DNA of 64,000 nucleotides from Trametes villosa (taxonomy: Eukaryota > Basidiomycota > Agaricomycetes > Polyporales > Polyporaceae), in assembly GCA_002964805.2 (NCBI GenBank), contig PUDQ02000014.1, forward strand, positions 620,001 through 684,000, read 5' to 3'. The stretch's first letter is position 1; each line of letters begins with the position of its first letter. The notes below the pieces were generated by a model. That model worked only from the letters and a program-made list of their open reading frames with translations. It was not told where the DNA came from and ran no database searches. Both the position numbers and the translations under genes were made by a program. Below are positions 1 to 64,000 of this stretch, one piece after another.

Positions 1-195
1 ACGGTGGGAGAAGGGGCGGGCGCGGTGCTGGCGTGGGCGTTCGTGGCGTTCTGGGGGACGAAGGTGGTGTACGCGCTCCGGAGCACGAACCGGCGCGTGG
101 GCACGGAGGACGCGGAGCTGTTCCGCGTGTTTGGCGCGCAGTGGGAGGAGTGGGCGGCGCGCGTGCGCTGGAGGCTTGTTCCGTGGGTGTTTTAG
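1..195 (+). CDS. Isoprenylcysteine carboxyl methyltransferase-like protein, C-terminal fragment
   Basis: The frame is open from the first base, so the gene begins outside the window; about 64 residues remain. They comprise a hydrophobic segment (AVLAWAFVAFW), then a conserved-looking tail with ELFRVFGAQWEEW and a final RLVPWVF. In isoprenylcysteine O-methyltransferase-type membrane enzymes the C-terminus carries an acidic residue pair followed by 'FG..W..W/Y...V.....PG/W', which this fits. Such enzymes methylate the prenylated C-terminal cysteine of Ras/Rho-type proteins at the ER, using S-adenosylmethionine. The assignment rests on the tail only. Another member of the broader phospholipid methyltransferase/ICMT membrane family is possible. 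Confidence 0.65.
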   Translation, partial: TVGEGAGAVLAWAFVAFWGTKVVYALRSTNRRVGTEDAELFRVFGAQWEEWAARVRWRLVPWVF

Positions 196-2969
196 CACTA
201 GCTGTGAGGGATAGTATTTATTGAGGCGTGAGGGAGGGACGGATACTTGGTTGAGAGGGCATGGTGTACATAGCGGAGGCGCGTCGTCCCTGTATAGAAG
301 ATTCAAAGGCACCGCGAAGTCGGGCGCGAGGAGTTGAGAGTAGAGAACTTTGGAAGCATACCCGTTCATGTAGTACGATTACAGCCATCCTCTGGCGATA
401 TGTCGAAAATTGTGAAACTTAGCACTACTCCGTAGGTCCGAGTCCATTCGTACCAGCGGCCCAAGTTGCAGACGCGTCTAACATCAACGGTACGAACATC
501 CTGCACGAGCCAGGATGACCCCCAGAGCTTCGCGATCCAGGCTCGAGCTCACTGACGAGCAGAAGGCCTACCGTGACTGCCGCGCCGTGCGATCCCGCCG
601 AGATCTGTCGCTGCCACACTCTATCAGGTGGCGCGCGGGGGATCCGCGCGCGAAGCGTCCGCGAAGGCAGCAGCAGTCAGACGGAGCGCGCCCGATCGCA
701 GCCTCGGCCCCCCACTCGTGCGCTGGGTTCGAAATCCACGCATCTTGGAAGTTGGCCGGATGAAATTGGCGTTTTGGGTGACGGTGCGATCTGACGCCGT
801 GTGCCGGGGTCGACGAGCGAGATGTGGCGCGAGGGAGGGCTTCTTGTATCTGCTCGCCGTTGGGTATCATCGGAGGGCCAGCCTAGACGAGGGGAGGCCG
901 AGATCGGGTGAGATGCGGCGTGGGCATGAGGAAACGGAGTGACGGGGTGGATGGCGACATGCGCGGGGGCGTGTTCAATCCAATCCAGCTTGCGGGAGGG
1001 ACGAACATCAGAGGTGAAGATAGCGCGGGTTTGGCCGCGTAGATTCGAGGCCTGTGGAAAATCAGGTCTGTCTGTGCGAAGCATCGAAGTACGGGGGAGG
1101 GGGGTTCTATGGGGCGAGCATACATGCCTGTGCCAAAGTGAGAGTTCAAATAAGATAAACCGATATCCCAACGTGTGTATTGCGTCCGAGAGGCGCGATG
1201 AGTGCCAGACCCGAGTCTGACACAGTTCTGGCCGGGGTAGGCGGGATGCCCCTTGTAGGGAGTTACAAATGAATACCACGGCACATAGCTGACGATAGCG
1301 ACTCGCGCGACCTCGTACCTGTATAAGAGATCGGAAGCTCATATCGAATGCTCAGTGAGCTGCGAACTGTCAGATCAGCGGAAGGCGGAGTTGTGGTATT
1401 TGCCTACTTTGCCATGCGCAAGGTTGCACACAACGCCACGATCCTACGCCGTGAGCGCCATTCTTTTCTACTGGAGGCGAGGGTTCGCAACTCCGCGGCG
1501 GTAGGTTGAGTGACGACTTCAAAGGCCGCGGCGTCAGTGGACGCCGTCACGGCGTTTGCGACGCTACTTGCTGGATTCGGAATACCACTTGCGTGACGCT
1601 CGATTCGCGGAGGATTCACAGTCTGATGTGCGTGTAACGGATTAGACTTTCATGCATTCCTTGAGGTTCCTATGACGCTGTGAAAACTATCTCAGCAGAG
1701 TACCAGGTGGTGGTACGGACGAACTCACGTATGTCAAGCGCCTGACGCCACAATGGGCGGCTGAGACAGACGCCGCCACGTGGCAGGGAGTAGCTCCAAC
1801 TTGTGGACCTCGCGTACCTCGGTTACGTTCTTTGTTCGTTAACCGAGTCGCCAGCAACGCCGACTCGAAACCGCACACGACGTGCCTGTGACACAGCAAA
1901 GGGAGGGGAAAGGCTCCTGGGCGCACGCCAAGGGACTGACTGGACTGTGATGTGCGCAAACTTACGGTCATCGATCCAATCGTGCTGCCCAAGTGGCCTT
2001 CGCCAATATCAACAGTGACGGATAGCTTCTCTCAGTTTCCCAGTCAAGCTCGCATGGTTTGAGTACGATCTTCATTGATCTCTATCTAATGTGCTGATTC
2101 TCAATTTTATTACTCCTTGTAGGAGCGGTGCGCATGCACCCGCCAACTGCCCCGTACGCCTGGGCCTCGAGTGACATCCGGGACCACCCCGGCATGGACG
2201 ATGAGACTCTTCGCCCTCCGTTGCGTCTCGCCCGCCACGTAGGGCGCCGCAGGTACCGCAACACGAGCTGGGATTTGCGTCCTGCGTTTGCTTTGGTTCT
2301 CCATATCTTAACTGGCAATGGATCCTTTGTCTCCGACGCGCGGCAACAGTAGCGCTTCCCAGGACAAGCCTCGTATTTTCGCGGGCTATGCGCCTCGCGT
2401 ACGCAAGCAGGGCCACGCCTGATCAATGATTGGCCGAAAACCGCTCGGCAAGGCAGGCGCCGACGACGCCTGGCTACCCACCGCCAGCACAAAGAAAGGC
2501 GCGCATTGTCCGATCCGCATTTGGACGACAACAGTGAGCCATCCCTCCACGCGTTTTTCATTTGCGCTTACGCGATGTCAGGCAGAATCCCCCGTCGTCA
2601 GGATATCCGGCGGTGCCTCATGGCTTGCCCGGGGCGAAGGGTCCCCAACGATCCTACCCCCCGGGTAGTGATTCTGTGCTGGCCAAACTGCGACATGGTA
2701 TCGGGCGTCGCCTTATTTGGGAGGATAGGTGACCGCCTCGCGGTGTAAGACAATGGCCACTGCGTTTTCTCGGCCTGTCGAAGGCTTTGAAGCGTCTTTG
2801 GACGTGCCCCGCACACAGAGTTTTCGCTTCCCGCATTGTCGGACGCCAGCCCAAGCGCGAGGCGTATATATCCAGATGTGCCCGCCCGCTGAATCATCGT
2901 TCTCGCCCTCTCCTCGACCTTTTAAACCCTTCTCCGGAGCATCCTCTCGTCCGATCCTCTACTCCTACC
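196..2969. other. Long intergenic stretch, no supported gene
   Basis: About 2.8 kb between the methyltransferase tail and the first zinc-finger gene. All frames are short and lack splice-compatible extensions or recognisable motifs. A TATA-like run (GTATATATCC near 2863-2872) lies about 100 nt upstream of the ATG at 2970 and is a plausible core promoter for that gene. No repeat or RNA gene was seen. Confidence 0.5.
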
Positions 2970-3990
2970 ATGGCGTCCCCGTACTCCTACAACTTCACTT
3001 TTGCGTACCCGGCTGAGCACGGGTACCCCGGTCTCGGCGCGTCCGCTCCATTCTCCCCGCTCCCCCGCGGTGGCCGGGGCCAGTCTATGGACGGCGCGTC
3101 GACCACGGCCTTAGATATGGATTATCTCAAGTGAGTGGATTGCTGTTCTATGTTACCCCGCCACTACTGACATTCTGGCGCGTTCAGGAAGGTTGAGCAT
3201 CACGAGCGGACCTTGCAAGAGATACAAAAGCAGTGGCAGTCGCCGATCCCCTGGTCGAACTCGTACGTTAGATCTGCACTGACTGAGACTGTGGCGCTCA
3301 TTCTTGGATGGCAGGATCGGCATTAGCCCGCAGGTGATCTTCGGCCTAGCGCCCCAAGAGAGCGCGTCCGATTGCGTCGACCACGTTCACGACCATGAGC
3401 ACAAGGATGAGAAAGAGGAGAATAGCGAGAGCGACGAATCAAGCGGGAGCGACGCGGATGACGAGAACGACAGTGACTACGAGGACCGCGAGAACCGTCC
3501 TCCTAAGCGCGTCAAGACTCGGGCCTCCGCGAGCGACGATGATGACGCCACGTTCCTCCCTATGGAGCATCCCATCGCTCCTCCGGCGCGGGTTTCCTCT
3601 CCGCGCAAGTCGTCCCCCAAGAAGCAGAACAATAAACGCCCCCGCCCTATCGCCCCTCCTCCCCGTGCCTCTAAGCCAAGCGGCGCCAGCGAGCAGCTCG
3701 TCGAAGGCGGCAACAACGTGCGCTGCCTCTACGACGACTGCAACACGGTCATCGAGCGCAGGTTTTGGCAAGAGCATATGGACGACGTCCACCAGCTGCG
3801 CGCCCAGGAGAAGTTCGTGTGCCTGTGGGACGACTGCGGGTCCGCGGCGCAGACGCACCCGATCATGGTGCGCCACCTCAAGTGCAGCCACTTCATCGGG
3901 CGGGTCCACGAGTGTGCGCGGTGCGGGACGGACTTTAATCGCAGGGATGCGCTGAAGAGGCATGCGAGGACCTGCGGGCGCAGGCGGTAG
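2970..3990 (+). CDS. C2H2 zinc-finger protein, tandem copy 1
   Basis: Model: join(2970..3130, 3188..3262, 3315..3990), 303 residues. Both introns are GT-AG (57 and 52 nt) and phase 2, and the frame closes exactly. The N-terminus is aromatic and proline-rich (MASPYSYNFTFAYP). Residues about 105-140 are strongly acidic, followed by a basic Ser/Pro-rich linker. Three zinc fingers fill the last 90 residues: CLYDDC..H..H, CLWDDC..H..H, and CARC with a C2HC ending (HARTC). Fingers 1 and 2 use the C-x4-C spacing common in fungal GLI-like regulators. A nuclear DNA-binding role is inferred; targets are unknown. The gene at 4688-5838 has the same finger order and similar start. Confidence 0.85.
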
Positions 3991-4687
3991 TGGTGGTGCG
4001 TCTGCTCTGTTGTGTGGGTTGTTGGGGTGTAGCTGACCACTTGACTAGTATAGGTTTTTTGGGGGCGCTGGTCGCTACTGTGTCTTCCCGTTTGACGGTG
4101 TGTATCTGGGATGCTTATGTTGTATGTGCGGAATATTGTCTCTATGGTTTGTACAGGGTGATATATCATGCTTTCCTCAATGCCTCTGTTGCCGCAGTCT
4201 CCTCTCCGATACGTGAAGCCACATCCATTTACCCGCCGAGCCACAGCAGTCGTACTAGGAGGTAAGTCCAAGATCGGTCGAGAATAGGCATCCAGGAGCA
4301 AGGCGCCCCCTCTCCACTCCACAATCGCACCTCAGGCAAAATGGAGGCGTGCATGGACCAGCGGCACCATAGTGCTAGCCCCTCCCCACTCACCTCACTA
4401 GCCTCCCGGACCAAGTCCCAGTGGCTCACGAGGACCAAAGCGCTTGGACGCCGGCAATGGACGCGCACGCTTAAGGCGGACAGTCAAAGCCACAGATCCC
4501 GTCCAAGCCACGATCGGCGGCGCGTCTATGATCCTTGTCCAAGCAGGGTGCGGGATGGTATATAAGGATGGGAGGGGGGGCTTGGTTAGCCTCACTACAT
4601 TGGATTTCCTCGCTGCCTCTCGTACGTCGCCACTCGCCCACCGTAGCTGCACTTCGTTGCTCACTTGACTTGCCGCTAACTCTGAAA
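3991..4687. promoter_or_regulatory. Intergenic region with TATA box for zinc-finger copy 2
   Basis: The 697 bp between the tandem zinc-finger genes hold no supported ORF. A clear TATA box (TATATAAGG, about 4558-4566) lies about 125 bp upstream of the ATG at 4688. This is the best core-promoter candidate. Confidence 0.55.
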
Positions 4688-5838
4688 ATGGCGTCGATCT
4701 CTGTGTTTAACTTTGCTCGCCCGCGCGTTGTGGCTCCAGGAGAGTACTTTGTGAGCACGAACGAGCATTACCAGCAGACGGACCGGAACGCGCACTGGGA
4801 CTCTCCCAGTCCTCCTCCGCCGCAGGGAGAACAGTCTTACTATCGGTGAGTTAGATTCACATCCGCGCCCGTGTATTCCCCACCCGTCTGACGATACTTG
4901 TACCCGACAGCGAATCTAGCGCAAGCTCCGAAGCATCTATGTCCCCACCCTCGTCCCCCGAGATCTCTCTCCGCGAGGCCACCGGCCTCTCCTCCAAAAC
5001 CCCCCGCCCCCGCCACCCCAAACTTGCCGCGCCCGTCTCTGGAAAAGCCCCCTCCACGCCCCGCCCCTCCGCCAAATCCCCGGGGTCGGCAAAGAAGAAG
5101 AAGACATCCTCGCGCCGCGTCGAGACGGCCCCGTGGACGAAGCCGACCCCACACAAGAAGCGCGCGAAACGGCCGACGCCGGACCCGCTGGGTCCGTGGA
5201 AGTGCAAGTGGGCGGGCTGTGGGGAGGTCGTCACGGAGGGCCGCGATATCTGGGCGCATATTCGGGACGCGCATAATGGAGGGAAGACGGTCGTTAGCGA
5301 GCGGAAGGCTCCGGCTCTGGCTAAGGACGCTAAGGACCATGCCGCAAAGAAGAAGAGGCCGGTGATGCCGCCACGCTTCGTGAGGAAGGAGATCGAGAAT
5401 TACGATGATGACGATGACGATGATGACATGGACGTTGACGAGCCGAAGGCGAACCAGGCTGCCGCGGAGACGGACGGCAAGCGCGACGAATACGAACTTG
5501 AGGGCAAATCTGAGGACGAGTCCGACCAGGAGCCTGAGGACGCGGAGCCGACGTACACGGTGTCGGCGACGCGCACGGAACAGTGGTTCGACAAGGTGCG
5601 CTGCCGGTGGGCGGGGTGCGCCGCGGAGCTGCAGTACATGGGCCTCCGCCGGCACATCGAGACGAAGCACGTCCCGCTGCGCGGCGCGACGTGCCCGCAT
5701 GCGGGCTGTGGGCACTGGGTAAGGCGTGCGGATATGATGTGGCGCCATGCGGAGCGGTGCCCGTTCAACAAGGCCCTGAAGGAGGAAAGTGAAGATGAGG
5801 ACGAGGGGAAGGAGGAGATGGAAATGGAGGAGGATTAG
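4688..5838 (+). CDS. C2H2 zinc-finger protein, tandem copy 2
   Basis: Model: join(4688..4845, 4911..5838), 361 residues, one 65-nt phase-2 intron. The N-terminus (MASISVFNFARP) resembles that of the upstream gene. A Ser/Pro/Lys-rich disordered region follows, then finger 1 (CKWAGC from about residue 151), an acidic run of aspartates near residue 217, and fingers 2 and 3 (CRWAGC..., CPHAGC...). As in copy 1 the last finger ends in cysteine (HAERC), a C2HC arrangement. The shared finger order, C-x4-C spacing and adjacency argue for tandem duplication followed by strong divergence of the linkers. Nuclear transcription-factor function is inferred. Confidence 0.85.
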
Positions 5839-6367
5839 TCGTAAAAATCCGGGCACTAACAAGTTTTGAGAAATCCTTAGGCCGAAGACCCATGATGTAC
5901 TTACTACACACGCTCCGACGTTATGCACGATATGATAGGCAACGACTATACGGTACTGGAAATTCACAATCAATTCATCCGCACTATTCGAACGGAGCAG
6001 GGGTTTTGTCTACGATAGGCAGGGGTATGGATACATCGAGGAAAGCAAGTATGGGTTTGGTCGAACGGTGAGGCAACGGCCGACGATGAGAGGCATAGTG
6101 GAACACGGAGGGGAGTGACCCCGGGAGACGGATGAGAGCAGGTACTCAGAAAGGTATATACGAGTATGAAGACCTCGGACGGCAAGAATAGGGCCACTGA
6201 CCATTGGATGGATGGCTATAGGGAAGACCGACCGTGGCGCGAGCGTCTCAACGCCAAGAAGCAGTCTAACGGGATAATCGATGGAGAGCGTCTGGAACGA
6301 TGCAAGATATCCGTGTCTGCATGAAGGTGGGATAGTCGGACGTTGCTTGGCAGTGCAGGCACGGCGC
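5839..6367. other. Convergent intergenic region
   Basis: The 529 bp between the 3' ends of zinc-finger copy 2 (+) and the membrane protein gene (-). No gene, repeat or RNA was recognised; it should hold both 3' UTRs. Confidence 0.5.
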
Positions 6368-7406
6368 TCAGTCTTTGAGCGAGAGGAAGCTCGACTTCTT
6401 CTCGAGGCCGTGGCCCTCGCTCGTGGTAGATCCCGAGCCCGAGCCTGACAAGATGCCAAGCGAGGGGCTGCGGCATACCGAACGGATCGGGCTGCTCGGC
6501 GCTGCGCGCAGCGGGGAGAGTGTCGACGCGTGGGAGTAGACCGGTGGGGAGCCATAGGTGGGCGTGGGCGGCAGGGAGTCCTCGTCGATCTTCGAGAGGA
6601 AGATCGGGGGAAGGCTGTGGCTGGGCTGTGCCGGGGTGGGAGGGGTGTGCTTGACAACGGAATTCCGGCGGGCGCGCGAGAATGACAGGGATACGGGTGT
6701 CTATGGGATGTGTTAGCGGCCGGCTTGAATGGAGACGGAGGTGGGGTAGGAGGCTTGGAGATAGACTTACAGAGCCGGAAGAGACGTAGACTCCGGATCG
6801 AGCGCGGATCCTGTAGCGCCACAGAAAGAAGTAGAGGACGAAGCCGGCCAGCAACACGAGGGTGGACGACTCGATGACCAGGCTCGTGAGCGGCAGCCCA
6901 TGCCCCGCGAAGTCGGCCCGCAAGATACCCACGGCGACTCCACACGAGTCGGTGTTGTCCGCGCTGCTGATGTCCATCACCGGATCAGCAGGCACCGAGG
7001 GCACTGAGGTAGGCGTGAGGAAGGTGTAGCGCTAAAATGTTCAAGGAACCATACCGGCGTCACGGGGGAGAAGCGGGAGTGCATTATGAGGAAGAAGACG
7101 CCGCGGAGACTGTTGGGTCGTTCCTGTGTCTTCGGCAGCGAGCGGGAGGGGTATTCGGCGGGCGTTAAGGGGCATCGCTTCGAAGCTGAAGGGTGTCAAT
7201 ATCCATGACAGCGTTGTCGGACATGAAGTAACATACTCGGAGTTGTCTGCCGCCTCCCGCGAGTTGGAATTTGGGCGGATGGAGGTGGAGGACAGCGCAG
7301 TGGCAGTGCGAGCGTCTTCGGATGTGGAAAAAAAGAGAGGGAGGGACAACGCTTCGGCAGCGAAGGTAAGACCGATGAGAAGAGAGGTTGATTTGGTCGA
7401 GTACAT
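6368..7406 (-). CDS. Single-pass membrane protein with signal peptide and Ser/Pro-rich tail
   Basis: Model: complement(join(6368..6700, 6771..7003, 7055..7406)), 305 residues; introns of 70 and 51 nt keep frame. The protein starts with a signal peptide (MYSTKSTSLLIGLTFAAEAL) and has a short ectodomain. One transmembrane helix (VLLAGFVLYFFLW) is followed by basic residues (RYRIRAR), so the tail is predicted cytoplasmic. The tail is rich in Ser/Pro with TP and SP sites. The architecture resembles fungal single-pass plasma-membrane sensors, but no family is recognised. Exon 1 also holds a possible 51-nt intron (GTATGT...TTCAG, multiple of three), so a 288-residue isoform is possible. Confidence 0.7.
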
Positions 7407-8514
7407 TGTGTTCGTGTTGTTGATCAGAAGGATTTGCGGGAGGGTGGGTACTGACCGTTCTTTCCCGCTGTGCGAGACTTTATGACTACCGGAGGGGCGA
7501 TCACCGGAGCTGCGTCCAGCTATTCGGATTACAAAGTGACCCACACGGCGTACGTTCTACCTGTGTCGGAAGCGGAGCGGCGGTGGAGAGTCGTCTGAGA
7601 TGGAAGGAAGCGGCGCAAGAAGGTCCGGATAGTGTGGAGGAGTAGGCGGGTGAAAGTGGTCTGGATCCAACCACACAAGGAACGCTGTCCTAGGATTTCG
7701 TTAGAGTGTGCCGTCTGGACTCCACATACACCGCAGAGCGCAGAAGCAGTGCTTCTTCCTAGTATCTGCGAAAGGATATATTAACAACAGTCCCAGCCTC
7801 GAGTGGTGCTCGACCTGACACTGCTCGTAATCGCCTGCTCACTTACCCCGCGCTCAATGGGACACACTATGGCACGAGTTCGATCGTGGGAGACATACGA
7901 CCTACCTTCACAGTTACCAGGTCAAACTTCACGTCAAGTGGTCAACTATGCGCCGACAGCAGAGCCCAGAAGGCAGACCAGCACCCAGAGCTCGCACTCG
8001 TGGCGGACTAGGCCGCCATGCAGCGGCTATTCCATGACATAACAGAAGCTACCTTGGATGCAGTGTCGGCTCGTCGGAGCACAGAGGGCTGCAGTGCCAG
8101 TGGGGTGAACAGATACTGGTGATGCATCTGGCGTCCCTGTGGCTCGAATGGGCGGCGTGGTAGGATTTCCTGACACGCCTCGGCCGGGGGAATTCAGTGG
8201 GTGAGCCACCAGGATATCTGGATCATAGTAGGAGCTGGCCGCTATATTCGTGAGTTCAGCATGCCTCTCATAAGCTGTCCTGCCAAGATTCTAGGCCAGC
8301 AGCACGGACGCGGGGCAAAGGATGTCGATAGGAGGAGGTCGAGAGAAAGGAGGAGGGCGACGCTCCGATGGGGACGGAGATGGGCGCTGGGCGTGAGTGG
8401 GCACGTGGGAGAGAAAGCTCGGATCGCTCAAGCTCGGCGCGGTTGCGGTTGCTCTCCACTCGCCCCCATCTCTCTCCCTCTCCCCCACCTCGCACCGGCA
8501 CGTACAGGCCAGCC
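7407..8514. promoter_or_regulatory. Divergent intergenic region
   Basis: The 1.1 kb between the minus-strand membrane protein gene and calcineurin A, both reading outward, so promoters of both should lie here. Pyrimidine-rich runs just upstream of 8515 are typical of fungal promoters. No coding sequence is supported. Confidence 0.45.
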
Positions 8515-11184
8515 ATGGCACGCATGCCGGGAGATGACGGCTACTACTCAAATGCTTTCCACCAGATGCAGTCAAAACAGTCAGTAGTCATGCCCAATCT
8601 CCCTCCGTCTCCGACCAGGAACTTACAGGACCGCCAGGCGCCCGGCGTACGTCCCTCTGCTTTCCTCGCGCTCACTCTGCACCCATCTCATCTTCAGAAT
8701 CACTCCAGGTTCCGCCCCCGGCGACGCATATCCCGCGAGATGAAGATTTCTACGTCTGCGACCCACATACAGGGCGCGATCGTCCCAATGTCGAATACCT
8801 GAGGCAGCACTTCTTCCAGGAGGGCCGCCTATCCCATGATCAAGCCATGTTCATCCTCGACCAGACCACGGATCTCATGAGCAGGGAACCGAACATGCTG
8901 GACGTGCCTGGCCCCGTAGTAGGTCCGTATCCCGCTGCCTCTCGCCCCATCCGCGCCTCACGCGACCGCGCAATCCCATAGTCTGCGGAGATATACACGG
9001 GCAATATGTGAGTTCCCGCCCCGAATACTGTCTCGTTGAACTCACACTGACGGTATATAGTACGACCTTATGAAAGTATTTGAAATCGGCGGCACCTTCG
9101 AGGAGAACAACTACTTGTTCCTCGGAGATTATGTCGATCGCGGATGCTTCGGAATCGAGGTGAGCATGCAATTAACATGACATCGCCTGTGCATATCTCG
9201 GATCTATGCGGTTATCCCATTACCTGTGCCTTGCCTTTCGGTGATTCGCATCCCGACCTGCGGTTGTCTCGGCATTCTTCCTGCATCGGCTCCTTGGCCT
9301 AGTATCCGGTGGCTACGGAATTGACAATCCCCCGTCTTCCAGTGTCTACTCTACCTCTATGCCCTCAAACTATGCTACCCCAAACGGCTATTCCTGCTCC
9401 GTGGAAACCACGAATGCAGACATCTAACGGAATACTTTACATTCAAGCGAGAATGTCAGTGATCTCAGATCTCTTCGCCTGCATCAACCCCTTACATAGC
9501 AACTAGGCTTGCACAAATACTCGCCGGTAATATATGACGCGTGTATCCGGTCATTCCAGGCACTCCCTGTCACTGCGCTCGTGGACGGGAAATTCTTCTG
9601 CGTACATGGCGGGATCTCTCCGGAGCTGGATACCCTGAGGGATCTCGAACGGGTACGTGCGGGCCCTTTCGCTGTGTATTGGTGTAGCCTCTGACATAAC
9701 CAATTATCCCATGACAGATGAACCGCTTCGAGGAGCCCGCTTCCAAAGGACTACTATGCGACTTGCTCTGGGCCGATCCGATCCCAAACTTCGGACATGA
9801 GGTCAGCTCTGGGCCTGGTCCCTGGACGAGAGTTTGCACGTTTGACGCAAACACCCGTCCACAGACAGAATCCACACGCGAATACCCAGGCGGGTTGCAC
9901 CCGGGCGTGCCTTTCATTGACAACCACACCCGCGGCTGTAGCTACTACTTCACGTAAGCGTCTCCGGATGCTGTCGTTCCTGGCATCGCGCGTCCGCACG
10001 CTGACACGGTTCCGGATACACAGGTACGAAGCAGCGTGCAAGTTCCTGGAACGCAATCGGCTCTTGGGCATCTTCCGCGGGCACGAGGCACAGGATGCGG
10101 GGTACACGATGCACCGCAAGACGCCGACGAAGAAGTTCCCGTCGGTGATTACGATATTCAGCGCGCCGAACTACCTGGATGTGTACCACAACCGCGGCGC
10201 CGTGATCAAGTACAAGAACAAGAACATCACCATCAGGTGCGCCTCCCCCAATGCACACTGACGCCCACGCGGACTGTGTGCTGACGCTGGCGCTGTGTGC
10301 TGCAGGCAGTACAACGCGACGTCGCACCCGTACTGGCTGCCGAACTTCATGGACGCGTTCACGTGGTCGCTGCCGTTCGTGGGCGAGAAGATCACGGAGA
10401 TGCTGCTCGCGATCCTCGCGGTGTGCTCGGACCAGGAGCTCGAGTCGGCGTCGTCCGAGGAGGACGACTCGGAGCGCGCGCGCGCGCTCGACAGCGACAG
10501 CGACGAGGACGACACGCGCACCGTCGCCGACCTCGCGCTCACGCCGAACGAGATCTCGGAGCGCAGGCAGGAGATCAAGAACAAGATTCTTGCGGTCGGG
10601 CGCATGCAGCGGATCTTCCAGCTCCTCCGGTGCGTCCTCGCCTCTCTCCCTTCCTTTGCCTCCTTGCCCGTGACGTTGCTGACCTCGCGGCCATATACAG
10701 AGAGGAGTCCGAGAACGCGACAGAGCTCACGCCCGCGCCGATGCCCGGCGGGCTCGCGACAGGCGGGAACACGCCGACGTCCTGGCCAGGCGGGTTCCAC
10801 CCGCCAGGGAGCGCGCCCGACGCGCTGGGCGTGCAGGGCACGCAGATGCGGCGCATGATCCGCACGTTCGGCGAGGCGCGCGCGTCGGACATCGCGAACG
10901 AGCGCATGCCGCAGTTCGACTACGCGGCGTCGGGGAGCATGCCGCTCGTGCCCGTGCCGAGCATGCGCCTGCCCGGGCTCGCGCTCGCGAGCGGGGGCCA
11001 GGGCCAGCCGGGCGACGAGACGCCCGTGGATAATAGGCGGAATATGGAGGAGCTCATCAAGCGCGCGTTGGAGGAGGAGGGGGTGGGCGATGGAGGGATG
11101 GTGGAGAGGCTGGCGGATCGGATCGCGAGGGGGAAGAGGTCGGCGAGGCCGCGTGGGCTGAAGCGGTTCGAGACGGCGCCGTGA
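8515..11184 (+). CDS. CNA1: Calcineurin A, Ser/Thr protein phosphatase 2B catalytic subunit
   Basis: Model: join(8515..8646, 8709..8922, 8982..9007, 9061..9159, 9343..9454, 9507..9652, 9718..9801, 9865..9953, 10024..10236, 10306..10629, 10701..11184), 640 residues. Metallophosphatase motifs are intact: GDIHGQ (118-123), GDYVDRG (146-152), RGNHE (177-181). The calcineurin B-binding helix follows ([12 protein letters not shown], near 379), then an acidic insert, a calmodulin-binding segment (about 457-480, [15 protein letters not shown]) and an autoinhibitory segment ([17 protein letters not shown]). The enzyme is the Ca2+/calmodulin-activated phosphatase of stress signalling. Two boundaries are less certain: the unusual GTCCGT donor at 8923, and the in-frame 63-nt intron 9802-9864. 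The 183-nt intron 9160-9342 is long for this locus. Confidence 0.95.
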
Positions 11185-11619
11185 GTGACAGGACGGTCAG
11201 TGGGTGCACGGGAGACGCTTGGTTACGAGTGGTGTATACCCACTTGGATGTTGTTGACGTTGTGTTGTTTGTATCACCCGCATGCTATTACTATCCCCAC
11301 GGGAGGCTATCCTAGGCTATCCTTGTTCGTGGATGGAGACAGTTATCTCTAGGACCTACATTCGCTAGGAATAGCGCGGCACGACACGCATCTTGCCTCA
11401 GATTGGCCAGGTGCCAGGATAGTCCAAAAGGTGCAATGAAAATGATAAGACAACAGAACACCACAGCGTACAATCCAACTTCCTATACTTCAAGTTCTAT
11501 GTACCTCCCCACGCTCGTGATCTCGTCAACCGTCAGCCCAGCTCCCCTCGCGCGAGGCGACCGCCGCAGTCCGGCTATGCGGCGGTGCGACGGGTCTCCA
11601 GGAGACGACGGGCGGGGCG
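11185..11619. other. Convergent intergenic region
   Basis: The 435 bp between the stop codons of calcineurin A (+) and UBC13 (-). It contains only 3' UTR-like sequence; nothing else was recognised. Confidence 0.5.
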
Positions 11620-12516
11620 CTAGGCGTGGGCGTACTTCTCGGTCCACTCGCGGCTGACGCGCTGCGCGTCGGCCTCGTTCTCCTTGTAGTGCTTCGCGAC
11701 GTCGGTCGCGAGCGGGTCGTCGGGGTTGGGCGCGGAGAGGAGGGCTTGGACGGAGAGCAGGACGGTGCGGATCTGGAGCGCGGGGGACCACTTGTCTGTG
11801 GGTGGGCGTTAGCGTGGGCAATATGGAGAACGGGAGCTAGGGAGGAGAGGCGGGTATGGGGACGCTTGTGGTGCGGATTGCATGACAGTGCTGCGCAGGG
11901 ACTGGGCGGACATGGCGAGAGGCTGGAAGGCTAGACGAAGGGAGACGTACCTTTCAGGATATCCAGACAGATGCGGCCAAGCTTGTCTGCGCGCGAAGTA
12001 CGTGAGCGTCCTAGGCAAGGAACAGATGACAAAGGGTGGCTCACCGATATTAGGGTGGTAGATCTTGGTGAGGAAGCGGACCTTCGGTGGGCTCATCGGG
12101 TACTCTTCTGGCAGGAACAGCTCCAGCCGGAACACGCCATCTATCGTAGCGTGCAACGCGTATGGGTTCCTGCGGTCAGAAGCCGCGGTCGGCGGGAAGG
12201 GGGTATGGACGGGGACGCACTCTGGAAGGGGCTCCCATCGGGTCCTTGGATCGTGACATCGAAGTACCGGAGGTTGTCGTCGTGCGGCGCGGCGGTGATG
12301 CCGGGTGCGGGATCCGCGACGAGCCGCTCTGTCTCCTGCGGGGGCGGCGGGGAAGCGCGGTAGAGAGTCGGGGTGTGAGCGAGATGGGTCGTGTGGGCAG
12401 CACAACAGGCGACAGACCTTGATAATTCGCTATTTGGCGAAGACACAGGAGAGTTTAGATAAGCACCCGAGGCGTATACGAGAGCTCGCTGAGCGGCGTA
12501 CCTTTGGGAGAGACAT
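11620..12516 (-). CDS. UBC13: Ubiquitin-conjugating enzyme E2 Ubc13
   Basis: Model: complement(join(11620..11795, 11951..11986, 12045..12140, 12221..12335, 12418..12429, 12502..12516)), 149 residues, the usual family length. Exon 1 codes MSLPK and a 12-nt microexon codes RIIK, restoring the conserved N-terminus. The HPN motif (76-78) and catalytic Cys86 in GRICLD are present, as is the Ubc13-type stretch [12 protein letters not shown]. Ubc13 pairs with a Uev/Mms2 variant to build K63-linked chains in DNA-damage tolerance. The 6-exon structure includes a 36-nt exon around the active site. The gene is divergent from elongin C across 254 bp. Confidence 0.95.
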
Positions 12517-12770
12517 GAGTGCGGGCGGTGGCGGTGGTGGTTGTCGGAGAGGACGCTGAGCGAGCCAATCTCAATCTCGCGTACGGCCCACCGGCGTCCA
12601 AATATGGTAATAGGATCATCCGGCCCGCAGGCGCCGGCGGCCACAACGCGTCTGTGGCTGCAGGCGCGACGAGCTTTCCTTCGAGCCACCACCACCACCA
12701 CTCTGGAGCAGCTGACCGGCGGAGAAACCGCGACCTCCGACATCCATCTTGTAAGACCTAGAAGTTGGAC
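12517..12770. promoter_or_regulatory. Bidirectional promoter of UBC13 and elongin C
   Basis: These 254 bp separate the two start codons, so both genes must initiate here or share upstream elements. Neither side shows an obvious TATA box. A CACCAC/GTGGTG repeat lies around 12688-12703. Confidence 0.6.
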
Positions 12771-13456
12771 ATGGCCGAGAACGCGCAAGTACGTCGCGGA
12801 GTTTGCTTTCCTAGGACGCCCGATCATTCATTTTAATTCGTCCATCCTTCTCACAATTACCGCCTATCAGAATGACGAGAAAGACAAGATGAACGAGTGG
12901 GTCCGCCTGACAAGCACAGATGGATACGAGTTCCTCGTCAAACGCAAAGTCGCCCTGTGCAGTGGCACTCTCAGGAACTCGCTCAGCGCCGAGAGTGAGG
13001 GTTTCCCCACTCGAACAATCAGCCACTACTGACTTCCGAAATGCACATACAGGTAGCTTCTCGGAGGCCCTGTCAAATACAGCCCACACCAACGAGAGGC
13101 AAGTCTACTCCGCTTTCCCAATCGCCGGTCGGGCTAGAACCGGGCCCTGACCTGTATTTGTGTGCGCTCCAGGGCGGTCATTGTGGAGAAGCTGTGCGAG
13201 TATCTGTCTTACAAGTCTCTCTATGAGAACGCAAAGAAGAACGAGGAGATACCTGACTTTCAGGAACGCGTCTACCCGGAGATCTCCTTAGAGCTGTGAG
13301 CATTCCCCTTCAGAGCTCTACCCCCTTTTACTGGGAGCTGAATCTGGAGTACTGACCGCCCGGTGCTTCCAGGCTTGTCGCTGCGGATTATTACGATGGT
13401 GGGCGCAAGTTTTTGCGTTTCATGTTATCTCAGCTGACCACCTTTGAGCAGCGTAA
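12771..13456 (+). CDS. ELC1: Elongin C (Skp1/BTB-POZ fold adaptor)
   Basis: Model: join(12771..12788, 12871..12994, 13053..13098, 13173..13295, 13373..13398, 13452..13456), 113 residues, matching the family's size. Diagnostic segments are [35 protein letters not shown] and the C-terminal [10 protein letters not shown]. Elongin C joins BC-box proteins to cullin ubiquitin ligases and in fungi acts with elongin A in RNA polymerase II degradation. Intron 3 (13099-13172) has a GC donor (AG|GCAAGT), the classic non-canonical GC-AG type. The final exon contributes only five bases (one and two-thirds codons including the stop). Exon 1 is 18 nt. Confidence 0.9.
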
Positions 13457-13830
13457 TGCGATGCTGCATGTCAGTGTAGACAACGTCCACTCGCTTCGCA
13501 GCTACTGAGGCGCTGCGCAGTATGCCTTCTGTCGAAGTTCGCCCGTCGGGCCTTCGGCGGTTCGCCTCATGCTTCCGTGTCCCGCGGCGGCGAGCGGGAT
13601 TATGTGCGTCTTTGTTCTCATGATTCGTCCTCATGATGCACTCGGCAGAACAGGTATGTTGTGCAAGCGAGACTCGAGAAGTATGTTCGCTGGTAGCGTG
13701 ACTTTATCAACCAGACTGGATGCAATAGTCAGGCGCCCGCAGGAAGAGTGCCTTCTCGCTTATATGCATGAGGCAGGCAACTGTCGTAGTGTGGGATCAG
13801 TACCTCCTTACCTCTAATCCGTTTCACACA
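13457..13830. other. Intergenic region
   Basis: The 374 bp between elongin C and the next plus-strand gene. No coding sequence or repeat is supported; it should hold the promoter of the downstream gene. Confidence 0.45.
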
Positions 13831-15103
13831 ATGCCTCTAGAGCGACGCTCCGAAACAGCATCAGGATGCCTCTCTAACGGCGCCTATTCCTCGTCGCGGA
13901 TTGTAAGATCAATGCGCGAGGCGTCCCTCGAGGATCCCTTCGCTGGTCCCCCGACTCGGATGTCCCCCACATTAGCCCCTTTGCATCGCTCGCACACAGA
14001 CCGGACTACTCCCAGTGACCAAGGACGAGCAGACGACCCATGGACGGCCTCAGGGACGTCCAACCCTGCATCCAGCACACTGGGGGACCCAGCGAACGTC
14101 TCCTTAGCATCTGCTCGCGGCTTCCCTCAGGTACGGCCTTCATCTATATCTTTGCGCATGTTCTCAATTATCCGTGTAGACTGCCGCACAGCGTGGTCCG
14201 CAGCCGTTTGTCCCAAGGGTGCCTCACCGCTCGATCTCGATATCGAACTGGCCTGACGCCCAGCACAATACTCGCACGATCACATCCGCCACGCCTTCGC
14301 CCGGGTTCACCCCCGCACGCCCGCTCCATACTTCCCCTCCTGTGTATAGCAACCAGTCGACCGTCGCCGACGACGCCATTACGGCGGATCCGAGACAGGA
14401 CTCGACCTCACCTTCGAGTGCGGCAGCGACGGCCGCCTCCCGCTCCTCTACGCCTGCCCCCGGGTCTCAGGCCGCACCCCAGCCTCGCGCCTCCCTCGAG
14501 CCCGAAGACGAGGTCCGCCGCCTCCAGCAGCGCATCCAGGAGCTCGAGATCGTCAACGAGTCGTTGCAGCGGCGCATTAGGGAACTTTCGTGCGAGGCGT
14601 CACGCAGCGCACCGGATGCCGACGACCTCTCCACCCCGATGCCGCAGCCGCACCCGCTGCCCCACTGCGACGATACGTTCAACGACCCGGCCGGGTGGCA
14701 GGCGCGCACGGAGGCCCGCATCAGGGTGTGCTGCTCGCTGAACCGCGCGGGGAACGCGCTGTGCGCGTGGCACGACGCGCGCCGGGAGCGCAGGCGGTTC
14801 CCCCCGCGCATGGCCCCGCCGGGCTACCTCAACTGCGGGTGCGCGTACGAGCAGGCGCTGTTCGAGGAGAGCCTCGCGCGCCACGGCGTGGGCGGCTACC
14901 TCCCGGGCGAGAGCGTGCGCATGGACCCTGCGCTCAGGAACCCGCTGCTCGAGCTGCTCGAGGCGCGCTACGGGTACCGCGACGGCGACTTTGAGCGCGA
15001 CCCTGCCACTGGGGGATGGGTTGAGGGCGAGGGCGCTGAGAAGTGGGAGAGGCAGGCTGCTAGTGGGGGGACGTATCATAGGCGGATCCGTACCGTAACC
15101 TAG
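13831..15103 (+). CDS. Conserved coiled-coil protein of unknown function
   Basis: Model: join(13831..14130, 14180..15103), 407 residues, one 49-nt phase-0 intron. The first 200 residues are low-complexity Ser/Thr/Pro. Residues about 210-238 form a leucine-rich coiled coil (EVRRLQQRIQELEIVNESL). The C-terminal 120 residues look globular and constrained, with CCSLNRAGNALCAWHD and GYLNCGCAYEQALFEES. They are rich in Cys, Trp and Gly, suggesting a compact domain. I believe this C-terminal block is widespread in Agaricomycetes, but I cannot name a function. Start choice: the first ATG after an in-frame stop, with splice-consistent continuation. Confidence 0.75.
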
Positions 15104-15923
15104 TCCGAACGGAGGGTCATGGAACCGATAATGTGAGTTGCGCGACACCTTCTGCAGCTCGGCCTCTTCTATACGCACTCAGCCCCATTGGTTCTATGGT
15201 CCCCCAGGACCCTGAGCTGTCCCTCGCTTTCGTCCGTTCTCATCGCTCTCCACGTGCTACACCAGTTCACGCAGCCAGAGAGATCGCCGCCATGGTGTAT
15301 CCGAAGTTACGAACTGAGGAGGTTTGGGGGCCTCTATAGTTTACCTGACGGTTGAGTATGTATGTATTGAGTGGGACGCTGAACGTTCGAAGCTGTTTCT
15401 TGTCGGCGGTGATCATAGCATGTCGTATACGCACGAAGCTGGCACGCATGTCGATGGCGAGAGGAGACGTATACAGGCCCAAATGATACTAACCAAGCTT
15501 AAGGTGGACTAGTGGGAGTGTCAGTACAAGCTACGAAAAAACTTTGGATTTCATCCTCAACGAAAGGTGGTGCTTGGTGCAGTGGCAAGGACCGGCCGGT
15601 GAGAGTTGGCCCACCTGGAATTGCCCTCTCACCTCGAAGGAGCGGTGGATAGGAGCCTGCAAGGACACTAGCCAGAGTGAATCCTCGCCTTCCGCGAATC
15701 AATCCATAACTCGGCTACGACATGCGAAACGAAATACGATAACACCTTGAACACTGTACATCCGAGCCGACGATAAGCACTACATATACAATACCACTCC
15801 AAGCAGCAGTCCAGGTATCCTCCTCACCAGCGCATCCTCGCGATTCAGTCAAAATCTTACATCGCACAACGTACGTCGCCCAGCGCCCATCGCGCTACCA
15901 TCCCCGTCCACTGCGGGATCTCA
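15104..15923. other. Convergent intergenic region
   Basis: 820 bp between a plus-strand and a minus-strand stop codon. Only short frames without splice support are present. Confidence 0.45.
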
Positions 15924-18900
15924 TCAATCGTGGCGCCACGGCGGGAGGAACGGGTTCCAACGCCCCGCCATACGCCTCACTTCATCTCTCTCGTCGCCGT
16001 CCGAGTCGTCATCGGGGTCGCGATTGTTCGACCCGCTCGGGCCTGCTACCGGCGCGGGGGGCTCCTCCGTACGCGGCTTGCTGACGCGGCCGCGACACAC
16101 GGGACAAGTGTGTGCGCCCTTCAGCCATTGCTGAAGCGGAAAAATATGAGTGAGCATCTGTGGAAGGTTGCGAGAAAGGTGAGATAGCGCACCTGGAGAC
16201 AGCCCTCGTGGAACCAGTGAGAACATCCACAGATGCGAAGGCATGCATCGTCTGGTTGATACTGGCAAAACGATGAGTACAAGCCACGAAGGGACGAACG
16301 CTCGGAGGGAAACATACGTCGTCAAGACAGATAGGGCAGCGCTCCTCGGTCGCGCCCGGGCGTGACCACTCGCGATACGTTCCTCTGGGAAGGGAGGATA
16401 TGATATAGTCGGGCGTGCCGCGGGGCTTCGCGTCGCCCAACAGGGACGAAAGCGACAGCAGCCCTTCATACGACACGTCGAAGTCTTCGTCGCGCTAGTC
16501 ACCGACCGCGTCAGTACCTCCCAGACTAAACGGACGCCGGATGAACGCTTACAACATAGTCCCCGAAGTTGCGCCTCCGCATGAACGAGGAATGCCTGCC
16601 CGGCGGGACGTCCACCCAGACCATGTCGGGCGGGTAGTGCTGCCCAAACCCTCCGCGACGTGCGAACCGCCCATTCAGCGGCGCGGCGCGGTCCTCAGGA
16701 CGGCCCTCTCTTCCGGCAGGGCGCGCGTACCGCCTAGCCCAGGTCACCGTTGGCAGCGGAAGGCCCACGCCCACGCCCTCGGCCGACGGCTGGCCGCCTG
16801 TGCGCTCCGTCTGTGACTCGTTGCGGGCAGAAGCCGTGCTGGAGGATGCGGCCCCAGGGCCCTCCTGTCTGCGCGCCATCATGCGCTGAACGATCTCGCG
16901 CTGGCGCTGCATCCTGTCCATCCGCGCCGTCGCGCGCGTCGCAGCGTCGTCCGAAGGCACCCAGGCGGGGCCCGAGGCGTGCTCGCGCTCCAGGAGCGTG
17001 CGGTGGCGCAGCCGCCTGTCGCCATCGTCGCGCACCGCAGAGCTGCGTGTGTCTGTCACGCGAGGCATGGGATACAACGGGTGCATGCTTGACACAGAGG
17101 GGGCCGTGCGCGGCTGGACGGGTCTGAACACGGGTGACGCCGCCTGCGGAGGAGGACGTGCGCGGTGCGTCTCGCTGACTTGCGGGCTACGGGCACGCGA
17201 GGCGCCTGGCTCGGCGCGCAAGTCGTCGTGCTCTTGGAGCTGCCGTACCCGGCGCTGGATAGTCTCGTACACCCACGCATCGATGTGTTCGTCTGGGAGA
17301 TCCGCGGGCGTGTCGCTTGTCCCGAACGTGGCCTCGCTCGGCATGTCTTCTTCCGCGGGTGGATCGGGCCTGAACCAATCGTCGGAATACTCCACTATTG
17401 CCGGTGGCAGAGGTGCCACTAATGCCGATGACTGAGGGACTTCTCGCCTCTCGGGGCGCATCGTGGTAGGCTCCGGGCGATCGGGGGCGACGCGGTGCTG
17501 CAACGCGACTGACCGAGCCAACGTAGCCCGGAATGGCCCATCCCGGAAGGCATCGAGGTTGATGTTGACCGAGCGTGGTGGCCGAGCACTGTCCTCGATA
17601 GGGCGGGGAGCAGCGCGCTCGGGGGAAGCCCGACGAGGCGGCACCGCGCGCTCCGTGAACGACTGCAACATCGCATCGTCCGCCGCCGTGCGCGTAGGGT
17701 AATAGGACGAACCTCCACCGGTATATGGGTACTCACGAGGCCAGTGCCAGTCGAGAGCATCCGCCCCTGTAAGCGGAGGAAACCAGATGTTGGGGAACAC
17801 GGGCTCCTCCACGCGTTCCGGGGGTCGTACCGGGGAAGGAGAGCGGGGACGGGCACGGTGACGTAGACCACTGAGGCCAATTGCTCTGGCACGGCTGTTG
17901 TACTCAAGATACGATGGGGGAGCATCTGGGGGTGCCTCAAAAGCAGGGTGCCGGGGCTGCGGCGGCGTGTCAGGCCTGGAGGGCCGGACAGGGTTCGACC
18001 CTAGGCTCAGCATCTCGTCTGCAGTGCGCATCCTGTAAGGGCCCCGCCGACGCGAAGGCGGGCTGAACGAGCGCGGACCGTCGGAGTTATCCGCTCCCCA
18101 ATCGGAGAAGTCGACGTAGTAGTCGTCGGCACGGGTTGCGTCTTCCAAGTCCCTAGTGATACGCGCGAGAGTAGAAGCGTCGCGGATAGAAGGAGGAAGC
18201 GCGGGTTCGCGTGCAGGTGTGAGAGCACGATGGACGGCCTCCGCTGCGGCGCTGTCGTCCAGAGCATGTCGCAGGGTAGAGTACGAGCTTGTTACCGTGG
18301 TCGGCGCTGTGGCTGGCGCTGCGCGCGGAGAGGGGGTGCCGTATGGGGGGAAGGGAGGCAGTGGCTCAGCGAGGAACTCGGCGACGCGGCGGCGATGAAT
18401 TTCGACATCGCGCAGCGTGCGCTCAAAGTCCGCCGCCTCGCGCTCCTGTGCGATAATACGAGGCTCGTTGTACACAGAACGCTCGTTTCGGACAGCCATA
18501 GAGGATAGCCGGGGGGAAGGGCGATGCTGAACAGGGGGCACGGACTGGGGTGTAGCGCGGGGCACACTACCAGGAGAGCCCATCGTTCTAGCCTCCAGTC
18601 CGTCTGAGAAGCGCCTCTGCGGGAAAGAAGGCGTGTTTCTCGGTGAGCGTGTAGAAGGATGGCCGATGGCGTCTCGACCACGGTTGACGGGCGCATAGCT
18701 GGCTAAATCGAAAGGGTTCGGGGAGTAACCATACGCACTGAAGGGAGGTTCGTCGGACGGTCGAACTTCTCGTGTGGTTGCAGGTTCGTTTCCTGGCCCG
18801 AAGGCACTTCGCCATTGGCCCAGCCGTCTGTTAACGTGAGCGTCTGCGGTGGGCTCAGCGAGTGGTGGCGACACAGCAGGAAAGGGGTTCGCTGAACGTC

Positions 18901-19908
18901 TACTTGTGGACGTCTCGCCGACTCGACGCCACCAGCCTGAGGGACTGCGCTCTATGGCAGGACCAGCATGCGGATGGAGGGGTTGGTCGACCGCTGGGCG
19001 CACTCGAATGGTCGTGTCGGCGGGTCTCAGTATGCGCGTGTCAAAGGACACACGTTGTCCGATGCCTGGCACTGCCTCGGAGGACGACGGTGCGGCCCCA
19101 GCGCGGCGATGCCGCAGCATCGAGGTATCTGGGCAAGGGATTTCCTTTTGAATAAATCTAGTTACACGAAAATTGGGCACGAACCGTGGCTCCGCTCGAA
19201 CAACCAGGACGGCTCGAATGCGCTAAAGCCCCCGTCGCGGCTAGTGAGATCGTCATTCGGAGCGTGTGGGTGGTCGAAGGCGTTCTCAAGCTCTGGCAGA
19301 GATCGGAACGAAGGAAGCGGGCCGGGACCCCGAGAAGAGGATGTGGGAGGGGCGGCGGGTGAGGAACGCAGGGGGGCTATCTCGCGATCGAAAGCGTTCG
19401 CCCGCTCGAGAGACCGGGCGATGTCTTCTGCCCGCGAGTTCTGGGACACAGCAGGAGATCTCTGCCAGGGTGGAATGAAAAGGAGTTCTTCAAAGGACAG
19501 GGCATGGTTAGCTGCGGGAGATGCGGGGCGAGTCTGACTTTCAGGTTCGACAGGGTCTACGAGCATGTCCTCATTAGCTTCATCCAAGAGTGTGGGGGAA
19601 GCGGCAGGGGGGAGGGTGGAGAGGGCGGAGTGGTAGCTGGACTGGCTGCTGCTGCTGCTCGACGACGCAGAGTCAGCGGTAGAGTGCAGAAGCTCGTCGA
19701 CCTCGCTGGTGTACGAGGAGTCGCTATCGTTCCTCGGCCGTTTGTTCCGCTCACGGCTGGCCTCAGTGCTGCTCGAGGAGCGTGTCGGAGAGTCCATGCG
19801 ACTGCGACCTTGATGGCCAGATTCTGTCTCAGGGCCGATAGCATCGTATGCGCGTTTGTGAGAAGACGAGCTAGATGAAGCAGACGGCGGGTAGAAGGGC
19901 TCCGACAT
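15924..19908 (-). CDS. Large RING-H2 protein, probable E3 ubiquitin ligase
   Basis: Model: complement(join(15924..16130, 16193..16261, 16318..16494, 16553..19128, 19185..19908)), 1250 residues; all four introns are GT-AG and keep frame. Residues 1-1100 are almost entirely disordered, rich in Ser, Pro, Arg and acidic stretches, with no transmembrane segment. The RING-H2 domain lies at 1153-1194: CPIC, then CGCSHWFHEGC, then CPVC, spread over three exons. The tail is acidic (DPDDDSDGDE) and ends WNPFLPPWRHD. RING-H2 domains recruit E2 enzymes; here the long disordered arm probably selects substrate. The start ATG at 19908 is the first in frame that gives a natural N-terminus (MSEPFYPPSASSSS). 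Confidence 0.85.
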
Positions 19909-22900
19909 CGGGAGGGGATGCGGAGGACTGGTGGTTGCGGAAAGAGTCGTGCTCGTCGTCCGCCGGAGCGCCACCGCCCTTTGTCCGCCCAGATTAGATA
20001 AGCGCCCATATAAGCGTCCAGTTTAGGGAATTATCCAGGTTCATTCAGAAGTTGCGTCCAGCCTCGAACAAGCTCAACGGTCTGACGGAGTCGCCCTCGA
20101 TCGACCCCACACGCGTTGGCGCCCGCTCTCCCTGTCAAGCCCTTCCAACGCGCGTTTTGGCGGGGCAGGGGCCCTTGCTCGATCTCGCCTCCGCCCTCTT
20201 CGACCGCGTCCGTCCCTTGGGCTCGCATCGCTTCCTCTCCCCCCCCATGCGCTCTCTCCCGCCCGCCGCTCCGCTCCCCTGCCGCCTCCCTTGTGTCCTC
20301 GTCCTGCACCGGCGCCGACCTCTGCGCACGCCTTGCGCTTTCTACTGGCTGCGTGCTGCACCCCTCTCTGGCGACCCGCTCTGTCACTCCGGCGTTCAGC
20401 ATCTGCACCTAGGCTCTCCTGCGGCAATCCTCGATCACTCTCCCGCCCTCCATCCGAGCTTTCCCTGCGTTTTTTTGACAATATCGACGCGCACGGGAAG
20501 CGTTGCTCGTAGGACGGCACGCTTATAAGCGTCGGCATCCCCTCTCACCGCCAACAAGGGCTATCCCCCATCCGGCGCTGCTCTCTCATCCTACCACCGC
20601 TTCGCATGCGCCCTCGCTCGGCTACTGCTCACGACCACTCCCCGCTGCGCCGCTCCCTGAGAAAAACGCCGCCCCGTCCTCCTTAACCGCCATACGATCT
20701 CTCTCTTCCTCTCCCCGGACTTGCGGGGCTCGTGCTGTGTCGGGCCTTGGCCTCTCGGGACGTGCTGTACATCCTCTACAAGGCATTCTGCCTCCAGACC
20801 TCGCGCCCCTGACTCCCGGCGACGCACGAAGCTCGACGACGGCCCGGCTACAGTCTGCAGGGCGCAGGCGTTCCTCCACTCGCTCTCCGTCGGCTCAGCA
20901 TCCTCGGCTCGGCTGGGGCGCACGGAGAGTGTGTACTCGTGCTATCCGACAGCACCTTCACGCGGTACGTCTTCTGCCCCAACCGCAGCGGCCACGAGCC
21001 GCTCTACGCGCTGATGTCCTTGGCTCTAGACCGGAGAGTCGGCGCGGGGCCGGCGTCGCTCACGACAGCTTCAAGCTCGGGTGTGCACCCTGGGGAACAC
21101 ACTTCGCGGCACGATGTGGGCGCACGCCTGCGGCAACACCTCTCCCGTCGTCGGCCAGCATAGTCCGGGGCTCCGATTCGACGTCGCCGGGGGCGCCCGC
21201 CTTACCCCGCTCGCATTTCGCGACGCCGGAACCCGCAAACCCACCCGCCCACGCCGACCTCTCGCGCGGAGATCATATCGCCGACGGCAGTCACTGGTCG
21301 AAACGGCGGCCCGTATCGTCCACACCCGCGGCAGAGTGCGCCCGCTATCTAGGTACGTCTATCTACACGATATGAACAGCTGCACGGAATGTTCAGTCCT
21401 GGTGCAGCGCGTTTCCTGTGAATAGGACGTACCGCGTTCGCTTGGACGACGTCCGCACCGCCTGCAGTGACGCCGCCTGTGCGTGAGAGGTTAGCCGCAG
21501 CAACGGGCGAGTGCGCCAAGATACCGGTGAGTGCCTCTTCTCGAGCACCGTGCGGGATCGGTGTGTTGCGGCGTCGGTCGAGGATCGGGGCATCGCAACA
21601 CGCTGTGGACGACGATGAGGACGCGCGACGACGACAGAGAGAGCGGACGCGTACCGGTGGCGCTCAGTCGCGCTGCGTCTGTTGACGGCGAGAGCAGGAG
21701 GCCCGGGCCCCGCGACGCACAGTGCGCAAAAGAGCACCCGCCACGGCGATGGGGACGAGCTCGCCGTGCCGGACGACGTCGAGAAGGAGAGGATGAAGGG
21801 GCGGAAGGCGAGTGCCGTTCCGCCTTGCGTGGGCCCCGTACTTATCCCCTGCGGACTGACAGCCGAGGGCTCTCCGCGAGCGCCGCCCACGCACGAGCCA
21901 CCCCGTCTCGTCCGCGGCCGCTCCGGCCTCCCGCTGACGCACAGACCCGCCCCGCACGCCCGTCCTCGCCCGCAGACCGGGCTCCGCAAGATCCGCGCCG
22001 CGTCTGCCAAGTGCCGCCGACCGCGCGAGGCGGGGTCCGCGGCTGCACGCCGATCGTCTGTGAGCGCGGGCGTCGTGTTTCGGGGGTGCGTGCGCGTACG
22101 TGCGAACCGGAGGATGGCGTCCGAGCGGGTGATCGTGGCGGCGTCGCTCGCGGGGTGCCCGTGGGTTGAGTTACGCGGTGCCGCGCGTTCGCGCAGGGCG
22201 GGTGTCAATGGGTCTACGGCAGGCCACAGGGAGCGAGGCTCTTTCGCGTCGGGGGCTCGCCGCGCAGTCGTGGGCGTCGGAGAGCTCGAGTGCGCCGCCG
22301 CCGTCTTGTCCGCCGTGCACGCCAGGGCGTTGTATTATCGTACTGGCTACGTGCCAGAATACATGCTCGAGCTCCTCTAGGATTGTGTTGTGCACACCGC
22401 CGTGCAGGCACACTGTGCGGCGGTCGTATTGACCGCTTTGTTCTCGTCAGGTGTCCCTCGAGAAGGGAATGAGCCTGTACTCGTAACCCCGCGCCTTCCC
22501 CCGCATGGATCAGCGGGCTTGCTGTTTGGCTGGGGTCGACCGTCAACGCGTGCGGTCCGCGCGGGCGTGCGAGCAAGGCCACAGCGCGAGACACACAAGA
22601 AAGCACGCCGTTCGCGTACAGTGTCGGTTTGTCGAGTGGCTCGAGGATAGTCCTACCACACGCGCGGCCGGGCAGCCGGAGTCAACGGCGTGAAGCGTGT
22701 CCGTTCGTCGCGGACGGACGAGGGTAGGTTGGTTTTGCGTCGTTGCAGGAGAGTCTCGGCGCAACATGTGCGAAAGAATCTATTTACAGGTATGTCTGGC
22801 AGAACCGCTCGACTACGAACACGTTCATATCCCTGGCCCGCAGACCGTCTCATGCGGCGGCTCGTACCAAGGACCCCGGCGACGAAATCGTGAAGTCTGG

Positions 22901-23127
22901 CGATCGTGAATGGCACAGTACCCGGGGGCTTCAAGCGCGGCGCGAGGTCAAAAACATCGCGCGAGTGCTCTCCGTACGCGCCCCGCACGACGAGGACTCC
23001 GACATGGCTCCCTCGCGCACGCAGACCGCAGGCAGGGAACCGCGCAAGCGCACCGTTACCAAGACTGGTGGGCATTGCGCACTACTCCGCTCGTACCGCA
23101 CCTGACGTGTTCCGCTCCGCTGCAGCA
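19909..23127. other. GC-rich, ORF-dense stretch with no supported gene
   Basis: These 3.2 kb are so GC-rich that long open frames occur in many frames at once, which is weak evidence. The first few hundred bases should contain the promoter of the minus-strand RING-H2 gene. One frame near 21682-22380 has a credible end (HARALYYRTGYVPEYMLELL) and an acidic/basic stretch (DELAVPDDVEKERMKG), but no chain of splice sites could be fixed. It may hold exons of an unrecognised gene, or upstream exons of the gene at 23128. Confidence 0.4.
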
Positions 23128-23664
23128 ATGTCCTACAACCAGAAGGTGGCCTGGACGCGTGCGAAGCTGCGCAAGCTCGTCACGAAGCGGTACCGTACGT
23201 CCCGCCTTTCCCTTCCACCGCCGTTCCGTGTCCCGTCCTCACGGCCGTCTTCGCGCCCACTCGCAGGCGCAGCGTGCGGCATCGACACCGTGACGATGCA
23301 CTGGAACGAGACGTACTGGACGAACGTCGTCGAGCGGCACGGCGTGCTCATCGAGGGCTGGCCGCACGCGCTCGTCCCGTTCTGCGACCCGACGCGCGCG
23401 ACGTCGTCGCTCGCGCGGCTCGAGCTGCTCTGGCTGCGCTGGAAGGTCGGCACGGTGCGCTTCCGGCCGCTCGAGGACGGCGAGCGGGCGGCGCTCGCAG
23501 CGGCGGGGTTCTTTGCGCGCGCGGCGCGTCCGCCGCGTGCGGACAAGGGCCTCATCAAGGGCCGGCGGCGGGACCCGGCGACGCGGTCGAAGCGTCTGAA
23601 GCCGTACGCGATCAAGACCCCGCTCGTCGTCCCCAGCGACGCGGACGACACTGATCGCGAGTAG
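23128..23664 (+). CDS. Hypothetical protein with W-E/D..IV/VVERHGV-EGWP signature
   Basis: Model: join(23128..23194, 23267..23664), 154 residues, one 72-nt intron that is a multiple of three. The core reads MHWNETYWTNVVERHGVLIE followed by GWP, then a CDP segment and LARLELLWLRWKVG; the tail is basic (GRRRDPATRSKRLKPYAIK). Short proteins with an aromatic start, 'HGV..EGWP' and a following (C/N)P or NLS motif are, to my knowledge, expanded in Agaricomycete genomes and often lie near transposons. No function is known to me. The gene may have more 5' exons, since a TGCAG acceptor-like site lies just before the ATG. Confidence 0.5.
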   Translation: MSYNQKVAWTRAKLRKLVTKRYRTSRLSLPPPFRVPSSRPSSRPLAGAACGIDTVTMHWNETYWTNVVERHGVLIEGWPHALVPFCDPTRATSSLARLELLWLRWKVGTVRFRPLEDGERAALAAAGFFARAARPPRADKGLIKGRRRDPATRSKRLKPYAIKTPLVVPSDADDTDRE

Positions 23665-24138
23665 AGGGCGCGGGGCGTCGGGCTGATGTATAGATACTAA
23701 TGGCTAATTCTACGCGCCTGCGAGCGAGCGAGACGAGCGAGACGAGCGAGACAAGCGAGGCGGCTTCGTCCTGGGAACAGAAGTGTGTCGGGGCTGCACA
23801 CGCCCGCGGTCGATCGATAGCGGCTTGTTCGGTGTGTCACAACTTCGTAGCGAGAGGCTGCCGGCGACGAGCTCGTCTACGATGTAGTGTAAACGCCGTA
23901 GACCACTCCGAGACGGCTCCCTCCACAGACACTATATGGCTTCCGATGGTGTAGCTTGCTCACGCCCGAGGAGAACCCAACTGACACAATTCACGCGATA
24001 GACATGCTCAGGATGTGCTGCACTCAACGCGGCCTTGGAGAGGAGTTCTGAGATACGGGAGAGGAAACTACACTACAAACTTGCAGTGTTCTAATAACAT
24101 ACTCTGCCGAGTATCGCCCACTCCGGCGAGCTTTCCGG
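23665..24138. other. Intergenic region left of the gag-only retrotransposon
   Basis: 474 bp without a supported gene. A short tandem run of GAGCGAGAC-like units (about 23723-23758) is visible just after the upstream gene. Confidence 0.4.
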
Positions 24139-24143
24139 GTATG

Positions 24144-24866
24144 TGTTAGGGCCGTGCGGGCTTTAAGTCCGGAACCGGTCGGAGTTGACAGCTCCGAAGC
24201 GCGGGAAAGCGGAGCTCCGAACTCCGAAGGCGCGGGAAAGCGGACCTGGGCTTCGGAGGTCGGACTTGCCGGACGTAGCGGAGCGGAGGTCCGAACGGAG
24301 GCCCACACAAGGGAGGACTTCAGCGAAGCTATTAGCAACGCCAGAGACCCTTGCCACTTGTCCTCAGATTTCGGAGGTGGACAGGTCCGATGTCCGGAGG
24401 TCCAATGCCGGAATGTCGGACTTACCGGACTAGGAAGGTCGGAGCTACCAGACGACGAGCGGAGGAAGCGGAAGAGGTAGATTCAGAGGGGAATAGAACG
24501 AGCGTATGAGGTAACGAGATATCCGAACTGAGTAGCTACAACATACCAGCTACGTATATATAGACTACGAGCTAATTGTTATGCCACAACAATAAGAGCG
24601 GACTAATAAGGAAGGTGAAAGCGGAATAGGGTCGGAAGTCGGGGAAGACAATAAGGCTATTGTTCTAATCGGAATTGAAGCGGAAAAGCGGAGTAAGTAT
24701 GTCCGAAACGTCGGACAAGCGGAGTTAAGTCCGATAAGTGCGGAGTAAGCGGAGTTAAGCCCGATAAGAGCGGACTTAGCGGACCAAAAGCGGAGTAAAA
24801 GCGGAGTAAGAGCGGACCAAAGCGGAGTTGAGTCTGCAGGTGTCGGAGGTCGCACGGGGCGTAACA
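24144..24866 (-). repeat. 3' LTR of the gag-only retrotransposon
   Basis: 723 bp, TGTTAGGG...GCGTAACA on the plus strand. It contains a TATA box (TATATATA near 24554-24562) and, about 30 nt downstream on the minus strand, the presumed transcription start next to AGTTCGGATAT (complement of 24519-24529). U3 is packed with GCGGAGT/GCGGACC words. Close to the solo LTR at 30562-31290 in length and content. Confidence 0.85.
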
Positions 24867-26000
24867 GTGCCCTCCCACTAGGCCCGAACCCCTGAGGGCC
24901 TTGGGAGCGACTAGAGGTCGGGGTGGGAGTCCGAAGGCGGAGGTTAAGGCGTTGAAAGGAAATAGAAGGAAGGGTAAGTAAAAGGGTAAGAAAACGGAAA
25001 AAAGCGGAGTAGTGAAGTCCAAGGGTCAAAAACGCGGAGTTGTAGGGCCGAAAAATGCGGATATCGGAGGTAAAGGTCCGGAGTGCGGACCAGGAGGGTG
25101 CAGGGTCGGAGTTGGGGGTGTAGGAAGGGAGTACGGAGGTGGGCGGCTGGAGTAGGGAGCAACGACTGGCCAAAACGCGAAAAAGCGGAGTTGTCGGAGT
25201 TGCGCGACTGCCGGAGTCGCCGAGGTTCGAAAAATTGCGGAGTTGCATCGGAGGTCGGAGCAGGGCGGAGGTGCACAGCTGCTCTCCCCCTCCTAGGCCA
25301 GTCGGAGCGGACAGAACTCTAGTTCACCCCGGAGTTGAACCGGAGTAAACCACGAGTGGAGGCAGCCAGAAAGGCGCCAAAGACGGAGGAAATGGGGGGA
25401 TTGCGGAGGGTCAGAGGTCCGGGGCTCATACAGGGGTGTAGTACCCATAGAGAGGAGGTCCGGAGGTCCGAAAACCGGAGTTGTCGGAGGTCAGAAAGGC
25501 GCCAAAGCGGAGTACGGGGCCACCGGGGATGCGGGTCTGGGTGAAGTTGCAGCGCTCGCTCGGCCAATCAGCAGATTGTAAGGTGAGGAGGCTTGCGGTA
25601 CCCTAGACGTGGCATAGACGGGGGTCGAGCAGAGGTGACGAGCCACTGTCGGAGTTGACGGGGGTGCTGTCGGGGTATTCTCATCCAAAGGAGAGAATCG
25701 GAGGTGGCCTCAGAACAGCGAAAACGCGGAGTTGTCGGAGTTGACGGTGGCGTATCGGAGCTGTAGGACGGAGTTGAGGTCCAAAAACTATGTAAATGAG
25801 TGTGGGGGTGCGGAGGTAGCTGGCGGAGGTGTGTGCAAAGTTTCGGGGGAATCGGCGGAGAGCGGGGGTCGGAATTGCGGTCGGAGTGCGGAGATGTCAG
25901 AGATGAGGAAAAAATGAAGTCCGTGCGGGAATGGAGATCCTGCCATTGCAATGGGGTCGGAGCACGGGAACTCCGCTGGGGCAGGGTAGCGGAGGTCGGA

Positions 26001-27188
26001 CTAGACCTCCACGTCCGACTCCAGGTCCTCCGGGGCTTCAGGGAGTGGACTAGAGGGCTCCTCGCGAGCCTCCTCGACCGCTGTGTCCAAGACCGCAAAA
26101 TCCGGAGTTGCAGGCCGGGATTTCGGAGTTTTGGCCTCCTCGAGCTCCGAAGTCCGCCAGAGCGGACTAGACGTGTCGGAGTTCGGAGTACGGGGGTCGG
26201 AGTGGTCGGACATGGTGTCCAGGAGGTCCTCGGAGTTGTCCTCAGTGTCGGAGTTGTCGTCGGAGGTGGTCGGAGTTGGCGAAGCGGACGTGCGGAGTTG
26301 CTCGGACTTGCGCTCCCAGTGGCGCTTGTCGAGCGACTGTGTAAGGGTGCGGAGGGTGTAGAGGGAGTCGGGCTTGCCGATGCGGGAGATGTGGTCCTTG
26401 AGGCGGTCCGGGAGGCCACGATAGAACTGGTAGCGGAGGGCGGAGGTGCCCCACCGGGCCTGAGTGGCCAGCCGGTTGAACTCCGTGATGTATGTCCCAA
26501 TCTGGTCCGAGTCGGACATCCGGAGGGCCTCCAGGTCACACTCGGCATCACCCGTCACATCATGAGGTCCGAAGTTGGTCCGAAGCTCCTCCAGGAAGAC
26601 TCTGAAGTCCGAAAGGAAGAGGGGTGGCTCCTCGGAGTAACCCTCGAGGAGATAGGGCTCGAACCACAGCAAAGCGGTCCCCTTGAGGTACGAGAGCGCG
26701 TACGTGACCTTCTTCTCGTCGGAGTTGAAGGTCTCCGGGCGTGCCCTGAAGACCAACTCCAGCTGCGTGAGAAAAAGTCGGAGTTCGTCGGAGTTGGAAC
26801 CGTCGAACTGGTCAGGCTCGCGGACATTGTTGCGCTCAGAGGAAGGGGCGGAAGTGCGGGATAGGACCTGGGAGAGGAGCGCGAGAGCTCCGGCAAGGTC
26901 CTGGGCTTGGTCCGAAGGGGCGGAGGGAGCGTGGGAAAACTGCGGAGGTGCGGAGGTGCGGAGTTGCGGAGCGGAGTTGAGCGGAGGTGCGGACCAAAAC
27001 GTCGGAGGTGCGGAGTTGCCAAAGAAGGGGTTGGAGGTGCCAAAAAGGATGCTGGAGTTGCGGGGAGGTGATGGGACTTGTCTGAAGGGGTTGGGGGAAC
27101 GTGTCGGAGAAGGATGGGTGGGTGCGGAGGTGTTGCGGGGCTTCCTGGCGGAGAAACCCCTGAAGACTTCGTCGGAATGGGCAGCCAT
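26001..27188 (-). CDS. gag: Gag polyprotein of the LTR retrotransposon
   Basis: 395 residues, intact, starting at an ATG 28 nt inside the 5' LTR boundary. The N-terminal third is Ser/Pro/Asn-rich. The central region matches the Ty3/gypsy retrotransposon Gag fold: residues FLTQLELVFRARPETFNSDE, then YLKGTALLWFEPYL, FLEELRTNFG and IGTYITEFNRLATQARW. The C-terminal part is acidic and no CCHC zinc knuckle is visible, which is unusual for Gag but known in some fungal elements. Reading frame and function look preserved despite the absence of pol, suggesting that Gag is needed in cis or for particle formation. Confidence 0.85.
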   Translation of the reverse strand: MAAHSDEVFRGFSARKPRNTSAPTHPSPTRSPNPFRQVPSPPRNSSILFGTSNPFFGNSAPPTFWSAPPLNSAPQLRTSAPPQFSHAPSAPSDQAQDLAGALALLSQVLSRTSAPSSERNNVREPDQFDGSNSDELRLFLTQLELVFRARPETFNSDEKKVTYALSYLKGTALLWFEPYLLEGYSEEPPLFLSDFRVFLEELRTNFGPHDVTGDAECDLEALRMSDSDQIGTYITEFNRLATQARWGTSALRYQFYRGLPDRLKDHISRIGKPDSLYTLRTLTQSLDKRHWERKSEQLRTSASPTPTTSDDNSDTEDNSEDLLDTMSDHSDPRTPNSDTSSPLWRTSELEEAKTPKSRPATPDFAVLDTAVEEAREEPSSPLPEAPEDLESDVEV

Positions 27189-27202
27189 GGAGGGTCTCGA
27201 GG

Positions 27203-27213
27203 AGTTCGGATAT
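27203..27213 (-). other. Putative self-priming primer-binding site
   Basis: Two bases inside the 5' LTR the minus strand reads ATATCCGAACT. This is the exact reverse complement of AGTTCGGATAT, found about 30 nt downstream of the TATA box in the 3' LTR (24519-24529) and the solo LTR (30900-30910). No tRNA-complementary site starting TGG is seen. The arrangement matches the Tf1-type mechanism, where the mRNA 5' end folds back to prime minus-strand DNA. Confidence 0.65.
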
Positions 27214-27215
27214 AC

Positions 27216-27860
27216 TGTTAGGGCCGTGCGGGCTTTAAGTCCGGAACCGGTCGGAGTTGACAGCTCCGAAGCGCGGGAAAGCGGAGCTCCGAACTCCGAA
27301 GGCGCGGGAAAGCGGACCTGGGCTTCGGAGGTCGGACTTGCCGGACGTAGCGGAGCGGAGGTCCGAACGGAGGCCCACACAAGGGAGGACTTCAGCGAAG
27401 CTATTAGCAACGCCAGAGACCCTTGCCACTTGTCCTCAGATTTCGGAGGTGGACAAGAGGAAGGGAGGGCGGAAGAAGTAGATTGAGTGCGGATAAGACG
27501 CTTTACAACGAGATATACGAACTGAGTAGCTACAACATACCAGCTACGTATATATAGACTACGAGCTAATTGTTATGCCACAACAATAAGAGCGGACTAA
27601 TAAGGAAGGTGAAAGCGGAATAGGGTCGGAAGTCGGGGAAGACAATAAGGCTATTGTTCTAATCGGAATTGAAGCGGAAAAGCGGAGTAAGTATGTCCGA
27701 AACGTCGGACAAGCGGAGTTAAGTCCGATAAGTGCGGAGTAAGCGGAGTTAAGCCCGATAAGAGCGGACTTAGCGGACCAAAAGCGGAGTAAAAGCGGAG
27801 TAAGAGCGGACCAAAGCGGAGTTGAGTCTGCAGGTGTCGGAGGTCGCACGGGGCGTAACA
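27216..27860 (-). repeat. 5' LTR of the gag-only retrotransposon (shorter variant)
   Basis: 645 bp. Its first ~235 bp (27216-27450, plus strand) and the last ~340 bp look identical to the 3' LTR. The block between (about 27452-27510) is replaced by a shorter unrelated sequence. The priming complement carries one substitution here (ATATACGAACT at 27513-27523). Confidence 0.85.
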
Positions 27861-27865
27861 GTATG

Positions 27866-28986
27866 CCAGATCGGCAAAATGTGGCAGCTCAGAAGCGGCA
27901 GGACCTGCCCGTTCTGGGAAGCCACATATTGCATGCATGGCATGCGCCGCGTACAAATCGTGCCCCAATTCACCGGGGGAGCACAGAGACGGAGGCCGTG
28001 ATTGGGGGATGACCGCCGGACACACCTGTGATGGGCCAAGAGAACGGGAGCGAGTCCGAAAGTTCCCTGCAGCCGTGTCTTTCCTAGAGTGGCCGCCCAC
28101 CCAATCCTGGCGAGCCGGACAAATCTGCAAATATCGCTCAGAGGCTCACACCGCCTGTCGACCCTGCAGCCCACCTGCAAAACCTGCAAGGAAATCCCGA
28201 AGGATTCAGGCTGTGCAGACACACAGCGGGCATCTGGGGCGAGTCAGCGTAGTATCAAACACATCTCCCATCTGCCGGGTATATCTGGTCCGGAATGTTT
28301 GGTGGGGCGGCACTGACACCGCATGTTCGAGTCTACGTAAACAGAAGATTTATTGAACTCGGATAGTATGTACAGCGAGGGAACTGGGCACTGCACCGCC
28401 TATTGTCTATCCTCCCCAACAACCCTTCTTGCGCCGCCCCTCGGACTCCCCGCGAGACGCTCCAACTGCCAGTGCGTGACCACGCTTGATCACGACCAGG
28501 CGTTCGAGATGTGGGCGCCCGCCGTCGCCATCCCCGAAGCGAGCATCCGCCGAATCACTCCCCATCGGCGCTGGCGAGAAGCCGTTCGTGCCCCCGGCGG
28601 TCGGCAGAATGTACTCGTAACTGCGCGCCGGGTCCAGAGCGGATTCGCCGCTGGCAGCAAAACGTGCAGGGATGCGATGCTCTCTGGTGGGTCGGTCAGC
28701 ACATTCGATCTCCCCGACGGCTGCTCGCGATACTCACCTCGTCTTGGAGCAGTCCCCTACACTCTCATCAGCACCCGCCCTCGCGCTCATCCCCTCCGCG
28801 GCCGATTCGGGGCACCATCCACACCACAGTGTGCAACTGGAGCATGCGACTACCGGCCGCCTCGACGTTGCACCTCTTCCGGCCAATCGCTGTAGTGTGG
28901 CGGATGCAGCGCGGCCGTTTGCTTCCCAGAGCGCACGCCCGACTGCGCGAGAAATCCGGATGCCGGGCTCTTGATGTCTAGAAGAG
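27866..28986. other. Intergenic stretch right of the retrotransposon
   Basis: About 1.1 kb between the target duplication and the candidate gene at 28987. Several overlapping frames exist but none has consistent splice sites or motifs. Confidence 0.35.
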
Positions 28987-29760
28987 ATGGCGGCGAAGTC
29001 GGAGATGTGTGGCAGGCCGACAGCCTATGAGGCGAGTACCTTGCGACTCGAGCGCACAAGGACACGGCCGTCGTTCTCATCCCTGGACGCGACAGGAGAC
29101 GCCTGGCGCTCTAGGTGGTCTCCGCATTCGACACTCTCGCACGCACCTCGCGACTGGCCTGTGGTGAGTCCCCGTAACGCGCACGCGACGTCACCGCGGC
29201 CCGTCTCTGATCCTGCCGCCCAGGGTGGAAGCTGGAGCACCTGGCGAGGGCTTAGGTCAGTATCACTCGCAAAAGCGGCCGCGGCCGAGCACGCTCGCGC
29301 AGCCGTACGAAGCAACTCACGCGTATGGCGGCAGCTTGTTCCGACTCGAGTTCAGCTGCTCCGCCACCCTACGAACCTGTACGTGAGTTCCGCAGCCATG
29401 TGCGTAATCAACCCGGTGCTCACCCGTCTACAGCGCCGCACAGATCACGCTTTGCCCAGGAAGCCCGCCGTCGCGGCGCGCGACCCTCGCACCTTGCGAG
29501 GGACGATCGACGACATTCCGATAGACGAACAACGCGCGAGACCGCTCATGGCACTGGGGGCTCTATCGAAGATGAATGTCAAACAAACGAAGCGAGGTCA
29601 GTACTGCGTGCTTATCCCCGGCGGTAGCAGACGCTCACTCACTTTGTCGTACAGTTCCGGCTCGGAGGCGGCGAGAACGCCGTCTTCGCTTCCTCCTTCA
29701 GCCCGCCGAACGCAATAAACGGGTGTACCTGGGGCGCCGTCTTGCTGGAGACGATGATGT
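28987..29760 (+). CDS. Candidate multi-exon gene, function unknown
   Basis: A chain of splice sites keeps one frame: 28987..29163, 29224..29255, 29303..29378, 29434..29596, 29655..29760, with GT donors and CAG acceptors, and possibly more exons up to about 30347. One exon codes a natural-looking segment (LRGTIDDIPIDEQRARPLMA); the next is Arg-rich. The sequence is GC-rich and alternative frames are also open, so this is a proposal. A final exon ending PRLTDTIEHSKYV (stop near 30347) could belong to it. No family is recognised. It may be a decayed gene beside the LTR elements. Confidence 0.3.
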
Positions 29761-30561
29761 GAGTACTTCGAAGTTGTCACTCGCGACTGGACTGCAATTT
29801 ACCTGTTGCGCAGCACGAGGCATGTCTCCCTGGGGTGCGAAGCCTGTATGGTGCGGGGAGGCGCACTGAGCAGGTATTGGAGAATGATTGCGGGTGCGGG
29901 GCCGGCCGGCTGCGGGGCGACTTGTCAAACACCGGCAAGAGAACGCTGGGAATCGCAGCGAAGGACGTACTAGCTGGGACGATTTCCGGCGCGTGCCGAG
30001 TCCTTTGATTGAATCACGACAACGAAGAGATGGCGACCGGGGAACGTATCGCGGGGGAGTCGTCCATGGCGGAGGGCGGGCCGAGCGAGCTCCGTCGCGA
30101 GGAATGGCAGCTGGCGCCGTGGGAGTCGGCGTAGCGCATTCGCAATGCCCAATGTGATGTCTTCATGCACGGTGCGTCAGGCTTCGAACAGAGCACGCGG
30201 GCTGACGACTTCCCTTCCAGTTTGCGAGTCGCTGCTCAGAGGCCATCTCCGAAGCGCGCGCGGCTGCCGTTCGACTCTCGAAGCCCGGTTCGGCCGGTGA
30301 AGCGCCCGCGCCTGACGGACACGATCGAGCACTCGAAGTACGTCTAGGCGCGACTGCGACGCTGGCAGGAGCACGCGCACACGTAGCTCCGCAAGCCCGC
30401 GGTCGAGTTTAGACTGCCTGCGAAACGGATAGCGTAAGTACGCTCGTACGCTCGCAGTTCACGCGTTCACGAGCGGCCACTTACCGATCCGGCTTCATCC
30501 AGTGTGTGCAGGCCGGCGGACTCCTCAGGCCGATGCGAACGCGTGCGAGCTTCGCCTGTCG

Positions 30562-31290
30562 CTGTTACGCCCCGTGCGACCTCCGACACCTGCAGACTCA
30601 ACTCCGCTTTGGTCCGCTCTTACTCCGCTTTTACTCCGCTTTTGGTCCGCTAAGTCCGCTCTTATCGGGCTTAACTCCGCTTACTCCGCACTTATCGGAC
30701 TTAACTCCGCTTGTCCGACGTTTCGGACATACTTACTCCGCTTTTCCGCTTCAATTCCGATTAGAACAATAGCCTTATTGTCTTCCCCGACTTCCGACCC
30801 TATTCCGCTTTCACCTTCCTTATTAGTCCGCTCTTATTGTTGTGGCATAACAATTAGCTCGTAGTCTATATATACGTAGCTGGTATGTTGTAGCTACTCA
30901 GTTCGGATATCTCGTTACTCGTTACACCATCCCATTCATCTATACACTCGTTCTACTCCTCTCCGCTTCCTCCGCTCGTCGTCCGGTAGCTCCGACCTTC
31001 CTAGTCCGGTAAGTCCGACATTCCGGCATCGGACCTCCGGACATCGGACCTGTCCACCTCCGAAATCTGAGGACAAGTGGCAAGGGTCTCTGGCGTTGCT
31101 AATAGCTTCGCTGAAGTCCTCACTTGTGTGGGCCTCCGTTCGGACCTCCGCTCCGCTACGTCCAACAAGTCCAACCTCCGAAGCCCAGGTCCGCTTTCCC
31201 GTGCCTTCGGAGTTCGGAGCTCCGCTTTCCCACGCTTCGGAGCTGTCAACTCCGACCGGTTCCGGACTTAAAGCCCGCACGGCCCTAACA
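30562..31290 (+). repeat. Solo LTR, same family as the 24144-27860 element
   Basis: 729 bp, TGTTACGCC...CCCTAACA, in the orientation opposite to the intact element. TATATATA at 30867-30874 and the priming complement AGTTCGGATAT at 30900-30910 are intact. Flanks (GTCGC left, TCTAT right) show no target duplication, so it is not a simple insertion followed by LTR-LTR recombination. It directly abuts the truncated gene starting at 31291. Confidence 0.85.
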
Positions 31291-32382
31291 TCTATCTTCA
31301 ACCAAGTGCGCCGGAATCGTTCTACGCACTTCAAGTTTTATGTATCCGTCACCAACCCCGCTTCCCACCTGTCTCTCGGTGTCACTCCCCGCTTGCTAAA
31401 CAACCCACAGGCATGCCATCCTGCGGTTACTGAATCCAGTGTCATCAGCCATGTTCGGAGGCTCAACAAATCTCTCGCGCTCACTGACACTACCGACTTT
31501 CACCTCCATTCTGATCCTGAAAAGCCAAACCATGATCGAGTTTTGCGACTCGCCCTAGAACGCCGTCCAAACAGCCGGGGCTCGGTTCTGGACTCCACAA
31601 GTGTGTGGCTTTTTGTGGAGATCAGCGCGGAGTTTAGTCACATCCTCGAACCCGAAATCATTACGAACTTAGGCGACGCAGATAAGGAGCTTGGGTACGA
31701 GGACAGCATCCTCGAGTACAACTTAATGGCCTATTCCTCCGCAGAGAGTCTCTTTCCCGTAGAGGTGAGTTCACGCGATCAAAAATTGTGTCCAATTTGT
31801 TGACCGCATCTGGCTCTGACCGATGTTTTCATTCTACAGGAACACCTCGCTGCCTCCCTCTCTCCCCAGTCGACCACAGCTTTCGATGGCGACATGGTAT
31901 TCTGGCAAGGAACCTATGGCGACACCCCACCTGAGCACGGTTTCTCCGACTCGAAGATCCCTCGTGTGACGTCTGGAGTCCAGGCGGGCTCGTCCTCCGT
32001 GTCCTCCACTCCATTAATGGACACGCTGGGTGTCTTCGATGGGAACTTTATTGCGACTCACGACGGCGCTGCTACTGGTGCTTGTGGACTTGCAGATGGC
32101 TCTATGGACAATGACTCCCCCGATTCTGGCGACAGCAGCTTGAGCAGAGTCCAGCCGCGGCGTAGCGGCAACACAGTGTCGTGTTTGTATGATACAGCTG
32201 TACCAGCAGGTCCTACCATTGTTCCGCTCACACTCAGCCCATCTACGACTTCCATGGGGATTGTTCGCTCTGCGTCGTCCTTCGACGCGGGCGGCATAGC
32301 TGTCGGCATCTCGGACGATACATACGCTGTGTCCGCCCATGTTCCTGGTAACGGGGCCGGGAGAGCAGCCTTTCGATTGGAG
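31291..32382 (+). pseudogene. 5'-truncated host gene, exons before the 16-kb insertion
   Basis: Two exons (31291..31764 and 31840..32382) joined by a 75-nt GTGAGT...CTACAG intron in phase 0 give 339 residues. The first (HFKFYVSVTNPASHLSLG..., later SVWLFVEISAEFSHILEPE) looks globular; the second is Ser/Thr-rich. There is no start codon, because the solo LTR joins directly at 31290. The second exon ends at a GTGTGC donor. The remainder of that intron and the last exon lie beyond the retrotransposon at 48512-48856. No family is recognised. Codon-level integrity suggests recent loss. Confidence 0.6.
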
Positions 32383-32418
32383 GTGTGCTCTTGTTTAGTA
32401 AGGTGTCGGGAGTGCATT

Positions 32419-32706
32419 TGTAAAAACTCACAGAGTCGGGCACTTCTGATGCCCGCGGTCTCCAAGTACTCTGGTCCGGGCTCTATTAGGGCTCGGCGTA
32501 CTCGGGAGATGGTGGGGCAGTTGTAGAAGGCTGCCCTCACCAGACGCGCGGGCTCCGAATACCCGCACGTCGTACGCGTCTATCTAATACATGATATCTA
32601 CGCGGTATCTTATCCTAGCGCAACTAGCGCTAGGTACATCTCGCGACATAGCGCAACTAGCGCTATGTCCTGCAATAACCCGTAACGACCACGGAGGGTC
32701 GTTACA
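32419..32706 (-). repeat. 3' LTR of the 16-kb retrotransposon (unoccupied)
   Basis: 288 bp, TGTAAAAAC...CGTTACA. It provides the empty counterpart of the hAT target: positions 32566-32573 read CACGTCGT where the hAT in the other LTR is flanked by CGCGTCGT. Three strong hairpins lie in it: stem CCTAGCGC with loop AACTA (32614-32634), stem GACATAGCGC with the same loop (32645-32669), and stem GTAACGACC (32682-32705). Confidence 0.9.
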
Positions 32707-32718
32707 CTCTCCCCCTCT
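32707..32718 (-). other. Polypurine tract next to the 3' LTR
   Basis: On the minus strand this reads (T)AGAGGGGGAGA(G), immediately before the LTR terminus TGTAACG. It is the expected plus-strand primer of an LTR retrotransposon and fixes the element's orientation as minus. Confidence 0.75.
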
Positions 32719-33178
32719 AGACCCGTTGTACGGGTCTACAATAGAGTATTATAGTAAAAGGAACGACTGCTGATATTCGCAGTCATAGCACTATATGATA
32801 CAAAGAGTTGCGCATAGTGCGTGCGCAACTCATATATATACAATGAGTTAGTGAGCCAAGTAGGCTCACGGTGTGGTCACAGCAGTGTAGTGGGATATAT
32901 ACACGACTGCAGATATTAGCAGTCATACCACTACACTACCATGATATGGTAGTGTTTTTGTTTTTGGGTTATGGATGCGCGCACCGTGGGGTGCGGCTAT
33001 GTACATTAGTACCGCAGCTATGGCGGACGAACCGATCAATTTTTGACGCAGATCGGTTGCGTTATGCCCAAGGAGACGATAATATCGTCTCCTACGGGGA
33101 CTGCAAATATTTGCAGTCATACCGTCGTGGTATACGACGAGTGCATGACGGATGCACTCGAAGGTTGTGATTAGACAC
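32718..33178 (-). repeat. Array of perfect short hairpins between the 3' ORF and the 3' LTR
   Basis: At least ten perfect stem-loops in 460 bp. Examples: stem TAGACCCG, loop TTGTA (32718-32738); stem GAGTTGCGC (from about 32806); stem GTGAGCC, loop AAGTA; stem GGAGACGATA with a 1-nt centre (33072-33092); the 20-nt perfect palindrome of GACTGCAAAT (33099-33118); stem GAGTGCAT, loop GACGG. The stem GACTGC...GCAGTC occurs three times with different loops. Confidence 0.8.
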
Positions 33179-35728
33179 CTACGCGGTGTCGTCGTGTGGC
33201 GATGACGGGGTGAGAGGGGAGGATCCCTGCTCACCCGTCGCGTTCTCGCTCTCGTCGTGCCTGTCGCTAGTAGCGGCAGGCGGTTGGGAAGGCCCGGCGA
33301 CGGGTGCCTCCTGCACGTCCTCCATCGCGCGAGCGGGGGAGTACGGCGGAGGTGGGACTCCGTCATCGGGATGGGTACCCGCCACTACGTGTGACGGGGT
33401 CGAGGCAATGCTCGACGGTTCGGCGACCGCAATTATGGCGGTCGCTGCGGTGGTAGTGGACGCGTCGGTCATGTCGACGTCGTCGGTGGTAACGGCAGGC
33501 GCCTCGGGTGCCTGCGGGGGTGCTGGTGTGGGTGCGGGTGCTGGTGTGGGTGCGGGCGCGTTGGGGGGCGGCAGTGGGCCGCCTGTGGCGACCGGTCCCA
33601 AGTCCCGCGAACTGGGCACGACTCCGACGTCGAGAGTCGAATTCGGGCCGCCATCCATTTGAGGCAGCAGTGACCGAAGGTTGCGCCCGTTCCGCTCGTT
33701 GCGGCACAGTCTCGCGAGCGGCAGGAACCGCTCCGCAGCCATCGGGGTAAGACCGCGCGCCGCAAACCAGCGCGCTAGATGGAACAACGTCGTGCTTGCG
33801 ACGTCGTTGGGGTAGGGGCCCGGGTGGTAGCTAGTACCTACGGGGTACTGCCCCTGCTCTACCACGTAACGGTAGAGCCCCGGCACTGAGAACAGCCAGT
33901 GGGCGAGGGTCACCCAATGCCCTCGCGGTCCCAGTGGCGTGCCGCGCGGCAGCATCGCTCGAACGGCAACGTGGTACTCCACGCTGCGCGTCGTAGAAAG
34001 CCCATTTGGCTCCCGCTCCATCCACTGAGGGATACGGCGCTCATCGACGCCATACCAAGCCTGCCACACAGCAGGCGGGTCACTGAAGCTCGGCTGGTTT
34101 GGGGCCGGCACCGTGCGCTGGGCACGCAGCTTCAGTTTGACCTCCCGCCACTCAGCGGGCGTCCGCTTGCGCGAGAGGGTCGACGACGGCGGCGGCAAGT
34201 GCGCCGTCGACGCGTGCTCGAGTCCAGGGGGAGTGTTTCCCCGGGAGTCGGCTCGTTGAGCCGCCGCGATCAGCGGCGGCGGCGCCTCTCGACGCCACGA
34301 CGACTGTAGCTGGTTAAGACCAGCCACTCCTGTGTACTCCGAACGGGAGTTCACTTGACCAATTAGGTTGCGGATGCGGTGAGCCGCCTCACCCGTATCA
34401 CGGCGAGCAGCCATGATAATGTTGTTGGCGTCCGCGACGGACACCGGCACGTAGTTGTACCAGTGCCCCGCGAGACGCGGGTCCGAGTCGGTGGGGAGGG
34501 CCAACAGGTGGTACGGCCACCCGGGGACCCTCGCCACATCCGTCGCTGGTTGCGGCGGAGGTTGCGTGCCAAACGGCGCGCCCTGACCCGGAGCATGTGC
34601 CGGGCCAGTGTCGTGACGAGCACGACGATACCGGTTTCGAGAGACGAGTCTCTCGATCCGCCTCTCGTCGATATCGTCGTCCTCGTCGCTCGTCGCGTTT
34701 TCCCAGTCCACCATAGGGTGGTCCCGGTCCGCGGATGTCGACGAGGTCGGCATCGCCGTCGAGTTCGACGGTCCTGCCACATTTGGCGTCGTCATCTGCG
34801 ACGCTCCAGTCCTCGATGGTCCTGCCCCGCTGGGCAGCGACACGATCGGCATCAAGCTGGGCCCAGCGGACGGCGCTGAGCTCCTTGATGTCGACGCGAA
34901 CGACCTATTGTTCGCAGTATCCCTCCTCCGAGGGCTGAGTTCCCTCGGGTCGCGTCGTCGTTCGTCGCGCGGAGGCGACACCCTCCTGTGCCGAGCCCGA
35001 CTGAGCTCAGCCTCCAACTGCGAGCGCACTTCATCGCGCTCGCGCTCGTACTCGTCGCGCTCCTGGCGAGCGGCCTCGCGCTCGCTCCGGTATCTGTCCC
35101 GGATCGACTTCGTCTCGTCGACGAGCTCCTTCATCTTCTGGAGCTTCGCCTCGAGCTCCGCGATCCAATCGCGGCTCCTCCCCTCCTCCACCCTCTGGTG
35201 CTCCTCGAAGTGCCGCCAGAACCGCTGCTGCAGTTCTGACTGGACGCGTGTCTGCGCGTCCCGGAACGTCGAGTCTGACGCCGCCGCGTTGTAGTGGCGG
35301 ACAAAGTCCGCGCACACAGCGCAGTTGTCGCTGTGCGCGACCAACAAATGTTGGCCCGCTACGGGCGCCCAGGTCATGCTCGAGAAGGGCATGAGGGGGA
35401 TGCCACCAGTCTGTGGCATCGGCGCGCTCGAACTGGGCGCGCTCTGGAATGCAGGACCCGCTTGATGCGGGAACTGGAAGCCGCCGCCGTACGGAAACCC
35501 GTAGGCGGGCATGCCCTGCGAGAAGGCATGCGGGAACTGCTGGGGGTGGGTTACCCCCGGCATGGACGAGAACGCGGGAGCTGCCGCTTGTTGCGGCAGC
35601 ATGAACTGCGAAGGTTGGGGAAAGGGAATGTTTTGTTGTTGAGGGGCCGCAGGTTGCGACCCCTGTTGCTCCGAGGCTTGCTGCCCGGAGCCGCTGGCTT
35701 GCGTGTTGTCTTGCGGGGCGTCGTTCAT
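33179..35728 (-). CDS. Retrotransposon-associated ORF, 849 residues, unknown function
   Basis: One uninterrupted frame from ATG 35728. N-terminal 130 residues are Gln/Pro/Ala-rich. Then comes CAVCADFVRHYNAAA and a long charged coiled coil (RDRYRSEREAARQERDEYER), followed by an Arg/Ser-rich stretch. The C-terminal half looks globular: HWYNYVPVSVADANNIIMAA, PPAVWQAWYGVDERRIPQWM and YPNDVASTTLFHLARWFAARGL. I believe similar ORFs accompany gypsy-type elements across Agaricomycetes, usually annotated as hypothetical. Position 3' of pol and just before the 3' LTR is that of an env-like or accessory ORF. It has no reverse transcriptase or integrase motifs. The frame is preserved even though pol is gone. 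Confidence 0.75.
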   Translation of the reverse strand: MNDAPQDNTQASGSGQQASEQQGSQPAAPQQQNIPFPQPSQFMLPQQAAAPAFSSMPGVTHPQQFPHAFSQGMPAYGFPYGGGFQFPHQAGPAFQSAPSSSAPMPQTGGIPLMPFSSMTWAPVAGQHLLVAHSDNCAVCADFVRHYNAAASDSTFRDAQTRVQSELQQRFWRHFEEHQRVEEGRSRDWIAELEAKLQKMKELVDETKSIRDRYRSEREAARQERDEYERERDEVRSQLEAELSRARHRRVSPPRDERRRDPRELSPRRRDTANNRSFASTSRSSAPSAGPSLMPIVSLPSGAGPSRTGASQMTTPNVAGPSNSTAMPTSSTSADRDHPMVDWENATSDEDDDIDERRIERLVSRNRYRRARHDTGPAHAPGQGAPFGTQPPPQPATDVARVPGWPYHLLALPTDSDPRLAGHWYNYVPVSVADANNIIMAARRDTGEAAHRIRNLIGQVNSRSEYTGVAGLNQLQSSWRREAPPPLIAAAQRADSRGNTPPGLEHASTAHLPPPSSTLSRKRTPAEWREVKLKLRAQRTVPAPNQPSFSDPPAVWQAWYGVDERRIPQWMEREPNGLSTTRSVEYHVAVRAMLPRGTPLGPRGHWVTLAHWLFSVPGLYRYVVEQGQYPVGTSYHPGPYPNDVASTTLFHLARWFAARGLTPMAAERFLPLARLCRNERNGRNLRSLLPQMDGGPNSTLDVGVVPSSRDLGPVATGGPLPPPNAPAPTPAPAPTPAPPQAPEAPAVTTDDVDMTDASTTTAATAIIAVAEPSSIASTPSHVVAGTHPDDGVPPPPYSPARAMEDVQEAPVAGPSQPPAATSDRHDESENATGEQGSSPLTPSSPHDDTA

Positions 35729-36430
35729 GGCACGGGCGTCGTTGTTGGTGGTGGTGGTGAGGTGGCAGAGTTCGGTTATGACCCTGCACTCGCGAGGTCG
35801 CCGTCTTAAAGCGCCGGCGGAGTCCGAACGCGTCGGTGGCTGCCTCGCGCACGCGCGCCTGCACGTGACGTACTATTTCACGGTCACGCGCCCTCTGCGC
35901 GTGCTCTGTCCTTCACCACGACTACTCAATCGGGTAGTCTTGACCACGAAGCGCATGTTGCGCTTCGTACATCCGCTAAGTCTTGGCTAGTGTTGCTCGG
36001 TCCAGTCCCAGGACCGCTCAAGGACCGGGGACTGGACCAGGACTGGACCGCCCAAGGACCAATACATGGTCCGGTCCTAGGGTGGTCCAGTCCTGGTCCT
36101 GGTCCCCGGTCCCCAGCCTTCGAGCTTTTACTCAGACTGGTCAAGACTGGTTAAGACCGGTTCAGGACCGCCTGGATAGGACCGTCAAGGACCGCCAAAA
36201 ACCGGTCCGGACCGGTCCTCGGTCACCCTGGCAAGCAGACCTGTCCCCGGGCTGAGGCAGCAGTTTCCGGGGGCAGAGCCCAGAGCTATACAGCTGTTCT
36301 CACGGTCATGCGTGTTCCGGCCCTTCTACACCAAGTCCACAATTTTTGAGTGGTCGGCTCCCACACACATCATCACACCTAGGCTCCCCAACAAACTCAT
36401 CATATCTCTCATCTGCTTCTACTGCCTGTA

Positions 36431-39400
36431 ATGGCGAAAACTCGAGCTGCATCAGATAAGCGAACGCGTGCTACACAGCAGAAGGGAGGTAAGCGAAAAC
36501 GGCAAGACGGCTCCGGATCCGAGGAGGACAGTGGGAAAAAGAAGCAGTCGAAGACGCGCAGCAAGCGCCGAAAGCGGAAGCAAAGCGCCGAGGAGGTGGA
36601 CGTGGCAGACAAAGAGAGCGAAGAAGAGCCTGAGGTAATCGAGGTGAAGGAGACTGATGAGGAAGACGAGGACGATGAACAGGAAGCAGAAGAGGGGCAG
36701 GATGAGGAAGAGGACGAGGATGGTGGGGATGAGGACGAGGATGGAGACAAGGAGCAAGAGGGTGGCCGGCGAGGCCGAAGAGCAGGACGTGCTCGTGATG
36801 AGGGAACGGACCCCGAGGTATGTACTTCAGGCGGATGAGTTCCTAGACAAGCTGTAGTGAACGATATCGACAAGGAGGAGAGTGAGTTGGACGTACCTAG
36901 CAAGGTTTCCCAGAAGGTCGACCAAGCAGCCGACCTCCAGACCGTCTTCTCGCCACGGGTCAACGTCCGGTTCAAGTCGTCCGGTGGCAAGGTGGAGGAG
37001 GAGCGAGGACGGTGGTGTCTGATCTGCAAGTGAGTACTCGCCGCGGAAGACCTTCAGTGTCGGGACTCACCAGGTGTCGCGCATAGGGAGGACCCGAAGA
37101 AACGGCAAGAACATGGCGGACGGGCAGGGTGGTACACCGGCGGAAACTCGACGTGCCGGAGGCACATCGCGTCCGCCCATTACACCGAGTACAGTAAGAG
37201 ATGTAAAGAAGCTAAGGTGGCGGAGGCGGCCGCGGCGACGCCGAAGAGCGTCCTCGCAGCGCGGAAGAAAGAGGCGGAGGGGCGGGAGCAAGCGGCTGCG
37301 AAGAAGCAGACGACGCTCGATGGCGTGGCGCGCAAGGTGGAGACGCCCACGGTGTTCTCACGGCCTGGTATATTCGACGCAGTCACGCAGCACGTTGTCG
37401 TCGGCGACCAGGTGTGTCTCGCGCCACCGCCTCGTCGCTCGCGCCGACCCCCGCGTTTATTAAATTCAATGTTCACTCTAGGCTCTACTGGTGGCCGACA
37501 ACGTCACGTTCACCAACTGCCTCGTCGCCATGCGGCCGAAAACCACACGCGAAGACTTGCCGACGCGCGCGACGGTGCGCACGCGCATAGGTAATGAATT
37601 CAATACCTACGTTTCGGATATCCGGAAGAACATCGAGGGCGCCATTGGCGACGTCTCGACGAATTTCGATCTATGGACAGAAGACCACGCAAGCATCGCA
37701 TACTTTGGGCTCATAGGTCAGTGGATTGACACGCTCGGCGAGACCGACACCCCGAGCGGCGCGCAGGGAGAGCCTGCGAAGTGGTCCCTTCGCTCTGAAG
37801 TGCTCGCGATGCACGAAATCCTGGGCAACCACAGCGGCGCGAATCTTGGGCGGTACTTCCTCAAGTTCACGGATCGCGTGGGGATCACCGCAAAAGGAGG
37901 CGCGACGAACAAGGTACGCGCGAACCTGTGCGGCGGATTCCGTTACTGATCCTATTGCTTCGCACAGCTTGGGCGCGTCACGGCGGACAACGCGTCCAAC
38001 AACGCGACCGCCTCGGCGGAGATTGAGCGGCTGCTCGCCAAGCGCGGCGTGCTCGAATGGAACGCCGACGAACAGCAGCTCAGCTGCATCGCTCATGTGG
38101 TTCAACTCGGCATCGAAGACTTCATGACCGAAGTCACGCAAGTCGCCCTGGTCGAGAGCAAGCAAGCGATCTGGGACTACGATCCAACACTGCCTGCCAA
38201 CCGCGTGGCCATCGGCGGCCTCGACTCCCTCGCAATGCTCCGGACGCTCTCGATCAAGGTACGCTCGTATATTCTCGGCGCGCGCTCATAGCTCGACTAA
38301 CCACCTGACAGATCCAAGCATCGCCCCAGCGTTTGGAAGCGTTCAAGCGCACGCAGAAGCAGACCGGGATTGATGATCCCCTCATCATCCCGCTGCACAA
38401 CAACACGCGCTGGGGGAGCGCCAACCGTATGTGCGAGCGCGCCTACCGGCTTCGAGAGGTACGTAGTCCTTATGTGCATCTAATGTCTGTATTAACGTCG
38501 TCTCAGGCTATCGACGCGTTCGTCGCGACCGCGGACGCGAAGTTTGGCCCGATTACAGTCATCCGACAGGCCGGGTCGATCACCAAGAAGATACCTTGGT
38601 CTGCGTTCCGTCTCGAGGACGCCGACTGGAAGCGCGTCCGGCTATGCGCGGACATTCTCGCGGTAAGCAACTCCTCTACACTGATTGGTCGCGCGGTACT
38701 GAAACGCTCGCAGGACGCCAACCGATACCATCAGCTTTTCTCTGCGGACACAGTCCCAACCATCCACCGCGTCATCCCCGCGCTCGAGGCCCTCTGTACG
38801 CGGTGGGAACGCAAGCTGGAAGATCCGAAGTACGCCCTCTTCCATCCGGCCATCAAGCGCGGACTCAGCAAGCTCGGCAAGTACTACAACAAGCTTGATA
38901 ACAGTGATGTTTATGTCCTCTCCCTCTGTGAGTATCTCCCGTGTACGGTTGTTTTGTGTGACTGATTATTGTTTCAGTGCTGCACCCGTATTACAAGCTG
39001 TCCTACATCGAGGAGAAATGGGGCGGCGCCGAGGAGCAGGCCGAGGAGATCGCCGCCGGCAACCCAAACACTGTCAACTGGACTGAGCACGCGCAAACAG
39101 TCGTCGACAACGCGGTAAGTCTATTTCGGGCGATTGAATGAAATCATTATTGACCGCGCGCGCAGATGGAGCGCTATTGGCCGAAGCGGCTGAACGCGGC
39201 AAGCGCGGCGGCGGCTGCAGCCACCCGTGATGAGAACCCGCCCTCTGCGCTGCGCGCGCAGTCCAGGAACGTGGCAAGCGGCGACGAATCGGAGGACGAG
39301 TTCGACATCGCGCGCCAGCGGCGGCTTCAAGAGGACCCATCTGGAGGGTGGAAGTCCGAGCTCAAACGGTATCTGGACGACCCCGGGAACGACGTCAGCA

Positions 39401-39797
39401 AGCACATCAACACGGTAGAGTACTGGTGGGTAAGTACTGTCCTTCCCCGCCTCCGATCGGACTGTCGGGACTGATGTATATTTCAAACTAGGAACACCGC
39501 CTTGTATACCCGACGCTTGCGAGGATGGCGCTCGATATCCTTCCAATCCCGGCGTCCTCGGTCGCGGTCGAGAGGCTGTTCTCCCGTGCCCGCGAGGTCT
39601 CCACGGATCGCCGATCTCGCATCGGCCCGGAGCTGTTTGAGTGGCTCGAGTGCTTGCACCACTACTGGCGCTCGCGCATCGTTGACTACGCCCGGATCAA
39701 CAGCCAGGAGGTAGAGGAGGTGGATATGAGCGAGTTCGCCGTGTTCTACGAGGTCGAGGAGCTCTTCCGCGACGACGAGGACGCCCCAGACATGTAG
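36431..39797 (+). CDS. hAT transposase, left copy
   Basis: Eleven exons: 36431..36817, 36858..37029, 37087..37411, 37482..37913, 37968..38258, 38312..38458, 38507..38662, 38714..38927, 38978..39114, 39166..39429, 39492..39797. The first exon is Lys/Arg then Glu/Asp-rich (likely nuclear localisation). A BED zinc finger follows (WCLIC ... HIASAH), then the RNase-H-like core with FDLWTEDHASIAYFGL, VTADNASNN and CIAHVVQL, and the RW motif (NTRWGSA). The C-terminal hAT dimerisation domain is complete (PASSVAVERLFSRAREVSTD). The intron 1 phase does not fit the obvious GTATGT donor, so the exon 1/2 join is unresolved. Otherwise the frame is intact and may encode an active transposase. Confidence 0.85.
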
Positions 39798-40910
39798 CAG
39801 TAGTTTAGATTAGTTTCATTATTGTATGTATCTGAGAATACTCTTCGGGCCCCCTCCCCGCTCACGCCTGCACTATGTCCTATGCCTCCTCGACGTGGGC
39901 GCCTATTAACGCGCCGAAGCCTTCTCGCGGCCGCAGTCATCGATCGCCCGCTCTCTCATCCATCCAGCATCCACTATTCCCTAGACTCTTGTATCTGCCC
40001 TCGCGCCCGCTTCGCACCCTCCTCACGCGCGTTCCAAATGCCGCCTCTACTAAAACCGCAACATGTTGGCGGCCGCCCGGCGCTCGCACCCCTCCAGTCG
40101 GCCCACCGCGCTCACCGCCAGTCAGCTCGCCGCGCCCGCTCGCGCATCGCGCCCGCTCGCGCATCGCGCCCACTCGCGCATTGCGCTTGCATCGTGCGCC
40201 GCCGATGGAGCTTCAGACGGGTCGCTGGATGCGTCAGTTTTGGCACTGCGGTACGTCATCTACTCTCCCGCCCGCATCCCTGCGCTCCCGACTCCGTACT
40301 GATGAGCATCTGCATCTAGATCACCCGGATCGTGCAGGCTACCTGCGGGCGGCCTCGCGCGCGCAGATTCCAAGCATTGCGCGCGCTCTCGTGGACCGGC
40401 AAGCTCTTGGAAGGTATGCAGATGCCGTGTCGCTACACCATCCCCCCTCGAGCTCGAGCTCCACCCGGCGCCCTCACTCGCTCCCCTCGCCGTGTTCCTC
40501 ATCCCCCAAGACCTCTTCCTTGGCTCTTCCACGCTCTCCCACGCCCTCGTCGCCATCTGTCTCCTGTGCAACCCACCCTGACCCTCGGCTTGTACCTCTG
40601 CTAAGTGCCCGGCTACTGGTGGCGCTTGACTGTCTTCACGGCTCCTGGCGCTCATTCCGGTGCTTAGGTGTGTACATCCTTACCTATCATGGTGGCTCTA
40701 CCCAGCCATCATGCCCCCTTATCCCGGCCATGCTCCACTGCTAATTTATACTGAGTCTTGTTCACTGCATAGTTATATTGTTTTGCACACTGTATATCAT
40801 ACTATTGTACTTCAATAGCCTAGAAATATATCTTTGTGATACTCTCCTTGTGCAGGCATGTATCAGTGACAGTCCTAGGAGACCAACCTCTGTTAATTTG
40901 TTGCCAAGGC
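39798..40910 (+). other. hAT 3' internal region without clear coding function
   Basis: About 1.1 kb between the transposase stop and the subterminal repeats. Around 40130-40190 a short tandem repeat (units containing CGCCCGCTCGCGCATCG) occurs about three times. Frames here lack splice support or motifs. The mirror lies at 43444-44556. Confidence 0.45.
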
Positions 40911-41129
40911 CGGTCCTAACCAGTCCAGACCGGTTCCGACCGGTCCTGTAAAAATTGCGGTCCTGAACCGGTCTGAACCGGTCTGTGGACCGAGTAAGGA
41001 CCGCGGTCCTACCAGGACCGCGGTCCTGGTCCGGTCCTTTGTAGCGTAAGGCGGTCCGGTCTTGGTCCTGGTCCCCGGTCCTGCTGTTGAGGGTCAAAAG
41101 ACCGGACCGGACCAGACCCCGCAACACTA

Positions 41130-41284
41130 ACGACGCGCGGGTATTCGGAGCCCGCGCGTCTGGTGAGGGCAGCCTTCTACAACTGCCCCACCATCTCCCG
41201 AGTACGCCGAGCCCTAATAGAGCCCGGACCAGAGTACTTGGAGACCGCGGGCATCAGAAGTGCCCGACTCTGTGAGTTTTTACA
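41130..41284 (+). repeat. Inverted LTR fragment adjoining the left hAT
   Basis: 155 bp, the exact mirror of 43070-43224, i.e. one part of the 5' LTR duplicated in inverted orientation with the hAT. The other LTR part, beyond the hAT, is absent on this side because the palindrome ends at the hAT terminus. Confidence 0.85.
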
Positions 41285-41389
41285 CTTTTTTTACTCTTAC
41301 CGTGTTAGAATCGCCCGATTTGGGGCTCGATGTGCAACCACGTCATCGAACTCTAACCCCCTAGCAACCCCCATCCGCATCCAGCAAGA

Positions 41390-41522
41390 ATGAGCCACCA
41401 CAGCTCAAACAACCCCACGGACCCGCGAACTCCGCGGGCCTCGACTTCTACCTCGAACCAAACCCCCCGCGCTGAGTTCGGCGCGGGCCCATCCGCCACG
41501 TCACTCCCTCGGTCTACTGTAT
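41390..41522 (+). pseudogene. Truncated inverted copy of gag 5' end
   Basis: Mirror of the gag start at 42964. It opens MSHHSSNNPTDPRTPR and runs about 43 codons. The palindrome ends at 41517 and a stop follows at once in the spacer. Confidence 0.8.
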
Positions 41523-42964
41523 AGTGTTGTAGAACCACGTAGCGGCATCACCGCTAAGTGCAGTGCCCAATATTCGGACACGGTCACGGTCCATCCTAGG
41601 ACCCGTGATCCTCAACGTGTTGAAGTACTCGAGGAGGCCTCGCAGCCATACCTCGAGTGCATCGAGATCGTCTTTCCCTTCGTACGTCTTGGGTGGCGCA
41701 AGTTTCGCCACCTTCAAGTACGCAGGGGGATCACCCTCTGGAGGTGATCCGACCATCTCATCTATCATCCGTACGAGACGGCTGATCGTTACACCATCAC
41801 GAGGCCCTACTACAGGCCCCGTGTATGCCAGCGGTTCCGTAGTTTCCGCTGGCTGCATAGGAGGTAATCCTCCGTAATATGCAGACGCTCCCATTGAACG
41901 TCGAGGGTGTTTCCAGTCCCATAGTCCAGGCGGCCGTTCTTGACGGTACGCGGGTCCTTGGGACGCAGACATAGGCTCAGCGGGATAATCGCTGGGCGAG
42001 GATGGAATTGGCTGCGCGACGTGCGCAGCCCTAGTTGAGCCTTGCGGATGATCGAATGCCACGTTCCGAGTAGGAACGGCATTCTGTGCATCGCCAGTTC
42101 GACGGGTTGATGAGGACAGCGGCAGTTGCGCCATCGTGTGCGGTGGATCATACAGCCCCGCACGACTCAGTCGTTCAATCCGGCCAGCGACGATACGCTG
42201 GCGAGGATCCAATAGTGCATCCTCTACTTCGCGATCATCCGCGAAGTTCTCCATTTGCGGATCAGCAGCTGAGCTGATATGTGTGTCTATGGTTGCCCTT
42301 GTCATAGGCAACTCGTCGCTTTCATCCTCACCAGCCACGATAGGCTGATGAATGTGGTGCCCTGCATCGGCATCCTCACTTACCGCTATAGTGCGAGCGG
42401 TAAGGTCCTCCTCGTCTTCTTCATCCATTAGGTCACCTAGGCCTAATTCCGCTAATGCGGACTGCAGAGCGAGGTTCGTCTCGTTCTCTGCCTCGAGTAT
42501 CTGCTTCTGCAGCAGACGGAATCGTTTCTTCGATTCCCGAACTACCATGCGCAACGGCGCAAGGTTCAGTGCCGGTGCCGCCGGCACTGACGAGCTCGCA
42601 GCCAACTGCTGCGAGCGTCCTTCACGCAGATCCTGCCAGTCTTGCCCAATGTTGGCAAGACTCCGACTGTTAAGCGAGCTCGCAGCGGAGCCCGATCGTC
42701 GTGACGGGCCTGCTTGTTCTGAAGCCGGTCGTCCAGCATGCACGCTGGCAGTCGCACGACCCCTAGTAGGGTTCGTGGTGTCGTCTAAGCCGCCGGATAC
42801 CACTGATTGTGGTATCGAGGTCCACCCTCGCCCTCTGTAGACCGAGGGAGTGACGTGGCGGGTTGGCCCGCGCCGAACTCAGCGCGGGGGGTTTGGTTCG
42901 AGGTAGAAGTCGAGGCCCGCGGAGTTCGCGGGTCCGTGGGGTTGTTTGAGCTGTGGTGGCTCAT
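41514..42964 (-). pseudogene. gag: Gag of the 16-kb retrotransposon, truncated and frameshifted
   Basis: Frame one starts at ATG 42964 (MSHHSSNNPT...) and stops about 60 codons in. A second frame, open from upstream of 42803, continues for more than 420 residues. It holds a Ser/Arg-rich part, a coiled coil (RESKKRFRLLQKQILEAENE) and then the Ty3/gypsy Gag segment (LAPPKTYEGKDDLDALEVWL, GTALSGDAATWFYNTIQ). A single frameshift or an unseen intron must connect the frames. The ORF ends artificially where it runs into the left palindrome arm at 41517, so the rest of gag and all of pol are missing. Confidence 0.7.
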
Positions 42965-43069
42965 TCTTGCTGGATGCGGATGGGGGTTGCTAGGGGGTTA
43001 GAGTTCGATGACGTGGTTGCACATCGAGCCCCAAATCGGGCGATTCTAACACGGTAAGAGTAAAAAAAG

Positions 43070-43224
43070 TGTAAAAACTCACAGAGTCGGGCACTTCTGA
43101 TGCCCGCGGTCTCCAAGTACTCTGGTCCGGGCTCTATTAGGGCTCGGCGTACTCGGGAGATGGTGGGGCAGTTGTAGAAGGCTGCCCTCACCAGACGCGC
43201 GGGCTCCGAATACCCGCGCGTCGT
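43070..43224 (-). repeat. 5' LTR of the 16-kb retrotransposon, inner part
   Basis: 155 bp of LTR from the TGTAAAAAC terminus to the hAT insertion point, ending in the first copy of the 8-bp hAT duplication CGCGTCGT (43217-43224). It resumes at 48375. Confidence 0.9.
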
Positions 43225-46200
43225 TAGTGTTGCGGGGTCTGGTCCGGTCCGGTCTTTTGACCCTCAACAGCAGGACCGGGGACCAGGACCAAGACCGGAC
43301 CGCCTTACGCTACAAAGGACCGGACCAGGACCGCGGTCCTGGTAGGACCGCGGTCCTTACTCGGTCCACAGACCGGTTCAGACCGGTTCAGGACCGCAAT
43401 TTTTACAGGACCGGTCGGAACCGGTCTGGACTGGTTAGGACCGGCCTTGGCAACAAATTAACAGAGGTTGGTCTCCTAGGACTGTCACTGATACATGCCT
43501 GCACAAGGAGAGTATCACAAAGATATATTTCTAGGCTATTGAAGTACAATAGTATGATATACAGTGTGCAAAACAATATAACTATGCAGTGAACAAGACT
43601 CAGTATAAATTAGCAGTGGAGCATGGCCGGGATAAGGGGGCATGATGGCTGGGTAGAGCCACCATGATAGGTAAGGATGTACACACCTAAGCACCGGAAT
43701 GAGCGCCAGGAGCCGTGAAGACAGTCAAGCGCCACCAGTAGCCGGGCACTTAGCAGAGGTACAAGCCGAGGGTCAGGGTGGGTTGCACAGGAGACAGATG
43801 GCGACGAGGGCGTGGGAGAGCGTGGAAGAGCCAAGGAAGAGGTCTTGGGGGATGAGGAACACGGCGAGGGGAGCGAGTGAGGGCGCCGGGTGGAGCTCGA
43901 GCTCGAGGGGGGATGGTGTAGCGACACGGCATCTGCATACCTTCCAAGAGCTTGCCGGTCCACGAGAGCGCGCGCAATGCTTGGAATCTGCGCGCGCGAG
44001 GCCGCCCGCAGGTAGCCTGCACGATCCGGGTGATCTAGATGCAGATGCTCATCAGTACGGAGTCGGGAGCGCAGGGATGCGGGCGGGAGAGTAGATGACG
44101 TACCGCAGTGCCAAAACTGACGCATCCAGCGACCCGTCTGAAGCTCCATCGGCGGCGCACGATGCAAGCGCAATGCGCGAGTGGGCGCGATGCGCGAGCG
44201 GGCGCGATGCGCGAGCGGGCGCGGCGAGCTGACTGGCGGTGAGCGCGGTGGGCCGACTGGAGGGGTGCGAGCGCCGGGCGGCCGCCAACATGTTGCGGTT
44301 TTAGTAGAGGCGGCATTTGGAACGCGCGTGAGGAGGGTGCGAAGCGGGCGCGAGGGCAGATACAAGAGTCTAGGGAATAGTGGATGCTGGATGGATGAGA
44401 GAGCGGGCGATCGATGACTGCGGCCGCGAGAAGGCTTCGGCGCGTTAATAGGCGCCCACGTCGAGGAGGCATAGGACATAGTGCAGGCGTGAGCGGGGAG
44501 GGGGCCCGAAGAGTATTCTCAGATACATACAATAATGAAACTAATCTAAACTACTGCTACATGTCTGGGGCGTCCTCGTCGTCGCGGAAGAGCTCCTCGA
44601 CCTCGTAGAACACGGCGAACTCGCTCATATCCACCTCCTCTACCTCCTGGCTGTTGATCCGGGCGTAGTCAACGATGCGCGAGCGCCAGTAGTGGTGCAA
44701 GCACTCGAGCCACTCAAACAGCTCCGGGCCGATGCGAGATCGGCGATCCGTGGAGACCTCGCGGGCACGGGAGAACAGCCTCTCGACCGCGACCGAGGAC
44801 GCCGGGATTGGAAGGATATCGAGCGCCATCCTCGCAAGCGTCGGGTATACAAGGCGGTGTTCCTAGTTTGAAATATACATCAGTCCCGACAGTCCGATCG
44901 GAGGCGGGGAAGGACAGTACTTACCCACCAGTACTCTACCGTGTTGATGTGCTTGCTGACGTCGTTCCCGGGGTCGTCCAGATACCGTTTGAGCTCGGAC
45001 TTCCACCCTCCAGATGGGTCCTCTTGAAGCCGCCGCTGGCGCGCGATGTCGAACTCGTCCTCCGATTCGTCGCCGCTTGCCACGTTCCTGGACTGCGCGC
45101 GCAGCGCAGAGGGCGGGTTCTCATCACGGGTGGCTGCAGCCGCCGCCGCGCTTGCCGCGTTCAGCCGCTTCGGCCAATAGCGCTCCATCTGCGCGCGCGG
45201 TCAATAATGATTTCATTCAATCGCCCGAAATAGACTTACCGCGTTGTCGACGACTGTTTGCGCGTGCTCAGTCCAGTTGACAGTGTTTGGGTTGCCGGCG
45301 GCGATCTCCTCGGCCTGCTCCTCGGCGCCGCCCCATTTCTCCTCGATGTAGGACAGCTTGTAATACGGGTGCAGCACTGAAACAATAATCAGTCACACAA
45401 AACAACCGTACACGGGAGATACTCACAGAGGGAGAGGACATAAACATCACTGTTATCAAGCTTGTTGTAGTACTTGCCGAGCTTGCTGAGTCCGCGCTTG
45501 ATGGCCGGATGGAAGAGGGCGTACTTCGGATCTTCCAGCTTGCGTTCCCACCGCGTACAGAGGGCCTCGAGCGCGGGGATGACGCGGTGGATGGTTGGGA
45601 CTGTGTCCGCAGAGAAAAGCTGATGGTATCGGTTGGCGTCCTGCGAGCGTTTCAGTACCGCGCGACCAATCAGTGTAGAGGAGTTGCTTACCGCGAGAAT
45701 GTCCGCGCATAGCCGGACGCGCTTCCAGTCGGCGTCCTCGAGACGGAACGCAGACCAAGGTATCTTCTTGGTGATCGACCCGGCCTGTCGGATGACTGTA
45801 ATCGGGCCAAACTTCGCGTCCGCGGTCGCGACGAACGCGTCGATAGCCTGAGACGACGTTAATACAGACATTAGATGCACATAAGGACTACGTACCTCTC
45901 GAAGCCGGTAGGCGCGCTCGCACATACGGTTGGCGCTCCCCCAGCGCGTGTTGTTGTGCAGCGGGATGATGAGGGGATCATCAATCCCGGTCTGCTTCTG
46001 CGTGCGCTTGAACGCTTCCAAACGCTGGGGCGATGCTTGGATCTGTCAGGTGGTTAGTCGAGCTATGAGCGCACGCCGAGAATATACGAGCGTACCTTGA
46101 TCGAGAGCGTCCGGAGCATTGCGAGGGAGTCGAGGCCGCCGATGGCCACGCGGTTGGCAGGCAGTGTTGGATCGTAGTCCCAGATCGCTTGCTTGCTCTC

Positions 46201-48366
46201 GACCAGGGCGACTTGCGTGACTTCGGTCATGAAGTCTTCGATGCCGAGTTGAACCACATGAGCGATGCAGCTGAGCTGCTGTTCGTCGGCGTTCCATTCG
46301 AGCACGCCGCGCTTGGCGAGCAGCCGCTCAATCTCCGCCGAGGCGGTCGCGTTGTTGGACGCGTTGTCCGCCGTGACGCGCCCAAGCTGTGCGAAGCAAT
46401 AGGATCAGTAACGGAATCCGCCGCACAGGTTCGCGCGTACCTTGTTCGTCGCGCCTCCTTTTGCGGTGATCCCCACGCGATCCGTGAACTTGAGGAAGTA
46501 CCGCCCAAGATTCGCGCCGCTGTGGTTGCCCAGGATTTCGTGCATCGCGAGCACTTCAGAGCGAAGGGACCACTTCGCAGGCTCTCCCTGCGCGCCGCTC
46601 GGGGTGTCGGTCTCGCCGAGCGTGTCAATCCACTGACCTATGAGCCCAAAGTATGCGATGCTTGCGTGGTCTTCTGTCCATAGATCGAAATTCGTCGAGA
46701 CGTCGCCAATGGCGCCCTCGATGTTCTTCCGGATATCCGAAACGTAGGTATTGAATTCATTACCTATGCGCGTGCGCACCGTCGCGCGCGTCGGCAAGTC
46801 TTCGCGTGTGGTTTTCGGCCGCATGGCGACGAGGCAGTTGGTGAACGTGACGTTGTCGGCCACCAGTAGAGCCTAGAGTGAACATTGAATTTAATAAACG
46901 CGGGGGTCGGCGCGAGCGACGAGGCGGTGGCGCGAGACACACCTGGTCGCCGACGACAACGTGCTGCGTGACTGCGTCGAATATACCAGGCCGTGAGAAC
47001 ACCGTGGGCGTCTCCACCTTGCGCGCCACGCCATCGAGCGTCGTCTGCTTCTTCGCAGCCGCTTGCTCCCGCCCCTCCGCCTCTTTCTTCCGCGCTGCGA
47101 GGACGCTCTTCGGCGTCGCCGCGGCCGCCTCCGCCACCTTAGCTTCTTTACATCTCTTACTGTACTCGGTGTAATGGGCGGACGCGATGTGCCTCCGGCA
47201 CGTCGAGTTTCCGCCGGTGTACCACCCTGCCCGTCCGCCATGTTCTTGCCGTTTCTTCGGGTCCTCCCTATGCGCGACACCTGGTGAGTCCCGACACTGA
47301 AGGTCTTCCGCGGCGAGTACTCACTTGCAGATCAGACACCACCGTCCTCGCTCCTCCTCCACCTTGCCACCGGACGACTTGAACCGGACGTTGACCCGTG
47401 GCGAGAAGACGGTCTGGAGGTCGGCTGCTTGGTCGACCTTCTGGGAAACCTTGCTAGGTACGTCCAACTCACTCTCCTCCTTGTCGATATCGTTCACTAC
47501 AGCTTGTCTAGGAACTCATCCGCCTGAAGTACATACCTCGGGGTCCGTTCCCTCATCACGAGCACGTCCTGCTCTTCGGCCTCGCCGGCCACCCTCTTGC
47601 TCCTTGTCTCCATCCTCGTCCTCATCCCCACCATCCTCGTCCTCTTCCTCATCCTGCCCCTCTTCTGCTTCCTGTTCATCGTCCTCGTCTTCCTCATCAG
47701 TCTCCTTCACCTCGATTACCTCAGGCTCTTCTTCGCTCTCTTTGTCTGCCACGTCCACCTCCTCGGCGCTTTGCTTCCGCTTTCGGCGCTTGCTGCGCGT
47801 CTTCGACTGCTTCTTTTTCCCACTGTCCTCCTCGGATCCGGAGCCGTCTTGCCGTTTTCGCTTACCTCCCTTCTGCTGTGTAGCACGCGTTCGCTTATCT
47901 GATGCAGCTCGAGTTTTCGCCATTACAGGCAGTAGAAGCAGATGAGAGATATGATGAGTTTGTTGGGGAGCCTAGGTGTGATGATGTGTGTGGGAGCCGA
48001 CCACTCAAAAATTGTGGACTTGGTGTAGAAGGGCCGGAACACGCATGACCGTGAGAACAGCTGTATAGCTCTGGGCTCTGCCCCCGGAAACTGCTGCCTC
48101 AGCCCGGGGACAGGTCTGCTTGCCAGGGTGACCGAGGACCGGTCCGGACCGGTTTTTGGCGGTCCTTGACGGTCCTATCCAGGCGGTCCTGAACCGGTCT
48201 TAACCAGTCTTGACCAGTCTGAGTAAAAGCTCGAAGGCTGGGGACCGGGGACCAGGACCAGGACTGGACCACCCTAGGACCGGACCATGTATTGGTCCTT
48301 GGGCGGTCCAGTCCTGGTCCAGTCCCCGGTCCTTGAGCGGTCCTGGGACTGGACCGAGCAACACTA
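43225..48366 (-). mobile_element. hAT transposon, right copy with intact target duplication
   Basis: 5142 bp with terminal inverted repeats beginning TAGTGTTGC (next bases GGGTCTGGTCC versus TCGGTCCAGTCC). It is flanked by a perfect 8-bp duplication CGCGTCGT (43217-43224 and 48367-48374), as expected for hAT. It interrupts the 5' LTR; the undisturbed site survives in the 3' LTR at 32566-32573. This is the original insertion, and the left copy derives from it. Confidence 0.95.
44557..47923 (-). CDS. hAT transposase, right copy
   Basis: Mirror image of 36431-39797 with the same eleven exons (each coordinate equals 84354 minus the left one). The BED finger, catalytic-core motifs and C-terminal dimerisation domain are all present. 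It differs from the left copy by at least one base (about 46074), which changes Ala to Val only if that intronic base is read through. Both copies share the unresolved exon 1/2 phase, so it predates the duplication. Confidence 0.85.
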
Positions 48367-48374
48367 CGCGTCGT

Positions 48375-48506
48375 ACGCGTCTATCTAATACATGATATCT
48401 ACGCGGTATCTTATCCTAGCGCAACTAGCGCTAGGTACATCTCGCGACATAGCGCAACTAGCGCTATGTCCTGCAATAACCGTAACGACCACGGAGGGTC
48501 GTTACA
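48375..48506 (-). repeat. 5' LTR of the 16-kb retrotransposon, outer part
   Basis: 132 bp, continuing the LTR beyond the hAT and ending CGTTACA at 48506, followed by the target duplication GCATT. It carries the same hairpins (stems GACATAGCGC and CCTAGCGC) as the 3' LTR. Confidence 0.9.
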
Positions 48507-48538
48507 GCATTGCTAGAGCTAAGAGACACGCATCCTAG

Positions 48539-48856
48539 ACACATCATCGGGCATCCAACGCGCGCTGTGACATTGGAAGCCCAAACGTCGAGATAGCATC
48601 CGTCACAAATGAGCTTTCGGCCACACCACCGTACGACTCGGAGGTGCCGCAACATGAGCCATCAACCCGCACTCTACACTTCGCGATTCAGAGGTCATCC
48701 ACAGGCTCTGAACCCGTCCGGGTCCCTTCGGTCATGGCACACAAGCGCGGGGCGGGCGCCGACAGGAACAAAGAAGACTACACCGTCAAGTACGCCACAC
48801 AGGACGGTTCTCACACACTGCGACCCGAAAGCGAAGAGCTACGGGCGCACTGTTAA
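48539..48856 (+). pseudogene. Last exon of the host gene split by the retrotransposon
   Basis: After the TAG acceptor at 48536-48538 a phase-0 frame runs 105 codons to a stop (core DYTVKYATQDGSHTLRPESE). It matches the phase of the donor at 32383. Without the 16-kb insert and one GCATT the intron would be about 63 nt, normal for this genome. The two parts are therefore one gene with an intronic transposon. Its product is not recognised. Confidence 0.55.
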
Positions 48857-49136
48857 CTTTCGGCGGGCGCTCGGTGGGCGCTTAACGAGCGCGAACGGCC
48901 GCGGTTGGCTTGAGACCGACGCGGAGCGGGCGGCGAGGACGGGGGCGAACGAGAGAGCGGGCGCGAGGGGGGAAAAGAGCGCGAAGGGGGGCGCGGGTCT
49001 CGTTGCAAACGCGTACAGTACAAAGCGCGAGGGCTACGGACTTATAGGTAAGGTAATCTAATCGTAATCTGATCGCTTATCTACACGGAGCGTAATCACT
49101 CGACGCGCGCTAATATCCAACACGCGCATATCCGCC

Positions 49137-49455
49137 ATGGCTTCTCAGATATGCGATCTGACGTCCAAGAACGCTGCCACAGCCGTGCAGTACGCCGAGC
49201 TATCTTCCAAAGTCAACTCGCTCTCCTCCCAGAATTCCGCCCTCTCGGCCCAGATAGCAGTGCTCTCGCACCTCGACAATATCGCCACGCCCTCAGGTAC
49301 GCCCACCTACAGCCATCTGCAGGCTAATTTCGTGTTCGCTTAACCTGGCGCATGTTATTATCTCAGCTTTTAAGCCGTGGGCGCGACTACGAAGAGTCTT
49401 TCGACGAGGCGCGTCGGCAGTTTCCAGCCTCTCACTCAGACGGGGTGTACCGTGA
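49137..49455 (+). CDS. Small coiled-coil protein candidate
   Basis: Model: join(49137..49296, 49367..49455), 82 residues, one 70-nt phase-1 intron (GTACGC...CTCAG). The N-terminal half is heptad-like and Ser/Gln/Asn-rich (YAELSSKVNSLSSQNSALSA), and a basic C-terminus follows. The frame after the acceptor could also be read differently, so the tail is uncertain. No family is recognised. An inverted-repeat element begins 90 bp downstream and may have cut the gene short. Confidence 0.35.
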
Positions 49456-49548
49456 TGTAGAACAAGTTTGAATAACAGATGTGATGCTCGTAGTACGGAC
49501 GTGCATTGCTCTCGAACTCCCTTTGCAACGCTGTCCATGTACGAGCCT

Positions 49549-49875
49549 AGGCTAGAACGATGTGTGAGAGGGGGTGCAGAGGTCCCCCGTGGGAACGCCG
49601 GAGTTCCAATTTCAGGGGCAAATCGCGAACGGGGTGGCGGGCGCTCGACCTGTGGCTACGGCCTCGCCGATGCTGCGAGCCCAATACCTGCTCACGGCCT
49701 CCATCTATGCTGAGAGTTATACGAAGAGTGTGTAATTCATCCATAAAGCCCTGGCAATTTTCTGACGAGTTTCTGTGCACAAACCGAGCGGACTCGCGAA
49801 GGGCCAGAGGGGGGTTCAAACTCCGCAGTTCCCACGGGGGACCTCTGCACCCCCTCTCACACATCGTTCCAGCCT
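49549..49875. mobile_element. MITE-like element with 57-bp terminal inverted repeats
   Basis: 49549-49605 and the reverse complement of 49819-49875 match at 54 of 57 positions by eye (both contain GAACGATGTGTGAGAGGGGG). The 213-bp interior has no ORF of note. Immediate flanks give no target duplication. However, TACGAGCCTAG occurs at 49540-49550 and again at 49924-49934, which may mark wider element limits. Confidence 0.6.
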
Positions 49876-49934
49876 CCCTTCGGGAGGAACGATTGTCTTC
49901 CACCCCCGAACGTGAGGCTGGTTTACGAGCCTAG

Positions 49935-51150
49935 TACGAGCCCTGGGGCTTCGTATCAGGGCTCGCGCGCCTGGAAAACGTTCGTCGGCTGTATTCGTCA
50001 TTGAAGCCGCGTGCACGGTGAGCTCGCTCAGTCAGTGTATGTGAAACCTGGCTCGATTTCTTTGCGTCATACGGCGAGAATTTGAACGTTGCATCAGTCA
50101 GAGGGGTGCTAGCTGTATGCGGGGTGAGGGACCTCACCATGTCCCGAGCTACGGCCTATGGCAATCTGAATGCGGGATGCTGCATGAGGAGCCTAAGTAA
50201 GTCTTGTGCCTCTAGATCTGAGTTGCAGCATTTTCGACTGTGTGTGGCCGGATTCGTAGCCGTTCGGGCCTGTAGTTTGTTCGCCCTGTTCTGGGATCTT
50301 GAGTGGCTAGCTAAGTATGAACCGTCTCGCTGTAAACCCATACACGTCGTTATCGCTAAATGTCTTCGAGACATGGTCAATGACCACCTACCCTCAAGCT
50401 CTTGTTCGTGCATCGGATGTGTACCATACTCCACGATCATGCAGTGATTCCGAGCGCCCTCGGAGTGACTAGTGAGTAGGCGGGATCGACAATCGCGGGG
50501 TTCGCGAGTTTCACGGGGAAGGAGGTGCGCACTAGTGCCTCCCAGTCCGTGCGCGTATGCATTGCGTCTGGATATGAGTCCGAACGAGGCGGTTTCGGTG
50601 TGCGGTAGGAGGTCATCATCGGCCCAGGGCTGCTCTTGCTCTTGCTCTCCGTGCGCCAGGTTGGGTCTGCTGTAGGTCTACTGCTGGAGAGGTAGAGCTG
50701 GATGTCGTAGACGACAGCAGGGGCCCTGCGGGCCCTGGTCAGAGCGGAGACACGGGACGAGGCAAGCTTGTTGTGGTTGTAGGCCTTGCGTTTGCAAGAC
50801 ACTGAGTATCAGTGCGGCGCGTGAGCTAGCACCCGACCATAAGTGAGCCGCCCCAGAGCTTGAGGCACGCGCCGGCTCATCAGATCTCTGCTGACAGGCT
50901 GGAAAGATGGTACCGAGAGGCAAGACTAGGTGCGGCCAGTCGACGGTAGATGCGAGCATGCTCAACTTAGTGAGCGAACATGCGCGGCTCCGCGCCGACG
51001 GCGGGTGTCGCCTGTAGCCTCAAGACTTAGATTGATGGATAGCATACCGTCCACGGCACGTACGATGCTTCAAATATCCATCCAATAACATCTTACACAA
51101 TACTACTTACTGCACAGGTGACCCAATAAACTCCAGCCGGTACGCTCACC
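49935..51150. other. Intergenic stretch with a possible decayed coding segment
   Basis: 1.2 kb with no complete gene. On the minus strand, 50437-50802 reads as a natural-looking segment (SRVSALTRARRAPAVVYDIQ near its start; WEALVRTSFPVKL near its end) without a start or clear upstream exon. It is most likely a gene remnant. Confidence 0.35.
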
Positions 51151-53604
51151 TCAAGCGGGGCCCTCGTATGGTGCGGGCGCCCCCCGCCCTGAGAGAATCA
51201 TGTCGTCCACGATCTGGTCGTGTTCCGTGCGCTTGTACGTCCGGATCGTCTCGCCGTACTCGGAGATGTCGTATATGCGGAAGCGGCGATCGAAGCCGAT
51301 CTTACCATACCCCGAGTACGACCTACGAACCGACCGTGAGCTCCTGTCTGCCTCCGATTGAATGCAAAACCACTCACCCTCCGCCGCCGAAACAGAGCCA
51401 CACGCCCTTGACGCGTCTGCAGTTCTCGGTGACTACACACCCTCGTCAGACACAAGTGTATAGAACCGCAGCACGAGGACTTACGATGGCAATGCCCGTT
51501 CGCGACCACCTTGACCTCCGTCGCACGCCCGCCTGCGCTGTGGTCGCTCTCGGGCGCCTGTAGCAGGCCCTTATGGAAGAAGCCGTCCTGCCGCTTCGAG
51601 TTGCCGGGCGTCTCTAGGTCGTGCTCGCCGACGTCGAGCGTGCGCCCTGTGACGGGATCGACGTCCGCCGCGGCGTAGCTCTCCTCCCTGGGTCCCTCAT
51701 GAGTAAGCCACGGTTACAGACAGGAGCCGAGCGGGGAACGTACATAGGGATGTGGAAGAACATGAGGGCGTTCGGCTTTGCGAGCCTCCGGGTGCTCGGC
51801 ACAACCTGGTCGGGGGACTGGCGCGCCCAGATACCGCCGAGGTCCTTACCGCTGTCTGGCGTAAACGGGCGCTGGATGGCGTCGATGGACGCTGCGTAGA
51901 GTTTAGCTAGACATAGAAGCGGTAGCTTAGAGACGACGTACAGGATTCCTGAAGGAACCAGTCAATCTGGTCTTGGTGGACGTAGTCGTACTCTGTCGGC
52001 TGGAAGCCGAACCAGCTCATGATGCCGCTCGAGTACGCCCCCGAGTCCAAGAAGTAGAGCGTGAGCAGATGCGTCTTCGAACTACGACCGAGGTCAGTCT
52101 CGCCCTGGGTAGCTACGACCAAGAGAGTAATGCTCACGGGTCTGCACTCCACACCTTGTGGACGTAGTTCCCGACACCATGGATGTCCTTCGGGCCACGC
52201 TCGACCAGGCTGTACGGCAGGCCCTTCATGTACTTGATCTGCGCCTCCCTCGACAGGCCGTCCTCGTCATCGTGGTTCCCGAAGACCGCCGCCCACGGGA
52301 TGCCACGCTGGGTCACCGCTTTCGCGAACTTCGCGAGCACAGTCTGCGAGTCCCAGGACGTGCCTTGGCCGTTGAGCTGGTCGCCTGTGAAGACGACGAG
52401 ATCTGGCTTCTCCGCGTCCAGAGCGCGCCCAAGCAGGGTGGAGGTCAGGTTGTCCGAACCTGTGCAGGGATTGATGTCTGTGTCCCTGCAGGAGCCTGCG
52501 CTGACGGAGAAATGGAGGTCGGCAATTTGCATGATCTTGAACCGACCGTCGCGAGAGAAGTGCAATGGCGGTGCGCGCGGTGGGGCTGGCATACCTGTAA
52601 GCAAATCAATTCCACTGGGGTGGGATAGGTACACTCACGCTTTACGCCTTTCCTGTACGTCAACCACACCGGCTCCTTCTTGTCCGTCCCATCGTACGTC
52701 GCGCCGTCGACCTTCTCAAACCCGTACCAGGGCTCATCCGAGCCGAAGAGCGCGTCAATCTCAGTGACGATGTCGTTCCGACGCTCAGCATCGGTCATGT
52801 CGCGCCACGTCCTGTCGGTCTTGTACCACAGGAAGCGTTTCTCGCCGGCGGGGTTGACGGGATGTGTGACTTTGTGCCACGCGCTGCTGAACGGGGAAGG
52901 GGTCTCCTTGTCGGGCAGGACGCGGAGCTCAGTAACGAGAGGGATGTCGTGTCTCCGTGTTCGGCGATAGAATACGTTCTACGGGGAGTCAAAACCGCAT
53001 ACACTATGGCAAAGAAGAGAACGGACGTACCAGGCTCTTGATGCTCAACTGCTCCTTCAGGTTGCGCTCGACGCGTACCCACTTCCCCTTGAGCGCGTCA
53101 TCTTGCTTCGTCGTCGAAGGATAGCACAGGTCCGGCGAAACGTAGGGCACATATAGTGGGTCAACGATGCAGTCCGTGATATGTATCTCGGATACTACCA
53201 GTCTCAGTCAAGGTGCAGCAGTTGATGACCAGAACGAGCTCTTACTCACGTCCAGTGTCATGTTGCATCAGCGGGTCCCAAACATCAAGGGGAAGACTAG
53301 CGGTGTCCACCGTCTCCGACCCAGTCGTAACATTCCACCAATCCACGCCGTCCGGCACGCTGTTCCCGGCACCGGGGTACTCCAGATTCTCCGACGGGCT
53401 TTGAGCGGTCGAGGCCTGCCCCGCATATTCGCTGACGACCTCCCAAGATTGCCAGCCGAGCCGTTGTATGCTCCCGGGCCCCGGTGTCGGCTGGTAGAGG
53501 ATGAAGATGAAGGTGAGAATGCAGGAGAAGGCGATGATGGAGGCGGTGGGCACGAAGATGGAGCGTATGAAGCGGGCGAGGCGGAACAACGTGAAGTTGG
53601 CCAT
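51151..53604 (-). CDS. DCR2-like calcineurin-type metallophosphoesterase, membrane anchored
   Basis: Model: complement(join(51151..51322, 51378..51432, 51485..51687, 51744..51906, 51942..52081, 52138..52594, 52639..52978, 53031..53194, 53250..53604)), 682 residues; every junction keeps frame. An N-terminal signal anchor lies at about 14-37 (ASIIAFSCILTFIFILY). A beta-rich region precedes the catalytic domain with D-x-H (312-314, ADLHF), GDQ (357-359), GNHDDE (392-397) and late HIPM and NGHCH metal ligands; the tail ends GRGAPAPYEGPA. The layout matches fungal DCR2 family phosphatases, in yeast a dosage-dependent cell-cycle regulator. A lumenal or extracellular active domain is inferred from the anchor. 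Confidence 0.9.
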
Positions 53605-53995
53605 TGTGGGCAGCGGCGACCGCGAGGGTCAGTGCGTTGCTCCAGCAGTCGGGGTCGTGGTGGTCGAAGGCAAGGACGGAGACGTGAGCCTGCAATCGCC
53701 ACCGCAAGCGACACGGCCCGGTAAGGCGCGCCGTTAAGTATAGCAACCCTAACCTCTCATCGCGCCGTCACTCAGCCACTCGCCCGTTGTCATCGGGATA
53801 GGCCATGAAATTAACGGTGGGTCACAAAGAGGTTACAGAGAGACGAGGGTATCTAGAGGCGAGCATCCGAACACATCTTGATATCTAGAGGAGGCGAAAA
53901 CATACACATTGGTTGAGAGGAGCCATCCTGGACCGCCATCGTCAGGACGGACACTCGCCGCGAGGTATGAACGACGCACGCGCGGGACGACGAGC
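53605..53995. promoter_or_regulatory. Promoter region of the DCR2-like gene and 3' UTR of its neighbour
   Basis: 391 bp between two minus-strand genes; no coding sequence is supported. Confidence 0.45.
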
Positions 53996-55831
53996 CTATT
54001 CAAAGTGAACATCTTCGTCGTCTTCATCGTCCAGCGGTATGAACCGCTTGCCTTCATCTCGCTACAGATCGTCGGGCCTTGTGAGTTATCGCACCATGCG
54101 CAACGCAATGACTCACCAGCTGGGCCTCAGCAAACATGGCGCGCCGGTCCCTGAGGCTCATAGGCTTGCTGGTGCTGGATGGTGGCGGCATGCCGCCGAC
54201 CTGCGCTCCAGTCGGGGTTGCAACGGGCAGGGTCCGCCTACGCAATGAGTCCTCCAGACCGACGTTGGACGCCCCGAGCCCACGGGCAGGTGTGATCGGC
54301 GTTGTCGGCGTATATGAGAGGCGCGCCAAACGGACAAGGTTCTCATGTTTAATCTCTCGAGAGGCGGTTGCTGCAGAAGCGAGATTGTTCATTAGGCTCA
54401 GAGACGAGTCGCTGTTGCCAGACAGGGAGCGGGAGCTAGACGGCGTAGCCGCGGGAGCCGCGTCGTGTTGTCCAGGGTGCATCAAGGGGCCGAGCTCATG
54501 GGCAGCAGCAGGTTGTGAAGTACGAGACACCGAAGAATGGGTGGCGTTCCCGTTCGATGACAGATGCACGGGTGTATGCGGCACGGAGTTGGAGATAGCA
54601 CGAGAGCGAGAGCGGGTGAGAGCGCCAGGGCCATTCCGCGCAAGAGGAGAGGGGGTGACATGCACAGCTCGAGATCTCAGAATGCGGCCGGAAGGACCTT
54701 GAAGCATAGTCTGAGGAGAGGTCCGAGAGAGAGCGACCGCGGGCGGGATTTCTGGAGGCGGAGGCGGCGCTGTAGTATTCTGGTCAATAGACCGACCGAC
54801 GACGACTGGCCGAATCCCTTTCACAGACCCTCCCCTGGTGCTAGGGGACCTTGTAGGCCTGTCCAATTCGTCCAGAGTAGTGTCTAGCCGACGTTTCTTG
54901 CGCCCGGTAGGACTCGACGCAAGATCACAGGAGATAGAGAGACCGGAAGACCGGGTACGAGAGCGTCCAGAGACCTGGGAGCGTCCATGTCCAGGTATAG
55001 AGCCAGCAGCCTTAGGTGCAGAGGCGCGCCAGGGAGCTTCTTGTCGTAGCTCTAGTATGCTGTCCTTCACGCGGTCGCGCGCATTTTCGATATGAAGCGG
55101 CACGGTCTGTAGGAGAGGCAAGATGGGTAGTAACGCCGTTAGCAGCTGCGCTTGCTGTTGCTGGATGGTTTGGAGTGCTTGCGATTGGGTCTGGTTAAGC
55201 TGAACAACCGACCGTGGATGAGTATCGAGTAGTAGGGGCGTAGGATAACACCAAACGCACCGAGCTGAGAGTATCGATCTTCTTGTCCAGGGCATGGAGA
55301 CGGCTCGATAGATGCGATAGATCCTTGGCCATATCACGGACATCCAAGCTTTGAGCAGGGGTGCCTATACTTTTCTGCAGCTCTGTCTGGCATCGGTTTG
55401 CTAAACCACAGCTTCCAAGTCAACAGTGTTCACGATCCCGCGCATATATGCATCGCGAACGCACCAAGTCCACTGATGCGGTCCATGACCACTTCGTGAT
55501 CGTTCTGATACAGCTTCTGCACGGCGACGAGCTCGCTCTTCGCAGAGTCCACACCGGCGGTGAGCTGCGTAACACGGTCCGTGAACTTCTCCAAGTGTGT
55601 TTGCGTATCGTGAAGGAGGATCCGAGTCGAGGCACCGGCTTTGTCAATGGGTGCAATCGTAGGCATGCGCTTGCTGGCGAGGGTGCTCGTACTTGTCGCG
55701 GTGGAGGATGGGACTTGGGAGGATCCCGTCTTGCGCAGGAGATGTCCCCATAGCGCAGTGGAGGCGGTTGTTCGTCCTAGAGGGCGCTGAAAGCGCGTGT
55801 TTGCCTCCGAGTCCGCGAGGTTATCCATCAT
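53996..55831 (-). CDS. Coiled-coil and Ser/Arg-rich protein of unknown function
   Basis: Model: complement(join(53996..54061, 54117..55199, 55261..55400, 55465..55831)), 551 residues, three introns in frame. Residues about 70-200 are helical: HLEKFTDRVTQLTAGVDSAK, HLSSRLHALDKKIDTLSS, then a Gln-rich LNQTQSQALQTIQQQQAQLL. The long middle part is Ser/Pro/Arg-rich with RSRTRSSG-type stretches and many SP/TP sites. The protein ends in a short acidic tail (PLDDEDDEDVHFE). This resembles a regulated nuclear or cytoskeletal scaffold; I recognise no family. Confidence 0.7.
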
Positions 55832-56004
55832 CGCGTTCCCGGATGTAGAGAAGCAGGAAAGTGCGGTGAAGTCAGCGAAGCGTAGCAGAGCGTACTGGTG
55901 GTGGTACTGTCGAAAGGAAAGTGAACGAGATTGATCGCGACCGACACTCTACTGGTGCTATATCCACATCTGGCTATGAATGCAACCATTGCAACCCTCA
56001 TATC

Positions 56005-56086
56005 TCTCTGTTAGTATATCGGTTAGTACACGCGCCTGTCATTGACCTGGCCGCGCGAAAGCGGGGTTCGACTCCCCGACAGAGAG
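56005..56086 (+). tRNA. tRNA-Asp(GTC) with a 10-nt intron
   Basis: Acceptor stem TCTCTGT pairs with ACAGAGA (56079-56085), discriminator G. D arm GTAT...GTAC. Anticodon stem CGCGC/GCGCG with anticodon GTC at 56038-56040. T arm CGGGG TTCGACT CCCCG. The intron TTGACCTGGC (56042-56051) lies after the base 3' of the anticodon, the canonical place; the mature length is 72 nt. A pol III terminator follows (CTTTTTG, 56092-56098). It sits between two minus-strand protein genes. Confidence 0.92.
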
Positions 56087-56221
56087 CATGTCTTTTTGCC
56101 CATCCATGTGCCACCAAAGGCGAATGATTTGACGCATTACGCAGACGGCCCGAGAGGAACATGTTACAATGTAAAACACTCTTCATACACTATGGTACAC
56201 ATTACAATCTCCACATTATCG

Positions 56222-57059
56222 TCACGCCTTGCTTCCCGCAGATTCGTCGGTCTGAAGGGTCCAGGACTGAATATCCTCGAGTGGCAATTGACTCCAGTGT
56301 CCGAATGCCTGCAACAGAGATAATCAGTGTGGTGGAGGGATAAAGCACTGATAATCTTACGCGATCCAAGAGATCGAGGAGTTTTGCAGCATCGGCATCG
56401 GCCTCTTCTTTGGCCTGCACGTTGCGGTGCATCTGAGATTGAAGTTCAGAGTTCTCCTCGGTGAGCTGGGACACGAGGAGATCAGCGGACACGCAGAAGA
56501 CGCGTGGTGTCGGTGTTGGTAGGTACCTGAGACAATTCTGCTCGAAGCCGGTCGCGTTCCCTCTCGAGCAGCGGCACGGTTCTCGCCCTCACTGCGCCTC
56601 GAGGCTGGAGCTCCTCTCTCCAGACATCCTTGCCGTCGTAGCCAGCCTGTCTTCTTGCGCGGGCAGCAGTTACGACGGCGTGAAGGTTGTCAAGGTTCTC
56701 CCTGACGTTGTACTTCTTGAACAGCTCCTCGCAGTTCTCCTATAGAGGGGGATTATGAGCGCGACACGCAGCCTGGAAGCGTGTCATTGCATCCGTACGG
56801 TAATGGAAGACTCGAGCCGGCTGGAGACGAGGTTGAAGATCGTGGCCGCGTTCTCCGGCTGCTCGTCGCACCAGAGTGAGAAACACTCGGCGAAGTCCTC
56901 ATAGCTGTCCGAGCCACCCGTCAGACGGCGTTTCGGTGCGCCCACAATCGATGGCACTCACGTCCATTTGTGCGCGGACCTTTGTATGGCGAGCTGGAGC
57001 GCGGAATGAAAGTACGTCCACCTCTTGCTGCCTGCCTGTGTCGACGCGTTGGACGCCAT
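56222..57059 (-). CDS. NNF1: Kinetochore MIND/Mis12-complex subunit Nnf1 (PMF1 family)
   Basis: Model: complement(join(56222..56308, 56361..56465, 56527..56739, 56799..56904, 56962..57059)), 202 residues, a typical size. The sequence runs RWTYFHSALQLAIQRSAHKW, YEDFAECF, then the central ENCEELFKKYNVRENLDNLH and VWREELQPRGAVRARTVPLL, followed by a coiled coil (QLTEENSELQSQMHRNVQ) and a C-terminal FGHWSQLPLEDIQSW. This order is that of the Nnf1 family. Nnf1 forms a dimer with Mis12/Mtw1 in the MIND complex, linking inner kinetochore (CENP-C) to Ndc80. All five exons join in frame. Confidence 0.88.
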
Positions 57060-58265
57060 GTTCGAGGCGCGTGGCGGAGTTTGAACCCGTCTGTGGGCGT
57101 TGTGGCGTGGGCGCCTGCAGGCACGCTAGGCGCCAGCGCTCGAGAATTCGGTTTCAGCCGCCGCCAGCAGCTCCTTGTGCTGCTACACAACGCCCGTACA
57201 CAACGGCGACAGCCCGCACAAAACCGCGAATAAAACAAACCAGGTAGGCAACCCGCATCACGCTATTTCGACATCAGTGTCTAACAACCCGGTCGCTTTA
57301 TCCCCGGCGTCGCAGCCTTCCATGCAACAGCCCCTCCCACATGAGCCGTAGTGTGGATGTCGGTGGATACCCTCTCGGGAGCTATCCGTAGAGGTCGCCT
57401 CGCCTCAGCCAACGGCTCAGCACAAGGCTTGCGGAATGTGGGTGTCGGGCCGCCTTCTTGTCTGTAAGGCCGACAACGAGCCCCCCATTTCCTCCATCGC
57501 CGTTTTTTCGCGGCGCAACCTGCCAAAAAGTGACGGTGCGATTCACTTCTTCCCATGTACGGACGATCGAGCCGCACAGGTCTCCTCGTTACGTTGCCAT
57601 ATGAGGCTATTCCGATCCACCGGACGCCGCTCAACGAGCAGCATGGGCACCTGGCGACGCCCTGCGATGCCCCGTGTACACAAGGGCGGCAGGAATTGTA
57701 AGCCCGCTATGATTGTGAGCAACGCACAGGCCGAGGATGGAAAGTGCGGCTGGGTGTGGAAATCCTCCCTAGGCGCAGCGAAACCACTCCGAGGTCTGTC
57801 GTTTCAACCATTATCGTGTCACCCGCTTCACTGGGACCGACTCCGCTAATTGTCCATCCTTTGTTGAAGAGCCGTGCGCTAGGTTCTGATGAGCGCAAGC
57901 TACCAACTCCGACGGTACCTCTGGTATTCCGTGTGGAAGAAGCCTGCGGAGACTTTACCGAATACTCTGTTTAGGCAGGAGTGGCACGCCCTGGTGCCAC
58001 GCAGCGCTGGAGGCCGTGCTGGCCTCCTTCCTCTTGCATCGTATACTGCCCTACAGCCGCACAACAGGAGCCCTCAATAGAGCACCGGAATGATCTGAGG
58101 TGACTCTGACTTTAAAAAGCGTATATGTAACCGCCCTGCATTCCCAGCAGCCCCACTCTCCGCCTCCCTCCCATCCCTCCCGCCGTACCCTCCCCCCGTC
58201 ATTTCGAGGTTCGTTGCGCTACCCGTTCCGTCCGCAGTAGGACTCATTCATCTCCTTGAGCCTAG
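57060..58265. promoter_or_regulatory. Divergent intergenic region
   Basis: 1.2 kb between NNF1 (-) and the leucine-rich protein gene (+), both reading outward. No gene is supported. A pyrimidine-rich run (58140-58250) just before 58266 is typical of a fungal promoter; TTTAAAAAG at about 58111 is a TATA-like candidate. Confidence 0.45.
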
Positions 58266-59741
58266 ATGAACGCAGCAGGCATCGCCAACACTCTATCCGG
58301 CAATAGGGCAGCTAGCACGACGTGCTTCCTTCCACCCAACGGTGGCGGTGGCGCCCCGCACCCCACGTCCAGAGAACTCTCTGTCTCCATTCCCATCGCG
58401 CTACACGCCGACGCCCGCCCTGCCACACCAAGCGTTAGGTACGCTCCCGCCGACCACGCGGAGAATGACCACCATGACGAGCGCACTGTGGTCGATCCCA
58501 GCGAATGGGCGTCCCACTTTGACCTACCCACGAACTTCGCCCGGCTTATGCCGACGTGCGATCGTGCCAAGTCCTCCCCCTTGAGCTTGGAGTGCGTCTA
58601 TCGTGGCCCAGGACCCTTCCGACTCTCCATTCCTGAAGACGGCGCTGCCGAGAGGGCAAGGGAGCCCGACACTACTCTCGCCACGCTGGATGACATCCTT
58701 CGGCGCTATCGAGACCAGATCACCTCTCTGCGTTTCGATGCGACGTCCCTACCGAACCCCAAGGATGCCGAGGAGATGGCCGCTCTCGTCGACTTCCCTC
58801 TCTCCTGGAACATGGAGTCCCGCTGCACCTACGTGGATGGCCATCCTAGCCCCATTCCCGTTCTCTCGCAGTTGCGCTCTCTCGAGGTCCACACAAGCCG
58901 GCGGCTTTCTGTGAGGTCGCTGCTGCAATTCCTGCAGTTCACCCCTATGCTGCAGACGCTGGCCATTCACAACAACAACCTCCACCAATCCGTGCTTCCC
59001 GAGACGTGCAGCGACGTGCCGAAGGTCAACTTGCCACACATGCAGCAGGTTGTGCTGCAGGGCCTTTTCGCCGGCGTGGCAGACGATATTATCTCCAGAC
59101 TCGTCATGAACGCTCGCACGCGCGTGAGTGTTTATGTCAAGCCAGCCTTCCCGTCGCAACCCCTCTCCCCGTTGCGCGCCCTCTGCTCTACGATCCGCCA
59201 CGCCTGTCTCTCCTACACCGCCCTCAACCGGGGCGACGGCTGGGGGCGCAAAGACAGCTACCGCTTCACCTTCTCCGACGTCGACCCGCGCGTCCAGGTG
59301 CACTGGGACTGGGAGGTCTCCCCGGGCGACCCTGCCAGCCTCTTTCAGATCACCCTCGACCCCGGCGCCGCGCTCACGCAGGTGCGCACGCTCACCGTCT
59401 CGCTCAACAACGTCCAGCCGAGCTTCCTCGACTGGTACACCGTCCTCAAGCCGTTCCCGTCGCTCCGGCACCTGGACCTACACGTCACGCAGCCGGGGCC
59501 CGACCCACGGGACCCGCTCGCCTGCGGGTGCCGCACAGCCACGTTCCGCTTCAGGGGCGCGGCGCTGCTCCAGAAGGTCGCGAACGTCCCGCTGATGTTC
59601 GCGCTCGGGCTCGCCGAGCACTTCGCGGGGCGGCCGGAGGGCGCGTTGCCGGGCGGGACGCCGGTGATCTTTGGGTCGTCGATTGGGAGGAAGCTCTACT
59701 CTGCCACCTGGAAGTGCATGGTGCGTCGGGGGGCGGAGTGA
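58266..59741 (+). CDS. Leucine-rich-repeat-like protein (F-box/LRR type without visible F-box)
   Basis: A single exon of 491 residues. From about residue 190 the sequence shows repeated LRR-like beta/alpha units: LSQLRSLEVHTSRRLSVRSL, LQTLAIHNNNLH, LPHMQQVVLQGLF, VRTLTVSLNNVQ, PFPSLRHLDLHVTQ. Many basidiomycete F-box proteins have this irregular LRR C-terminus, but no F-box is visible in the Ser/Pro-rich N-terminus. A substrate-receptor role is possible but unproven. The ATG is preceded by a pyrimidine-rich leader. The acidic DDILRRYRDQITSLRFDA segment (residues about 135-155) starts the globular part. Confidence 0.7.
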   Translation: MNAAGIANTLSGNRAASTTCFLPPNGGGGAPHPTSRELSVSIPIALHADARPATPSVRYAPADHAENDHHDERTVVDPSEWASHFDLPTNFARLMPTCDRAKSSPLSLECVYRGPGPFRLSIPEDGAAERAREPDTTLATLDDILRRYRDQITSLRFDATSLPNPKDAEEMAALVDFPLSWNMESRCTYVDGHPSPIPVLSQLRSLEVHTSRRLSVRSLLQFLQFTPMLQTLAIHNNNLHQSVLPETCSDVPKVNLPHMQQVVLQGLFAGVADDIISRLVMNARTRVSVYVKPAFPSQPLSPLRALCSTIRHACLSYTALNRGDGWGRKDSYRFTFSDVDPRVQVHWDWEVSPGDPASLFQITLDPGAALTQVRTLTVSLNNVQPSFLDWYTVLKPFPSLRHLDLHVTQPGPDPRDPLACGCRTATFRFRGAALLQKVANVPLMFALGLAEHFAGRPEGALPGGTPVIFGSSIGRKLYSATWKCMVRRGAE

Positions 59742-60182
59742 GCAATGGTGCTACGGGACGGTACATGTGAACGCCTTCGTCTTCTCTCGTGAGCCATTCA
59801 ATCGCCTATGACACCTTCTATTACCTCAATGCGCTGCGCAGACTCAGCTACCTTATTCATACGATCCCTAATTATGCGCCTTTGTATACACGTACATCCA
59901 CTCCTATGTTTCTATGGTCCGCTATGCCGTCCTGTACACTCATCTGCGGGAATGTCTATACCTTGCCCGGAACAAGCTGCAGCTCACCCTAAACGTCCGT
60001 CGACTCGGAACACTGCACGTGTTTTGGCAACACGCAAGAAGCCTCAAGAAAACACGACCAACGGGTATAAATATTGCAACGCGCACGATGTACAATACTT
60101 ACAGCATAGGAATCTACTCAATACAGGACACAATACAACATTCTGGGCTACAGCGTACATATGCACCACAGCAGTCGGTCAG
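59742..60182. other. Convergent intergenic region
   Basis: 441 bp between the stop codons of the leucine-rich protein (+) and the RING-HC protein (-); 3' UTR-like sequence only. Confidence 0.45.
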
Positions 60183-62063
60183 TTAGTCAATGCTCTCGTT
60201 GTCGCTTTCTTCAGTCCACACCTCCGAATCGGTGTTGTCGTACACCTCCGCCGCCTCGTCCCTCGGGACGAGCTTGTGCGCGACCCACGAGCCGTCCAGC
60301 GGGTCGTGGATCATGCGCCACCGGTCCGGCCGGTCGTACATGTCCGCGAGCACCCAGTCCATGAACTCCTCGCCCGTCTCGTCGTCGGGGTGCAGCTCGA
60401 TGTTCCACCCGAGGTAGATCAGGTTGTCGTCCTCGACCATCGCGGTCAGGCCCGTCTCGTGCATGTAGCGCATCTGGAAGATCTCGATCATCTGCAGCGT
60501 CGCGCCGCGGCGGAGCATCTTGAAGTCCTCCGAGTCCGCGTCGAGGTAGGGGTAGTCGTCCGTGGACACGTGCGTCGAGGGCGGGGCCCAGCGCGGGGTG
60601 ACGTACGGCCCGTGGTACCCCTCCTCGTCCTCGCCGGTGCCGTACCCATCGAACGACCAGTACCCATCCTCGCCGTCCTCGTCCTCCTCATCGAAGTCCT
60701 CGTTGTCTTCGTCATCCATATCCTCGTTATCGTCGTCTTCGTCTGTACTCCAGTACTCTGCGAACTCGGTGGGATCGCGGAAGATGCCCGCCCAGGGATC
60801 GCCCTCTTCCGGCGGAGGGGATGGTCGGGCGGTACCGGGAAGCGCCTTGTTCTTATCCAGGGCAGATGCGAGTGATTTCACAAGGTATAGAGGTATCGGT
60901 CGGGTGGACACGACCGCGCGGCAGCACGGGCAGGTCTTCTTCCGGTAGAGTACGGCGTCTGGGTAGTCGTCATCGTGCATCTCATCCTCCCCGGGAGGCG
61001 CAGTCTTGAACCACTCTAGCAGGCATCCCATGCAAAGCACATGGCCGCATGGGGACAGACTGGAAGACATGAGCGACACCACGACTGATGTCGCATGTAA
61101 TCACCACGCACCCGTAAGGCTTAAGCAGGAGGTCCATGCATATCTGGCACGTTAAGTTACTCTCGACAGTCGCGACAAGCTGTTGAGAAAACGATCAGCT
61201 ACTGACTCAACTATACAGCAAGGTATCCTATACCTCGTCTGACTTCTTGGTCTGGCGCTTGAGCTTGTCGACTTCCATGCGCTGAGCACGGTGCGACTGA
61301 GGTGCAGTCAATATCTTCCCATTCCTGTCGAGAGGCTAGTACACACCTCGTTCGTCGTCGTCAATTCGGCCCTCAGCTCATCAATGACCTGATGAAAGCG
61401 TTTAGGTAGACTTCGCCTCATCGATAGAGAGGTCGCACCTTGCTCTGCTTATGGATCGTCTTCTTGGACATAGCCACTTGCTGCACGCGAACAGTCAGAA
61501 GAAGATTCTTGTCCCAGCACACACAAGCGCACCTTCCGGAGGTTCTCCACTTCCTGCTTCATGCGCTGATAGTCGGCGTGCGCCAACGGGCCAGTGTACG
61601 TCGGCTCATCGACACTGTCGGGGATTTCCGGGGTCGCCGTTTTCCTGCTGTGACGCGCACCCGCTTCGCGCGATCGTGATCGCTCCTTGCGCTTCGCCCT
61701 CGCGGACTGCGTGCTCGCCGGTCGCTCGAAGTCCTGGACAATGTTCGTCACGATGGACGGGTCATCGCCGTCGATCCACACCGTCTGCGGGCGCGACCGC
61801 GGCTTCGCCTTGTTGCGCCCCCGCTCGGCCGCATCGTCTTGGTGGGAGGAGCGCAGCACGACCACATTCGACGACGAGGGGAGCACACTTGGCCCAGCGA
61901 TCGTCGTGGGCCGCTTCACACGTGCCTCCGGGGAGCGTGACTTGCGACGACGAGCGGATGGAGCAGCGGGCTGTGCCGGCGCGTTGTGCACACGGTTCTC
62001 TCGCTGGCGAAGAGACCCGGACGAGCGACGAGTCGCAGAGAGGTTGGCGGATTGAGGCGGCAT
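60183..62063 (-). CDS. RING-HC protein with coiled coil and acidic C-terminus, probable E3 ligase
   Basis: Model: complement(join(60183..61059, 61112..61179, 61234..61296, 61347..61388, 61439..61480, 61533..62063)), 540 residues. The N-terminal 170 residues are basic and disordered. A coiled coil is spread over four small exons (42, 42, 63 and 68 nt; VIDELRAELTTTNE...). It leads into a C3HC4 RING: CQIC (about 237-240), CGHVLCMGC, then after a 25-residue insert CPCC. The C-terminus has a long Asp/Glu tract and a tryptophan-rich globular end. Coiled coil plus RING suggests a dimeric ubiquitin ligase, probably nuclear. The substrate is unknown. Confidence 0.82.
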
Positions 62064-64000
62064 GGGTACTAGTCTCGAGTGGTAGTCGGCTATGGTGTCT
62101 TCGGGTTGCGCTGCGCCCTTTGTTCGATGGGATCCTGAGATATGTATGTGTAGCTGGACACTCACAATGCTACCACAGATGCTTTCCCCCAGCTTCTCAG
62201 ATACGGTGTGCTATCCGTAGCTGGAGGTCGGGATGAGAGGAGGTTGCAATACAGCTTGAGTGCTTGTGGTGAGACGAGAGGACCGGAGTCAGTTTAGGCT
62301 TTTTACGTAATCAGAGACCAGTCTCGTGAAGTTATCTGCGCGCTTACAGTACAATTGATCTTGTACTAACCACGCGTCCGTTGCGCCGGGCCACTGGCTT
62401 ACATTCTCCGAGGCGAACCACAGTACTTATGTTCAGATACTCGCGAGGGCTCAAAAGCATTGGACTTGCGGTCCTCATGACGGGAGTCGGTTGTATGTGA
62501 ATATCACCCGCGGTGCGTGCTCATGAGTATTCAATCTAGTATCCGTTGAACATCACGCCAATGATAATAACTCAATGATAATAACTCGATCCATGACGTT
62601 TTGGGATCAAGCTTAAGTGAGCAGGCCGGCAAACAGTAGTCCCAGCTATCTGCCACAGGCCTAGAAAGGAACGGCAGGGGGTAGAGCTATGCTAAGAAGC
62701 GGTCGCGACATCAACCAGCCGGGGTTTCTCTCCGCCCGTGTGCTACCCATCGTTTTAATATCGTCGGGCCGACCATGTTGCCTTGCATCCTCACTCTGCA
62801 TTTAGGCGGATCGTTGCAGCGTTCTCGCCAGCCTACCATTTGAGCGGGATCGTTCCAGGGAGTCAGTTCGCGTCAAGAAGTTAGCATATGGCCCGCGCTA
62901 TGACTTCGAACCGTGCCTAAACCGCTCCCAGTCGACATGAATGGCTGCCTCGAAAACGAGCAAACCCGCCGCCTCGGGCAGTCGCAGTGGCGCCACCAAA
63001 ATAGCTGACTTGTACTAGGAAGAGGTCTGGCCGTATCTCCAGGCCCATGCCTTCCCGGTACGGGCGGAAACTAACGAGAGCGGCTCGTCGCACACATCCA
63101 ATATTGAGACCTCCAGGCAGGGCCGGCAGCGCGGCGGGGGAAGGCTTCCAATCCTAGTTTGTATGTCGAGCAGATGGGATTTTGCGTGTCCGGGGTCCCG
63201 TAGATTACATACCTTGTTTATTCGCGTGGGGGTTTGTGCGGCCGGGATGTCATCGGTGCTACATGATCGCGGTGCGCGGCCGTGTACGATGTTAGAGTTT
63301 CGTGCTCTTCGTAGCACTGTTTGGGAAGAACCAAATCAATCGCTGATCAGAAGCTTTGGACAGTTTCAACCGCATGAGTCTGCAGTGACGGCAATACTCT
63401 AGGAAGGTATGATACCTAGATCTGTGACCCACAAACTCGCTAGGATAATCCTGTAATCATAGCGCTAGCTCTGGATAGGGCACCGATCTATAGACAGCTC
63501 AAAGTTAGAGCGTTCGCTGGGAAGGGTGGTCTACGTGGCCAAACTAGGCTATGACGCTACGAGGATATAAAATGAGCCAATATGCCTGAGTTCCCCTCGT
63601 CTTCTGTATGGGTGAGAGAGAATACACACCACGGTGTCAAGCTTGGACACCAGCCTGGCTGGGTATTATCAGTGGACAGATCGTAGTCGCCGAAGAAGTC
63701 TACAGCCTCACCGATAAAGGAACCCTGAGCATTTATGTTGTTATCGATACCAATCCGAGAGCTTGTGTGTGCCCAGCGGATATAGAATAGGAAACGTTCA
63801 GGCACTCGCTTACTTGCCTTGCATGTGGGGTCAGCCGGCCCTCGGAGTTGAACGCACCCAATTCCCGGGGGTGTTCGCATGCAGGGACGCGCCGATCACG
63901 AGCTGGAGGTTCCCCGGTAGTGACATTCGGCTGGCTAGCTCTCTCCATGATGTCGGGGTACCTTTGACACGCAGGCTAGATCGAGGCCGGCTCGATTGGT
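62064..64000. other. Right end of the window, no supported gene
   Basis: About 1.9 kb. The part next to 62063 should be the promoter of the RING-HC gene. A minus-strand exon candidate begins at ATG 63948 (MERASQPNVTTGEPPARD...) and reaches a GTAAGC donor near 63814, but no continuation could be fixed. Nothing else was recognised. Confidence 0.4.

Follow-up and report, generated by a model that had tools for sequence, protein, structure and literature searches.

Short perfect hairpins saturate the coding and non-coding parts of a Ty3/Gypsy-type retrotransposon in Trametes villosa

Introduction

RNA viruses with genome-scale ordered RNA structure (GORS) have fold energies far below those of shuffled sequences over the whole genome, coding regions included, and the positions of their structures are not conserved. 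Such pervasively structured virus genomes may be the nearest functional analogy to the element described here.

The nearest documented case is the palindromes of up to 284 bp in the coding sequences of Nematomorpha mitochondria, for which the authors argued a 'binary character' of the repeats and weighed repeat conversion against function (PMC6649704). For RNA genes, template switching in DNA replication has been proposed both to create and to maintain RNA hairpins (PMC8794818). A report of a hairpin-saturated retrotransposon was not recognized in the literature searched, which left most subscription papers outside its coverage.

Structure of the element and its relatives

The window, that is, the whole 64-kb stretch of Trametes villosa DNA that was analysed, contains at 32419-48506 on the minus strand a single damaged LTR element of the Ty3/Gypsy type, bordered on both sides by GCATT (Table 1). 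The first-pass annotation had described this interval as a retrotransposon; the LTR element is there, but most of 35988-48366 is hAT DNA. By comparison with other copies of the element, the window copy is without most of gag, protease and pol, and the inverted copy (35988-41517) occupies the place that the remaining gag, protease and pol have in those copies.

Table 1. Features of the element in the window
Feature	Position	Strand	Remarks
Target-site duplication GCATT	32414..32418		identical 5 bases at 48507-48511
3' LTR, 288 bp	32419..32706	-	TG...CA in sense; 3 perfect hairpins of 8-10 bp within first 93 bases
3' non-coding region	32707..33178	-	purine-rich tract adjoining the LTR
ORF849, extra ORF 3' of pol	33179..35728	-	no Pfam match
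Spacer preceding ORF849	35729..35987	-	short remnant of the pol end, by comparison with another copy
Inverted copy of 42837-48366	35988..41517		5530 bp, 99.95%; whole hAT, LTR piece, leader and gag start
gag 5' fragment	41518..42964	-	frame open at 41514-42803; interruption with respect to the ATG at 42964
Leader, 5' LTR to gag	42965..43069	-	
5' LTR, second part	43070..43224	-	1/155 differences from the 3' LTR
hAT element inside the 5' LTR	43225..48366		ends TAGTGTTG...CAACACTA; 8-bp duplication CGCGTCGT on each side (junctions read by eye)
5' LTR, first part	48367..48506	-	

The genome searched for copies comprises 46.7 Mb in 140 contigs. It gave 39 matches and 30 loci, 23 of the loci being used in the 3' alignment (L024-L030 were too short). 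The gag sample consisted of 12 of the 26 matches plus C128 (L058), and the RT sample of 22 places fetched out of 89 RT matches; the near-duplicates B83 and C2 were dropped from later sets.

An open gag-protease frame of at least 993 aa is present in five of the 12 gag loci, with a zinc knuckle match and a weak protease match. The pol of other copies is 1181 aa long, has RT, RNase H, integrase and SH3 domains, and is followed by an ORF of 849-905 aa. The domain order of protease, RT, RNase H and integrase is thus present in other copies, where the matches to protease and rve do not reach the curated cut-off, and the TG...CA LTRs, target duplication and purine tract are those of Ty3/Gypsy LTR elements. 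For a tRNA or self primer site behind the 5' LTR, no exact complement of at least 8 bases from the leader start was found within the LTR or leader. A chromodomain match (Chromo, E 0.0027, below the cut-off) occurs in the A copy and is absent from the B matches at 0.01. The nearest named pol protein is from Trametes pubescens and stands at 85% to family B, the range for pol of the nearest relatives in Trametes genomes being 74-85%. A scan of viral contigs found no relatives.

Two proteins among 7993 candidates scored are relatives of ORF849. Because 97 of the 131 variant sites common to several copies of the 849-905-aa ORF sit at third codon positions, this downstream ORF is a maintained gene.

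Hairpin density

All seven stems listed in the first-pass annotation are present in the window sequence. For example, the hairpin ACGAAGCGC-ATGTT-GCGCTTCGT at about 35946-35968 lies inside the spacer that precedes ORF849. Perfect inverted repeats (stem of at least 6 bp, loop 3-10) reach 14-19 per kb between 32 and 36 kb and 9-17 per kb between 41 and 43 kb, whereas the remaining bins have 0-9 per kb; for stems of at least 8 bp, 33 of the 40 in the window fall within 32-36 kb and 40-44 kb. Codon-preserving shuffles predict 2.6 stems of at least 7 bp in ORF849 (maximum 6), where 16 were found, and 0.9 (maximum 3) in the gag fragment 41517-42803, where there are 10. The non-coding part at 32419-33178 (LTR and 3' non-coding region) has 11 such stems against 0.4 in dinucleotide shuffles. 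The dense hairpins reported across the LTR, the 3' region, the 849-residue ORF and gag are thereby confirmed.

The element-wide count covered gag-protease, pol, ORF905 and the 3' non-coding/LTR part, 10 kb pooled from three copies, with codon-preserving shuffles as the null model for the genes and dinucleotide shuffles for the non-coding part. It gave 110 perfect stems of at least 7 bp (loop 3-10) where 8.0 were expected and the maximum in 100 shuffles was 16, i.e., an excess of about fourteen-fold over shuffles that keep protein and composition. Pol alone has 50 such stems (2.7+-1.5 expected, z 32) and ORF905 has 19 (3.3 expected), both by codon-preserving shuffles; by in-frame codon shuffles gag-protease has 30 (2.2 expected) and a second copy of it 31 (2.6 expected). 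The saturation covers every measured part of the retrotransposon, coding as well as non-coding, with a hairpin every few tens of bases.

The excess spans stem lengths of 5-11 bp and peaks at 7-8 bp, most stems measuring 6-11 bp; between 5 and 8 bp, each added pair raises the enrichment in pol about two- to threefold. The longest stem in families A and B with a loop within 10 is one of 12 bp in B. Loops had been described as most often of 5 nucleotides, which is approximately so: those of 3-10 are enriched in pol (50 versus 2.6) and account for most of its excess, with 3 and 5-7 the commonest, and there is a sharp drop past 10 (4 versus 2.2 for loops of 11-20 and 13 versus 3.8 for 21-40). Hairpins with stems of at least 6 bp hold 40% of the bases of pol.

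The fold energy is also far below that of codon-preserving shuffles, as in genome-scale ordered RNA structure, with z values of -23.7 (sense) and -22.0 (antisense) for pol and -17.6/-15.1 for gag-protease. Neither direct repeats (1 versus 1.9) nor mirror repeats (1 versus 1.4) are enriched in pol.

Two other repeat classes are raised, and the hairpins do not account for them. These are the direct repeats of ORF905 (15 versus 8.6) and the parallel complements of pol, which do not pair (15 versus 5.7); the latter excess is far smaller than that of the inverted repeats.

Silent codon choices

The proposal that hairpins within the reading frames are maintained by synonymous choices is supported by the codon shuffles, the replacement counts and the codon phase: the stems are made by silent codon choices and the proteins are kept. 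Amino-acid replacements show no excess in stems; A-specific replacements at conserved sites, for example, are 4 of 116 in stems and 15 of 349 outside, both being few events. The codon phase that pairs third with third positions, which is the most constraining one, is depleted (22 of 99 versus 34.7 expected, p 0.008). The pol hairpins align to hairpin-free relatives mostly without gaps, and they encode conserved RT and integrase residues.

Controls and distribution among families

Host genes and the hAT element had been judged free of such hairpins. The seven other ORFs or pieces in the window indeed have 0-1 stems each and fold-energy z values of -1.0 to 1.5, and the hAT has 3 stems of at least 7 bp against 2.7 expected, but with stems of at least 6 bp the hAT has a mild excess (19 versus 9.5, maximum 15). 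The right flank is near expectation (7 stems of at least 7 bp versus 7.7) and the repeat-rich left flank has a mild excess (13 versus 6.6, maximum 12); these hAT and flank figures are from dinucleotide shuffles. The comparison proposed as a refutation of the density claim, with codon-preserving shuffles and with host genes, did not refute it.

Families were compared by the fold-energy z across the RT region versus 40 codon shuffles. Family A has -15.1 and the family B copies -7.6 to -10.6. Among the C copies, C1 (-11.2), C45m (-7.7) and C107 (-7.1) are followed by C15 and C77 (-4.0 each), C3m (-3.6), C140b (-2.9) and C35 (-2.0). Outside the clade the values are -0.8, -0.9 and -3.1 for D, -2.4 and -2.2 for E, and 1.0 and 0.0 for F. 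A second shuffle set gave -12.2 for A, -8.6 for C1, and -3.1 and -2.5 for E, and because of these E values the low-end C copies are indistinguishable from controls. The hairpin excess declines across sister subfamilies, and the saturation is slight or absent in host ORFs, the hAT and the genome's more distantly related Gypsy clades. In the RT tree, A groups with B (support 1.0), and C1, C107 and C45m group together (0.96). Thus the trait waxes and wanes within a single Gypsy clade of one host.

Mismatches, strands and loops

Perfect 7-bp stems are enriched 18.3x, versus 1.2x for those with one non-transition mismatch. Beyond perfect stems the excess consists mainly of single transition mismatches: 7-bp stems with one G.T number 90 versus 15.9 (5.7x) and those with one A.C 72 versus 21.4 (3.4x), the counts for pol alone being 26 and 27. 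Stems with A.G and C.T mismatches are not enriched, and those with two G.T pairs barely so (15 versus 11.8). An RNA fold that freely uses G.T pairs was rejected on this last count.

Relative to shuffles the sense strand folds better than the antisense strand, by 4.6 SD in ORF905 and by 2.8 SD in the 3' region, and the RT region is strand-symmetric in 13 A, B and C sequences. The sense bias is not clean because the control family E also shows a strand difference (-2.7 and -3.5 SD). The two strands of a perfect hairpin fold in the same way, so that strand symmetry by itself is compatible with selection on RNA. Pooled loops are enriched in A (1.42x) and T (1.39x), figures that include the protease part, whose codon shuffle was out of frame; the protease part is A-rich and the 3' part T-rich. 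A-T pairs outnumber T-A pairs (195:135, p 0.001), and G-C and C-G pairs have no matching bias.

Changes between copies

Families A and B are only 40% identical at third positions, so their silent sites are saturated. Of the 50 pol hairpins in A, three are paired over the whole stem in B, the arms being either the same or compensated, e.g., ctacttc-AGG-gaagtag and ctacctc-CGT-gaggtag. Over all A or B stem pairs, compensatory pairs are at expectation (19 versus 15.2). The arms are equally diverged from B (122 and 129 differences), and because of the saturated third positions a test for one-arm rewriting against family B fails.

Compensatory substitutions in stems, which the first-pass annotation had suggested looking for in related elements, are therefore at expectation between A and B but do occur in two diverged relatives from this genome. 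Changes on both sides that remain Watson-Crick number 6 versus 0.8 expected in L003/L021, 3 versus 0.7 in L016/L021 and 7 versus 0.9 in the gag pair L034/L058. They are absent between L003 and L016, L017 or L018, and between B28 and B45, where 0.1-0.3 each were expected. In L003/L021 and L034/L058 together, 10 of the 13 compensatory changes are transitions and three are transversions, and transversions outside stems are 121 of 421. One-sided stem changes produced 16 G.T and 5 A.C in L003/L021, 6 G.T and 9 A.C in L034/L058 and, per site over copies, 7 G.T and 6 A.C among shared changes.

Among 22 copies, shared variants are less frequent in stems (25 of 702 sites) than outside (143 of 2636, p 0.05). 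Private variants are as frequent in stems (73 of 702) as outside (219 of 2636); here the definition of stem sites over all copies works towards a higher in-stem count. Therefore, the protection of stems seems to act during replication of the element and not after insertion. Single changes that add and remove pairing stand at 6:18 for shared and 14:49 for private variants, and so there is no sign of an ongoing surge of hairpin gains.

Nine clusters adding at least 4 paired bases occur in the 22 3'-part copies (L021 apart); all were inspected and consist of 2-4 point-like changes. The clearest is the 9-bp hairpin TACGGCGTT-GATG-AACGCCGTA in L016, with changes on both arms and, at one position across copies, the pairs C-G, T.G, T-A and C.A, a pattern that resembles stepwise compensation. 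In L009, two adjacent private changes add pairing, and this double change is the best candidate for a short copying event. The 12 gag copies have no pairing-adding clusters and the five family B copies have four, of which B140 (21 changes) seems non-homologous and the other three are of 2-3 changes. No long contiguous replacement of one arm that creates a hairpin was found among the copies compared, a small sample of relatives, and no loop inversion between copies was seen by eye.

Origin and possible function of the hairpins

The first-pass annotation had offered a selected fold or a template-switch process as the source of the hairpins. The evidence tilts to selection without deciding the matter, and there is about an even chance that the short perfect hairpins are kept by selection on the folding of the RNA genome or of single-stranded cDNA. 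Selection is favoured because the changes that build stems among the copies are small and stepwise and long rewriting of one arm was not found there. It is also supported by the saturation and the low fold energy, the lack of enriched direct and mirror repeats in pol, the lack of an amino-acid cost, the depletion of the third-to-third phase, the compensatory pairs in two diverged relatives, the lower frequency of shared variants in stems, the stronger enrichment of stems with one G.T than of those with one A.C, the sense excess in two parts and the length-graded enrichment over stems of 5-8 bp, which is what a stability-driven process gives. Against selection on RNA count the scarcity of double G.T stems and the equality of G.T and A.C in pol, where a preference for G.T is expected. 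Several further observations count against selection: the strand symmetry of the RT region, the similar A and T enrichment of pooled loops, the turnover of hairpins between A and B with compensatory pairs at expectation, the raised parallel complements of pol and the L009 double change. The main rival, somewhat less probable but well alive because of the Watson-Crick perfection and near strand symmetry, is template-switch copying in reverse transcription, in which the cDNA would fold back at an imperfect inverted repeat, copy its own arm and return. Quasi-palindromes would then turn perfect, and purifying selection on the proteins would leave only silent outcomes. Such copying would fit perfect stems without a general excess of imperfect ones, as in the 18.3x versus 1.2x enrichment, the excess of both kinds of transition mismatch, the mismatches and fold energy of pol and the pooled loops, which are all nearly strand-symmetric, and the fact that all measured parts of this element are affected and other transposable elements hardly. 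It would also fit the L009 change and the three transversions among the 13 compensatory changes, given that A.G and C.T intermediates are not enriched. However, multi-base replacement of one arm between close relatives was not found in the small sample, both arms are equally diverged from B, and there is no leak into amino-acid replacements (few events). Moreover, ORF905, which is presumably less constrained, holds fewer hairpins than pol, and the sole directional signal is A-T over T-A without a G-C/C-G counterpart.

Selection at the DNA level, on cDNA hairpins or cruciforms that serve integration, protection or the avoidance of homology-triggered mutation, is improbable. It would agree with the strand-symmetric folds and mismatches of pol and with the A/T-rich pooled loops. 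Against it stand the sense bias of ORF905 and of the 3' region and the element-wide spread, which leaves no localized site; we know of no process that requires DNA hairpins throughout an element. That composition, codon usage or low complexity produced the hairpins by chance is scarcely credible. The hAT (stems of at least 6 bp) and the left flank do have mild excesses of short inverted repeats, but the codon-preserving and dinucleotide shuffles, the mirror and direct repeats and the host and transposable element controls all speak against chance, which was rejected. Just as implausible is the repeated insertion of mobile palindromic units, as known from the Rickettsia palindromic elements. 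The core gcgcTAGTTgcgc is common to two LTR hairpins, but hairpin sequences otherwise differ, and for pol inserted units were rejected on the gap-poor alignment to hairpin-free relatives and the conserved RT and integrase residues encoded.

We infer both an origin of the hairpins by selection rather than by copying and a function for them. Among candidate uses, escape from silencing is putatively the most likely one. An RNA self-folded along its full length would be hard to reach for antisense RNA and small-RNA-guided silencing, and its stems, at about 12 bp or less, would be too short for Dicer, which requires longer duplexes. This reading is based on the capped stem length together with the length that Dicer needs. 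The full version of it, in which the lineage rewrote its whole genome codon by codon into mini-hairpins below Dicer length and so shielded its RNA from silencing, is a rather doubtful proposal. The second candidate use would be compaction for packaging by Gag with its zinc knuckle.

In either case, a working gene set has had its silent sites given over to base pairing on a large scale with the proteins kept. The graded sister families in one genome serve as built-in controls, and they make selection on folding versus a template-switch origin of perfect stems directly testable. A selected fold would make this a structural adaptation of a whole retrotransposon genome, and a mutational cause would point to a reverse transcriptase that renders the sequences it copies palindromic.

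Comparison with known systems

The element has the aspartyl protease-RT-RNase H-integrase-SH3 order, the TG...CA LTRs and the 5-bp duplication of the chromovirus-like Ty3/Gypsy elements of Polyporales. It is unlike other Ty3/Gypsy elements of Polyporales in its hairpin saturation and in its downstream ORF without a Pfam match. With GORS viruses it shares a fold energy far below shuffled controls over its length, coding regions included, and structures whose positions are not conserved. It differs from them in being a fungal LTR retrotransposon whose excess lies mostly in tiny, local, perfect hairpins and whose pol is nearly strand-symmetric.

Like the RNA-gene hairpins attributed to template switching, the element has perfect stems and compensatory double changes; that study deals with RNA genes and with DNA replication (PMC8794818), and no long block events were seen in the element. 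In the Nematomorpha mitochondria, as in the element, many perfect inverted repeats lie in conserved coding sequence without an excess of imperfect ones, the third-to-third codon phase is disfavoured, and positions are gained and lost between relatives (PMC6649704). The palindromes described there are mitochondrial and up to 284 bp long, whereas those of the nuclear retrotransposon are of 6-12 bp and, unlike the Nematomorpha case, occur in coding and non-coding parts alike, with about a hundred hairpins per element.

Elements nested in the retrotransposon

A hAT element lies in the 5' LTR of the Ty3/Gypsy-type retrotransposon. The segment holding the inverted copy of this hAT and its flank is occupied, in other copies of the retrotransposon, by the rest of gag, the protease and pol. 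One breakpoint of the inverted copy falls exactly at the hAT end, and the whole is perhaps a product of aberrant hAT transposition.

Two other copies of the retrotransposon (locus L031; L032/L018, C49) contain an element with terminal inverted repeats (TIRs) of about 910 bp that are 75-82% alike. It lies in the 5' LTR/gag part of one copy and in pol of another.

Features of the window and of one related copy
Feature	Position	Description
ORF849 (ORF849-905)	33179-35728, minus strand	Downstream of pol; in all family A copies
Inverted copy of 42837-48366	35988-41517	hAT together with 388 bp from its flank (LTR, leader and gag)
TIR element	L031:2118-4728	
Several direct and inverted repeats	24144-31290	240-730 bp, 95-100% alike
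tRNA-SeC prediction	56005-56087	ARAGORN, bacterial model

The extra reading frame and other features

A Pfam search of ORF849-905 gave no match, and two database relatives of ORF849, one of them from Trametes coccinea, were found among 7993 candidates scored. ORF849-905 is maintained by purifying selection.

In the flank with the direct and inverted repeats, short inverted repeats are mildly over-represented. The tRNA-SeC is probably false, the host being a fungus.

Base changes and pair bias

In the stems of family A, the genomic copies of the retrotransposon, pairs of A and T carry the A more often on the 5' side than on the 3' side (195 A-T against 135 T-A, p = 0.001); G-C and C-G pairs show no bias. 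Among the changes private to one copy, C>T and G>A predominate in the 3' alignments and have similar counts outside the stems (131 and 117, respectively), a pattern that resembles the outcome of deamination or a RIP-like process.
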